Shown: positions 1-64,000 of the stretch, one piece after another
Position numbering within the stretch: position 1 is the first letter of the stretch
Layout: each line of letters starts with the position of its first letter
Assembly: GCA_903813345.2 (NCBI GenBank)
Contig: CAIIXF020000004.1
Location: 17,159,513-17,223,512 of the forward strand
Length of the DNA: 64,000 bases
Origin: Owenia fusiformis
Taxonomy: Eukaryota; Annelida; Polychaeta; Sabellida; Oweniidae
Direction: 5' to 3'
Notes under the pieces: model-generated
What the model was told of the DNA's origin: nothing
The model's input: the letters and a program-made list of their open reading frames with translations, nothing else
The model's database searches: none
Made by a program: the position numbers and the translations under genes

Positions 1-300
1 CGAAAATTACGAGCTATTACGATCTATTACTGGCCTCGTCACAGGTACATGTACCGTGCGAGCAAGTACGGGGATCGAAAATTACGATTTATTACGGGTG
101 TCCTGACGGGCACCGTACGGTCAAGTACGGGGGTCGAAAATTACGAGCAATTACGGGCCTTGTTATAACAAGCTCTTACGAAGCTCGAAAATTACAAGCA
201 AAATTTTACGAGACTCGTAATGAGTCCCGTACGAGGTTGTACAGGGCCCGTTGACTCAACCAGATCCGTACGGGTTTGTACGGGGTCCGATTGACCCCCG
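1..300. repeat. TACG-rich degenerate tandem repeat
   Basis: The motif cgaaaattacga recurs at 1, 76, 135 and, slightly changed, 186, so the spacing shrinks from 75 to 59 to 51 bp. Between the motifs the words TACG, GTACGG and CGGG are very frequent, giving CpG content well above the AT-rich surroundings. The array probably continues left of the window. No ORF or RNA gene is seen. Confidence 0.6.
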
Positions 301-1385
301 TGTTATCTTAGACGCCCAATCATAAGACAGATAAAGTATTCTTAACCCTTCACTCAGATTGCAGGTTCAGTGGCACTTCTGCTGACAAACTTCTTCATTA
401 AAAAACATTTCACTTGCACGTTGCATATGCCTTTTTAAAGTGAATATTTTTCATACATTAGTTGACAAAACTGAATATGTGGAGGTGTCATCGATAATAT
501 AAAATATGACTTACTAATTTAAATTGCACCACCACTGCAGCCATGACTGAGAGACTTTTAAGGTGAAGCAATACCATGTTTTCTCTACCTCGGGTTTTAG
601 ACGTGCGTGATCATCTGGAAAAAGCTTTTGGAATAATTCAAGGTATGCCTCCCCATGAAATATCACCGAGCAATCGCCTCTCTCAGTTGTCAAGATACTT
701 GTTAATTTTTATTTTGAAACCAACGCTATATATCACCATGATCAACACTTCGTCGAAGATAGACCGTAGTGTTTTATGATAACCTCGACTTCGAAGAACT
801 AGTCAAATAATTGTTCAGACTTCTATTTTTATTTCAAGTTCACGACTTGACATTTGATTAACATATCAATGCTCTTATCAAAACCCCTTGAATCGAAACA
901 TGATTCAAACATGAGCGTTGAATTTTATTTGAATTTCTAAGCCAATCAGAATGTAGCATTGCATAGCCAATAATGAACCAAACATTCATTATTTCTTCAT
1001 ACACATAGAGGCACGACCGCGCTCTATTCAATCTGCTTGGATACCATATGGTCAGAGCAATATCAGGTATATAGTAGCAAGTGATAAATCACGTATTTGG
1101 GACAGGGATGATATCAAGGATGATATCGGGTTTAAAAGGATGATATCAGGTATGATATTGATATAATTCCGGGTAAATTCCAAAATTTTACATGTATCCC
1201 CAAAAATTCATGTTTTCAATAAAAATCATTTTTTTCAAATTTTTCCATTTTTTCAAATTTTTTCATTTTTTCAAAATTTTACATTTTTGCTCTTGACCAG
1301 TATAATGCCTTATTCGCCTGTCGGATGATATCATCACAATGGGTAATATCCCTCGGATGATATCGATATTTCCCTCGGTCATATG
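301..1385. other. AT-rich spacer with GATATC-rich patch
   Basis: No coding region is convincing here; a 67-codon ORF at 576-779 has no recognisable features. From about 1105 to 1385 the words gatgatatc and gatatcg recur at least six times (for example near 1109, 1120, 1139, 1326 and 1357) around a T-rich stretch, which looks like a degenerate short repeat. Confidence 0.4.
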
Positions 1386-1429
1386 ATATGCTCTATCATT
1401 GTTTATTTCTTATAAGTAATCAACATTAT

Positions 1430-2050
1430 GTACGGCCGATCATGTCTATGGCTGTCGTGGCTTCGGCGAAGTTTCTAGGGTCGAGTACTTCAGCAGCATT
1501 TACTAACACCCCAGTCACAATTTGTCGTACGGAGGGCGTTCGTCGACCGCAGATCAAATTAAATCAGTGTATTTCTGCGGCGAGCTTAGGAAAACTACGC
1601 TCGCCTTGCGACCTCCGTACGGCGTATCCAGTTTTATACAGGCCGCAGGGTCGCCGTAGAAATTATAACTCGTTATAATAGTTATAATATTTGTTCATTT
1701 CTGAGGTCCCCGTAGAAATCAACTGGCTCAACAAGATTGAATCATTATTTGTCAATGTTTCACGATCACTTTTCATTTGATATTACATCCTAGCACTATG
1801 AATAACATTTATAAATTGTCCCGATGTAAATAAAATGAAAAAAGTATTCTTTATCAACACAACTTTAAAATTCACCGTGCGGCTGCCGTGAGAAATGTGA
1901 CTGCAAAAGTATGAGAGCGCAGAAATTCCACGGCGAGCGTAGAAATGTTACTGGCCGCAGAAATGATAGACCGCAAGGTCGCCGTAGGAGATGTGACTGG
2001 GGTGTAAGGTAGCCGTATTTTGATTATTTTGATTTTGCGGAGACGATCGG
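1430..2050. repeat. CGTAG/CCGCAG repeat family, copy 1
   Basis: This stretch is dense in ccgtagaaat, ccgcaggtcgcc and aatgtgactg motifs in both orientations. A related stretch lies at 35035-35580 in opposite orientation: the segment around 1590-1665 matches the reverse complement of the segment around 35395-35480, including the motif read as R-S-P-C-x-L-R-T when translated. The ORFs here are by-products of the repeat, not genes. The family is not recognised. Confidence 0.5.
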
Positions 2051-2059
2051 CTACCAAAA

Positions 2060-3190
2060 ATGTAAAACATAACTTGTAGCTTAATATTTTACTTCCTCAT
2101 TTCGTTCTTGATTATCTAGCGTAAAGCAAATAAAAAAGAAATGTACACTGTATATCTTGTATAATGAAAAGACTCGCGTGTTTCTCAGAAACTACATTGA
2201 CATCGAAATGTCATTGAAATAACATTGATACTATTAAAACATAAGTGAGACAAATTCGTCGAACCCGCTTCGCCGATACCACTCGAATGTAGAACAAGTT
2301 TGTTTTAAAGATACTCTATTGAGACTTCTCTGTGGCATTTTTTCTTTATTCCTTTTTGTTTTGAATTTTTAACACCATAACATTAACTAACTACTCAATA
2401 TGCAACTTTTCACCACGTAGAATTTTAAAATATTAAGTTTGAAAATTCCATTTTTATAATGGAGCTCAATGGGAAAAACTACATAATTTGAATTATTTTC
2501 AAACGTAGCGGTGCGATTTTGATAAAATTGACAGATATAATAAATATTGGTAAGACGAAATGTTTGATGAAAAATGAAGGAAATTCACCGTCCTGGTTAC
2601 GCAAACTATAGACAAATCTGAAATAATCATAAAAACCTGTAAAAATAGATTGGAGGGGGTGATATTCATTTCTAATGTGCCTTTCACTACTACAGGGTAA
2701 CCATAATTTTGGTACTGATTTGATTTTTCAATGAAAATCATTTCTATAGTGTATAGTCAGTTTAAATAATACAATTGCTATATTTCTTTACTGAACAGTG
2801 CAATCATTTATTTATTTATCAACAGTAATGCAAACTACATATTATACAGTTAGTAAAATATTAAAATAATTCTATAAAAATTAAAGCATTGAGATGATAC
2901 TTAAATAATTACATATTATATTGATAGGCATATTATATTATAGGATTTAAGCCAATGACTCAATGCATTGTAGATGATTAAATTTAACATATGTCCTGAT
3001 TCTAGACTATGAACGAGGGTGGTAGTCCGAAATTCAAAGCCTAGACTAGAAGACATAAGTGAATTGAAGCATCCACTATTCATTGAATCATGTGCTTTAA
3101 TTCAATTTCACACATTGCAAAATATTTTTTACAATTTCACTTAACAGAATGATATTTTTTCAAAGATATGTTGTACTTTTAGAATCATTT
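2060..3190. other. AT-rich spacer, nothing recognised
   Basis: Low-complexity AT-rich sequence with short ORFs only. No domain, RNA gene or clear repeat was found on either strand. Confidence 0.4.
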
Positions 3191-3239
3191 GCTTCAAAGA
3201 ATTGAACTATGGCGGCCTTTACTCGTTATTTTACGATTT

Positions 3240-3460
3240 TTGCTGTAACTCGAAAAGTAATCGAGCGATTTTGTTCATATTTGGTATATGAATACTATAA
3301 GCATGGCACACTGTCTTTTGAAAAATGGCCGTCATTTTAACGTATTTTACTATAACTCGAAAAGTAGTAGAGCGATTTTGTTCATATTTGATGCGTGAAT
3401 ACTATAAGCGTGGCACACTGTCTAATGACACTTTTGGTAGAAGGTGGCCATTTTGAAAAA
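3240..3460. repeat. Two-copy tandem repeat, period about 107 bp
   Basis: The sequence around aactcgaaaagta, followed by gagcgattttgttcatattt, a gaatactataagc block and ggcacactgtct, occurs at about 3247 and again at about 3354. The second copy is followed by related 'aaaatggc' blocks. A GGACGGACAAATGG stretch and a short LINE-like tail (aaataaaactgattga) follow to about 3665, so this may be the 3' part of an old interspersed repeat. Confidence 0.5.
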
Positions 3461-3489
3461 TGGCTGCCATTTTTGCTGTATACTTTGTT

Positions 3490-5160
3490 TGTAAAAAAAT
3501 GCCAGCCATGGCTGTTCGATGGGATTTGCTACACTTTGGTGTTGCTGTTGTCTAGTTGAAGGATGGTTGGACGGACAAATGGAGGGGTCTCTATAGCTTA
3601 TCCCCTAATCTTCGTTGGATTGAACAATTGTGAATATGGTTTGTTGGACAAATAAAACTGATTGAATGTCTAAAAGCAAATAATGAAGTGGTAATTTATT
3701 TAAAATCATTAAAATCTCAAACATGCTTGCTTTGGTCTAGTCACTTAATTCCTAAATGTCCCGTAATTAGTATCTATATACCTTATTAGATGCAGTGAAG
3801 GAGTATGGGATATGAATAAATCATGCAAAACATATTTTGTACATATTTCTCATCATTTAGGGTTACCCAGTAGTTTACAAGCTGACCTTTGCAAAATATA
3901 TTTCACTTACTATCCTCATTCGCTATCACGCTATCTAGTTTCTTTCCAAATTGGCCTGAATTGCCTGGTTTATTGGTTTTAGCGAACCGTCCATTTCGTC
4001 GAACCATCATTTTGCTAAGGTTGTTTGTGATGAATATACAATATTCAGTTACATATAACTGTACAGCAACTTTATGCAAGGGAAGGTAATTGTGTGAGAG
4101 CACATAAAGTACACGAAGTATTGACCCACTTGTCTCAGTGAATCTTATAAACAGTGCATAAAGTTTTTTCTATGCAATGATTGGCTCACAGTTACTTATA
4201 GTGTAAGTTATTTTATTTCTATACAGTGTGGAATAGAGTGTATAAACTTTTACAGTTTCAAGCAGGTTTTAGTGTTTTCTGACCAATGATATATTCAGAC
4301 TTATTCATTTCACGATTATGTAATACTGACCTACATATCTGTATAGCATATCTTTAACGGGTTATCTGTATTTTACAGGCGGGCATATTGACACAAAACA
4401 ACATTCAGTTGTTATATATTGATGTTTTATGTCTTGTTAGAAAGGTCTTCTTACATATTTTATGGATATTTCAGAAAATCAAATATATTCAAGTTCACAA
4501 TCACAAGGCTGTCAAGACGTGGACGAATCTGGGGACAATACTCCTATTCGCGATAAGAGTTCAGGTGGTAATTAACATAAATATCTCCCATGATGCATCG
4601 CTTTGAAAGGGACAAATTTTCATTGGCCTGCCAGACGAGTCGTTTACTCTGAACGTTTCTCAGCTTCTGATCTTCCATCAGCCCTCAAGCATAGTTATAT
4701 GATCCAATCTATTCAATAATCAAAAAGAAAATCAGAAATTCAAAGTAACATTATTTATATTTTTCGATCTTCGATTGCGTCTGAGCAATTTCTGGGATAT
4801 CAGTGACGTCACGGGAATTGGACGGCATCTTCAACTACAGATTTCTTCGGATTTAGGGATTACAGTTCAAAAAGCTTTGTCATATATCTTAATTACATAC
4901 ATACCTATCGTTTGTGCAAATGAAACTCTACATAAATGTTTAATAGAGTCGCAGGGCGGCATTGAAAATAGCACCCCTGTATAATCCAATGGGAAAGAAC
5001 CCGGATGTAGACGAAGTTGTACCATACATGAGAGCTCTTCAAACGGAAGGTTGCTAAACTGAACTAAATTGAGCGTTATCGCGTATTGGTATATTCAAGA
5101 AATACGGGCTAACTGTCTCCTTTAAGTGTTCGTCCCCGCCTTATCAAAAAAGCTAACCAT
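3490..5160. other. Spacer with possible decayed coding exon
   Basis: Mostly AT-rich. At 4462-4575 a 37-codon plus-strand ORF beginning M-D-I-S-E-N is unusually hydrophilic and Ser/Gly/Asp-rich for this background, and a possible splice donor (cag followed by gtggta) sits near its end. At about 4984-5060 another short in-frame stretch (beginning N-P-M-G-K-N-P) also has coding-like composition. Neither is recognised. They could be exon remnants of one gene or chance. Confidence 0.2.
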
Positions 5161-5454
5161 TTTTAATAGTACAATAACGTCATTTATAAGGGCAACATAG
5201 TAAAATATTGGACCGAGGGCAGAAGGCCCAAGGTCCAATATTTCACTATATTGCTCGCAGAAATGACGTTATTAGTATTATTACCACCGTTAACGACCAG
5301 GGCTGAAATATCAAGGAAATCTTAGGCACTCAAACGATATCTAATTTCCCGGGGAAAAATTGCCGGTCCAGAATATATTCGAGACCGGTCCATATGGACC
5401 ACCACTATGACGTCACACATTTCTCAGGTCGATATAGTAAAATGAATGCCTTCG

Positions 5455-5912
5455 GTTGAAGACCACAGTACAGTTTCCCATAGGTGGCCATTATAACATT
5501 TTACCCTGTATCTTATTAACGATTAGTATCCAAGCTTAGTGCAACATACCACAGTGTTCGGGAGAGACTCACCTAGCCTGCTATAACAATCTTACCATGG
5601 GTTGTCCACCGAATTTTTGAAATAAATAAACTTGAAGACACTAACCCCCTCTATCGTCAGATTTCTCAGAGAATTCTGGTAAAATCACCAAGGTCAAAAT
5701 CACTCCGCCGCCAGCTTAAAATGAGATTTCCCCCTGAACTCTGACATGTTTCAGATAAATTAGGACCTACCCTATAAATATTTAGTCCCGATTCACTTCC
5801 CAAACGCCAGATGGCGCTCCAATGGAGTAGGGAAGGAGAAAATGACTTTTTATTCAGAAAATCAAATCACTAACGGTAACCGCTAATGTCCTTACTCAGG
5901 ACTATATCCTAT
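5455..5912 (+). repeat. Repeat A, copy 1 (LTR-like)
   Basis: A ~455-bp unit starting ggttgaagaccaca and ending ggactatatcct. Copy 2 lies in the same orientation at about 7106-7552 and copy 3 alone at 40490-40935. The unit contains a TATA-like ctataaatattt box and an aaataaataaa stretch. Copies 1 and 2 flank the 603-bp tandem duplication as direct repeats, with CCTTC on the outer sides, like the LTRs of a small non-coding LTR element. Canonical TG...CA ends are not evident, so the LTR reading is inference. Confidence 0.6.
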
Positions 5913-5918
5913 TTAATA

Positions 5919-7103
5919 GTAAACTGAATTAGTTTGTTTTCTTCCAACATGGTTATATTAGCATTGTAGGCATTATCCCGATCACAATGGTATATAACAA
6001 TCCTATATTTGAGAAAATGCACGGAGGAAAATTCAATCCTTATAGACACAGGTCCTTTTAGCAAAATTCAGGAAATTTGATTATGAGATTTCTTAAAATT
6101 TCTTTGGGGTAGGGGTGCACCTTACAGATTGCATCACAGATTGAGTACACCCAACTGAGGTGAACATGGCCATATGGGGTATCATTGGAAAGCGATTTCT
6201 ACTATCTTTCAAGTGATATCCATGCCAAGGCGTTCGATTGCATCTTATGACGTCATATTGGTAGGAAGAAACAAAGGTTCATTCAAAACTGCACCAAAAA
6301 CAATTGAATGGCACGGGAGAATGGAATTCCGGGTACTTGGTACAGTGGCCTCGCCCCCTAAACACCAAAATTGCTTCAAAATGTCACGATTTTGGTAGCA
6401 TTGTTCAGCTAAGATACAGCCGTTTAATGTGATATGCGCTATTAGGCTTCTCAACGAACTAAAAAACCTCAAAAAGGGATAAAACCTTCAAAATGCCCCA
6501 AAAAAGCGTCTGAATTAACTGGTAAACTGAATTAGTTTGTTTTCTTCCAACATGGTTATATTAGCATTGTAGGCATTATCCCGATCACAATGGTATATAA
6601 CAATCCTATATTTGAGAAAATGCACGGAGGAAAATTCAATCCTTATAGACACAGGTCCTTTTAGCAAAATTCAGGAAATTTGATTATGAGATTTCTTGAA
6701 ATTTCTTTGGGGTAGGGGTACACCTTACAGATTGCATCACAGATTGAGTACACCCAACTGAGGTGAACATGGCTGGAAAGCGATTTCTACTATCTTTCAA
6801 GTGATATCCATGCCAAGGCGTTCGATTGCATCTTATGACGTCATATTGGTAGGAAGAAACAAAGGTTCATTCAAAACTGCCCCAAAAACAATTGAATGGC
6901 ACGGGAGAATGGAATTCCGGGTACTTGGTACAGTGGCCTCGCCCCCTAAACACCAAAATTGCTTCAAAATGTCACGATTTTGGTAGCATTGTTCAGCTAA
7001 GATACAGCCGTTTAATGTGATATGCGCTATTAGGCTTCTCAACGAATTAAAAAACCTCAAAAAGGGATAAAACCTTCAAAATGCCCCAAAAAAGCGTCTT
7101 CTA
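5919..7103 (+). repeat. 603-bp tandem duplication (repeat C)
   Basis: The sequence from gtaaactgaattagtttg at 5919 restarts at 6522, a period of 603 bp. The units are nearly identical. The second lacks about 14 bp (around 6172-6186 of the first) and differs by a few substitutions. The shared short ORFs are shadows of the duplication. The close identity suggests a recent duplication. Confidence 0.8.
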
Positions 7104-7105
7104 TT

Positions 7106-7552
7106 AGGTTGAAGACCACAGTACAGTTTCCCATAGGTGGCCATTATAACATTTTACCCTGTATCTTATTAACGATTAGTATCCAAGCTTAGTGCAACAT
7201 ACCACAGTGTTCGGGAGAGACTCGCCTAGCCTGCTATAACAATCTTACCATGGGTTGTCCACCGAATTTTTGAAATAAATAAACTTGAAGACACTAACCC
7301 CTTCTATCGTCAGATTTCTCAGAGAATTCTGGTAAAATCACCAAGGTCAAAATCACTCCGCCGCCAGCTTAAAATGAGATTTCCCCCTGAACTCTGACAT
7401 GTTTTCAGATAAATTAGGACCTACCCTATAAATATTTAGTCCCGATTCACTTCCCAAACGCCAGATGGCGCTCCAATGGAGTAGGGAAGGAGAAAATGAC
7501 TTTTTATTCAGAAAACCAAATCACTAATGTCCTTACTCAGGACTATATCCTT
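7106..7552 (+). repeat. Repeat A, copy 2 (LTR-like)
   Basis: Same unit and orientation as 5455-5912. It lacks the short cggtaaccg stretch near its right end and is followed directly by CCTTC and block D. Confidence 0.6.
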
Positions 7553-9387
7553 CTAAACTAGTACTAAAACCTCTAGAACTGGCCCGGCAAGGTGGTAATA
7601 ATAGTATAATAACGTCATTTCTAAGGGCAATAATTTTCCAAGGTCCAATATTTCACTAATATTGCTCGCAGAAATGACGTTATTAGTATTATTACCACCG
7701 TTAACGACCAGGACTGAAACAGCAAGAAAATCTTACGCATTGAACGATATCTAATTTCCCGGGGAAAATTGCCGGTCCAGAATATATTCTAGACCGGTCC
7801 ATATGGACCACCACTATGACTTTACACATTTCTCAGGTCGATATAGTAAAATGAATGCCTTCTAAACTAGCACTAAAACCCCTAGAACTGGCCCGGCAAG
7901 GTGGTAATAATGCGCATTCATGGCGTTGAATAATGGAAATAAGTGTCATGAATCCCGAGAAAATGAATCTCGGATCCAAGTACGTCATTTATGATTGAAA
8001 ATCGAAATATTGACAAAGGATAGGTATCGATATGGTGAACTAAATTCAACAATGTTTTTCTCTTACACCAATTATTGAAAACATTCTGTAAAAAACACGG
8101 TCCTTTATGTAATGTTGACTGATTGGCAACAATTTAATTCAAAAATTCTTTATACAGTGCTATACATATTTTATATAACTGTTTTTGTAAACGTTTTTTA
8201 TTTTTAGTGCAATTGTTTTTTGTTCCTTCCTACCAATTCTTGAGAATGAAATAAAATGTCTTTTCGAACCTTGTTGGAACAAGCATTTTCTTATACCTCT
8301 CAATATTATAGTTATACAAAGGAAATTTTGGTTGATTTAACAAAAAGTATGCAAAAACTTAAAACAACCCACCCCCCCCCCCCCCCAAAAAAAAGAAAAA
8401 AACAGGATCTTAAGAGGTTCTGGACAACTCATTTGATTCTGGACTTGTCATATTTTTTTTTCAACGAAATCACATCCAAGGGTTGAATTTTTATTAGCTA
8501 TTTAGAGAGTCCTGCCTAGTATTAATTTCAATAAAAAAGTTAAAATAGAACCCTATTTGAGAGTCAATCTAATACTTACATTACATTGATAAATTAAGGC
8601 AAATCCTGAAATATCTTTAAAGTGCGTTTTTTAATGAAATATTATCCAACAAGTATTTAAATGAAACGGTCTTATTTAAATACAAATCATAACATGATAT
8701 TTTTCATGAAACATTTTTCAATGAAATTCAATTGAAGGGTCAAGATAAAACGAGCTAATTTAGGTGAAAACCCTTACATGATGATGTGTTTTCATAACTT
8801 CTTTCATAAAATTCCATCAAGGGGTGAAGATAAAATGATCGAATTTAAGTGATTTAAGGATCACGAGAATATGTTTTCTTTGATATTTTCTATGAAATCC
8901 CATCCAATGGTCAAGGTAAAATTTTGATTTTGATTTTGATTTGGTCACGTGTTCGAAAGATCCATATAAGGCCCATAGAATCATATAGGAACGTCATTTT
9001 GAATGTCACGTGATAGATCCATATAAGGCTTTTAGAACCATTTATGGAAAGATGAGGGAAGCCCCTGACACCTGTTTCACGATTTTTATGCACTTCATTA
9101 TTGTACCGAAGTTTGCCGATTCGATTCGTCGTATTTCGGAATCCTGGTGACAATTTTATACTCCATTGGAGTATTTTTGACCTACTTCTTATGACGGAAA
9201 TTCCCGAACCTTGTTCGGATTAATCCGGATTTTCTGACCTACTTTATCTACCGAGATTTCACGAGTTAACATTCGTCTCATTCCGGAATCCTGGTGACAA
9301 TTTTATACTCCATTGGAGTATTTTTGATCTACTTTTTCTGGATTTTGCCCTACTTATTATATCTTGACAACAAGCAAATCAAAAAGT

Positions 9388-9472
9388 TCGACATGAACGG
9401 GTCTCGATCAACTAACCTTGACTATGGAAGCCAGGCACGCTAACCATGAGGCCAACGAGCTACCGATATGAA
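9388..9472 (-). repeat. tRNA-like SINE head in left arm
   Basis: On the minus strand the sequence reads ggtagctcgttggcctcatg, then ggttagttgatcgagacccg, resembling pol III box A and box B of a tRNA-derived SINE. The same module occurs on the plus strand at 14721-14805 in the other arm. A functional tRNA is unlikely because the acceptor stem does not pair. Confidence 0.4.
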
Positions 9473-9578
9473 AGAACAAAAGTATTATATATTTATACCG
9501 AGCGTCAATTCAAAATGATCCTCACTTTTGTCTCCACTTAAATACGACTCGTCAGTTGCAATTGTATCCAGAATAGTA

Positions 9579-9636
9579 GAACGCCTATGGCGCTAGTGAA
9601 TAACCAAGTCCCAGGTGAGTGGTTCGTATCCCTCCG
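9579..9636 (+). repeat. Second tRNA-like module in left arm
   Basis: The segment runs from gaacgcctatggcgctagtg through ggttcgtatccctcc. The end matches the box B/T-loop consensus (GGTTCGNNTCC). Its mirror copy is on the minus strand at about 14555-14612. It lies in opposite orientation to the first module of the same arm. Confidence 0.4.
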
Positions 9637-9784
9637 TGATATACTATTTTTGTTTTATTAAATACGACAGAAAGGAGCAAGGTGTAGGTTAAAAACAAGA
9701 CGTTAGTTTGTTTCATAACAGTTTGGAAACATTAATCTCTGATAATTTAAGGTTTTCCACTCCTGAAGGGCCTCTAGATCTATG

Positions 9785-10450
9785 AAATTCAATAATCCAC
9801 TCAGTAAAAATACGATTTCTCTGCAACCTGATGTCCAATCAAGATCATTCAAATATATATGTGTTCCTGACACGTTTGGGCGTCCGGGAATAAAATTGCT
9901 TGTGAAAACTATTTACAAAAGTGTTCCAGAGACCCTTATCTACTTGGCTAAGGTTTTATTTGAAGATACATTGCCTTATTAGCAGGTAGAGGGGCATACA
10001 GAACACAGAAGCAAATGCTATGTTGAAAATTTTCTATATTTCAATTTGAACCTGTGTTTACATGTCACGTAGGCAAGTGTTTTATATGGGGATTATATGT
10101 ACTTTCCTTGTTTACATGAACGTAAATCATTACATGAAATCTGCATTCTTCTGGGTTTAATCTGGGTTTGTATTGTCTTATTGGGGCTTTTCGACTTTAA
10201 AACAAACCCTACCTAAATGGATTGTGTCTCGGGAACGTTTTTGTAAATAGTTATTATAAACAATTCTGAAAGAATATCACATGTTTTTGTCTTCCCGATT
10301 TCAGCCATGAATTACGTCAATTTCTCGTGCAAACATTGGGTAGACGTTGTCATAACCGGATGCCCGAACGTGTCAGGAACATATAGATACTCGAATGATG
10401 TTGATTGAACATCAGGGTTGAGAGAAATCGTAATTTTACTTAGTGGCTTC
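9785..10450. repeat. Fold-back element with imperfect ~200-bp arms
   Basis: Segment 9785-9985 matches the reverse complement of about 10195-10450 (shared landmarks: tacgatttctct, ttcctgacacgtt, aactatttacaaaa). The loop of about 200 bp has no ORF. It looks like an old non-autonomous DNA element. Confidence 0.6.
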
Positions 10451-10451
10451 A

Positions 10452-12022
10452 CGAAAAAATAAGCAGCACTTTAGGCCACCTAAATACAACTCGTCAGTTG
10501 TATCCAGTTGGAATCCCAGCGTAATGTTTTCAATTATATGGTTGTGCTTTGATTTTACGCTGAAAACATTTATAACTACGTCAACTTTATATTAAAACAT
10601 TTATTATCTTTTCAGTTGTATTAAAATGTAAAATATGATATATGTCAGCTTATTGCTTTCTGGAGAACAGTCAAGGTTTAAATTTGGTACAATGAATCGG
10701 ACACTCATGTAAATCGACATGGTTATAACATTGAACTCAATGCAGTAAATTAGTTATTTCTATGAATCACAGCGGGATTGGTTTCATTTTATATGATTGC
10801 CAACTCTGGCGTTTTTTTTGTAAATGCTTTTGACGCTGTAAATGTGAAACTGATACAGTATTATTCAATTGTTTTATGTCTTGGTCACATTTGCTCCGAT
10901 TTTCACTACGGCGCCCAGCCGATTGAGTATTGTGTTCAGAAATGTATTCAATTTTGAACAAAATACTCGCAGCAAATGTGATCCAGGCATTACACAGCGG
11001 TATTTCGAACATACTATTGTTGCTTAACCACGACCTAGCCAATTTTAAAATCATACTCCTTATTTAAATCCAAGTAAACGATCAATGTCTAGGTATTTGG
11101 CGTTTGATGATACTATGGCCCTTGGCGAATTATGATTAGATGAACCGAGGTCAACATTAATGTTTCTTGTACAAGGTCATCCCAAGGTCTAAGATAAATA
11201 TTTAGGTATTTTACGTTTCAAGACCTTTGGACAAATTCGATTCAACGATGTATTAAAGTTAAAATGTATACAGAGATAAAATAGGTTATCTCCTATCGTT
11301 TCCTTGTGTATACGTTTATGTCTCTGCGTAATAACGCAGATGCGAGCAGGTAGTTACCAATCTCACCACAAGGTGGCTCGTTCGGGTCAGATAGCATGGC
11401 GGGTATGGTAGAAAGTTCCCTTTAACTTAAAGTACATCTGTTTTCGTGGTTCAATTTTCATATCACCCTTAAAATGTATCTAATAGCAATGCAATTAAAA
11501 TATGTCCAGTGAACGAAAATGCAATACAAGAATAGATATTTCACTTTTTGTGATTTTGTAACAATGGGGTTATTTTTTGTATATGTAACATGGTCATTTT
11601 CACATTTTATATTATTACTGTTCATATTACTCAATCCCTATTCATCTCAATATAACAGGTCCCTAAGTAGGTTGTTTGCAGTTTTACTCTTTTAATACCA
11701 TGTTCACTTTTCACCTTGAGTTATTCAACTATGCAAACTGTGTCAGTTTTATATATCTATTGTTCCCCTATATGGTCTTTCTCACTCACATGTAGCTGAG
11801 TTTGCATTGGGTGTTGGCTTGTCAGTAGTTGCTGTAAGAGTTCATGTTGTACATTACAGAGCATTGTATTTTAAACATTGAAGTTTGAAATATACTATTT
11901 TATATATATTTTAATTTGAAGTTCGAGTTATTTTATTGCCACCCACGGGCCTTCCACACGCCCATTTACATATAACGCTTTGAAACAACTTTAAAAAGTG
12001 AGCAATGTCAGTGTTGTGATAA
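10452..12022. other. Spacer between fold-backs
   Basis: Apart from the MITE at 10875-10991, no gene or clear repeat is seen. The 95-codon ORF at 10767-11054 runs through the MITE and is a by-product of it. Confidence 0.4.
10875..10991. mobile_element. Palindromic MITE, copy 1
   Basis: Termini read atgtcttggtcacatttgct on the left and agcaaatgtgatccaggcat on the right, and are inverted. The same element occurs at 44938-45081 as a near-perfect palindrome. Here the palindrome is eroded. A TA at the borders would fit a Tc1/mariner-type MITE. Confidence 0.65.
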
Positions 12023-13602
12023 TAGAGAATTTTCGTTATAAGTTGTTTCAAAAACTTATACGTATACTTATAGTTTAAAGGGTCTTGTCGAACTAAAATC
12101 AATTCAAATTGATTTTCATAATCTGTACCAAGTGGGGCATAACTATTCCCGATATAGTCAAGCTTCATCATCAACTAGGGACTGCGAATACAATGTCCTT
12201 TGCTAGTGTCAATTATGAACACGATAAACTAAATTCTAGTTGACGGGTCCTTGTAGTGTACGATAAACAAGACCCTTTAAAGTGAATCACTACACGAACG
12301 AGTCGATCATTTCAAAGTTCTCATGAAATTATAAGGTCAATTTTTAAGTTTTTACGTAATAAAGGGCCTTTATACGCAGATTATAAACTTACAGAGTTGG
12401 ATCTCCGCATAGTATATGTGTGGACCTATTGACCAGAATGGCTTATTAAAATTAATCGGCTGAATAGGCATAGTATCCAATCAAATAGCTCGACTCATTC
12501 ATTAGCTGAACTAATTCTCCCTTCGTTATTTCTACAAGGTGATTCAAAACGATCATCTACAAAAAATATATTTGAGAGTAGATAAATCTGTAAAACCCGT
12601 GTGCTATATCAGCCTATTTGATTCTAGAAAACACATATGACACAACGCTTCCTGGTCATCTCAACCCCAAGTCAACTCAACCCAGTAAAACTCAACCCCA
12701 AGTAGACTCAACCCCAAGTCAACTCAACCCCAGTAAAACTCAACCCCAAGTTAACTCAACCCTGTAAAACTCAACCCCAGTAAAACTCAACCCCTATATT
12801 TCTATATATTGATAAACTTATAAGAAAGTTTATTTCATAAAAACAATTCTGATGATTCAGGTTCTGATTTTCATTCTTAGACCACTGCCTTTTTAGATTA
12901 TAGCCAAAAAAGATATGTTTTCACAAAAAATGATGCAACTTCCTTCAAAATCGGGGGGAGGGTGTGTGTGCACCCCTCCTGGCTACATCTATGCTTTCAG
13001 TCTATTAATTACTAAATGTTAATGATTTTGTTAAAGCATGTTCATATAAATAAAAAGTTATATTACATTGTTAATTATTTCTAAATTATCTAAAGTTTGA
13101 TTTTTAAAAGATGTCTTAAATTAAATAATAGTGACAACTTGATGAATTATCGTGTTTTTTTTAATACTTTTACAACTTTCTATTCAAAGTATCATGCTAA
13201 ATGCTAGATTTTCAGAAATAAATGGCTAAAATTATTCATCATAGAAAAATTAATTTAGACATTGCTTAATGAATAGGGTTGAGTTTTACTGGGGTTGAGT
13301 TTTACAGGGTTGAGTTGACTTGGGGTTGAGTTTTACTAGGGTTGAGTTGACTTGGGGTTGAGTTGACTTGGGGTTGAGTTGGACTGGGTTGAGATGACTT
13401 GGGGTTGAGATGACCTGTCACCGACACAACTAAACATGCTTTACATCAAGGGGGTACGGATGGTATGCCATTGGCCCTTTTTATTACCGTCCTAGGAGAT
13501 ATTTCCCGACGAATTAGGAAATTATGAAACACCTTGTTTATTGGGTTTATAAGTATAAGTATACGTATAAGTTAAAAAACTTATAACGAAAATTCTCTAA
13601 TT
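12023..13602. repeat. Outer inverted repeat around the FB-like element
   Basis: The segment from gagaattttcgttataagt at 12023 to about 12075 matches the reverse complement of about 13545-13602, both carrying a tatacttatacgtat-type core. The pair lies symmetrically around 12654-13415. A second small hairpin (tttaaagggtcttgt with acaagaccctttaaa) sits at about 12074-12283. Confidence 0.55.
12654..13415. mobile_element. FB-like element with minisatellite termini
   Basis: The left terminus (12654-12792) is a tandem array of ~16-18-bp units alternating ccccaagtcaactcaa and ccccagtaaaactcaa. The right terminus (about 13276-13415) is the same array in reverse complement. The outermost bases, ggtcatctcaacccc and ggggttgagatgacc, are exactly inverted. 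The centre (about 480 bp) is AT-rich and non-coding. Long inverted termini made of short tandem repeats are the hallmark of Drosophila Foldback elements. No target duplication could be identified. Confidence 0.65.
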
Positions 13603-13766
13603 ACGCCCCTCATACCTATTTATTACAGGTCGTGTAGACCATTGTTGCCTGATTTATAGCAAAAACATTGACTTTTGCACGTTGATGATGATGATGATGA
13701 TGCGCCTTTTATAATAGATCTCATATCTTAGAAGCGTATCAGTTCAAAAAATACTAGAAGACCTTA

Positions 13767-14165
13767 CATATTTTGCCATGCACTGCGCCTATTCATTTGG
13801 CAATTCAGTTGTAAATTTTATCTTGAAAAAAATAAATCTTCCAAATTTGTTGAGTTTTCTTGCAGAAATCGCCTACCCCCCCCCCCCCCCTCCCTCCATC
13901 CATTTTGTATGATCACAAGGCGTGATTTAAGCTGCTGATATTCTTCTTTAAACGAGTCGGATTTTCAAAATCTATAAGTTGGACTCCCTTTATAGAAGCT
14001 TTGAACTGAATTTGCACTGCTTAATGCTGAAATTTTATTGTTTATCCATACATTTTAAGAAAAAATCTATAAAAAAGATGTTAAAGCCAAATGTTGCCCT
14101 AAAAATTCAGAAAATGTAAAAAATTTCGAATTTTCTATGTACAGGCCTTGTTGCCCCTTTAAGAA
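13767..14165. repeat. Interspersed repeat F, copy 1
   Basis: The right part (13935-14165; landmarks gactccctttat, gctttgaactgaattt, tttatccatacatttt, ccttgttgcccctttaa) recurs in the same orientation at 30888-31130. The left part (about 13770-13925) is related to the hairpin at 29222-29553. A (GAT)n run and a poly-C tract lie within or beside it. No coding capacity. Confidence 0.55.
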
Positions 14166-14449
14166 GCTTAATAGGTAAATTATCTAATCAAACACTTCGT
14201 CCACCATTAATCAAACACTAATCAATCCAATCTGTGCTAGCGATTTATAGGGCGAGCCAGTGGGATATTTCCAGGGTTCATACACACCTGGAAATGTCAG
14301 GGAAATTGACTTGATTTTCCAAGTGCTGGAAATGTCAGGTAATTTTAAAATTAGGTCAAAAGGGCCAAAGATGACCGGGAATTTTGAAACGGTAGACATG
14401 TCAGGGAAATGTCAGGGAAATTTGTATCAGTGTTGAAAAAATAATGTTC

Positions 14450-15961
14450 CAGAGATTAATGTTTCCAAACTGTTTTGAAACAAACTAACGTCTTGTTTTC
14501 AACCTACACCTTGCTCCTTTCTGTCGTATTTAATAAAACAAAAATAGTATATCACGGAGGGATACGAACCACTCACCTGGGACTTGGTTATTCACTAGCG
14601 CCATAGGCGTTCTACTATTCTGGATACAATTGCAACTGACGAGTCGTATTTAAGTGGAGACAAAAGTGAGGATCATTTTGAATTGACGCTCGGTATAAAT
14701 ATATAATACTTTTGTTCTTTCATATCGGTAGCTCGTTGGCCTCATGGTTAGCGTGCCTGGCTTCCATAGTCGAGGTTAGTTGATCGAGACCCGTTCATGT
14801 CGAACTTTTTGATTTGCTTGTTGTCAAAATATAATAAGTAGGGCAAAATCCAGAAAAAGTAGATCAAAAATACTCCAATGGAGTATAAAATTGTCACCAG
14901 GATTCCGGAATGAGACGAATGTTAACTCGTGAAATCTCGGTAGATAAAGTAGGTCAGAAAATCCGGATTAATCCGAACAAGGTTCGGGAATTTCCGTCAT
15001 AAGAAGTAGGTCAAAAATACTCCAATGGAGTATAAAATTGTCACCAGGATTCCGAAATACGACGAATCGAATCGGCAAACTTCGGTACAATAATGAAGTG
15101 CATAAAAATCGTGAAACAGGTGTCAGGGGCTTCCCTCATCTTTCCATAAATGGTTCTAAAAGCCTTATATGGATCCATCACGTGACATTCAAAATGACGT
15201 TCCTATATGATTCTATGGGCCTTATATGGATCTTTCGAACACGTGACCAAATCAAAATCAAAATCAAAATTTTACCTTGACCATTGGATGGGATTTCATA
15301 GAAAATATCAAAGAAAACATATTCTCGTGATCCTTAAATCACTTAAATTCGATCATTTTATCTTCACCCCTTGATGGAATTTTATGAAAGAAGTTATGAA
15401 AACACATCATCATGTAAGGGTTTTCACCTAAATTAGCTCGTTTTATCTTGACCCTTCAATTGAATTTACTGAAAAATGTTTCATGAAAAATATCATGTTA
15501 TGATTTGTATTTAAATAAGACCGTTTCATTTAAATACTTGCTGGATAATATTTCATTAAAAAACGCACTTTAAAAATATTTCAGGATTTGCCTTAATTTA
15601 TCAATGTAATGTAAGTATTAGATTGACTCTCAAATAGGGTTCTATTTTAACTTTTTTATTGAAATTAATACTAGGCAGGACTCACTCTCTAAATAGCTAA
15701 TAAAAATTCAACCCTTGGATGTGATTTCGTTGAAAAAAAAATATGACAAGTCCAGAATCAAATGATTTGTCCAGAACCTCTTAAGATCCTGTTAAAAATA
15801 GTTAAAAATTAAGTTAAACCTTTAATTTCATTAACAAGATACTTTTTTAAAATCAACCAACCTTTCCTTTGTACAATTACAATATTGAGAGACCTCAACA
15901 CATTGTGTTTATATCGTTTTGTTGCAATGAGGTTCGGATAGATGTTTCATTTCATTCCGAA
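14450..15961. repeat. Right arm of ~7.7-kb inverted repeat
   Basis: Reverse-complement partner of 8243-9741. It carries the mirror copies of both tRNA-like modules (14721-14805 plus; 14555-14612 minus), so those modules predate the duplication that made the two arms. The outer border lies close to the 3' end of the retrotransposon that follows. Confidence 0.8.
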
Positions 15962-16258
15962 CATATGATATCATGAACGAAAGAAGTGTCTGATGTGTTT
16001 TCTAAAACTAGTTTTATTAAACATCGATGACATGATGCTATGCTACAATTTATTGAAGATGGTGGGGTGGAAGGTCAATAAAGTGGACTAGTCGCATCAT
16101 CAGTACTTCTACCTCCTCAGGTTTCGGGGCGCTCCGAAGTATACCTGATTGGGAATGGAGGTTGCCCCTGCAGAGTTGATCAGACTCCACATGCGGTGGT
16201 TAATTGAACCTAGTCATAGAGGGATATACTTTGTTCTAGGATGGGACTGGGTTTGCTG
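15962..16258 (-). other. Probable 3' UTR of the RLE retrotransposon
   Basis: Read on the minus strand, about 16258 to 16080 keeps the higher GC content of the ORF and then falls into AT-rich sequence. The exact 3' end and any target duplication could not be fixed. Confidence 0.4.
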
Positions 16259-19200
16259 CTATGTTGTAGTTGGAGTCCACTTCTCTTTCCTCCGCAGCCA
16301 GAGCCAACGTGAGCATGACTCTGCTGTGGCACCAATATCCTTAACGGCTTTCCTAAGATGGCTGGACCGTATTCCCAGGTCCTTCAACATGTGGCGTAAG
16401 GAGGCAGCTGGAAAGCCTCTGCAACCTACTTCAACTGCATGATGTCTGCAATTCCACCCTCTGGATTTTGCTTCGTCTACTAGGTCTTGGTAACGGGCAA
16501 TCTTCAGTTGGTGAGATACCTCTATTCTCTCCTCACTAGGTACAGTAAGTTCTATCACAAGGATGGTTTTGCTGTTTCTAGATAGAAGCACCATATCTGG
16601 TCTCTGTGTGGTCACTACGATATCTTGGGGGAACACTAGCTTTCTCCTGATGTCAACTTGGAGATCCCAGTCAGATGCTTTAGATAGGGTGGAAGGGGGT
16701 TCGGTGATCGTCTTCTGCTTGGATGATTTAGCCTGGCCTTCCTTTCTGAATTCTATGAATCTAGGCTTGGTTGAGACCTTCTGCTGATTGGCTTCAAGCC
16801 TTTCCCTATCAACCCATTTGGCTATTTCCTCAAGCACTTTGTCATGGCGCCACCGGTAACGACCTTCTGCTAGTGCTTTCGTGCACCCACTCAGGATATG
16901 TGAGAGAGAACAGTGTGCTGCAAGGCATTGTGGGCAGTTTGATGTTTCTTCTTTTCCCCAAGTTCTCAAGTTGGTTGGAGATGGCAAAAGATCAGTGAAT
17001 GCTCTGAGAAGGAAGCTGAGACGCCCCTGGTCAACAGACCAAAGATCTCTCCAGCCTAGTGATCGGTCCAGTATGGAGTCCCACCTGGTCCAATCACCCT
17101 GCTTGGTGAGTCCGATGGCTCTAACCAAGCGCTCCTCTTCCTCCTTCCTCCGCACCTGATGTACTATCCTGTCTCTCTTGTCTTTGGGGGTGGGCTGCTC
17201 CCACTGCTGTGGACCATAGTTTCCAAGTCCGAGCCGACCCTGGCATGTCACTCCCACGATTTGCTCAAGTTGAATGCGCTCTTCTGCCTCAGATACAGCT
17301 ACCTGCGGTTTCCACTTTCTGCCTGCCGTGATGGTTTCTCCTGTGCCATGGACATTGCTGTCGTGTGCAGAGCGGAGTGTGGCGACTGCTCTGACCTTAG
17401 CAACTTTAAACTCTTCCACGACAGAAGACAGTGGCAGAGACAGTTTGGAAGATGTTGAATACAGATTAACTGCACTGAAGCTTGGAGGGACTCCGAGCCA
17501 TCGTCTGAGATGTTTGCTGCACAACTTCTCCATAGCTTTCACTGTGGTGAGTGGAAAATCATACAGAAGAAAGGGCCATTGGAGTCTCGGGATGATGCCA
17601 AACTCAAAACACCAAGCCTTAAAACGTCCCTGTAGCTTGCTCTGGTCTATGACCTTCAGCCACCCCTTAAGTTGGTTCACAACGTCTGTGATGGAATTGA
17701 CGTCCTTGAGTGACTTGTCAAAGTACTTCCCTAGGCACTTTATCCTCTGTTCCTGTATGGTTGGGATGCGTGAGCCCTGGATCTTAAAGAAAGTACTTGG
17801 TTGTGTCTTGCCCTTGTAAATGACCAGGCTTCTTGACTTCTTGGGTTTGAACTCCATCCGAGCCCAATTGGCCATCTGCTCCAAGCCACCTAGTACCCAA
17901 CGGGTTCCGGGAATAGATTGAGTCATGGCTGTGATGTCATCCATGAAGGCAAGGCAGGTTCGATGTCGTGTCCCGTCCCTGGCTTTTGGACCTCTGCACT
18001 GTGCCTCCCCAGCTTTCAAAATCAAGTTCATGGCTGTAATGAAGAGGACAACAGAGACTGTGCACCCAGCCATAATACCTTTTTCCAACTGCTGCCATTT
18101 GGTGGTAAATTTGGCTGTAGTAAACTGCATTCTCATGCTGCCTAGGTGTTGCATGGCTAGATCTACTATCTCTTGTGGAAAGTGGTACTGCTCCAGAGCT
18201 GTTTTGATGAGCTGGTGTGGTACACTGGGGTAAGCCTTAGCCAGGTCTAGCCAGACTACGGCCAGAGTTGACTTGTCTCGTTGTGCCTCCTTGATGAGCT
18301 GGGTTATGGTTGCCGTATGCTCTAAACATCCTGATTGCCCGGAAAGTCCCCCTTTCTGGACACTGGTGTCAATGTATCCATTTTTCAGAAGAAATGCTGC
18401 TATTCTCTTGGCTACTATTGCCCAGAAGATTTTCCCTTCCACGTCCAGGAGAGAAATTTCCCGGAACTTGTCGAGGGTGGTGGAGTTTTCTTCCTTTGGG
18501 ACATAGCAACCTTCAGCAAGTGTCCATGTTGGTGGCAGAGCTTTGTCTTTCCAGACCAAACGCAACAGCTTCCACAGGCGATGCAGAAGTTTAGGGCAGT
18601 TCTTGTACACCCTATAGGTAATGCCTGTGGGTCCTGGCGCCGACCCCGCTCTAGCCTTCTTGACAATGGCCTTTACCTCATCCTGGGTGATGTCAGAGAG
18701 GTCAAATGGGGTATCTGGTTCTGGTGTTAAAAGCTTAACTGGACAGTCTCCTAGGGGGGTATCTCTTCCTGGATCACTGTGTGCTCTTGAAACATTCTCT
18801 TCTGCCTCAGCCTGGGTGCACTCCAATTGGCCGCTCTTTGGCTTTCCCAACAGTTCTGAGGTGAACTTGTAAGGATTCTTGAAAAATGCTTCTCGGCTTC
18901 TGCGCTTCTCCTTTGCTTTCTTCCTAAGGTTTTCCACCTGGCGAAGCTGGATGAGTCTCTTGCGATGGTGGTCTATGAGTTGTTTGAGGCCGACCTGTTG
19001 GATGTCATCAGCTCTTCTCCATTGCCTGCGGAGACCTCGGAGCTCTCGGCGAAGTTCTGCTATTTGTTGCTGTCGCCTGCTCGGGCCTGCTGGTTGCCTT
19101 GCTTGTCTCCGCTTGTCCTTATCACCAAACAAATCTTTGCACTCATCGAAGACTATGGTGGTCATCAATGCCAGCTTTTTCTGGGGATTGCCTTTTAGTG

Positions 19201-19585
19201 TCATGCCCAAGATGGTGTCTAGTGAGTCATCAAGCTCTTTCCATCTTGGATCTGCTGCAGGTGGAAACTTCAGTCGTGGTTTCCTCTCAATAACAGGCTC
19301 CATCCTCTCTCTTCTTCGTTGGCTTGCAGTGTCAGGATTTGCTACAGCCTGGAGGTCCTGGGCACTGTGGGGTGCTTCCGGGCCTGGGTCCTCCTCCGAC
19401 TTACTAGCAGCACTCTTAGTCGTGTTTGCTGCTATACGCTGTTGTAACAGAGCCTTACACTGCTTCTTCCTTCCTTGGTGTATTTTCACACCGAGCTCGT
19501 TCTTGAAAAGAAACAATATAAAGAAAAGTATATATACACGAGGGGTGATCAGGAATTTCTGGACCGTTCGCTCTATGTCTGCCAT
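16259..19585 (-). CDS. Non-LTR retrotransposon RT with restriction-like endonuclease
   Basis: The intact 1108-codon ORF encodes a reverse transcriptase that would copy its own RNA at a nicked chromosomal target. In order: a partial zinc finger (F27, H36, C43, lacking the leading Cys pair), basic linker, RT motifs (APGPTGITYRVYK near 316-328, W-L-D-L-A-K-A-Y with D447, G-I-M-A-G-C near 503-508, F-M-D-D at 547-550), a CCHC knuckle (C884, C887, H896, C901) and a restriction-like endonuclease with RHD (913-915), PD (996-997) and E1012. This domain order is that of the R2/NeSL/Hero group; the wording around F-M-D-D resembles Hero-type elements known from fish and marine invertebrates. The first ~25 residues come from a mariner-like sequence, so the natural start is probably lost and the element is 5' truncated. 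No internal stop is seen, which suggests recent insertion. It is distinctly more GC-rich than the flanks. Confidence 0.85.
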   Translation of the reverse strand: MADIERTVQKFLITPRVYILFFILFLFKNELGVKIHQGRKKQCKALLQQRIAANTTKSAASKSEEDPGPEAPHSAQDLQAVANPDTASQRRRERMEPVIERKPRLKFPPAADPRWKELDDSLDTILGMTLKGNPQKKLALMTTIVFDECKDLFGDKDKRRQARQPAGPSRRQQQIAELRRELRGLRRQWRRADDIQQVGLKQLIDHHRKRLIQLRQVENLRKKAKEKRRSREAFFKNPYKFTSELLGKPKSGQLECTQAEAEENVSRAHSDPGRDTPLGDCPVKLLTPEPDTPFDLSDITQDEVKAIVKKARAGSAPGPTGITYRVYKNCPKLLHRLWKLLRLVWKDKALPPTWTLAEGCYVPKEENSTTLDKFREISLLDVEGKIFWAIVAKRIAAFLLKNGYIDTSVQKGGLSGQSGCLEHTATITQLIKEAQRDKSTLAVVWLDLAKAYPSVPHQLIKTALEQYHFPQEIVDLAMQHLGSMRMQFTTAKFTTKWQQLEKGIMAGCTVSVVLFITAMNLILKAGEAQCRGPKARDGTRHRTCLAFMDDITAMTQSIPGTRWVLGGLEQMANWARMEFKPKKSRSLVIYKGKTQPSTFFKIQGSRIPTIQEQRIKCLGKYFDKSLKDVNSITDVVNQLKGWLKVIDQSKLQGRFKAWCFEFGIIPRLQWPFLLYDFPLTTVKAMEKLCSKHLRRWLGVPPSFSAVNLYSTSSKLSLPLSSVVEEFKVAKVRAVATLRSAHDSNVHGTGETITAGRKWKPQVAVSEAEERIQLEQIVGVTCQGRLGLGNYGPQQWEQPTPKDKRDRIVHQVRRKEEEERLVRAIGLTKQGDWTRWDSILDRSLGWRDLWSVDQGRLSFLLRAFTDLLPSPTNLRTWGKEETSNCPQCLAAHCSLSHILSGCTKALAEGRYRWRHDKVLEEIAKWVDRERLEANQQKVSTKPRFIEFRKEGQAKSSKQKTITEPPSTLSKASDWDLQVDIRRKLVFPQDIVVTTQRPDMVLLSRNSKTILVIELTVPSEERIEVSHQLKIARYQDLVDEAKSRGWNCRHHAVEVGCRGFPAASLRHMLKDLGIRSSHLRKAVKDIGATAESCSRWLWLRRKEKWTPTTT
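19530..19580. mobile_element. Mariner-like terminus at LINE 5' junction
   Basis: The sequence tatatatacacgaggggtga followed by tcaggaatttctgga resembles a mariner-family terminal inverted repeat next to a TA site. A related terminus, tatatacgaggggtgatcaa, occurs at 49652-49671. It supplies the ATG and first residues of the retrotransposon ORF. Confidence 0.5.
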
Positions 19586-19617
19586 TTTTTATCCTTTCTT
19601 ACTGATTTTTTCACATA

Positions 19618-20773
19618 CTATAACCCAAATATATAGGATCACATCATGAAGATTTCATTGTTCTATGACTTCATTATCCTATTATTTTTGTTAGCATGGT
19701 AACTGGTGGCGCGACGAGGTGGAGCTCAGAAAAATACCAAATTTGAAAAAACAGTAATTTTATATGATCTTTGGACACTGTATTTATTGCTGAATACTAT
19801 AACCCCAATATATAGGATCACATCATGAAGATTTCATTGTTCTATGACATCATTATCCTATTATTTTTGTTAGCATGGTAACTGGTAACGCGACAAGGTG
19901 GAGCTCAGAAAAATACCAAATTTGAATAAACAGTAATTTTATTAGTTCAACAAGTTAAACCTAGTCTGGGCCTTATTTCTTCTCTGACATATCTTGTGGC
20001 CCGCCCTAGGTTTAACTTCCGTGCCTATTCGGCTCTTCATGCAAAAAAAAATTAATGGTGGCCTATGGTAGCGCATGAAATTCAATGCGCGTTTTATTAA
20101 TAACTGATGGTGAGAATTTGCAACAAATGAAAGCATAGCACGGAAGTTAAACCCAACCACGGCAACACGAACATTCAGATTAAAAAATGAAAGCCGTGGT
20201 ATTGGGTTTAACTTGTTGAACTATAATTTTATATGATCTTAAGCCACTGTATTTATTGCTGAATACTATAACCCAAATATATAGGATCACATCATGAAGA
20301 TTTCATTGTTCTATGACATCATTATCCTATTATTTTTGTTAGCATGGTAACTGGTGGCGCGACGAGGTGGAGCTCAGAAAAATACCAAATTTGAAAAAAC
20401 AGTAATTTTATATGATCTTTGGACACTGTATTTATTGCTGAATACTATAACCCCAATATATAGGATCACATCATGAAGATTTCATTGTTCTATGACATCA
20501 TTATCCTATTATTTTTGTTAGCATGGTAACTGGTGACGCGACAAGGTGGAGCTCAGAAAAATACCAAATTTGAATAAACAGTAATTTTATATGATCTTAA
20601 GCCACTGTATTTATTGCTGAATACTATAACCCCAATATATAGGATCACATCATGAAGATTTCATTGTTCTATGACATCATTATCCTATTATTCTTGTTAG
20701 CATGGTAACTGGTGACGCGACAAGGTGGAGCTCAGAAAAATACCAAATTTGAAAAAACAGTAATTTTATATTT
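19618..20773. repeat. 179-bp satellite, five units
   Basis: The landmark ctataaccc occurs at 19618, 19797, 20266, 20445 and 20624. The spacing is 179 bp throughout once a 290-bp insertion (281-bp element plus 9-bp duplication) in unit 2 is removed. Units 1 and 3 share ggtggcgcgacgaggtgg and tttggacactg; units 2 and 4 share cgcgacaaggtgg and ttaagccactg. The array is therefore organised as a 358-bp dimer, with unit 5 of the second type. No ORF is conserved. Confidence 0.85.
19943..20223. mobile_element. 281-bp MULE-like MITE in satellite unit 2
   Basis: The ends are tagttcaacaagttaaacc and ggtttaacttgttgaacta-type inverted repeats. The 9-bp sequence taattttat flanks it on both sides (19934-19942 and 20224-20232) and occurs once in the uninterrupted satellite units. 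A 9-bp target duplication is typical of Mutator-like elements. A related, diverged sequence lies in the opposite orientation at about 46250-46332. The 72-codon ORF inside has no recognised domain. Confidence 0.8.
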
Positions 20774-20800
20774 CTGTGTAGATTCATCACTCTGGTGATA

Positions 20801-20952
20801 TACAGTATTAATAATAACTAAGTTCATTTACTTCAGAGTAATATATATTTTTTTTTTTTCGACGTTTCACCAGTAATCCAACTAGCTTTTTCAAGATTCA
20901 AAATGGAAGTACACAGTACTAAATATGAACTTAGTTATTATTAATACAGTAA
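20801..20952. repeat. Inverted repeat ending at the assembly gap
   Basis: gatatacagtattaataata at about 20799-20828 pairs with ttattattaatacagtaa at about 20925-20952. Between them lies tcgacgtttcaccagtaatc with a poly-T run, a block common in invertebrate retroelements. The right arm stops at the first N, so the repeat may have caused the assembly break. Confidence 0.5.
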
Positions 20953-21452
20953 NNNNNNNNNNNNNNNNNNNNNNNNNNNNNNNNNNNNNNNNNNNNNNNN
21001 NNNNNNNNNNNNNNNNNNNNNNNNNNNNNNNNNNNNNNNNNNNNNNNNNNNNNNNNNNNNNNNNNNNNNNNNNNNNNNNNNNNNNNNNNNNNNNNNNNNN
21101 NNNNNNNNNNNNNNNNNNNNNNNNNNNNNNNNNNNNNNNNNNNNNNNNNNNNNNNNNNNNNNNNNNNNNNNNNNNNNNNNNNNNNNNNNNNNNNNNNNNN
21201 NNNNNNNNNNNNNNNNNNNNNNNNNNNNNNNNNNNNNNNNNNNNNNNNNNNNNNNNNNNNNNNNNNNNNNNNNNNNNNNNNNNNNNNNNNNNNNNNNNNN
21301 NNNNNNNNNNNNNNNNNNNNNNNNNNNNNNNNNNNNNNNNNNNNNNNNNNNNNNNNNNNNNNNNNNNNNNNNNNNNNNNNNNNNNNNNNNNNNNNNNNNN
21401 NNNNNNNNNNNNNNNNNNNNNNNNNNNNNNNNNNNNNNNNNNNNNNNNNNNN
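20953..21452. other. Assembly gap of exactly 500 N
   Basis: Five hundred unknown bases, a round number typical of a placeholder. The true length is unknown. It removes the 3' end of the glycosyltransferase gene on the minus strand. Confidence 0.98.
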
Positions 21453-21867
21453 TGCAGCCATTCATCTCCCTTGGCGATAATCCGTCGATTATGTTGTCCA
21501 GGTAACAAACCTTGCATAGTCCAGTTCGTGCCTAGCAACCAGAGTAAACCCTGTTGAAACTTGCCACCCCCGTGCCATATTATGATATCATCAAGACGTT
21601 TCAACGAGCATGAACTTCTACAAACCTGATGACCTTGAACTCCAATAACGTTGAGGTGATAGTCAGTTTTACCCTCGATGGGGACCTTCCCCGAGTTAAG
21701 CTCCTCATTGTATCGAAGCAATCTGTCTTTAGTTTCTGGATAGGTATAAATGAATCTGAGTGGGGGGTGTTGCCAACTTATGTTCAGACACACCAGGGCC
21801 AGGTTCAGGACGACCTGGTCATCAGGTTTAGTGACAGATACCTTTCCAACCATATCCCAAAATATGG
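21453..21867 (-). CDS. GT77-like glycosyltransferase, exon 2 (cut by gap)
   Basis: The exon is open for 415 bases and runs into the gap. On the minus strand it follows a pyrimidine-rich acceptor (tgctttttag) and starts with two bases that complete a codon begun in exon 1. It encodes residues 442 to about 579 of the spliced product, including K-P-D-D-Q-V-V-L-N (D457, D458, Q459). This matches the DDQ...N motif that follows the DxD site in nucleotide-diphospho-sugar transferases (Pfam Nucleotid_trans). Further on lies a D-D-I-I-I-W-H stretch. An ORF caller would start it at the internal Met at 21853; the splice phase indicates the exon begins 14 bases upstream. The stop codon is not visible. 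Confidence 0.75.
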
Positions 21868-22339
21868 CTAAAAAGCAAAACAGACGATCATAGACGACAT
21901 GGTGTTATATGAATGTTATAAAGGATCGATTGATTGATTGATTATTGTTAATGCCCAATCGTCAATCATCCGATTGTTTGTTTGTTTGTTTGTTTGTTAA
22001 TTTGTTTTTGTTTTTCGTTTGTTTTCTCGGTATATGATTTGTTGATTTATTTAAAGCCCCCCCCCATAAAGTTTAAACCACTTTGGCTTTTATTGTAGGC
22101 TTACCCAATGTTATCAAAGTGTGATATGTGAAACTTTTTTTTATTTCAAAAAGTGTTTTTTGAAGAATTTTTTGTTCGAAAAATCGAGTGTTTATTTAAA
22201 ACTAACCCTTAGGGGTTACACGTATCTTTTAATAAGGGAAAATCTCTAAAAAAAACTTTTAAAGTCATGACAAATCGTAAATGAATAATTAAAACACATT
22301 TTCAAACCTTACACGGGGACTTTTAGCGTTTCGACTCAC
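21868..22339 (-). other. Intron of the GT77-like gene
   Basis: 472 bp. On the minus strand the donor is aaaa followed by gtgagt and the acceptor is tttttag followed by cc. The junction is phase 1 and keeps the frame. The intron is AT-rich with (GATT)n, (TTTG)n and poly-C runs at about 21927-22070. The exon 1 frame meets a stop only 18 bases after the donor, which is why the gene looks truncated if left unspliced. Confidence 0.75.
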
Positions 22340-23663
22340 TTTTGTTTAGCGATGATCGCATAAGTACCATACCCATATTTATTGTCCTCAGTTGCCAATA
22401 AGAAACTAGAGAAAAAGGATAACGACCATTTTGGGAACCAATCAGATCAGCTCTAGGAAACCTATCAAACACATCACTTGGGTGATGGACGGGCAGAGCA
22501 TCAGTATCAAACGTCACAATATCATATCCAAGATAATTAACCAATCTCCATAGCAACACTCTGCTTATCCACATCATTTGTTTGCGCTCTTGCTTTTCGC
22601 TCTCTTTGGAAAAACTAATAGTGACATTTTTAGTTTTGCGTAGTTCATCAATGTTATAATATAAACAGCTTACGTTTATTTTTCTATTATCAAGAAACTC
22701 GCAAACCTCAATATCTTGACTATATACAAGTATTCTACCAATAGGTGGGATGCATAGTTGCCTAGCAACAATTATCCAATTGATAAGAGATGGGAGATAA
22801 TGATAAGTTATACCAATACTATATACCATTCTATCTCGAAAAGATTTCAATTTGTTTCGCAAATCGTAAAATACGTGAGCGTGTTTTAGTTCAGAAAATG
22901 GTTTAAAGAAGTTTTCAAATGGCAATATAATTTTCTCGCGAGGATTTAATTCCAAATTTTCAACTACTCGTCCACACATCTTGTCAACCCTATCAGCACA
23001 TACTTTTCTTGCAGATCTTCTCTGAAAAGCAGAGGAACGAAACAGGATCTCCGTTATGTTTATATCCGCTGGAACCTGACGCTTTCGATTTTTGGTTTCA
23101 TACTTTTTGAGGAATGTTTCGTATTTGGATCCAATAGCTTTAATCGCTTTCGTTTCCTCATTGGTAAGTTCATTGTCAATGTTCAGTTCTGTGCAAGATG
23201 TTTCGTTTGCTTCTTTAATCGTTATATTAACTAAGTCTTGTATTTCTTCAAATTTAGGAATGACATTCCTGAAACTGAATGACCAGTTGAACGCTGGATT
23301 TCTGTATTGTTTAACTGGCGTCTCTTGAATATTAACCAAGCCTTGTCGTATTTCCTCAAATTTAGGAGTGACGTTCCTGAAACTGAATGACCAGTTGAAC
23401 GCTGGATCTTTGTATTGTCTAACTGGCGCCTCTTGAATATTAACTAAGCCTTGTCGTATTTCCTCAATTTTAAGAGTTACGTTCCTGAATCTAAATGACC
23501 TATTGAACGCTGGATTTCTGTATTGTTTAACTGGCGTATCTTGAAAATCTATAAAATTAATTCCAAGTATTCCAATGCACATAAGTATAACAATAACGTG
23601 AAATTTTCTTTGAACAAGGACGTAATAAACTGAATACATTGTACAACGTTTTAGTCCATACAA
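22340..23663 (-). CDS. GT77-like glycosyltransferase, exon 1
   Basis: Encodes the first 441 residues of a predicted Golgi type II membrane enzyme that transfers sugar from a nucleotide sugar; donor and acceptor are not predictable. In order: a short cytoplasmic tail, a membrane anchor (about 21-38), three tandem 36-residue repeats (about 40-146, each with P-V-x-Q-Y and A-F-N-x-S-F), a stem with several N-glycosylation sites, and the N-terminal half of the catalytic domain. D-T-D at 386-388 sits in G-Y-D-I-V-T-F-D-T-D-A-L-P, the metal/nucleotide-binding DxD of the Nucleotid_trans family. It then continues through I-G-S-Q-N-G and M-G-M-V-L-M-R-S. Met1 (23663) is the first in frame; Met9 is an alternative. 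The 108-bp DNA repeat is also visible at about 23275, 23383 and 23490. The exon ends at a strong donor. Confidence 0.8.
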
Positions 23664-23832
23664 ATAATGTGAATAAGATTGAATCCCAAAAACTATAATT
23701 TCATTGATACTTCTATAATAACATCACCGATAGTAAGCTTTAAATGTTATGCGATCAATTACATTATAACAACAATGGTGTTAGGCCTTAACGCTAGCTG
23801 ATAACAGAAATAGCAAATCCTCAACCGTCCAA

Positions 23833-24064
23833 TTAACCTAGGTTCAACTATTTGCATCAAAACTATGTAATGTTAATTGTTAAATGTCAACGATCCTTCC
23901 ATAATTTATTAATATGAATGTCAACTACGGATGTCGGGATAGTCCGACATTTTGTGGTCGTGAGTTATTTCAGGAAACAACTCCCTTTGCCAATATTTAC
24001 GTCCAACATGTTGTGCAAATTCATAATACGTCATTCAGCTACTTTTAAAGCATATTATATGTGA
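23833..24064. repeat. Direct repeat, copy 1 (232 bp)
   Basis: Begins aattaacctaggttcaacta and ends gcatattatatgtgac. Nearly identical to 24712-24956 in the same orientation; the second copy has a ~13-bp longer stretch around tgcatgtcaactacatg. The 650 bp between the copies holds repeat X, a (TTTG)n run and a hairpin. The ends do not look like LTR termini, so a local duplication is the simpler reading. Confidence 0.75.
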
Positions 24065-24195
24065 CTGCGACTCGTGTAGTATGTGGAAATGCTACGGTTA
24101 ATGTGACTGAGGCTTAACTGCTTAAGGGTCTTGTCTCCACAAGACATCATTCTCTATCCAAAGATCTCATTATCTCAAGTCATTAGGAAAATGGC
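24058..24195. repeat. Repeat X: uninterrupted target of the TTAA element
   Basis: The sequence from tatgtgactgcgactcg to cattaggaaaatgg is identical to the two halves flanking the 6.8-kb insertion at 34281-41074. The TTAA at 24122-24125 occurs once here and twice there. This is therefore the natural empty-site paralogue of that insertion. Confidence 0.85.
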
Positions 24196-24304
24196 AGGTT
24201 TGTTTGTTTGTTTGTTTGTTTGTTTACTACAAATCTGAAGAATACAATTCCTTTAAAAAAATCAATGAAAATTTATAAACATTATATACATGTTAATAAT
24301 ACTA

Positions 24305-24446
24305 TAAGTTATTCAATGATTCGAGTGAAATACAGAAATATTCTTCCCGAGAAGGTTGTATTTCACGATGCGCTAGCAGAGTGAAATACAGACGTTTAAG
24401 GGAAGAATATTTTCCGTATTTCACGAGAAATCATTGAATAACGTTT
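24305..24446. repeat. Fold-back MITE-like hairpin
   Basis: Arms 24305-24353 and 24396-24446 are inverted (gttattcaatgat, gtgaaatac and aatattcttccc on both). The loop is about 40 bp. Just upstream is a (TTTG)n run at 24199-24224. Confidence 0.65.
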
Positions 24447-24711
24447 TTAATCCATGATTACCCAATGGCATATAAAACTCGCCTAAACCAAGTCCCTTGG
24501 CTTGGGGCCAGAGAAACAGATCAACCTTCTCACCTCAGAGATATTTTACATCGATATTCCTTCAAAATCTTTATGGCCTTGTTGTTTGCTTTTTATTGTA
24601 TTATACGAGACGTTTGATTATCTTTCTTTTTTCTTCAATTTCATCAGCTGGAAGTGTAGTGTAGTGTAGCGAAACGTTTTTACGACTTTCGTCTGCCATA
24701 TTGGATTTTAA

Positions 24712-24956
24712 AATTAACCTAGGTTCAACTATTTGCATCAGAACTATGTAATGTTAATTGTTAAATGTCAACGATCCTTCCATAATTTATTAATAATTAT
24801 GCATGTCAACTACATGTACGTATGTCGGGATAGTCCGACATTTTGTGGTCGTGAGTTATTTCAGGAAACAACTCCCTTTGCCAATATTTACGTCCAACAT
24901 GTTGTGCAAATTCATAATACGTCATTCAGCTACTTTTAAAGCATATTATATGTGAC
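24712..24956. repeat. Direct repeat, copy 2
   Basis: Second copy of 23833-24064. After tatgtgac the two copies diverge: copy 1 continues into repeat X, and this copy continues into unrelated sequence. Confidence 0.75.
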
Positions 24957-24959
24957 CAG

Positions 24960-27900
24960 AGTACGACGTCTTCTGTGTTTCACGTTACAAAAGCCGCTAG
25001 CGCCTTTCGACCATCTCTATTGCCACTTTGGAGAAGCTGGTGAATTTGACGCGTCATCGTGTGAATGACGCGATAGCGCTAAAATATATCCATAGCGTTT
25101 TGGAAGATCGCTTGCCATTTCATTAATACTGACCCAAATTTTATCATCTTTATACGAGCATGTTCCTGAAGATGTCCCCTATCAAATGGTACAAGAAATT
25201 TGATGACAATTAAAATATCTACGCTACAATCACTGTGTACAAATGAACTTTTCATTTTCTAAAAGGTTTGTTTACCTTGGCAACCTGTACTTTTCACGCT
25301 TCTATCTTTGCTTTTATTCCGTTTTGCATCCGGTTTTTTGATAAATAAGAATCATTAGATCAATATCTAACAAAAGAATCATCAATGGGAATTCTAGGTG
25401 AAGTATATCTCTTCATCTAGGCCGAAACATATTTTTTGGAGGGCCCAGAAATATATTTTCTGATTTTTACGTTATATTTTCCCGGGAACCATTGCTCCTT
25501 TAGACGTAAGTAAATCGTATTCGACTAACTATTCCAATGTACAGATGTAAGAAAGTTGGACAATATGCTATGTAAGGCCATAAGAAGTAGATTCTTTGTT
25601 TTGCATGCTGGAAAAATCCAAATCATGCAAGGTTACAAGGAAAACAAACACAAACTCAAGAAAAAACACAAGCTTGTTTGCTGAGAAATATATACATTTT
25701 ATGGGCATAAAGAGGGATGACATACCAATTTGCAGTGTTTACAAACACATATCTATACATTTTATACAATATATTTAAACATAGCTATTATTCAATGGGA
25801 GAAATAATGCATTTTCAACAGTGGCGGATGAACAATATACGCCAAATCGCCAGTGCGTAGTATTGAAAAGTGATAATAAAAAAGGCTTATTAATTTTTCC
25901 TATGTTCTTTATATATGTTTCGTGAATCGCGTTCTATTTACGAATTTGAGAGAAAAACTGTTTTTTTTTACTACTTGATGAATACCTTTGCAATTTTTGT
26001 GCATGTTCCGCAATGCTTATACAGCACTTATATATTTTCTTGCTAAATCACTAATTGTTATTGGTAGTACTTCTTGAAATATGAATGTTGAAGAAAAAAC
26101 TTGAAACTGTTGATTATTCAATTACGCGTTCCATTAATTTTAATGAGTTTTGGCGATACCTGCTATCTTTGAAAGTACAACTTCAGTTCTGGAAAGGTTT
26201 TGGCACCCCCAAGTCACGTTTACCTTGATTTGACCTTTGTGGAGGGTGGAAGGGGGGTTATTTGGTCTTGCGAATTATTGTTATAAAAAGGTTGCAGACA
26301 TTAGGGTTAATTGTCATTGATCACGAATATGTTTCTTTGAAACGATTAATCACACTGCGTTTCTTTACTCTGTATCGTCGTATTGCACGATTCACGATGG
26401 AATCAGACAATAATATGTATCTAAATTCATTTATTCAGAAATGGTAAAAAATTCTCTCATTGTTATCTGGAAATTTGTTGTCTATATTGTTCGAGAAAAA
26501 ATAACATTTACACATTAGAAAAGTGAGAATGAGTTGTGTCGAGATTTAAAAGACCGGCTTTCCATAGTGATTTTATGTGATGAAAAACATTCGAACATTT
26601 TAAATTAGAAAGGTATTGCCTTAAAGTGACGTTTTACGAGCATAAAATAGGCGTTTTGATATAGAAGATTTGACACAATTGTTTCATTTGGCGTTGTGTT
26701 GAATTTACACCTTCCTACGCCATGAACGCTCCTGTTTCTCCCTAATATAAATAATAGTAATTAACAAGAATTTTTTTTATATTTGTTTAAATTACGTTCA
26801 ATTCTTAGAATTATGACTCCAAAAATATGGGGTCACCGAGCTAATTTTTTTTCTACAGCCAAATCAAAATCATATCCCAAAACACCAAAAATCACATGCC
26901 CTTTCTATTGTGTATTGTAGGTAGTCTAAATGATGGCCCAAAAGCGCTAGTTGAAAGTACTTATACATGTACAGTTATGACATAGGCCTAGGGATAAATT
27001 TGGTACCGTTGGAAAGCTCATAGTGCCTAGTTTTGAGATTCACTTGTTAAAAATTATGAAAAGTGGACCTCAAGTGCCTAAATGCCCATGTCAATAGTAA
27101 CCAGAAAATAATGACCAGAAAGTGTTTTTTACACATAACTCCCCGAATATTTCTTCGATTTTGATAAAATTTATATCATATTAAAGATAAAAAAAGAGCT
27201 CTATTTTGCAAAATTATATTTATGCATATTAGCACATTGATTGCGACGTCATAACTGTATTATTTTGTGTTTTTAAATAGATGAGTATATTTTCTATTTT
27301 AATGAGAAAATCACCATACTAATCAGTAATTTCAAGTTCTTTCCAACTTATACTTTATTAGTAATAAAATTCTCATTCATTTCTTCAAAAATGACACCCA
27401 GAAATTTATTTTATTTTATAGTCAAAATACACCCAAAATCATTTTGGACCATTTCCAGTCAATAAGTCCAGTCCTTTATTGTCTAAAATGCCAGAATTGG
27501 CTATGGATCATTTAGTATCGATATTATTCTTTTGAAAAGTTTCGTCATTGTAATACTATTATAAAAAACAAATGAATATTGTTATTGATGTAGAGCCTAC
27601 TGCTATGACAACCAATAGTTAAGTCTATTTACATTATGTACATGCAGGCCCATAGCCAGCGTGGTTCGGTGGGTTCCAGCGAATCATCTTGCCAAAGATT
27701 GATTTTGGTCATTTTTGGGCCAAAATGGTCAAATGTGAACCCCTGGTATTTTTTAAAAAGTGACCCCCTAATTGGCAAAAGCTGGCTATATAGGTCTGAC
27801 ATGTATAATAAAATCATGTACATGACAAAAATATGCATAAAATATACATTTATTTTTATCAGAATAACTACACACCACATTTTCAAAATCCCGAAGAAGA

Positions 27901-28480
27901 ATAAAGTGTTCTGTAGTTCATAATTAAATCACTAGTATTTGTAAATATGGATTTATGGATATCCTGTACATAGCTACATGTGTTTAGGAATGGTGTTTAT
28001 AAGGAACATATTTTCTTGAGCTGTTGAGAGATATGGTCATTAAAACAGATGTTGTTCTTTTTGTTCTGTGTCCATTGTCTATATTCTGAATGCCATAAAT
28101 ACCATAAATCCAAAGAGAGACAGAAAAATTAAAATAAGTCAATGTGCTCAGTAAGTTCCACTACTGCCATGGACTCGTTTGTCGAACTCATTATTGTCTC
28201 TCTGGTCATAGTCTCCTGTAGCATGTGCTTACATACACTGTAAAAAGGCTCAGTCATACAAGGCTATAGTTCACTTCGAAGGCCCCTGATGGATCACACC
28301 TGAAAGTGAATATCACACAAAAGTAACAAATTGCATGTATCACTATGATATAAAAGAAATATGAATGCAGTTACTTCATTCAAGCTTAGCATTGTCTAAA
28401 TTGGTATTCCAATCATGGTGTTAACAAGACATTAACATGACAAAATCTCATCAACTAGGCGTTCACAATATTATGAGTTC
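24960..28480. other. Long AT-rich spacer
   Basis: No ORF above ~95 codons and no recognised domain, RNA gene or strong repeat on either strand. A complementary ORF pair at 27629-27923 is low complexity. The stretch may be intergenic or intronic. Confidence 0.4.
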
Positions 28481-28483
28481 AAT

Positions 28484-29175
28484 CTTAAGTCAGATTTGAA
28501 TTTCTGAGAACTTGTAGATGATTTTGAAAAAATAAATTGGTCAATTTGAAACAAGTAGAAAAAAAGACTTTTTTGACCCCGAGAAAGTAATTGAAGCTCA
28601 AATCTTAAGTCTGATTTGAACTTCTGAGAACTTGTAGATGATTTAGAAAAAGAAATCGGTCAATTTCAATTTGACCTTGAGAATGTCATTGAAGGTCAAA
28701 TCTTTTTTGACCTTGAGAATGCCATTGAAGGTCAAATCTATAGTTATATTTGAACTGTTGAGAACATGTAGATGGTTTTGAAAAAAGGAGTTGGTCAATT
28801 TTTGAAGTTGGACCTTTTTGACCTTGAAAAGGTCATTGAAGGTGAAATCTCAAATCTAAAGTCAGATTTGAACTTCTGATAAATTGTAGATGATTTTGAA
28901 AAAAAATTGGTCACTTTGAAACAAGTTGAAAAAGAGCTTTTTAACCTTGAAAAGGTCATTGAAGGTGAAATCTCAAATCTAAAGTCAGATTTGAACTTCT
29001 GATAACTTGTAGATGGTTTTGAAAAAAAAATTGGTCAATTTGAAACAAGTTGAAAAAAGACCTTTTTGACCTTTCTTGACCTTGAAAATGTCATTGAAGG
29101 TCAAATCTTAAATATACTGTCAGATTTATAATTCTGAAAACATAATGATGATTTTGAAAAAAATTGAAGTCAGTC
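28484..29175. repeat. Minisatellite, about six ~125-bp units
   Basis: The landmark agtcagatttgaacttctga (with variants) followed by acttgtagatgattttgaaa, then ttggtcaatttgaaac, then ttgaccttga and cattgaaggt recurs at about 28490, 28605, 28745, 28865, 28985 and 29115. Units vary in length by small indels. Stops occur in all frames. Confidence 0.75.
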
Positions 29176-29221
29176 TAAACAGTTTTTTTTAAGTTATTGA
29201 AAGTTGTAAGAATTTGTTACA

Positions 29222-29553
29222 GACACGCCCGGTGATCGTGAATATGGGACGGAGGGGGGAGCAGGCAATTTCTGCTAGGAAATTCAACAAATCTGGAAGA
29301 TTTATTTTTTCAAGAAAAAGTTTACTATTGAATTGCTAAATGGATAGGCGCATGGTATGGTAGAATATGTTAGGTTTTCTGGGATTTTTTCTGAAACGAT
29401 ACGCATCTAAGGTATGAGATCTATTAAAAAAAAAGGCGCAAGGCCATCAACAGGCACAAATCAACGTTTTTGCTATAAATCAGATTTGTTGAATTTCCTA
29501 GCAGAAATTGCCTGCTCCCCCCTCCGTCCCATATTCACGATCACCGGGCGTGA
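29222..29553. repeat. Fold-back hairpin related to repeat F
   Basis: Arm 29222-29310 (acgcccggtgatcgtgaata ... aaattcaacaaatctg) matches the reverse complement of 29470-29553. Its sequence is also related to 13770-13925. An ORF at 29414-29623 overlaps it and is not a gene. Confidence 0.65.
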
Positions 29554-29559
29554 CAGACA

Positions 29560-30880
29560 CCAACCACCAACAATCAACCGCCAAGCACCAACCACCGTCA
29601 AAAAAGAAAAATTGAGACCATAACAATATCACAATAAAAATTGTAATCAGGACCAAATTATGTAGGCCTATTATGTAGTTTTCTTTGTAAATAGGGCTAG
29701 AAAATGAAGAATTATCATTACTGAATAAGATGCAAACATTTTCCTTATAATGTTATTTTGATAACAAAGATGATGAGTTTATCCCATACAGCAAAACCTG
29801 TATATCTGAACACCTGGCTGATCCAAACACCTTCCAATGCTAACACATTTTCTGGCTCCATTTTTCCTCCCATTGACTTGACTCCCATGTTAAAAAACCT
29901 TGAAACCCGACAACGTCCTAATTTGAACAGTGAACACTCATATTTGAAAAGTAAACATGTGTAATCCGAACACTTTTCACAATTTTCTTACAAAACTTGT
30001 CAAATATTGATTTGATATCAAAACTTCTGAAAAATATGAAATGTCCTCAGATTTTGGATGCCATGAAGCCAGATGGTCAATAGGAATAATAATATTCATT
30101 GAGAATGCAGAAATATTTTTTTAAAATCCACAATCTTGCGGATAGAGAAACTTCGAAATCAATACATTTCTTCATCTGAATGCTTTCTGGCCATTCCCAA
30201 TGGTGTTCAGATAATACAGGTTTTACTGTATATTACTTGATCTCTTACCTCTGTACCTGTAGCTAGTTTTGTATAATGTCAAACAGTCTCAAATGACTGT
30301 TATTTGCCTTAAGTCATCTTGTTTACTTCATCACTCAGGTACTTAGGCATAACCATCCACCAAAGCCAACCTTCTGTGCACCCAAGGCATCTTGGAGACA
30401 AAGCCTGTAAAACATAAATGAATATACTAGTATGTTGTTAATTTACATAGATACAGGGTGGGCCAATAACAATTGGAACATTTATTCAATTGTCTTTATT
30501 ATTGCAGTTCAATTCACAAAAATTCAGATAATTGTGAAATGATTAAGTGAAAATGTTGATTATAAAAATGTGTTTGTTTAATTCTTTTTGCTTGTCACTG
30601 TATTCTACATGTGTCATGACAAATCTCCAAATTTTCTCTGTTTGAGACATCACTGCTGAAATATATTTTTAACATACAATATGTGCCCTACAAATGGTCT
30701 CAACACAATTTCCATCAATTCAAACATATGTTGTTATCTCTAGAAACTAGACATATCTCCCTCAGTTAAAGGTGGAACAATTAGTGCAGATCATCGACCA
30801 GTGTCAAAATATATTTGAGTTTGGATATTTCATCAAGACTAACATGTTTTTATAATCTACAAAGAAACCCCCTGGATGAA
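29560..30880. other. AT-rich spacer with one transposon-like terminus
   Basis: No gene is seen. At about 30454 the sequence acagggtgggccaataac resembles a Tc1/mariner-type terminus, but no partner was found nearby. Confidence 0.35.
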
Positions 30881-30887
30881 CATTATT

Positions 30888-31130
30888 TCAGCTGATATTC
30901 CTCTTGAAACGCGGCGAATCTTAAAAATTTATAAGTGTGACTCCCTTTATCTGTTTATAGCAGCTTTGAACTGAATTTACACTTCTTGATGCTGGAATTG
31001 ATAGTTTATCCATACATTTTCAGAAAATAGGTATGTCAAAGAAGACGTTAAGCCAAATATTGACCTGATAGCTCAGAAAAATAAACAATTTTGAAATTTC
31101 TCTTTAGAGTCCTTGTTGCCCCTTTAATAT
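30888..31130. repeat. Interspersed repeat F, copy 2
   Basis: Same orientation and landmarks as 13935-14165 (gactccctttat, gctttgaactgaatttaca, tttatccatacatttt, ccttgttgcccctttaa). The two copies are moderately diverged. Confidence 0.6.
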
Positions 31131-32050
31131 AGCTAACTGACCTCAGCTTTTTTTCAAAATTTTATAATAGATGTGTAAAATGTCTTCCTTAATTCTAAGT
31201 TTAATATAAACCAACCCTACTTGAAAAAGCACTGCATTTTTTTAATAATACTAATGCCAGTTTCACCACCAGGTGGCTAACTTGGGGTAAATAGCATGCA
31301 TGGCAGGTATAACAGAAAGCTCCATTAAACTTGAATGTTCATCAGTTGATCAATTTTCATATTTAACTTCTTGAATTCTGAATATTTAATGATGTAAATC
31401 ATGTATTTCTATCTCATGTATCTAGACAATTGATCAACATTGAATATATCAAACCAATTGTCTGCATTTTGCTAATATTATGGAAACGATTATATGGTTA
31501 TAGCTATCATATTGTGAGAGAAATGGTCTGGCCAGGAATGTCCCTTTAATGAGCCAATATCTCTTAATGGAATGAATTTGAAAAAATGTTATGACTAATT
31601 GTTACAGTAACACTGAATAATTTACTAGTAAGAGCGCTGAATGGGTAACCAATATTTTCCTCTCTAACTAACAAAGGACACCTATAGTATTTGACTTGTC
31701 TTTCCTAGAATAAGTTAAAAATACTTAAATGTCTTAGGGTGTTTCATGACCTACCACAAATTATTTGCATGAGTAAACCAGGCCTGTCAACTGTCCCGCA
31801 ATTTGCGTATTTGTCACGCATTTGCTGAAGAATTTGAAGTCACGCCAGTTTTTTTTGCGTGACAGCAAATGTCACGCAAAATACGCATTTTACCTGGTAA
31901 TTGTCAAGCAAAAATATTTCTGTAGAAATTTTTTCGAAATATGTTTACGATACGGTAAAAATACGAACGCCTGAAAAAAACGAACGCAATTTGTTCGGAT
32001 TTGTCACGCGAATCCCGTATGTGTCACGCATGTTCATTGGAAATTTTTCG
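31131..32050. other. AT-rich spacer with GTCACGCA-rich end
   Basis: No gene is seen. From about 31795 to 32035 the word gtcacgca and its variants recur (about 31813, 31838, 31871, 32002 and 32022), suggesting a degenerate short repeat leading into the poly-C tract. Confidence 0.4.
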
Positions 32051-32055
32051 TACCT

Positions 32056-32056
<1 letters not shown>

Positions 32057-32103
<47 letters not shown>
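32057..32103. repeat. 47-bp poly-C tract
   Basis: Forty-seven consecutive C, the longest homopolymer in the window. Such tracts are prone to sequencing-length error. The overlapping poly-Pro and poly-Gly ORFs are artefacts. Confidence 0.95.
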
Positions 32104-32104
<1 letters not shown>

Positions 32105-32140
32105 TTGATGACAACGCGAGCGTAGCGAGCGCGAAAAATT

Positions 32141-32262
32141 TGAGGTGTTCAAAGTTTGGCAAAGGTGCTCAAACTTTGGCCAAAGGTGTTTAAAAGTTGG
32201 CCAAAGGTGTTCAAAATTTGGACAAAAGTGCTCAGATTTGGACTTAGGTGTCCAACATTTTG
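32141..32262. repeat. 24-bp tandem repeat, about five units
   Basis: Unit approximately aggtgttcaaagtttggcca, plus a few bases, repeated with substitutions directly after the poly-C tract. No coding function is visible. Confidence 0.7.
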
Positions 32263-32269
32263 AAGTCAC

Positions 32270-34210
32270 TCATATTAGGTGGTCCCAAGTTGACAGCCCT
32301 GGTAAACTGACTGGGATATTTCTAGAGTTTTTAATTCCCAATCTTTCATACTTTCAGACCTATTAAAATAATGAATTTTAATGGTCATTAAGAACCCCTA
32401 CTAGGCTAAGAGTGTTGCTAGTAAATATATATTACATGAAGTCTAGTTTACAAACCTCTATGAATTTAATGGAAGTAGTGTATCCATTGGTGTTGACATT
32501 TTTCCACCATCTTCATCATTGGGATTGCATGGACATCAATCGAAAACCTCCTAGTTCTAGTATAGGCCTAAGTCTCTAATTTCTGTCATGTCTTATTCTT
32601 TCATCTGCAAGAATCACATATACATGTATATATATTGATTGCACATTGGATGTGGTGAATATTTTAAAAGTACTGTACATAAAAAGTGTTTTTAGTTTCA
32701 ATTTGTAGACCCAAAATTGAGACAAATCAAGTCTTAAATCATGTATTAATTATTTGGGTATTTCTTGGTTTTATTTACAATAGAGTCAATAGGCCTATAT
32801 AATAACACTACATGGCTTAAAGTCTTCAGGAATTTCAGGAAAAATGGACCAAAATCTAACCTCATTGAGTATTTGAGTTCAATACAAATTTAAATTTATT
32901 TTAGGGGGGGGGGGAGTCAAGCAAGGGTTTCAAAATAAAGGTCATATTTGTAAATATTTTCCTAAGATAAGAATTTTTCCTCCAAATTAGAAAGTAAATA
33001 TAATGGGTCTACATTACTTTCAAAAGCACTCAATCAGTTTTTCAAAAATTTCTTGGGAGAGGAAAAAATCCAAAATAACATAATTAGGCCTACCGCAGAT
33101 ATTATAAAGATTTGGTTTAGATACGTCAAATTGATTTTGGTATTTATGTTTGTCATTTGAATAGGCCTAATTTATTTTTCAAGGAATTTCATCACCTAGT
33201 AAAGTACTTCTAACATGTCTAGATCTATGAAGGAAATTGATCTAGAAAAAAGGCCAAGATTCACATTTTTCGCATCATCAAGGATATGACAATTGAATTT
33301 GCGAAAGAAATATTGAAAGTTTGACTTCGATATCGAAGGAAAATATTGGTACACATCCTTACTTTTATTTTATCGACATTTTAGATTCATTCATTACCAT
33401 ATTTGGTATTGAAAGGAGTCAAAGTGGCTCGTGGACCCATATTTGTGATCCCAGACCATATAAAGTCCGCTCGATGAAGAAAAATACAAGGAGTTGGGCT
33501 TAGCAACTGCACATGCAATGAGATAGGACCATGCTCCATAAGAAATAAGAATATGAAAAAAAAACATAAACATCCTTAGCACACAGACGCTGAAAACTGA
33601 AAAATCATTCGGAAAAATGGACCAAAAATAACCCACAAAATTATTGATAAATTTTACAGATTGAATGCAATATTGATCAAATTTTGACATTTGTTCAACC
33701 ATACCATGGTCCTAACATAGACGAAAGGATATCTTCCAAAACCAAAGGGACGCTGGTATAATTCAACGAACGCTTGCCGTAAGAAAACACGTGTACATAT
33801 TTTGATCAACTTCAAGTGGATTTTTTATAAAAAATATCCAGAAATGTCCATATAATCTGATATCATTTTAAAGCTATTGATCCCAGGAATACAAATAATT
33901 AGTTCATTTGAATCTTACCTCAATACAACTGAAGATATTGGGAGAAATGTGCGGAGCGTGCACATTCCGGTTTCCATTTTAGGAAGTGTCGTGGCGTCTC
34001 ATTTCTTGTTATATCCGGGTCAATACGTTGCATAGCAACTCTCATTGTACGTGCGTCTCTGACGTGAATATGATAGCTTTCGCGCACCACATAAAGTTTG
34101 CGCTTCTACAGCGTATTTAAGAACCTATAGATCATTTTCCAATGAGTAAGCACTCAACCATTTCAAACTGGCAAGAGACATGGCCGAAAGGGTTCCGCGG
34201 AGTAATTCTT
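32270..34210. other. AT-rich spacer
   Basis: No gene recognised. Several TAGGCCTA words occur here (about 32563, 32789, 33085 and 33163). A 102-codon ORF at 33394-33702 (minus) has no recognisable domain. Confidence 0.4.
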
Positions 34211-35034
34211 CCCCTGTATGTGACTGCGACTCGTGTAGTATGTGGAAATGCTACGGTTAATGTGACTGAGGCTTAACTGCTTAAAGGGAATGCGAAGTTT
34301 TGTCCCATAAACTTGATAATAAGTTAGAATAAAGATACATCTTTCAATCCAACTTCGTTTTATTGTTCTATCATTATCCTTTTAATTGTTATTGAGCCCC
34401 GGGTTTTGCATATGAACTGGACCACGGAGCTGCCATTTCAACCGTAAAGTGGTTCTTTACGACATTGTTATGACGTCATTGATGCCAGGTTGATGCCTTG
34501 GCATTCCAAAAGTATTGTGGCGCCATTTTTGAATCAAAAAATGAATGCCGATTTGTTGCCATTCCAAAACCAAATAAATCATTTTAAAGGAACTAAAAGA
34601 ATACGTATTTACCACCCATAATAAAGAACGATTTCAATAGAATATTAACGCCGTCATTTTCGGAATTGCTTTTTACCTAACTAGACATGGAATGCAGGTT
34701 ACATTTATTCTTTATTTACACTTGAAACAATCTGGGATTCGTGACTTTTTAACTTTTATTAGGTCTAGCGCTAAATGCGAACAGAGAATGCTAATTCTAT
34801 CAGGCGAATGCAAACTATTTGAATAAAACACAATAAAATCAATTCAACCAACCCATCGTGAATTTCCAAGAATCTCGGTGATGATTTAATTTGCTAGTCT
34901 AATTACAAAAATACGTGTTCGTACTTTAATATTCATTGCATTTATGTTTATCTTTAACACAAGTATTCGAAGAAATTTTTAAAATTAAATTTTAAAACCG
35001 TATTCAATTACTATCATGGATTCTTAGCCTCACG

Positions 35035-35580
35035 TCACATTTTTACGGGGACCGTACGGTCTTTCATTTCTGTGGTAAGTAGAATTTCTACGGTTGCCTG
35101 TAGTAAGTATTTCTGCAGTCAGGTAATTTAGCAGTCACATTTGCTAAGATAGCTGTACGGCGTATCTTGATTATGAGGAAAAACTACGATTCCGTACGGC
35201 TGATAAATGATGACGCACGATCAGCGTAGGGCAGCCCTACGACGTGCGTAGTTTTTTAAGGCATCCACAAGGGGTTCTATGGTTCGGAAAGGTCAATTGT
35301 AACCTATGAAATCCAAGGACAGCCGCAAGTCGACCATGAAACCGACGTACGGCCGTCGTGGGACCTACGGTTTGGTTGCTGCTTGTTGATATCTACGGTG
35401 ACCACAGGAAAGAAAAAGTTTAAACTCCGACTCTACGCCCTGTAAAAACAGGATATGCCGTGTACGTAGACCGCAAGGTGACCTTAAGTCGACTGTAGTT
35501 TTCCTATGTTTGCCGCAGGAATTTACTGATTTCAAGGAAATACGATCGACGTGTGGTCGCATTGAGCAAATGTGACTGAA
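35035..35580. repeat. CGTAG/CCGCAG repeat family, copy 2
   Basis: Opposite orientation to 1430-2050, with the same TACGG, ccgcaagg and aatgtgactg vocabulary. Lies inside the TTAA element. Repeat X carries the related words gctacggttaatgtgactg. The ORF at 35365-35562 is a by-product. Confidence 0.5.
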
Positions 35581-35826
35581 GCTTTTAAAGTTCCACTCAT
35601 TTTCCGATATAGAAAAACAAAAGGTTATATGCCATTAACTTGAAAATCATTATTTGGGAAATACTCTAGAACTGTACTTACCACGGATTTTATATAATTA
35701 AATTTGAGCTCGAAATCAGGAATTGTTTTTAACAAAAAATAAATATAGTACTATAATAAAATAAATATTAAAATATTGGCGTATTATCAATACGGCAATC
35801 GCCTTATTGTCGTTGAAATGAAATAT

Positions 35827-38741
35827 CACTGGGGAGTATCGTGATGCAACAACACCGTGTTGTTGCATCAAGATGGCCAGACTTCCGGTGATAGATTTTC
35901 GTACGATATTTTGTTTCCCCAATTAAACCCATTTCTAGGACGAGTTGGTCAACAACCATACACGTGCAGTTAGCGCACGATCTATATTTAAAGAAACTGT
36001 CATTAGTATACATGTACCATCACCAAGAAGCAATAAGTTCACGGTTTTAGTTCCTCACTATTGATGCAACAACACCAAACCGAAGATGCAACAACACTCT
36101 TCTAGATTTGAGCAATGATGCAGCAACACCAATCAATAGTATAATTTCAGAAGACCATAAATCTCGAGAGGAACAGATTTTTAAATGCTACCATTGCAAT
36201 ACCGTTACCAATTAGCCTACCCATATTTGCGTTCTTCTCAAGGCATTCAAAATACACGTCCTGCGGGCGAAGATCCTTTATATGTTTTTTCAAAAATTTA
36301 TACTTTTACATATTATAATGCACTGGACGTTATTCTATAACATAGTTCAATCGCCTTTAACATGGCAAGCTTTAGTAACCCAATCTATTTTCATAAACCT
36401 CTGTTCCATAGCTTGATGACCCCGACTCCAGATCATTCAAAATGGTGGACAAACATCTTTCGTTCTCGGTAAACATGATGAGCTACTACTGATTGGATAT
36501 TATCATGATATTATCTGTCATCCATCTGTGGAACAGTGATAAACTAGTAGATGTACGTTACCACTGTTTATCAAATTATAACTAAAACAGTTTAACTGTG
36601 ACATTCGTGAGCTTATGTTGATGGGATGATTGCTTCATCTATGATATAATATGACATGATTCTTTATTTCCTACAATTTGGAGAGCCAACGTGTAAAAAC
36701 GTCTAATTGACTTTATTAGAGAGGCCGTTTAGTTACACGTTTAATGGAAATCTTGCACGACGCACATGTAGAATTATTGCTCTCTTTGGATTCCTTCTCT
36801 CCGACTGAGTAAAAAGGTAAACAAAAGTGATAAGATTTAGGGCCCAAAAATGTAAATTGATAGGGGTACAGTTATCCCAGATATCCCGGGCCCTCGGGAA
36901 ATATCATATTGTCTCTCGAAATAAAACCAATATTGAATCCCTCTCAGTAAATAACTTTTATATACTAGTAATAGCATTGTATAACTGCAATATCATTAAA
37001 CCAACACTCATCCTATACAACTCTTGAGAACGATGTACAACTCCTGGATAGCGTAAACTCCTGAGCAGCGTATACAACTCTTCAACTTGATATATGACAT
37101 CATACTTTGGGTGGGATAACAAAGGATATACAATATACAAGTGTAGACCCCTCTTGAGGTCAACTGGCAAAATTGTATACCGATATTGTAAACCTTGAAA
37201 GTACTGTTGATCAAGACCAGAGGTCGAGGACACTTTTGCCAGTTGACCGAAAAGAGAGGTTAACAATTGTTCTGTTAGTCCAAATAATATAATAATTGGA
37301 CGAATATATAATCGAATATCACGTGAACATATTTGATAAGTAAAGGTATCATATTTTAGCAAAAAATCCCCAAACCGTCGAATACTTGTAATTTTTTACA
37401 CAACTTATTTTTTCAAAATTAAAAAAATTTCAACATTAAAAAAACAATTTTTCAAAAATAGGGGTCAACAGTATCTAGTAGTGGTCAACAGTTTACAATT
37501 GTTGACCTCCCCAGGGGCCAACCGGTAAAATTGTATACCGAGACTGAAAACCGAAAAATACTGTTGACAAAGACCGAAGGTCGAGGTCAACAGTAGTTTC
37601 AAGGTTTACAGTCGAGGTATATGATTTTGACGGTTGATCGAATGGAGAGGTCTACAATTGTTTTGTTAGTCCGAGTAAACTAATAATACACATATAGACG
37701 ATCATCAATCGGCATGGCTTCATTTCACAACCTTTTCTCCGAACCACGTTAGCAATATTTTTTTAGAAAATATTGAGACAGTGCAAGAAGCTTAACTCTG
37801 TATCACGGCGTACTCGTTAGTGAATTACTGTTAATTTTAAGTTTCTATATGTATTTTTGCTATACTTGTCGCCTAGTAAACTCATTTTCATCAACATTTA
37901 CAAAATGTCCGTCTTCCATGTGTTTTCGTGACGTCATGAAACTTTTTTCAGAAGTAGCGGTCAACAGTACCTAGTAGCGGTCAACAGTACATAATTTTGA
38001 CCGCTAATCACCCAATCAGAATCGAGTATTTCAGTTGAGGTACTAACAATACATTTTGTTGCCCGCTCATCAACCAATCAGAATTGAGTATTTCAATTGA
38101 GGTACTAACAACACAAAATGACTGATATCTGTTGTCTTTCCAAAATTATATTAGTTATTTGTAAGCAATTTTCATACGGTAAATCAAGGGCATTTAATTT
38201 AGAAAATGTACAATCTTTATTTTTCAGATACAATATCAATGAGATTGCCTCCCGGGGATTCTGTACTTTATTTAGTTTGCCTTGTATATCCTTTTAACTT
38301 TGATATAGACAAAGAAACCAAACAAAATACGTTTCGTTCATGGACCACTGACTCACGCGTTTTATTCATGTCCCGACCTACACCTGTAAACAGAACATAA
38401 AACAGTTTCTCTTGTTGTTCAATGATACATTATATTGGCGTTTTTGCATCAGCACATTGGTGTTGTTGCATCATCGATAAGAAACAGAGTGGTGTTGTTG
38501 CATCAATAGTGAGGAATTAAAACCACGAATTTATCGCTTCTTAATGATGCTACATGTATACCAATGACAGTTTTTTAAAATATAGATCATGTGCTAACTG
38601 CATGTGTATGATTATTGAGCAACTCGTCCTAGAAATGGGTGTAAATTGGGAAAACAAAACATCGTACGAAAATCGATCACCGGAAGTCTGGCCATCTTGA
38701 TGCAACAACACGGTGTTGTTGCATCACGATACCCCCCAGTG
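35827..38741. mobile_element. 2.9-kb CACTA-like element with subterminal repeats
   Basis: The ends read cactggggagtatcgtgatg and, inverted, cactggggggtatcgtgatg. The 5-bp sequence aatat flanks both sides (35822-35826 and 38742-38746). Inverted similarity runs about 270 bp inward. The word gatgcaacaacac is repeated in the terminal zones (about 35842, 36063, 36085 and, with one change, 36118 on the left; in reverse complement near 38461, 38492, 38701 and 38713 on the right), as expected for transposase-binding subterminal repeats. CACTG ends suggest the EnSpm/CACTA superfamily, though those usually make 2-4-bp target duplications. No transposase ORF is present, so it is non-autonomous. Confidence 0.75.
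37157..37675. repeat. Internal ~120-bp direct repeats of the CACTA-like element
   Basis: 37157-37285 and 37514-37675 share aaaattgtataccga, a tactgttga-x-aagacc block, aggtcgagg and acaattgtt-t-tgttagtcc. They account for the 134- and 68-codon minus ORFs here (36958-37362 and 37008-37214), which have no recognised domains. Confidence 0.55.
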
Positions 38742-39863
38742 AATATCATACTACAGTACAATGGACCCCATCGTCTCCCACGCATCACTGAATGTTATAG
38801 CCTTCTCTTGTCATGATCCAAGGCGAAATACCATTACTGAATTTTGAAAAGCTTTTTTTTGTCGTATTGAATTTCGCTATTAGTGTGATATGATGATTGA
38901 AATTAGTCGTTTAACAACTGAGAAAAATTAAACATTACGTATTATTCTTTGAAACTATGACAGTGGCATGTCCTTGTAAAGCTATTGCCAATCTTAATAT
39001 TTAGGAGATTGACATTTACATTTTACATACGTTTCATTTAGACGACATCGATTTTTCGTTTTTATGTTTGCGTTTTTCATCAGAATTTAAATGGTTAAAC
39101 ACTTTAGGGAGTTACTGTTTCATTGGATTACTACTTTTAGTTTTATTTCTTTCATTCTCCAATATGCACCTATTCATATTTGAAAAGAATACTACAGACT
39201 GAAGAAATCTACCATTTATGATTAGGTAAGAAAGCGGCAGTATGCCATTTGCCGACGTATACCTTATCATATAAAATAATTCTAGTGGATATTTTTCAAG
39301 TGGAATATAATGCGATAACTTTCAGTCAAAACCAGTTAAATTGCGAATCGCGCTGCCGATATCTCATAAGTTTAGTGATTTTTCTACCTAGCCTATACTA
39401 TATCATATTGGAGAAAATAAATACAAACGTTTGAAAAAAGACATTGCAACAATTCAATTTCTATGAAGAATATATTGGAACAACCTTTCCAAATATATAA
39501 TATGATATGGACATGAACATGCGGCAACAATGTTAAGCGGACAGAAATAGTTATAAAATATCAGTGAAATGTGTTCTATTTCTGCGATCCGAGTATGTCG
39601 TGATTATATAGCGACACTTCCCAGCACGGACCTCTGCCAGAAAAGCTCCTCTGTGTCTAGGCTCAATAAATATACTCAAGGACAAGACACGAGATCTTCG
39701 GAAAATTTATTTTTCCTTGATTTTGGAGTCAGTTTTTCTATAAATATCACATGTCATACCTCAAACGATGCGTACTGTTGTTACCTTCAACTCCAATCAC
39801 TAAAGCCAAACATCCAAGAAAGCGTCTGTTGATAAAAGCATAAAATAAGCGAGCGTATATTTA

Positions 39864-40128
39864 ATGGAGCACTTCGGCTATCTCCGTTGTTCAAATGATT
39901 ATTCCCGAAGTAAAATGCCTTTTCTGAGAATGTGACGCCACTCCGGATGACGTCACATCAGAGATTACCGAGAAGTCCCATGACGTTTCTTCAAACTCCC
40001 GTAGAAACAATAACGACGGTTTATTAGGCTACGCGATTCTTTACTTTCATTGGCTCTTTGTTGCGATGTGACGTAATTTGAGAGACGAACAACATCGGAC
40101 ACTGCCGGAAATTACCGAAGTGCTCCAT
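39864..40128. mobile_element. 265-bp TA-flanked MITE
   Basis: Ends atggagcacttcgg and ccgaagtgctccat are exact inverted repeats of at least 14 bp, and TA lies at both borders (39862-39863 and 40129-40130). The interior is non-coding and contains tgacgtcaca. A TA target fits a Tc1/mariner-type MITE. Nested in the TTAA element. A related core, gagcacttcggct, appears alone at about 60189. Confidence 0.75.
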
Positions 40129-40489
40129 TATCTTTACGCTCTGAAAATTTGAAATAAATGTCCCGGGAAAAGTCGAATTACAGCGTCAATAATGGATATC
40201 ATGCAACCATTCAAACTAATACATAAAGAAGAGATTACAGGGTAAATATTGATCAATCAATGTCTGACAGATGGAAAAAATAAGGTCAGTACGAGTGTCA
40301 TATTTTTGGGTGGTCATTTTTTTGATGTGCCATTTTTGGCTCGTGTCTCATCTTCCCATTTATCCTTTGAGCCTACTACCAACAGGGGCTGGATCTGGCT
40401 CCGGATCTGTGCTTCCCAGGCATCAATTTTAAGGCATCAATGACGTCATTGATACATAAGAATGGCGGCATCCGCAGCGATCCAGATAT

Positions 40490-40935
40490 GGTTGAAGATC
40501 ACAGTAGAGTTTCCCATAGGTGGCCATTATAACATTTTACCCTGTATCTTATTAACGATTAGTATCCGAGCCTAGTGCAACATACCACAGTGTTCGGGAG
40601 AGACTCGCCTAGCCTGCTATAACAATCTTACCATGGGTTGTCCACCGAATTTTTGAAATAAATAGACTAGACACTAACCCCCTCTATCGTCAGATTTCTC
40701 AGAGAATTCTGGTAAAATCACCAAGGTCAAAATCACTCCGCCGCCAGCTTAAAATGAGATTTCCGACTGAACTCTGACATGTTTTCAGATAAATTAGGAC
40801 CTACCCTATAAATATTTAGTCCCGGTTCACTTCCCAAACGCTAGATGGCGCTCCAATGGGGTAGGGAAGGAGAAAATGACTTTTTATTCAGAAAACCAAA
40901 TCACTAACGGTAACCGCTAATGTCCTTACTCAGGA
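40490..40935 (+). repeat. Repeat A, copy 3 (solo)
   Basis: Same unit as 5455-5912 and 7106-7552, alone and without block C, inside the TTAA element. If A is an LTR, this would be a solo LTR. No clear target duplication was found around it. Confidence 0.65.
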
Positions 40936-41424
40936 CTATATCCTATGGGTACTTTGAACTTGAATTATTTGTTAGTTCAAACACAATATGTCCCAGGAGT
41001 GAGCTGAAGTGATAGATGATGGTTATAAGTAGTCAGCGTGTAAATTAGAACATGAAACTTCGCATTCCCTTTAAGGGTCTTGTCTCCACAAGACATCATT
41101 CTCTATCCAAAGATCTCATTATCTCAAGTCATTAGGAAAATGGGGAAAATTAGGAATATCCAAGTGCTCGTTCACGACCGTTGTCTTCGAGACCTTGCAT
41201 TCCTCTACCTCAGACGCAAATGGAAATAGAAATTAGGCCCGGAAAAGGTAGAGGTAGCGATGACAACACAACAACATCTAATGCGCGAGAGAATCTGGAG
41301 ATGTTTGAAAACGTGGTTTTAACCACATGGGTCAACCAGAAATTCTATAGTTCAACATCTAAGACTTGGAGATTAAAACAATACATGTATACGGACATTG
41401 TGTTCAAACTACTGGTTGAGGATT

Positions 41425-41546
41425 AGTCTTGCTTAAAAGACCCTGTACCCCCCCCCCCCCTTTATCCTTCTCTCAATATATATGTATATTGCCAGGTAAA
41501 GAGAGTGAAGGTGACGGGGGGTGGATACAGTCTTTGAGCAAGACTA
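41425..41546. repeat. Fold-back hairpin
   Basis: The left side (attagtcttgctt ... aagaccctgtacccccc) pairs with the right side (ggggggtggatacagtcttt ... gagcaagactag). Poly-C and poly-G tracts lie in the opposing arms. An 81-codon ORF ends at its left border and is not recognised. Confidence 0.55.
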
Positions 41547-41719
41547 GTTGAGGATAACCATTCGAGATAAAGGTCCAATGTGGCATGTACCTTTTTCAGT
41601 ATTAGGTTGAAAATGCAGGTTGGCGTTACTTAATCATCTTGAAGTATGATGGAGTAGCACTGTGTACCAAATTTTAATTGATATAAACACTTTAACCCTT
41701 TAACCTCAATCCTCACCGA

Positions 41720-43160
41720 CTATTTAGGGGAAGCACATATCTGATGAATGTTTCCGGTTTTATAAAATCACACAGAAAGTTTATGACTTTCAAAATGGAA
41801 AAATTAATTATATCGTGATAGGTCATCTCCATCGCCAAAATTGAACGAATGCTGTAGACGCAGTGTTTGGAAGAGGAAAGGAGCACGTAAGTTATCGCAA
41901 ACATTTCAAACGATTCTAACTTGAATTGTGAATATTTTCTGATCATGAACATGAGTGTATCTTTTAGATCCATTCATTATCTTCAAGAAAAGTATATATA
42001 ATGATAATTTAGTTATTCAGACCTAAGTGATATTGAAGGGGCAATGGACCAATCAACATACTTTTTCCAAAATGTTGACCTAATTTTCACCAAAAATGCA
42101 ACCTTTTATTACATTGTTGAATGCATAATACGAATGTGCTTTGAGACATGTTCGATTTCCTAAAAGGAAAAGTTGATTGCTCCAGGGACTTTAAAGATAC
42201 TGAATTTGGATGACCAAAATGAACTGAAACCAATGGATAGCATGAGATTTTTCAATGGAGAAATAACATGGGGAACACTTATCTTAAAGCAATTAAGTTT
42301 TTCTTTCAAGAACTATTTGATACATCAAAATAAAGAATAGTAATGCAATAAACATTGTACAAAATGATTGCATTTTTGGTGAAAATTGGGTCAACATCTT
42401 TGAAAACGTGTGTTGATGGGTTCATTGCTAGTTAAATATCTCCGAACTTGTTTGACTTTATTATTACTGCATATAATTTTCTTTTAGATAATGAATTGAT
42501 CTAAAAGATAGACCTGTCTTCATTGTCAGAAAATAGTCATAATCCAAGATATGTTGTTTGCGATAACCTACGTGCTCCTTTAAAATTCTTTCCTTTTGAG
42601 AGGATTGATGCATTGGCATAGCATGGATTACACAACTATCATCACAATTTCCTTTTTAGGTATCATACTATCATCTACACATGTATGAATATAACTGAAC
42701 ATAAAGGTAATATTTTAAAAAGGCAAATTGTACCAAATGTCACCCCACCTGCCATTTGTTAAAGACGTTGTACCCCGGCCACCGACCTTCAAACGCCGTT
42801 TCAAAAATATTGTCCAATAGGGTCCGTAACAATATGTCACCACTTTTGTATTGTGGGTGATGAAAGCGGATCATCTGAACAAATTGTCTTTATCATGTGA
42901 AAATGTTTTGGCTGAAGGAAAAAAGAGTTATCCCCTTTTCATTTTGAGAACATTTTTGGGACACCGGTTTATCTGTTTAATCAATACATCTATTTCTCTA
43001 AATTATTTATTTATTCATTTTATGACCATGTTTTGACAATGCAACCTGCAATACAATAACAAATTGATTGTTCCTTCAGAGTACATTTCTAAATTATGAT
43101 AATTTTAAACACAATACATACACGAACCGTGTGATTTCATACTCAGTTTCAAAATTTGTC
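41720..43160. other. 3' flank of GT31 copy 1 (duplicated block)
   Basis: Segments here are repeated around GT31 copy 2: 41725-41810 resembles 50954-51030, 41814-41876 plus 42582-42700 resembles 53221-53400, and 42735-42900 resembles 53855-54095. This shows that the duplicated unit includes more than the gene. No other gene is seen. Confidence 0.6.
41877..42581. mobile_element. 705-bp element with inverted termini
   Basis: Ends aaaggagcacgtaagttatc and, inverted, aaaggagcacgtaggttatc match over 26 bp with one difference. Inner segments 42045-42105 and 42370-42425 are also inverted relatives. The matching stretch beside GT31 copy 2 (about 53221-53310) lacks the element, so it inserted after the duplication or was lost there. 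No ORF of interest. Confidence 0.75.
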
Positions 43161-43374
43161 ATTAATATATTCTTGAGCTGTAAAATCAGTCTGCTTTAAC
43201 TTTTAAAATTGTACAGATTTTATGTTAAACATTTTTATTTAAACATTTTGTGTTCCAAGTTTTTCTAATTTCTCTTGGTGATGAACGGTGACAAGCAATT
43301 ATTCTTTTTTTTAACCCAACACACATTAAATTTCGCTTTTATGTTTTTGAATCCTTTCACCGAGCGTACTTTGT
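43160..43374 (-). pseudogene. Remnant 3' end of a GT31 paralogue
   Basis: This ~215-bp segment is a tandem copy of 43375-43584, which covers the 3' flank and last codons of the intact GT31 gene. Its wording (cggtgacaagcaattattc, cccaacacacattaa) is closer to the distant paralogue at 54478-55626 than to its neighbour. It therefore looks like the leftover of another gene copy after unequal crossing over or gene conversion. It cannot encode a catalytic domain. Confidence 0.7.
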
Positions 43375-43438
43375 CATTAATATATTCTTGCTGTAAAATC
43401 AGTCTGCTTTAACTTTAAAAAATTGTACAGATTTTATG

Positions 43439-44590
43439 TTAAACATTTTTATTTAAACATTTTGTGTTCCAAGTTTTTCTAATTTCTCTTGGTGATACAC
43501 GGTGGCTAGTGATTATTATTTTTTGATTCCAACACGCATTACGTTTCAATTTCTTATTGAATTCTTTCACCGAGCGTACTTTGTATCCCAATGCTTCATT
43601 ACAAAGTCCAACATAAACATCTTCAAAAAAGAAGAAGGGTATATTTGGTGAAACTCTCGCAATGCCTTTGACGACCTCCATAGTAGTGACATAGCCTGCG
43701 CCGCCTAAACAGTAGGGAGGGTACGTCAAATGAGGGTATTGGACAGGAGAGACGTAATACTTTAATGTCTCATTCCTCCTTGGTATAATATGCTGTGCGC
43801 ATTTTCCTATAATTTCGTTTTCAATTTCGAATGAATCGATGAGTTGTAAAAGCTTTGGAGTATTCACATACGTATCAGTATCCGTTTTCATAACATATTT
43901 AGCATTTGAGCAGAAATCTGATGCCCATTTTAGACCAGACATTGTTTTTAGAGTCAAGTTATTGTATACATCCATGAAATCTTTGATGATAATATCTCCA
44001 TATATTTTAGCTTCTTCAAGAGCTCTCATATTCCACGTCGGGTCTTTAGCGTGCTTCCCTAATACGAAAACATACCTCAGTTCTCCTGTGTTCTTGTTAG
44101 AAATACTTGTCCAAGTTTTGCGAACCGTGGTTCTATTGTGCGTTTCACTAACTGCAGTTAAAATTATTATAAGTAATTTGACCTGAGTTGTAGAATTATT
44201 CGTTGAGCACAAATTATCATTTTTGTAGATGTACGAAGATTGCGGAAAACATGCATCACACGTATCTGGTCGTACTTCTGAAATGTTAACTGATTGGTTC
44301 ATAGAGAAATTACCACTTTTCAAAACTTGTTGATAATCCAAGAATATGGAACTCGTTTTCCTTGTCGTCTGATTATTTCTTTGTGTGTTATTTTTATCAT
44401 TATCGGTAACATTTCTTTTATGTTCATTTATTCCATTTCCAGTAATAAATGTTCGTCTTCTAGAGAATCCAACTAATAATTTATCTAGTTGACCATATGA
44501 GGCTTGTGTCTGATATAGTCCTAGTAATATAAGCATAGATGATACTATGCATAAGACAAATATTAATATTTTATAAATTCGTATTAACAT
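43439..44590 (-). CDS. GT31 beta-1,3-galactosyltransferase-like enzyme, copy 1
   Basis: The single-exon 383-residue protein is a predicted Golgi type II membrane glycosyltransferase adding galactose or GlcNAc in beta-1,3 linkage to glycan chains; the exact donor and acceptor are unknown. Visible features: membrane anchor at about 8-25, an Asn-rich stem with many N-X-S/T sites (about 50-135), then the GT31 domain with the core strand at 137-146, R-K-T-W at 157-160, the D-F-x-D-x-Y-x-N-L-T-L-K-T motif at 204-216, the metal-binding D-T-D at 237-239, C-L-G-G-A-G-Y at 294-300 and E-D-V-Y-V-G at 323-328. All key motifs are intact and the length is normal for the family. The start is the first Met before the anchor. 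It belongs to a tandem array with 54478-55626. Confidence 0.9.
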   Translation of the reverse strand: MLIRIYKILIFVLCIVSSMLILLGLYQTQASYGQLDKLLVGFSRRRTFITGNGINEHKRNVTDNDKNNTQRNNQTTRKTSSIFLDYQQVLKSGNFSMNQSVNISEVRPDTCDACFPQSSYIYKNDNLCSTNNSTTQVKLLIIILTAVSETHNRTTVRKTWTSISNKNTGELRYVFVLGKHAKDPTWNMRALEEAKIYGDIIIKDFMDVYNNLTLKTMSGLKWASDFCSNAKYVMKTDTDTYVNTPKLLQLIDSFEIENEIIGKCAQHIIPRRNETLKYYVSPVQYPHLTYPPYCLGGAGYVTTMEVVKGIARVSPNIPFFFFEDVYVGLCNEALGYKVRSVKEFNKKLKRNACWNQKIIITSHRVSPREIRKTWNTKCLNKNV

Positions 44591-44937
44591 ATTGATTGGT
44601 CAGATTTCTTGCATTCCCTTACACTCTATCGTCAGAAATATCCTGTGTTCTTTCTCATCCCTATTTACTGACTGTTTCCAATACTTTGAAACAGTTAGAT
44701 ATACTTATTCAAATCCATTGGAATTTTATTAAGCTATTGTGGAGTTAAACCGGGGTCCTTTTGTGAATAAACCCTTTACAAAAACAAGCCAATTTTCAGA
44801 TTTAAAATCGTATTTGTACACCAATGGGTAAAACTGATTTGGCCATTTAGCACATGAAAGTTATTGAAAGTTGTGTAAGGAAGCTTTATGTTTTGCACCC
44901 CTCTCTCAGACAGAAGCTTGGAAAACAAAGAATATGT

Positions 44938-45081
44938 TATGCCGGGTCACATTTGCTCCGATTTTCAGCACCGGCGCCCGGCCGATGAGTATTTTGTTCA
45001 AAATTGAATACAATTTTGAACAATATACTCAATCGGCCGGGCGCCGTAGTGAAAATCGGAGCAAATGTGACCACGGCATTA
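44938..45081. mobile_element. Near-perfect palindromic MITE, copy 2
   Basis: Ends ggtcacatttgctccgattt and, inverted, the same; the whole element folds on itself around caaaattgaatacaattttg. The equivalent 5' flank of GT31 copy 2 (about 56065-56095) lacks it. Diverged copy at 10875-10991. TA borders are possible. Confidence 0.75.
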
Positions 45082-45089
45082 GCAGGCAG

Positions 45090-46545
45090 AATTTTTACCC
45101 CTCGCCTTAAAACCATTTTGTAATTTTAAAAACATTGATGCGATTACAGCTTCAACGCATGTATCCAGAGTAGTTCAACGTCGTTAAACTCAATAACGGC
45201 GTTCTTTATTATTAGGAATTTTTTCTTGGGGCCATTATTGAGTTTAACCTCCATGCTATTCTTTCCTTTGATGCAAGTTGTGGATCTATCGAAACCACTT
45301 TTCCTCGCTAATATGACACTGATACTTAACAATAATATAAAACCACATTTCATCAGGCGATTTCACATAATATTATTGTGTTAAATGTTCATTTTTAATC
45401 GTAAAATGAGTCTTATTCTTACCAATTTATGAGACGAATATTTCAACCGGCAATGACTGTCTGTGCGTCGCCAAAGTAAACTTGGTCAGCGAAACGAAAT
45501 TGTTCTTCAATATTGATATTTATTATAACCATCCAGTATGACACGAATCTTTGCTTTATTCAAACAGCGCGTGTATTCACCCAAGTTTACTCTATTGTTA
45601 TTTATAAAAACTTTAAAAAGCAATACTCGCAACATTATTGATGCATTTGATTACTGGTAATTTCAGCTCAAAGAAATATAGATGTCATTGATTGTGCTAG
45701 ATTGTGATTGTGTTGAATAATTGTGCCTAAATATTAAATTATGGTAATTGTTTATGGTTTTCTGCTTGCAAAAACGTACCTAGGAATACACTCAATTGTT
45801 TATAACTGGGATCATGTATTTTACTCAGCATACATGCTTTGTAACAATTGTTACATTTTAATAACTTCAATGTTTATCGCAAGCCTCCTACAGTATTACA
45901 ATATTTTGTACTTATATATAGGATAACCGGGGTTCGTTTCGTTTTATGAACTTGTTTCGTTCAGTGTTGCTAACGGCGGTTTATTCCTGAAAGGATTTGC
46001 CATTTCGATGTTACCGGAACCAGAACAGAGTTTTCTAAACTAAGAAAAAGCCTTCTCCCAACATTTTCATAATTATACATCGATGAGGTTACAGGGGGGT
46101 ATGTGATGATTTGTATTTATTCATAAGGTATGTATGCATGCGTTGATCACATTATTTCTGTAACGATACCATCTTATTACGGTTTAATTCGTTCCGCATG
46201 TCGAAACCTGCTGAACGATTAAATGATCGCATCAAGGGCAAAATCATCATGGAAGTTAGACCTAGCCGGGGCCATAAGACATGTCAGATAAGAAACGAGG
46301 CCCAGGCTAGGTCTAATGTTGTTGGACTAGTATCCAGAGTAGAGAGCCAAGTTCTAAAATAACGTAGATAAAGTTCTCTTTCAAGAAAACGAAGACAAAC
46401 AAATGCAAATGGTACTGTATATCAATCCCATCCTTGGTCTGAGGTAGATATCACCCGAGAATAAATATCATATCTGAGGAGCGGGCATGATATATTGTAT
46501 ATCATATATATATATTATATATTGAGAGATTATCCTATGAGGTTC
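45090..46545. other. AT-rich spacer with a possible signal-peptide ORF
   Basis: A 69-codon minus ORF at 45144-45353 starts M-K-C-G-F-I-L-L-L-S, like a secretion signal, followed by a basic stretch. It has no recognised family and could be chance or a first exon. Nothing else is seen until the diverged MULE-MITE relative at 46250-46332. Confidence 0.3.
46250..46332. mobile_element. Diverged relative of the 281-bp MITE
   Basis: The reverse complement of this stretch aligns with about 19944-20025 (shared: ttcaacaa-type end, acctag-ctgggcc, tctgacat-tctt-tggcc, taggt-taacttcc). It appears truncated; the other half was not found. Confidence 0.5.
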
Positions 46546-46549
46546 AGGA

Positions 46550-47440
46550 TATTGGGATTATCCCGAGGCAAATATAATATATCTGCCCGAGGGCCGCAGG
46601 TCCCGAGGGAAAATATATTATATTGGCCAAGGGATAATCCTAATATCCTGAACCGACTATAGGATAATATGTTTATCCCATACCACTCTTGGTCATCTGG
46701 TTCACATTGTTCAATCGTGGAAATATTTTAGAATATTTATGTCCAGTTTTGTTTTCTTGGCCGTGGACGGATTTTCCTGTTCTCTCAAATATTCCCATAT
46801 TTATTTTCTCGAATTTTTGATTGATCAAGTGGATGCTCCTTCCCTTTTTTAAACCATCAAACAGATCTCAAGTGTCTGTGTTTTCTCCAAGTTGTCGTTT
46901 ACAGTCATTACGCGAACGTGCTGGGACGTCAAACTATATCTGCTCGCTGATGAAAATATAAGTTTTTACAAACCGGTTTATGTACCTGTAACACGTCCAG
47001 GCATGGGATAAATATGTTTATCCCATACTTTGACGTGTTACGGGTACATAAAGCCGGTTTGTAAAAACTTCTATTTTCATCAGCGGGCAGATATAGCTTT
47101 ACGTCCCGCTCAGAGCGGGCAGATATAGCCCGCTACGTCATAATCGCTGTTCCCGTATTTGTTCTTTTTTGTAACGTTCGCATACTGTAAACGACAATGG
47201 AGAAAAACGCAAACAATCGCGATCTGTTTGATGCTTTAGAGAAGGGAAGGAGCAGCATGCCACGTTAATAATCAAATATTTGAACAGGTAAATCCGGCTA
47301 CGGACAAGAATAAAAAACTGGACATGAATATTTTAAAATAGTTCCAAGATTGATTGCAACAATTGAACAATGTGATTGGCCAATATAATATAGCTTCCCT
47401 CGGGACCTACGACCCTCGGGCAGATATAATATATAATTAT
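46550..47440. mobile_element. ~0.9-kb palindromic fold-back
   Basis: Arms of about 430 bp meet around 47000 (ggataaatatgtttatccc). Outer ends carry atatctgcccgaggg on the left and ccctcgggcagatata on the right. Matching landmarks on both arms include ggttcacattgttcaat with attgaacaatgtgat and aagtttttacaaaccggttt with its complement. A ~60-bp extra hairpin sits in the left arm near 46631-46690. No ORF. Long AT dinucleotide runs flank it. Confidence 0.7.
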
Positions 47441-47464
47441 AATTATAATAATTATATAATATAT

Positions 47465-47890
47465 ATATAATTTATCATGTCAGCAGATTCTTTTAATATG
47501 TTCCCCTCACTCGTCAATAGAAAAATTGTCTTTTGATGGTCATTCATGTTTTTAAAGTTACTACACAGGTTTTCAAGTTTTTCTATATGAGATTTCCTGA
47601 TACACTCCAATTGTTAACATTTAATAAAAAAGTGTGTTTCATCTTCTATAACCGAGTCCTTACATATTTTATAAAATCGACTATTAAGATCAGTAATGGG
47701 TCTTGTATATCGGCCTCTCTCTATCTCTAGATTGTGGGCGCTTATGCGTAATCTGGTTAAATGTTTAGCATTTGAAAGTGTCGTTTCTGAAAGGTAGTGT
47801 TCAAATCCAAAGTGCGATTTTAGTTGTTTAAATAATCTAAGTTTCCCCACATTCCCACTATCAGATTCTTCCAATTTACTTGATATCTCT
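47465..47890 (-). pseudogene. LINE C-terminal fragment
   Basis: The minus frame 47614-47874 reads H-L-T-R-L-R-I-S-A-H-N-L-E-I-E-R-G-R-Y and then I-E-D-E-T-H-F-F-I-K-C. This is the characteristic region after the RT domain of many animal LINEs, ending in a zinc knuckle; the usual first Cys is replaced by Tyr. After a stop the frame continues with a conserved-looking F-L-L-T-S-E stretch to about 47465. It is a dead fragment with no RT domain. Confidence 0.6.
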
Positions 47891-49130
47891 CAATTAATTT
47901 CTTTTGACTTTAATAGCAAGCCTATTTGTGCTCTTCTCTGTATTTACATGTATCACATATTAGAGAGTCTTCGTGGGCTAATTTTAAAATATCAGTTGTA
48001 ATAAAGCTTAAAAACATGAATGCGATCCGATATACCAAGTGCGTCTAAGAAAATAGTGTCAGAAATTCTAGTTGAATTATTCAATTCAAGCACTTACCTT
48101 TCCATTATGTTTGTTTTTTTCTTTCGGCATTGTTGGTTCCTGATGACAATACGAGACACCAGCCTCTTGAAGTGCAATATTTTTGTAAATGTTTCGTAAA
48201 TAATCTTCCAAAGTGAAATTCTCCAGCTTTTGTTTGGTCCTACATCTTACTTGAAATTAACAATGCGTCATGTGCTTCTGTATTTAGTGCGGCTATTTGT
48301 GATTACAGGTGTGCTTTTCTCAGGTGCGAACTAACTGAATAATTTGTTTTATGACTTTTTGTGAAACATTTAGAATGTATTACCCCTGGAACCATTTCAC
48401 AAACAACGTCATCGTTAGTGTGTATGTAATGGTAAAGGGAGGGGTATCCACCTTGAGTTAACGAAATCATTTTATACGAGCAGAATTTTACACCCATTTA
48501 TGTGAACAAAGTATTATGCTTCTGAAGAACGTATTTTATTTAATACAGAATTACAGTTGTAATCAAGAATGTAGGGAGAACATTTGTAAAATATTAAGAA
48601 TGCGTTCAATTGTCTATTTTTGTTTTATGTACATAGAATTACATGATTGTGGCTATGTCTTTGACATGTTATCGCAGTGTATTTCACGAGGCTATATATT
48701 TAAAGGTATTTTCTATTGTTTTTGAGTATTTCACTATCGGCGATTGCTACTTCAAAGGATGCCCTCCCTGTACCGGTTTTGTTATTGTCACCTTTCACCG
48801 TTATCCATGAATCAGGCAGTCTATTACCAGAATTATAGTATACAAAAACAATTGGACGCTCGAATGATTAAACAGAGAATAAGCAATACACGGATGGCAA
48901 GTGTTTTAGATTTCATTTCACATGGGTTTCTAATTTAAGGCAGAATCAGATCAAGCGATTAACCTTTGCAAGTATCGCTCCTGGAAAGCAATGTATATAG
49001 AATTATAGGTTTTTTGTTCATCTTATAATTTTCACATTTCCGGCCATTTCAGATCATGAAATAAAACACATTGTATATTTTCTATACTCTACTAAATAGA
49101 TTAGGCAAAATTAATATTATTTCAGACTTT
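47891..49130. other. AT-rich spacer
   Basis: Short ORFs only, none recognised. It may hold more degraded LINE sequence upstream of the fragment at 47465-47890, but I cannot show it. Confidence 0.35.
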
Positions 49131-49135
49131 TGTGA

Positions 49136-49650
49136 TGTCATGAGAATAAGCTGTAGTGTCACTCAGGTGGCAACAATTTTTTTCAAATTGAAAATCTTTT
49201 TTCTTGTAGCCTACAAATATTTTTTAAACTTGCTAAACTTCAAAATAAAGCAATATCGTTGGGCTGTCTACGTTGAAAATAAGTTTTTATCGTGTTTTAA
49301 ATATTTATGTCCCATTAGATTGAATGAGAACTAAAATTTTAAAAAGCTTTTTTTCTCTGAACCACTTTTCTGCGCTTATTAATTAAAATGTTATACTTAT
49401 TTTTAACCAATTTTCTTAATTTTTCAGCATAACATAGGCTATATCTCCTTCAAAAGATGTAGAAGTTCAATAGAAAAGTTTCACATAGCACATTTTGATA
49501 ACATTGGGGAGGACTTAATATAAGCCAAAGTGGATTAAACTTTGTATGGGGACTTAATGCTTTAATTTGTATTACTATATTCGAAAATGCATTCCATGCC
49601 ATCTGTAAAACAGCATTAAACAATAAGATCAATATATGTATCTATATAGG
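49136..49650. repeat. Repeat G, copy 1
   Basis: Nearly collinear with 58570-59160 in the same orientation (landmarks gcctacaaatatttt, aaataaagcaatatcgttg, gaaaataagttt, ttcaatagaaaag and aatgcattccatgccatctg). It may be part of the duplicated GT31 unit or an independent repeat. Confidence 0.65.
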
Positions 49651-49651
49651 C

Positions 49652-49695
49652 TATATACGAGGGGTGATCAATAAGTAATAGACGCTTTTTTGCAT
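49652..49695. mobile_element. Mariner-like terminus
   Basis: tatatacgaggggtgatcaa followed by taagtaatagacgc matches the mariner-type terminal repeat form also seen at 19530-19580. It abuts repeat G. No transposase ORF follows within 2 kb. Confidence 0.55.
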
Positions 49696-50287
49696 GGATG
49701 CTTTTTAGAGACCAATACCTTAGATTTTCTTACCAGTGATACATCATTCAATTATCTATCAACTCGGAAGATTTGAAAACAAAACATGTAATATATTTTG
49801 ATATATCTTTATTTCCGTGAAGGAGGTTTAGGTACCCCGGGACCAACATGACGTCAAACATTCTGAAGCCATTTTAGCTTGATGTTTAACCTGCAACGCA
49901 GTTGAATGCAGGCTGAACAAAACAAACCATTATGGTCATGAATTACCCCATCATGTTATGCCATAGTTGATTTTGAATATTTTATCATCACTATTTTGTA
50001 TTCATGCCACATTCATTCCACAGGGCCTTCTACATAGGTTCCATCAAGTGCTACATGTACACAATTCCTCATCCTCTTATATATCTCAAGGTTGTGAAGA
50101 TTGTGAGTGTTAACTCAAGAAGGCTGAATCCATTCTCTGACATGGTAGCAAAAATGAATAAGTCACATTTTAATTCGATTAACTTATCCTTAGCAATGAT
50201 CTTACCAATTTCCTTTTTCCAAATATAAATAGTTTTAAAGCAAATGATAATATCACATTTAGTGCTTCAAAAGATCAGATACATATT

Positions 50288-50785
50288 AACAAGGCTTTGT
50301 ATAAAAGAAAACCTCATACCTCATACCCACCTTCATGGAACATGATACAGTCATTGAAGGGTTCAATTTTAAGGATTATTAAATCTCAAAATAGCTCAAA
50401 TTATTAACATTTCTACAATTCCGGCTTTATTTTATGACTAGACAGATGACAGATCCATAAATAAAAGCATGTGGATGCATTTTAATGTGTTATGACCCGA
50501 GGGCGCCCCGGGGGAATAAATAACTAACGACCGCGAGCATAGGACCATCAAGCCAGATAAAGAAATTGAAAGAAAATGTGCTAAATTCGATGCCCTAAGT
50601 GGGAATCGAACTCAGCTGGGATATAGTAGCAACTTGCTATCAAGGGTCGTTACAAATGCATCTATTAATCATCATAAACTATGATTTAATAAACTAAGAT
50701 CTTTGATATTAAACCCTTCAAAGACGTACATGGGTAGGTGGGTATGAGGTAGGAGGTTTTTTTATACAAAGTCTATTAACAATAG
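50288..50785. repeat. Fold-back element
   Basis: Left arm: ggctttgtataaaagaaaac, then cctcatacccacc. The right arm is its inverse: ggtgggtatgaggtaggagg, then tttttttatacaaagtct. An inner pair also matches: attgaagggttcaatttta with gatattaaacccttcaaag. The non-coding centre is about 250 bp. Confidence 0.6.
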
Positions 50786-51495
50786 TAAAATTATTGGTTT
50801 GTGTGAAGTTGGAAACATCTCAACTGAAGAAATTTCACATAACTATTCAATTGATGGATTCCATGCACCAGTCTGTTTAAATAAAAACCGTAGGTTATCA
50901 GTGTAAATATTGGGTGCGGAGCTACGTTTATGGAGCTGCTCCGCACCCAATATTTAGAGGGGACTCATATCTGAAGAACATTTCCGAATTTTTATAAAAT
51001 CACACAGATACTGCCTGGCTTCCAAGATGCAAAAATAATTTGTATAGATAGTGCACCTTGAACACCATTTTTTATGAATGCTGGGGACTCAGTATTAAAA
51101 GGATAATTTCAAAATATATAGGTCTGGGAAAGGTTTAAGGCACACTGCGTCGCTATAGAATGAATTGCGCTACTATTTTCACAATTGTATTGATATTTGG
51201 TGTCAAATACACATATCTTGGTATATTTGAAGTCCCAAAACGGCTTAGTTTCAGAAATATCCCAAATTCAAATTCAAAAATAACCGTTAGCTCCGCACCC
51301 TCCGCTCATTTGCTCCGCACCCAATATTTCCCACAGGCTCTGTCTGCATAGGGTGATGTTGACAAAAGGTGATTTTAATGCCAGGTGTAAAAGCTGGTGG
51401 GCATTAGATAATGAAAAATCAGCAGGTACATTATTATATGATTAATCAGAGTCGTTAGGTCTTTTTCAACTTATAGATGAGCCGACACGAGTTAC
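50785..51495 (+). pseudogene. LINE endonuclease fragment split by insertions
   Basis: 50790-50905 reads I-I-G-L-C-E-V, then I-D-G-F-H, like the first part of an apurinic-type LINE endonuclease. After an inserted element (50911-51333), 51368-51495 reads K-G-D-F-N-A-R-C-K-S-W-W, then L-I-D-E-P-T-R-V-T-K, the G-D-F-N...P-T-R motif of that domain. The frame carries a stop. It breaks off exactly where the fold-back 51496-52215 begins. Dead fragment. Confidence 0.6.
50911..51333. mobile_element. ~0.42-kb element with GGGTGCGGAGC termini
   Basis: taaatattgggtgcggagct at the left border pairs with gctccgcacccaatattt at the right border (about 51314-51333). Extra copies of the same word form an internal hairpin at 50916-50955 and an inner copy at about 51287-51300. 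It lies inside the endonuclease fragment. Confidence 0.6.
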
Positions 51496-52215
51496 AAAGG
51501 AGGAGGGAAGTTAGCGCAACAGATTTTGGACAGTCATGTGTTTGATTTTGGCCATTTACTGGGGATTTAAACAGGTGCATATGTTAGGCGAATGCATTAC
51601 CTCCAGGAAAACCACTTCTAGAGATGATAAAATAATTTCGACTTTGAGACAGGGTAGATGCAAACAACCCACCCACATGTTTTTTCTGAAATGTTTTCCT
51701 GATTTTCAACCCCTTCCATCCTTGCTTTTTTAATTTTTCTTGCATCAATATGTTGCGTTTTGACACACAGTTTATCCCTGAAAAGGAATAAATGATTCCT
51801 TTAAGATAAAGTGGAAAACAATATTTCCCATGTTATTTTCCCATAGGAAAAATCATTGCTTTCAGCTTAGTTTGGTCACCCGTAATGGGTATCTTTAAAA
51901 CCCCTGAAGGAATCACTTATTCCTTGAAAGTGGTTATTTATGTGTCAAAATGCAACATATTGATGCAAGAAAAATTAAAAAAGCAGGGATGGAAGGGGTC
52001 GAAAATTAGGAAAACATTTCAGAAAAAACATGTGGGTGGGTTGTTTGCATCTACCCTGTCTCAAAGTCGAAATTATTTTTTATCATCTCTAGAAGTGATT
52101 TTCCTGGAGGTGATGCATTCGCCTAACATATGCAATTGTATAAATCCCCAGAAAATGGCCAAAATCCAACATATGACTGTCCAAAATCTGTTGCGCTAAT
52201 TTTCCTCCTCCTTTT
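51496..52215. mobile_element. 720-bp fold-back element
   Basis: Arms 51496-51795 and about 51905-52215 are inverted and about 95% alike by eye, with a ~110-bp centre. Outer ends are aaaggaggaggg and cctcctcctttt. ORFs in both arms encode the same Lys/Gln-rich peptide simply because the arms match. It interrupts a LINE endonuclease fragment right after the P-T-R-V-T-K motif. Confidence 0.75.
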
Positions 52216-52219
52216 AATT

Positions 52220-53200
52220 ACCCAGCATTTAAAAACCAGCGAGACAAATTATCTTTGCTTTTGTATGGAGACAGAAGTCTGCCAAAAGAAGTTTATATTG
52301 AAATTTTAAGGCTCACCTCAGTTTTTATTCAATGGTTTGCAAGCGTGTAAGTAGCCTATTTCTTCCACCACCAACTGTATAATTTTGTACACAATTATTC
52401 TTTTGCTTATTGCGAATTCATTGTCATACTTCCTTTTTTAAATCTTTTTATTACTCAATTGTGGCTTATAATGCTCCATTGCAAAGCCGCAACATGTGTA
52501 TGTAACGATTATATTTTACTTAGAAATAAATCATATATAAAAAAAAAGGTTAACTTACGATAGGTGGCAAAGGGTCTAAAGGTAGGTCACGTGACACAAA
52601 ACAACCAATCATATGACACGAAAACAATGATTCATTCTCCAGATGGCGTAGTTAAATGAGGTCAGTTTTACGACAAACCAAAACCGTTTATCTCAGCTTA
52701 AGTGTTGCTCTCGCAGTCGAACGAAACTGAAACTTCTTTTGTCGATATCTAGGTGAGCGATTTTTCAGGCTCTGGTATTTTGACAAAAGTAAGTTCAGGT
52801 CGTAGCCATTCTTCGGGGCAGGTTTGAGGCACCAACGATTTATTTTGGAGTTTTTCTAAGGAATTATTCCCCACTTCCGGCTGTTGCACCTTAAACTCTC
52901 AAATATCTCATTAATAGCCTTCAGAGTTATAGTATTGTGTCCCTGTATCGTGCAATTAAAAAGTTAAAAAAGAAATCGAACATTTGGGAGTATGATACTC
53001 CGGCACTTTTTTAATAGATTTTCCTCGTAGCGTTATGGGAGTTCAAACAGAAGTGAAAATTTCCCGCAATTGATATATCCATTGCATGGGGTAAGTAATT
53101 TGCTTTGGGATAACGAAACATATGAGTTGAAAATAAGTTAGGTGGTTTCCTTAGTGTTTTTTATGAAAAATAACATCCTCCGTCATAGCGGACAAATCTT
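52220..53200. other. Spacer with possible 5' exon
   Basis: 52245-52350 keeps an open frame ending F-I-Q-W-F-A-S-V, possibly more old element sequence. At 52690-52755 a relatively GC-balanced stretch ends in ctag followed by gtgagcg, a good splice-donor match on the plus strand, but no downstream coding exon is apparent. Otherwise nothing. Confidence 0.25.
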
Positions 53201-53209
53201 TTATAACTG

Positions 53210-54477
53210 CCTGTGGTAATTATAGGTCATCTCAATCACCAACATTGAATGAATGCTGTAAACACAGTGTTTAAAAGAGACAATTTCAAATTCTTTCCTT
53301 TTGAGAGGATTTATGTATTGTGTTTCGCCATAACATGGAGAACAGAACTATCAACAAAATTTCCTTTTATTAAGTATCATCTACACATGTGTGAATATAA
53401 CTGAGTACCCAACATGCCTTAGTTTATAAAATGTCACGAACTCTAATTGAAAAATGATCGCGCGCATACAAATCCGTATCGGTCGTTTTGTTTATCACAG
53501 TCTTCATATGCTATTATTCCACTTTATCCAAAACCAAGGCGTTGTTGTTTGGGATATACCCTGTGCGCAGAGACTAGTTAAAAACGAGAAGACGAAGCTC
53601 TCTTTTGAGAAGCAAAGTCGAAGACAATTTCTGAAATATCAAATGAAATTGGTTCAAATCTCTATTCATTGGAGTGCTGTTAAAAAAGAAACTTCTGTCA
53701 TATTTGATAAAAAAGAAACCATTTCTTTTAAGCCTTTCCTATATTTTCCCGATCTTCCAGGTTTATCTGCATAAAATCAAGCCTAATGACATGGACATTA
53801 CATGGGCCCTAATGTAATACTATATCTAGTAATTAAACAATGCAAACATGCAAAATGTCACCACCTGCCATCTGTTACAGAGGCCAAACGCCTACCACCA
53901 AGCGTCAAACGCCGTTACAAAAATGTTGGAGTCCATAACAATATGTCACCACTTTTGGTGGTGACATGAAAATTACTACAGGGTGTCCAAAAACAGAGTG
54001 TTTAAAAAATTGTACCATAACAAACATGGAATATTACTGTGAGTGATGAGAGCGGATCATCTGAACAAATTGTCTTTATCATGTGATAAGTTCAGTTTTT
54101 TCGATGGTATTTTCAATGGTACTTTTCTAGATTATGATAATTTCATACACAATACATAGTCAATCTGTATGATTTCATTTCCCAAGAATTGTTTCGTAGA
54201 ATCCATTGAAATTTTAAAGAATATTTTGGTAAAATAGCGAATTATTGAAACTGAAAAAGGTTTCCTGGAAAACCTTTTTAACTGGACATTTAAGAACAAT
54301 CACTGTTTCATAGTTTCGTAGAATTAAAACTTTTGTAATTGTTATGATTAAGTCAATATACTGATTTTGTGAAGTGCCCAAAATATGTTTGACTTTGGAA
54401 TGATTTTAAAAATATTCTTGCTGTGAAATCAATCTGATTTAACTTTTAAAAATTGTACAGATTTTATGTTAATTTTT
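53210..54477. other. 3' flank of GT31 copy 2 (duplicated block)
   Basis: Matches pieces of 41814-43160 (see that entry). It contains a small MITE-like unit at about 53860-53968 with ends atgtcaccacc and ggtggtgacat (a related unit lies at 59614-59762) and a mariner-like acagggtgtccaaaaacag at about 53979. A 106-codon ORF at 53454-53774 is not recognised. Confidence 0.5.
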
Positions 54478-55626
54478 TTATTTTAAACATTTTGTGTTCC
54501 AATATTTCATCATTTCTCTTGGTGATAAACGGTGACAAGCAATTATTCTTTTTTTAACCCAACACACATTAAGTTTCACTTTAAAGGTTTTAAATCCTTC
54601 CATCCAGCGTACTTTGTATCCCAATGCTTCATTACAAAGTCCAACATAAACATCTTCAAAAAAGAAGAAGGGTATATTTGGTGAAACTCTCACAATGCCC
54701 TTGACAACCTCCATAGTAGTGACATAGCCAGGACCGCCAGTACAGTAGAGAGGGTACGTCAAATGAGGGTATTGCACAGGAGAGACGTAATACTTTGATG
54801 TCTCATTCCTAATTGGTGAAATACGATTCTGGATGCATTTTCCTAGTATTTCGTTTTTAATTTTGAATGAGTCGATGAGTTGTAAAAGTTTTGGAGTATC
54901 CACCCATATATCAATGTCAGTTTTCATAACATATTTAGCATTTGAGCAGAAATCTGATGCCCATTTGAGACCAGACATTGTTTTTAGCGTCAAGTTCTCG
55001 TATACATCCATGAAATCTTTGATGAGGATATCTCCATGTTTTTTAGCTTCTTTAAGAGCTCTTGTATTCCGCGTCTGGTCTTTAGCGTGCTTCCCTAATA
55101 CGAAAACGTACCTCAGTTCTCCTGTGTTCTTGTTAGAAATACTTGTCCAAGTTTTCCGCAATGCGGTCCTATTTATCATTTCATGAGGTGCAGTTGTAAT
55201 TATTATTAGTAGCTTGACCTGAGTTGTGGAATTATTCGTTGAGCACAAATTATCATTTTTGTAGATGTACGAAGATTGCGGAAAACATGCATCACACTTA
55301 TCTGGTCGTACTTCTGAAATGTAAACTGATTGGTTCATAGAGAAATTACTACTTTTCAAAACTTGTTGATAATCCAAGAATATGGAACTGGTTTCCCTTG
55401 TCGTCTGATTCTTTCTTTGTGTGTTATTTTCATCATTATCGGTAACATTTCCTTTATGTTCATTTATTCCATTTCCAGTAATAAATGTTCCTCTTCTAGA
55501 GAATCCAACTGATAATTGTTCTGGTTGACCAGAAGAGTCTTGTGGCTGATATAGTTCTAGTAATATAAACAAAGTTGATGGTATGCATAAGACAAATATG
55601 AATATCTTATAAATCCGTATTAACAT
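54478..55626 (-). CDS. GT31 beta-1,3-galactosyltransferase-like enzyme, copy 2
   Basis: Paralogue of 43439-44590: single exon, 382 residues, the same predicted Golgi topology (anchor about 8-25, Asn-rich stem) and the same order of GT31 motifs (R-K-T-W at 157-160, D-F-x-D-x-Y at 204-209, C-T-G-G-P-G-Y and E-D-V-Y-V-G). Most of the protein is nearly identical to copy 1, but differences cluster in the catalytic domain: the metal-binding site is D-I-D (237-239) followed by I-W-V-D instead of D-T-D followed by T-Y-V-N. The strand before the N-R-T motif reads T-T-A-P-H-E-M instead of L-T-A-V-S-E-T. Both outer Asp are kept, so activity is plausible, perhaps with altered specificity. The duplication includes about 0.5 kb of 5' flank and over 1 kb of 3' flank. 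Confidence 0.9.
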   Translation of the reverse strand: MLIRIYKIFIFVLCIPSTLFILLELYQPQDSSGQPEQLSVGFSRRGTFITGNGINEHKGNVTDNDENNTQRKNQTTRETSSIFLDYQQVLKSSNFSMNQSVYISEVRPDKCDACFPQSSYIYKNDNLCSTNNSTTQVKLLIIITTAPHEMINRTALRKTWTSISNKNTGELRYVFVLGKHAKDQTRNTRALKEAKKHGDILIKDFMDVYENLTLKTMSGLKWASDFCSNAKYVMKTDIDIWVDTPKLLQLIDSFKIKNEILGKCIQNRISPIRNETSKYYVSPVQYPHLTYPLYCTGGPGYVTTMEVVKGIVRVSPNIPFFFFEDVYVGLCNEALGYKVRWMEGFKTFKVKLNVCWVKKRIIACHRLSPREMMKYWNTKCLK

Positions 55627-56114
55627 AATGATTGACTTCTTGCATTTTCCTACACTCTATCGTCAGAAATATTCTGTGTTCTTTCACATCCCTATTTAAT
55701 GACTATTTCCAATACTTTGAAACATTTATATATACTTATCCAAATCCATTGGAATTTTATTTAGCTATTGTGGAGTTAAACCGGGGTCCTTTTGTGAACA
55801 AACCCTTTACAAAAACAAATCCATTTTCAGATTTAAAATCGTATTTGTATACCAATCGGTAAAACTGATTTGGCCATTTAGTTCATGAAAGTTATTGAAG
55901 GTTGTGTTTAAGGAAGCTTTATGTTTTGTTTTGATTTATGTTTTCCGAGTTGGGAGAGGTTTGACACATGTCATCTGGTCAATTGCCCGTTCATGACCCT
56001 CGTTGTCTTTTGAAATGGGCAATGTTTTGCACCCCTCTCTCAGACAGAAGCTTGGAAAAGAAAAAATATGTAGAAGCAGTGTTAGCAGGCAGAATGATTA
56101 TTTTTACTCGGCTT

Positions 56115-57630
56115 AAAAATTATATGATTATACATGGATAAATGTAAGAAGGGCAAATCGCAGTACAATGCTCTGCTCGGTATAGGTAGTGGCTGCGGAG
56201 GCCTAATTCCAACATCTGCATGTCAAATATACAAAACATATTCCATACCTACAATGACATACGGTGCCCATATTATCAACTATCAACAGAATGATATAGT
56301 TGTTCTAGAAAAGACACAACGAGAAATAGGACGGAGAATTCAATCTCTGCCTCACTCAGCTAGTATTCCCATCTCAACTTTGCCCCTGGGCCTAATGGAC
56401 GTTGAATTTTATATTGACTTTTTAAGAATGATGGTTCTCTGGAGTTTATTGCAACTCCCGAGCGCAAATATATATAAATGTCTTTTCACAATGAGATTTG
56501 TAAAAATGCTGCATGTTAACAATGAATGTAATACCTTCTCTCCAATAAAATGCATGTTACTGACATCAAAAAGGTATGATTTACATAACCATGTTCTAAA
56601 TATGGTAGACTGTAAAATGTTCATCCCCAAAAATAGGTGGAAGAATATTGTGTATAGAAAAATTGCAGCCGTTCAGATGCAAATGACATTTTTCCAATCG
56701 CTAATGTACAAGGGCCTAAACTATTTTAGAATGGGTAACTTTGAAATTCTGAGGCCATTTATATGGTGGAGAGTCGCAAGACTGTTCCCTTTTGCTTTAA
56801 GTAGTTGTAAAATAATGGTGAAACTGCTAGCAGATGAACATGCGCTTAGATCAAAATATAGAGGTTCCGAAGATAAATCAGTTATATGCTCAATGTGCAG
56901 CACTTATGAAAAAGAAGACGTAGAGCATTTCTTACTTAAATGCCCAGCAAATATATATATTATATATAGAGAACAACTTAGTAATCATTGCTGCGAATGG
57001 GGTATCCAAATGAACACTAAAAACATTCTTGGCATAGGAATTGAAGAGTTGCACTTTACAAACGAACAACTACTTGTATTTTTAAAAGATATGGCACATA
57101 TAGTTATGCAGCAATATTTGTGTCGTCAACGGTACTTGACAAGTTTACAAACTTAATGTAACTTTATCAGCCTGAAAGGGTGGCCCTCAAGGGAGGAACA
57201 TGGGCCGACCAGGGATTCTCCCTTAATTAACGGTTATATGCAATATGTATTTATTCTGAGTGTACCGACCTTGGGGAAGGTACAATAATAAGCAATGCTT
57301 AAGTTGTTTTTTCTGTTTTTTCCTCGATTGGTAGTTGTAACGTCAACGCGGCAGCTAGGCGTCGTCGTCAGTACAAAAAACAACAACAAAACAATGAATG
57401 TTTGTAAAATATAGTCATTTTTTATAATTGCGTTACAATTAGGTGCTAGGCCAATCTTGGTCGGCGGCGTGCGTCTACGCGGTAGCTAGGCGTCGTCGTC
57501 AGTCAAAACAACAGCAATATTGTTTGTTTGTAAATAGTGATTATTTTCAATTTAACATTTACATAATTTGTATACATGTATCTCCTTTATATAAAGGGCA
57601 ATAAATATATACATACATACATACATACAC
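56115..57630 (+). mobile_element. 5'-truncated LINE with (ATAC)n tail
   Basis: Contains the open frame described at 56134-57156, a ~470-bp 3' UTR and a tail aataaatatatacatacat ending in (ACAT)n. The 3' UTR carries a duplicated ~75-bp segment around ggcagctaggcgtcgtcgtc (57349) and ggtagctaggcgtcgtcgtc (57481). A microsatellite tail rather than poly-A is typical of CR1/L2-like clades. It separates the 5' flank of GT31 copy 2 from the fragment of copy 3. Confidence 0.7.
56134..57156 (+). CDS. LINE RT C-terminal fragment (340 aa)
   Basis: The frame covers only the end of a non-LTR retrotransposon polyprotein. It has the thumb region with I-P-T-M-T-Y-G-A (38-45), then a conserved helical segment, and a C-terminal CCHC knuckle (C252, C255, H265, C270). 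The RT catalytic core with its Y/F-A-D-D box and the endonuclease are absent, because the copy is 5' truncated. The open frame with no stops suggests fairly recent insertion. The ATG is simply the first Met after the truncation. It cannot act on its own. Confidence 0.65.
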   Translation: MDKCKKGKSQYNALLGIGSGCGGLIPTSACQIYKTYSIPTMTYGAHIINYQQNDIVVLEKTQREIGRRIQSLPHSASIPISTLPLGLMDVEFYIDFLRMMVLWSLLQLPSANIYKCLFTMRFVKMLHVNNECNTFSPIKCMLLTSKRYDLHNHVLNMVDCKMFIPKNRWKNIVYRKIAAVQMQMTFFQSLMYKGLNYFRMGNFEILRPFIWWRVARLFPFALSSCKIMVKLLADEHALRSKYRGSEDKSVICSMCSTYEKEDVEHFLLKCPANIYIIYREQLSNHCCEWGIQMNTKNILGIGIEELHFTNEQLLVFLKDMAHIVMQQYLCRQRYLTSLQT

Positions 57631-57721
57631 ATGAGGCTTGTGTCTGATATAGTCCTAGTAATATAAACATAGTTGATGCTATGCATAAAACAAAAATGAA
57701 TATCTTATAAATCCTTAACAT
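57631..57721 (-). pseudogene. GT31 copy 3, N-terminal remnant
   Basis: The minus strand from 57721 encodes the start of the GT31 family (M-L-R-I-Y-K-I-F-I-F-V-L-C and the membrane anchor, to Y-Q-T-Q-A-S), one residue shorter than copy 1 near the start. It stops at the LINE tail. The rest of the gene is absent. The 5' flank continues at about 57722-57960 and 58255-58390, where it matches 55640-55910. The wording Q-T-Q-A-S is closer to copy 1 than to copy 2. Confidence 0.8.
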
Positions 57722-58002
57722 GTTGATCTATTGATTGATGGGACTTCTTGCAATCTCCCAAAATATCTTAATTGATGAATCTGTTCATCAGAAATATCCT
57801 GTGTTCTTTTAACATCCCTTATTAACGTTTCGTTAAGGTCTAATACTTAATTAATTAATACTTTGAAACAGTAGGTATTTTCGAAATTTAGCCAAATCTC
57901 TTGGAGTTTTATTAATTTATAATCGAGTTAAACGGTGGCCTTTTATAAGCAAATTCAGTTTATTTATCCATTAAGATATACGTACATATGCTTAGTAGAC
58001 AC

Positions 58003-58572
58003 CAGTGGCGGATCCAGGAACCAACAACGGGGCCCCAATTTTCGGTCAGAGAAAAAAAATTTAGGCCCCTAAAACCGAAAAGTGGGCCCAAATTTTGAAA
58101 TTCTGAGGCCCATTTTCTTCAAAATTTGGCCTGAAATTAAAAGGTAAGGCCTTAGAAGGCCTAGTAAAGACCAAAAAGGCCAACTTTTTGGTTTTAAGGC
58201 CTTTTTTGGCCCAAATTTTTTTTCTGGGCCCAACTTAGGGGGGGGGTAGGCCCCATGGGGTCCTTTGGTGAGCAACAAACCAATTTTAATATTTAAAATC
58301 GTATTTGTATACCACTGGGTTAAACTGATATGGTCATTAAGTACTCATGAAAGTTGTTCAAGGTGTAAGGAAGGTTCTATCTTTCATTTTGAGGTAAATA
58401 TATTTTCGATGAAATTTGCCCAAGGAATAAACCATGGGCTTTGCGAAATTTTGAGGCCCGGTAATTACCAAAAGGCCTACTTTTTGGGGTCTTAAGGCAT
58501 GTTTTGGCCCAACATTTTTTTGGGCTCAATTTTTTCTGGGCCCACCCAAGGGGGGGTAAGGGCCCCTAGCTG
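58003..58572. repeat. Two copies of a GGCCC-rich element
   Basis: 58003-58262 (starting near agtggcggatccagg) and 58437-58572 share ttttggcccaa, ttctgggcccaac and a poly-G run followed by taaggggcccc-type ends. They flank a piece of GT31 5' flank (58255-58390). AGTGGCGGATCCAGG-type ends are common on invertebrate DNA elements. No ORF of interest. Confidence 0.5.
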
Positions 58573-59160
58573 TAATGTCACTCGTCAGGTGGCAAAATAT
58601 TTTTTCAAAATTTGTAAATCTTTTTTCTTGAAGCCTACAAATATTTTCTAAATAGGCTAAACGTCAAAATAAAGCAATATCGTTGAGCTATCTGGATTGA
58701 AAATAAGTTTAAACATGTGTAAATATTTATACACCATTAGATTCAATGAGAACAAAAATTTTAAAATGCTATTCTCTCTGAACCATTTTCCAGGGCACTT
58801 TTCTGCGTTTATGAATTAAAATTTCTTGCTTATTTTTCAACAATTTTCTTATTTTTCAGCACAATGTAGGTGAGGATGCGCTATACGTTGGTGTAAAAAA
58901 TGTTTGTGCGTGATAGCTATATTTTATTTGAAACAAACTTCTCAAACAAAAAGGCCTTCAAAATCAACATTTAGAAGTTCAATAGAAAAGTGTCACATAG
59001 CAAATTTTGATAGCATTTGGGAGGACTTAATATATGCCAACGTGGATTAAACGTTGTATGGAGACTTAATGCTAGTGTTATTGTATTCAAAAATGCATTC
59101 CATGCCATCTGTAGAACAACATCAAACATACGATCAATATATTATATATATATAGCTTCA
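58570..59160. repeat. Repeat G, copy 2
   Basis: Same orientation as 49136-49650, with a ~90-bp extra segment around 58865-58960. Confidence 0.65.
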
Positions 59161-59169
59161 TCGATTTGA

Positions 59170-60910
59170 AACATATTTACTTCAGTTTATTTATTTATAC
59201 AATAGTTCTATGAAATATAGACTCCCTTAGAAAATATACATCATCATAGAATGGTGATTAGTGCATTTTGAGATAAACATGGAGTAAATGTACTCAATAG
59301 ATGGAGTCTTCAATTAGAGCTCCACCTATTGAAGAAAACAGAAACTCCTAACGAGAGACTGACATCCTATCTATTTATATGTTATTATAAAGAATACAAT
59401 TTTATCATAAATATATTATTATGTAATATTTTCAGTGAAAATAGTCTTAAAGCATATATTGCGCCACATTTAAATATAGCCTTTTTGAATAGCTTTCATC
59501 ATTCTCACAGAATATACGATTATGAAACTTCATAAATCGCAGGCCTCAATTAAACATAAGGAACATTATTAGATTTTAACAGCGCAAAATATCACCACCA
59601 ACAAGGAAAAACAAGACATTAACATGCAAAATATCACCACCTGCTATTTATTACAGGCAGCGAATACTGAACACCAGAACTGCCAAACACCAACCAAAGG
59701 CCAAACACGATCCCCAAAAAGGTTGGAGACCATAACAATATGTGAGCACTTGTGGTGGTGACATAAAAAATTAGGCTAAGAAAATGCACATTTTTGGTTA
59801 AAATATAAAATAGCTCCCAAAATCTGATTCCACAACAATTTTTTATAGAAAGAGTGTTCCTTATATGAAGGAGTGAAACTGTCAGCTGTGTTCGTCAAAT
59901 ATAACATAGAAAATAATTGTTGGAATGCTAAGTACAACTGGAATGTACGACTTACAATATACCAGGTACATGTAAATAAGTTCACAATTCCAAATTTCCT
60001 CATTTCAGATTCAAAATATATTCATACATATTATATTCAGATATCGTAAAAATGTATTTTATTGCGTTTGAGTCACGTAGTACGAATTAGCAAGAAAATG
60101 ATTTCTATTTGGTCGTTTAACGTTATGAAAATAGAACGGTAATTGTGAATGCAGTATTACTGAGTGAACGGTGTATGTATTCGTGAATAAGAGCACTTCG
60201 GCTCTAAGCGGCGAGATAAACGGACGTTAGTTACTACCAACTCATAATCGTCACCTTGAAAATAATACGGCCATGCAGGCACAAGCTTACTGAAGAAATT
60301 CTCGGAAACAAATTCCAACAAACGGAAAATAAATGAAGCTAAGAACAATCACTCTAAACACAAAAACGTTCTATCAATTCAAAGAAAAACAACATAATTT
60401 GGAAGAAAAATAAACAAAGGAATTGACGAGAAAGCGGACCATGCATTTGCAGAACAAACGGCCTTTTATATGAGGCATGCATAGTTTAGAAAAAGGGTAA
60501 GGAACTTTTGTCAGATTTAGATTGAAGTAATCATTTAAGAAGACCAGAGTGGGGCTGGTTGTGATACTTTGGCAGGATATCAAAAGCTAATTTATGAAGG
60601 TTACAAATAAATATAACAAATACAAAGAAACCTATATTATCATATCAATATCTGTAAGTTGAATAATCTTATTCAATGAATATAAGCGATTATTTTATGT
60701 AATCTATAATCTTTAAAGTTAAAAATTTGATAACAATAGATACCAATCAGTCAGTGAAAGTTTCAGGCAAGATGACCGCACAAACAATGATTGGGAAAAT
60801 GAAGCAGACAAAGAAGCTCATCGATGGTTCAACAAAAAGAGGGGATTTATTACGGTTGCGGAATTATAGAAAGACAATCTGCTAAGTGGGTATTACAAGA
60901 ACCCAAACTG
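59170..60910. other. AT-rich spacer
   Basis: 59605-59765 resembles the MITE-like block in the 3' flanks of GT31 copies 1 and 2 (caccacctgc ... ggtggtgacat), which hints that a further array unit once lay here. No gene is seen. Confidence 0.4.
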
Positions 60911-60916
60911 CACAAT

Positions 60917-62968
60917 TACACTCTGTTAAGCATGATAAAAGGCAAGAAGATTAGTTAGAAATAAAAGAGTTATCTCATGAATGGGACCCTTACATAGCTC
61001 CTAAAAGGTAGAAGACACTAAATGGTGTAACACTATAAGCTGAATTTTGTCCACATAGAGCATGTGCACAATACTAAAGACATGTAAAATTGAACTGTCA
61101 AAAGAACTGAAATATACTTACCAGCTCGCCTCTTCCGGAAGTTATGATACGTTATGGTGTAACTACGGTAATTAATTTTAAAATATTGAAAAAATCACAA
61201 AATACAAGTTGTGAGGTATATATCGCCATATTTAAGCGAATTAGCCCATACTATGACTATATATTCGCACCCCCATATACAAATATATATAAACTTCATC
61301 TTCACAATAAATTGAGCTTCTTTCAAATTTCCATTTTTTGAGATAAGTGCCATTTTCTTACAATTCAAGCCGTAAAAATAGTTGGAAAGTGCTTCCCAGT
61401 TGAGGTTAATGGCTTTTATACTTACATTAATGTATGGAGCACTTAAAATGTACTTAGAATCGTATAAATAGCTCTATTCTGTGAGATTTATTTTTGTTTT
61501 TATTTTTATATTTTTCTCACCTCATAATTGAAGAGCTCCGCTGTTGATTTACATTCAGTTACACGTATTTCCTTGAAAATTCGCCATGATTGGAACAAAT
61601 GATGGTTGGTTTATGTTTTATTCATTTAGTTTGTATTTGAATCTAGCTACTTAAACACAAAACATGTCTTCATGTTATGCTAAAGAGCAAAGATCGCGAA
61701 TTCTAGGTGAAGCCAATTATTTTGCACAAGTCATATCCTGATTGCATCATAGTTACTTTGTACTAGTCACATCCTGATTGCATCAGCCAATTCACGTGAT
61801 TTACAGTTTACACATGGTTTCAATATACATGTTATACTACTTCCGGGTAGGGTAGTGTTTTTTATACTTTAAAAACGAAGCCATTTCGATCAGTTTTTAT
61901 AATCCTTGGTAGAACTGAGAGGTATTACAATACATATTTAAATTAATACACATGAGTGTATTTGATGAACTCTCAAAAAATAAAACCCACAATAATATCT
62001 TTTTTATTCACAATTTCATGTCATTGTTTCTAACAAGTCACCTCTTTCTCTCTTTTCTTTATTTTTGTCAACAGTCAAAATCGGAATTTAAAACTTGGTT
62101 TCTTAACAAGCTCTGCTTCTGTAAATACTAAATAACCTGAAAAATGTTAAACCTTACATCCTACACTTATTTGATATGAAATAGGCGATCATTGATATCA
62201 TTTTTGTGCTGTTAAGTGTGGATCTTTTAATTTTTTAGTCAAACTTGATCGCTGATCTCTGTCGATGTGACGTCACGCATTAAGTATGCACGCATGGGCA
62301 GTACAATACATAAGGCAATATGGCGTCTTAGGCCTATACATGAGCCAGAATGGAGGTCTGCAAGTTGAAATGAATATGTTTGTTTATGCATCAATCGATC
62401 ACACATATAATCCAGACAATCTTTCAAATCATATACTTAACATTGTAATGGATTTATTTATTTTGTGAGCTAACGTTCCCTTTAATTTTCATTGGTGAAG
62501 CAATGATTTTACCTAAAATGAGTCCCTGTCTTTGCATAGTGATATTTAAAAATCGAGAAGCAAAACCTATGTTGAATATACTGTGCATTGATGAAGTTTA
62601 TATATAGCCTAGGGGAACTCAAAAATATTGTTATTATATCGGCAAATTCGCTCGAAAATCGTTGTACACCCTAGAAATTGAATGTTGTTGATTTTTTCAA
62701 TATTTTAAAATTAATTACCGTAGTTACACCATAACGTATCATAACTTCCGGTAGAGGCGAGCTGGTGAGTAATTTCTATTATTTTGACAGTTCAATTTTA
62801 CATGTCTTTAGTATTGTGCACATGCTCTATGTGGACAAAATTCAGCTTATAGTGTTACACCATTTAGTGTCTTCTACCTTTTAGGAGCCATGTAAGGGTC
62901 CCATTCATGAGATAACTCTTTTATTTCTAACTAAACTTCTTGCCTTTTATCATGCTTAACAGAGTGTA
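60917..62968. mobile_element. 2.05-kb element with ~283-bp inverted termini
   Basis: Segment 60917-61199 matches the reverse complement of 62686-62968 almost base for base (ends tacactctgttaagcatg). The 1.5-kb interior has only short ORFs and tandem words (cctgattgcatca twice near 61740-61785). No transposase is present, so it is non-autonomous. A clear target duplication was not found. Confidence 0.75.
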
Positions 62969-62969
62969 G

Positions 62970-64000
62970 GGGCACATCAAAGCCTAAAAAGATAAGTACT
63001 AATATACCTGAAAAGGAATTTGTTAACTGTTGGGGATAGTCTTGAAGAACATGCTAGTTTTTGGCTTTAAATAGAAGAAAATGATAAATGTAAATAACTA
63101 AGTTTAACATGTATATATGTTAAGATTTTGAAAAGGAAAAACCTATCAAGTAATTTTAAGAAGAATATATATGCTTGATGTAAAACGTAAAAACTGTATT
63201 AAAGGATGTAAAACGTAGTACCAATAATAGGAAACGGTAAAGCATGAACGATCTAATGAGGGGATTGTAATATACAGCTGTACATGATAAGGGGGAATCG
63301 GAGTACCCATAATAAAGGGGGATTACCTATGAGAAAGCAATCGTAGTGTCACATAGACACTTGTTCTTGTATTGTAGTACCCATGATTAGAAAAGATTTA
63401 GTATCAATAATCAAGGGTATTGTAGTAAGCACAAAAGTAACAGTTTAGCTCTCAATATAATGGCAAGTTAGAATAAATGACCCCTGAGAGTGGTACCTTG
63501 ATAAAGGTGAGTGTGGTAATATTCATACTTCACGAAACAGTCAAAACATGATAATATAGTACTCATATATTTTTATTGAGAGAAATCTTTACTATAAGTT
63601 AAAGGAGGAAGCGAAATATGAATGTTAAGTACAAGGCTGAACTGAGACAGTAAATCAAAATGAAATAATGAAAGATTTATAGTATTATTCTCCTTCAAAT
63701 TATATATTATACGTTTAAGGATACTATATGAAGGATGTCATTGGTAAAATTGACTTGCCATTTGCACAGAGCATAGTGGAAATGATGCACTGGATTGTTA
63801 AAATATTCAGTACACAACAGTAATAATATGTATTTTGTCTTTGTTATTAAATGACCTTGAATATATCAAAATGCTATAATGGTTTTCAGAAAATAGCAAT
63901 AGTAGTTTGTTAAGATTATATAAATCATAACAGCTATCGGCAATGTTGACAGGTTGATGATATCAAAGAAACTCAAAGTTGGGACTGCTACAGGTATATT
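62970..64000. other. AT-rich spacer to window end
   Basis: No gene recognised. Short words such as agtacccataat recur between 63200 and 63430, which may be a weak degenerate repeat. Confidence 0.4.

Follow-up and report, generated by a model that had tools for sequence, protein, structure and literature searches.

A very probable Kolobok-type element with three nested insertions in Owenia fusiformis, a candidate source of its transposase and a nearby copy of its empty site

piggyBac elements have the termini CCC...GGG, and the piggyBac-type DDE domain corresponds to the Pfam family DDE_Tnp_1_7. Kolobok elements, as described in PMC9587614, generate a 4-bp TTAA target-site duplication and have 5'-RR/YY-3' termini, unlike piggyBac; their transposases show DDE/D catalytic residues and a C/DxxH motif. 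According to the account given in PMC6004289, the autonomous Kolobok elements encode a THAP-domain transposase with an H2CH putative zinc finger, whereas the T2-MITEs of Xenopus display TTAA followed by AGGRR, and T2-type non-autonomous copies are thought to rely on THAP/DDE Kolobok transposases. KolobokP elements carry long terminal direct repeats of ~450 or ~660 bp and are described from several marine invertebrate phyla (PMC9587614). Related empty sites (RESites), which are copies of the target devoid of the insert, are used to demonstrate transposition (PMC3422177 and others).

In the window (the whole stretch of 64,000 nucleotides analysed here), an earlier note had described a complete TTAA-flanked element without any recognisable transposase of its own. 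This was right, and the exact 16-bp inverted ends with flanking TTAA at 34285-41070 are borne out by the sequence and by shuffles. The features of the element are as follows:

34281-34284, no strand: left target-site duplication, sequence TTAA
34285-41070, no strand: very probable Kolobok-type element, non-autonomous, of 6786 bp when its three nested insertions are counted
34285-34300, + strand: left 16-bp terminal inverted repeat (TIR), AGGGAATGCGAAGTTT
34285-34533, + strand: left 249 bp common to the window element and to the left end of the element L056 (89%)
35827-38741, no strand: nested insertion 1, 2915 bp, ends CACTGGGG, 5-bp duplication AATAT
39625-40411, no strand: nested insertion 2, 787 bp, ends CACGGACC/CACAGATC, 8-bp duplication CTTCCCAG
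40492-40943, no strand: nested insertion 3, 452 bp, 5-bp duplication TATGG
41055-41070, - strand: right 16-bp TIR
41071-41074, no strand: right target-site duplication, sequence TTAA

The two TIRs (34285-34300 and 41055-41070) are identical, and the 64-kb window contains 2 occurrences of the 20-mer formed by TTAA and the TIR (at most 3 mismatches allowed), versus a mean of 0.01 in shuffles. The termini are AGGG...CCCT beside TTAA, hence AG...CT at both ends. Subtracting the inserts together with the target duplications that accompany them leaves 2614 bp of element. The 6786-bp length of this copy, which the earlier note had taken as that of a large element, is thus due to the insertion of three other mobile sequences.

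The genome search for the 16-bp end beside TTAA that the earlier note had proposed, carried out on an assembly of 498 Mb in 525 contigs, gave 159 exact ends (78+81), 155 of which (76+79) directly adjoin TTAA and 4 of which do not; reversed-pattern controls for this end gave 0 in the assembly. Of the 100 ends listed (96+98 counted), 88 went into the family sample, as 34 pairs (the window's own among them) and 20 single ends; the other listed ends form 5 pairs and 2 singletons. Besides the window element, the sample provides 33 complete copies, chosen for having the same ends. The boundaries drawn in the earlier note, to which copies ending elsewhere would be contrary, withstood the comparison, a weak test because these 33 copies were selected by their exact ends. 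As L009_0 and L009_1 have flanks in common and show zero difference in the tree, the 33 copies represent at most 32 independent insertions. The window element, ~2.6 kb without its inserts, is one of a non-autonomous family whose members mostly measure 2.3-3.0 kb: 19 of the 33 fetched copies, twelve of which were picked mainly for length, fall within this range, 32 reach at least 2.3 kb and the shortest has 1.4 kb. The insert 1 point is run through by 29 of these 33 copies, 3 are without the flank, and L012 has neither ~29 bp at this point nor any insert; the insert 2 point is run through by 32, the remaining one being without the flank; and the insert 3 point is uninterrupted in all 33. None of the 33 has the inserts of the window copy at the same points. 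The long copies were considered as autonomous elements and rejected, no Kolobok gene being recognised by eye among the open frames of at least 120 aa in the twelve. A reverse-transcriptase-like open frame lies within the long copy L030_31.

Of the 20 single ends fetched, sixteen keep to the family sequence over most of their length or rejoin it, and the other four (L039, L043, L044 and L045) depart from it after 108-238 bp. L039, L043 and L045 were inspected for open frames; L044 led through a THAP relic to L056 and L057. L056 is an 8.1-kb element of contig C8 that has the exact TTAA-TIR at both ends, as in the non-autonomous family, with which it also has ~545 bp in common at its right end; ~1.6 kb of the family interior gave no match in L056. 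It contains two open frames. The THAP frame matches PF05485 in Pfam (E 2.3e-14, 54.4 bits versus a cut-off of 23.9). The other frame, of 651 aa and DDE-type, matches PF20700 above the cut-off (E 6.4e-9), followed below the cut-off by WDCP (E 0.11) and by nothing else up to E 1. Residues D297, D364 and D387-V-Q-H390 are invariant in the 7 aligned rows (7/7), and the candidate catalytic E is common to 5 of the 7, being K in L066 and without counterpart in the truncated L058. The alignment and Pfam together suggest that the 651-aa frame is DDE-type with a DxxH motif; a second close copy of it was not found in the assembly. L056 also has H and C residues whose order, as judged by eye and irrespective of spacing, is compatible with an H2CH zinc finger, and its two frames may well form one gene. 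The longer copy encoding a DDE transposase that the earlier note advised looking for would be L056, with the same ends and a THAP and a DDE-type frame.

L056 is the likely source of transposase for the non-autonomous family, and the common ends point to mobilisation of this family in trans by an L056-type transposase. A Kolobok transposase, most likely supplied in trans by L056 or a relative, would recognise the common ends and the subterminal sequence and would integrate the element at TTAA, duplicating it. Within a single genome, the family with its 159 exact ends and the 8.1-kb partner form a Kolobok pair of unusual clarity. The ends of the partner match exactly and its THAP and DDE-type frames are open, so that trans-mobilisation of Kolobok can be tested directly.

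The element at 34285-41070, with its three nested insertions, very probably belongs to the Kolobok superfamily, an assignment made from the published definitions (termini, TTAA, domains). TTAA adjoins 155 of 159 exact TIRs and lies on both sides of the window copy, the AG...CT termini are of the RR/YY type, L056 has the THAP domain, and the DDE residues and DxxH are seen in the alignment only; the Pfam name of the catalytic frame is Mutator-like (PF20700), not Kolobok. The earlier note saw a large non-autonomous piggyBac-type family, which agrees with the TTAA target duplication and is otherwise hardly credible. AG...CT termini are given in PMC9587614 as a difference from piggyBac, and the size comes from the nested insertions. 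Moreover, the terminal sequence is common to L056. Pfam matches neither frame of L056 to piggyBac (the 651-aa frame being read up to E 1), hence to no piggyBac-type DDE domain, and the putative DNA-binding domain of L056 is also different; AGGG...CCCT termini and a THAP/DDE-type partner fit Kolobok instead.

Compared with the T2-MITEs described in PMC6004289, the family likewise has TTAA and an AGGRR terminus (here AGGGA), and likewise seems to depend on a THAP/DDE transposase. Unlike them, it is mostly 2.3-3.0 kb long rather than miniature, has its own TIR sequence, resides in a non-frog genome and has one 8.1-kb partner whose ends match its own exactly. TTAA and 5'-RR/YY-3' termini are also features of KolobokP (PMC9587614); long terminal direct repeats of the KolobokP type are absent among 20 of the 22 direct-repeat families listed for 34000-41400.

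The element interrupts a sequence X, of which a copy lies about 10 kb upstream beside a duplicated segment R:

34217-34284, + strand: occupied X, part to the left of the element, 68 bp with TTAA counted
41071-41143, + strand: occupied X, part to the right of the element, 73 bp with TTAA counted
24058-24194, + strand: empty-site copy of X, 137 bp, TTAA at 24122-24125
23831-24065, + strand: R1, duplicated segment; its terminal 8 bp, TATGTGAC, coincide with the beginning of X
24712-24956, + strand: R2, the other copy of R, with different sequence after TATGTGAC

The joined flanks of 34285-41070 are identical to 24058-24194 (137/137), and TTAA occurs once at the insertion point of the latter (24122-24125), with one further TTAA 8 bp leftward; the earlier note had rightly taken the 24-kb copy for an empty site. 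It had also taken X for a spreading repeat. X was located at two sites only (3/3 candidates scored in a search that skips very common words), on which account a repeat family was rejected, and it appears instead to be the product of a local rearrangement. A reading of X as a mobile element or as a small repeat dispersed in the genome, with the 24-kb copy as an ordinary paralogous empty site, is very unlikely: the (GTTT)7 tract following this copy could resemble a retroposon tail, but no target duplication is seen by eye at either copy and the 5' boundary coincides with the 8-bp overlap with R. R, also found at two places, is a local duplication of ~245 bp, R1 and R2 differing by 3 substitutions (3/235) and two indels. 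As the 24-kb copy adjoins the R duplication through an 8-bp microhomology, it is therefore best read as a template-switch insertion, probably copied from an element-free chromosome. Repair between 23830 and 24195 would have copied R from ~0.9 kb downstream, then switched template at the 8-bp microhomology to an unoccupied X ~10 kb downstream, leaving at 24 kb 137 bp of X as it stood before the insertion. Against this, the ancestral order is that of one assembly, and the X/Y junction (24194/24195) has no obvious microhomology by eye. Like RESites (PMC3422177 and others), this is a target copy without the insert; unlike them, it is no dispersed repeat but occurs at two sites, apparently through local template switching. 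Repair of this kind could keep an unoccupied target close to the occupied one, which would mislead readers who take such sites for ordinary repeats and might offer a dating tool. Taken together, a Kolobok element, supply in trans, nested insertions and an empty site made by template switching form a highly probable explanation.

The copying of X to 24 kb looks younger than most of the private divergence of the element, implying either a recent arrival at the site or a persisting empty allele. There is about an even chance that X was duplicated first and that the element, already carrying all or part of its nested insertions, jumped afterwards and recently into X at 34 kb. The X pair (0/137) and the R pair (3/235 substitutions) are well below the 2.4% private branch of the window copy in the family tree, which may have accrued at an earlier site, and loaded copies seem mobile, since L017, L026 and L028_29, a clade with support 1.000, have sequence like the insert 2 ends at one place. 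Against this, the inserts of the window copy are at their points in 0/33 other copies and no copy closer than 94% to it occurs among 40 of 194 candidates scored; therefore, no donor is seen. The same X and R distances also fit a less probable order of events, in which the element already occupied X when an element-free homologue, resulting from insertion polymorphism or precise excision, served as template for the 24-kb copy. The presence of three nested insertions hints at a period of residence at the site, but the empty allele must then persist or be regenerated, and if the insertion has the full age permitted by the private branch, alleles must also have exchanged sequence for the flanks to stay at 0/137. 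Less likely than not, the 24-kb copy could record an element-free chromosome that post-dates settlement at 34 kb, through a polymorphic insertion or a precise Kolobok excision restoring TTAA. With a single catalytic frame found and ends that stayed exact at ~150 places, the family would then be a Kolobok system of two parts, still live and under one master.

The nested insertions have relations of their own. Nested insertion 1 has inverted ends of ~260 bp (90%), and its first 374 bp show 98-99% identity to 39 other places (40 of 746 candidates scored). The termini and the 8-bp duplication of nested insertion 2 follow what we take to be a hAT-like pattern. Sequence similar to nested insertion 3 is also present in the window at 5454-5912 and 7107-7551.

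The segment at 34285–41070 is bounded by identical 16-bp terminal inverted repeats (TIRs) with TTAA on each side, as the earlier note had described. The 20-mer formed by TTAA and the TIR occurs twice in the window when ≤3 mismatches are allowed (0.01 in shuffles) and 96 + 98 times in the assembly with ≤2 mismatches (0 + 1 for the reversed control). The exact 16-mer, searched without requiring TTAA, is found at 78 + 81 places, 76 + 79 of them with TTAA: the tetranucleotide lies beside 155 of 159 ends that were not selected for it. Of the four exceptions, two form pairs with single ends that were fetched, C2:14211901 with L043 and C6:26571743 with L053. The 88 places read, out of 100 listed for the 20-mer, comprise 20 single ends and the pairs that bound the window element and 33 other copies; 5 pairs and 2 single ends were left out. 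As these 33 copies were picked by exact ends, their common boundaries are expected. Nineteen of them measure 2.3–3.0 kb, 12 of the copies having been picked mainly for length. L009_0 and L009_1 occupy the same locus, have equal flanks and are at zero distance from each other, so they represent a single insertion duplicated in tandem. Among the best 40 of 194 candidates retrieved with 701 bp of interior, no copy other than the window copy itself is >94% identical to it.

The element had been described as large. Its span is indeed 6.8 kb, but relative to the other copies it is broken at three points, and only 2614 bp of element sequence remain once the following inserts are removed:

35827–38741, insert 1: duplication AATAT, ends CACTGGGG, inverted ends of ~260 bp at 90%
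39625–40411, insert 2: 8-bp duplication CTTCCCAG
40492–40943, insert 3: duplication TATGG; similar sequence at 5454–5912 and 7107–7551

The insert 1 point is uninterrupted in 29/33 copies (L012 lacks ~29 bp there and has no insert; three copies lack a flank), the insert 2 point in 32/33 (the remaining one lacks a flank) and the insert 3 point in all 33. Over its first 374 bp, insert 1 is 98–99% identical to the 39 other places scored, of 746 candidates. Conversely, ~350 bp near position 4982 of the window copy are missing from it and present in most of the other copies compared. Beside position ~5256, L017 (one side only seen), L026 and L028_29 carry sequence that resembles the ends of insert 2, and since these three copies also form a clade (support 1.000), the family seems able to move with a nested load. 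L030 and L031 carry a nested retrotransposon-like frame of 931 aa, the N-terminal part of which has a DIEKNPGP motif that resembles a 2A-type sequence.

The earlier note had proposed to look for a longer copy encoding a DDE transposase, and a longer relative with the same ends and a DDE-type frame was found. Beyond the single end L044 lies a divergent relative that retains a THAP relic (E 2.7e-4; 22.1 bits, below the curated cut-off of 23.9), and its 92-aa fragment has seven matches in the assembly including itself, the two best others lying in 192-aa open frames. One belongs to L056 (C8:6792300–6800800; 1–8501), an 8.1-kb element with exact TTAA and TIR at both ends, whose 192-aa frame contains a full THAP domain (PF05485, E 2.3e-14) and whose 651-aa frame matches PF20700, 'Mutator-like transposase' (E 6.4e-9). 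D297, D364 and D387-x-x-H390 are invariant between the latter frame and six distant relatives from the same genome (18–34% identity); at the candidate position of the third acidic residue, 5/7 aligned rows have E. Of the 58 matches to the 651-aa frame (from 91 candidates, 68 of which were scored), none is a second close copy; the match ranking next is 35% identical. The other THAP copy, L057, is 97–99% identical to L056 over long aligned stretches; it lacks the 651-aa frame, its left end is altered and no right end was recognised in it. L056 shares with the non-autonomous family the left 249 bp (89%) and the right ~545 bp (84%; last ~200 bp ~95%; adjoining weaker patches 68–75%), and ~1.6 kb of the family interior have no match in L056. 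Because of these common ends, the family is most likely moved in trans, by cut-and-paste, by the THAP-DDE transposase.

According to a passage of PMC9587614, Kolobok elements generate TTAA duplications and have 5'-RR and YY-3' termini, unlike piggyBac. An excerpt of PMC6004289 attributes to Kolobok the T2-MITEs, which combine TTAA with AGGRR, and gives DDE, THAP and H2CH motifs as usual in Kolobok transposases. The ends of the family, TTAA-AGGGA...TCCCT-TTAA, share with T2-MITEs the target and, with AGGGA against AGGRR, the terminus (PMC6004289, same excerpt). The piggyBac-type affiliation initially suggested was rejected, as AG...CT termini are of the RR/YY type found in Kolobok and not in piggyBac (PMC9587614, same passage). 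The Pfam name of the catalytic frame, 'Mutator-like', counts against Kolobok. Target, termini, THAP domain and C/DxxH motif, taken jointly, nevertheless argue strongly for a Kolobok family.

When the outer flanks of the element are joined, they match 24058–24194 at 137/137 bases, as had been noticed by eye. This sequence, X, had been regarded as a spreading repeat, a view not borne out by the assembly search, which found it only at these two places. The 24-kb copy adjoins R1 (23831–24065), whose only other copy found, R2 (24712–24956), lies 0.9 kb downstream. R2 ends with TATGTGAC and then diverges; R1 ends with TATGTGAC and continues as X; the occupied X likewise starts with TATGTGAC, preceded by different sequence. 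The junction overlap is thus 8 bp, and the R and X pieces both have the same orientation and both come from downstream. Template switching during repair leaves such a junction overlap with pieces in the same orientation. The 24-kb X was quite likely made in this way: R would have been copied from ~0.9 kb downstream, before a switch through the 8-bp microhomology to an element-free X template. At 34 kb, the first ~340 bases to the right of X have no duplicate (best 40 of 249 candidates) and no duplicated sequence was seen to its left within the window; hence, the 24-kb X is probably the derived copy, from a template that had no element. Between R1 and R2 lies an abundant ~410-bp repeat (24299–24711; many at 91–94% among the best 40 of 724 candidates), which starts with a ~135-bp imperfect hairpin and stops where R2 starts.

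A tree of 34 copies gives the window copy a private branch of 2.4%, which is no more than an upper bound on its time at the 34-kb site. The X pair shows 0/137 differences and the R pair 3/235 aligned bases plus two indels. Assuming equal neutral rates, 0/137 would have a probability of ~0.0014 had the two X copies been separate along both lineages ever since an insertion 2.4% old, and ≤3/372 one of ~2e-5. As both are improbable, the copying of X and R is, on these estimates, younger than most of the private branch. These distances are compatible with two orders of events. There is about an even chance that the element arrived only once X had been copied, with older mutations acquired at a former site; somewhat less probably, the element was already in place and an element-free chromosome served as template for the 24-kb X. 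The nested inserts, absent at those points from 33/33 other copies, do not decide between the two.

R1 and X lie ~110–470 bp upstream of the first of these minus-strand frames, and the element sits between the first and the second:

22323–23723 (-), nucleotide-diphospho-sugar transferase domain (E 6.2e-6), 466 aa; 108-bp (36-aa) tandem repeats at 23240–23545
43439–44599 (-), galactosyltransferase (PF01762)
54478–55656 (-), related galactosyltransferase (PF01762)

The two galactosyltransferase frames are inside an 89% identical duplication (43379–44895 and 54409–55928). Elsewhere in the window, a 1.3-kb inverted duplication (8401–9741 / 14450–15793) is 99% identical, its arms ~5 kb apart, and an inverted pair of minisatellite arrays with a CTCAACCCCAAGTAAA-like unit (12654–12794 / 13276–13415) may delimit an element of ~760 bp. 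An open frame of 1109 aa at 16259–19588 (-) resembles, by eye, a non-LTR retrotransposon reverse transcriptase; 500 N at 20953–21452 are probably a scaffold gap, and 32057–32103 is a run of 47 C.
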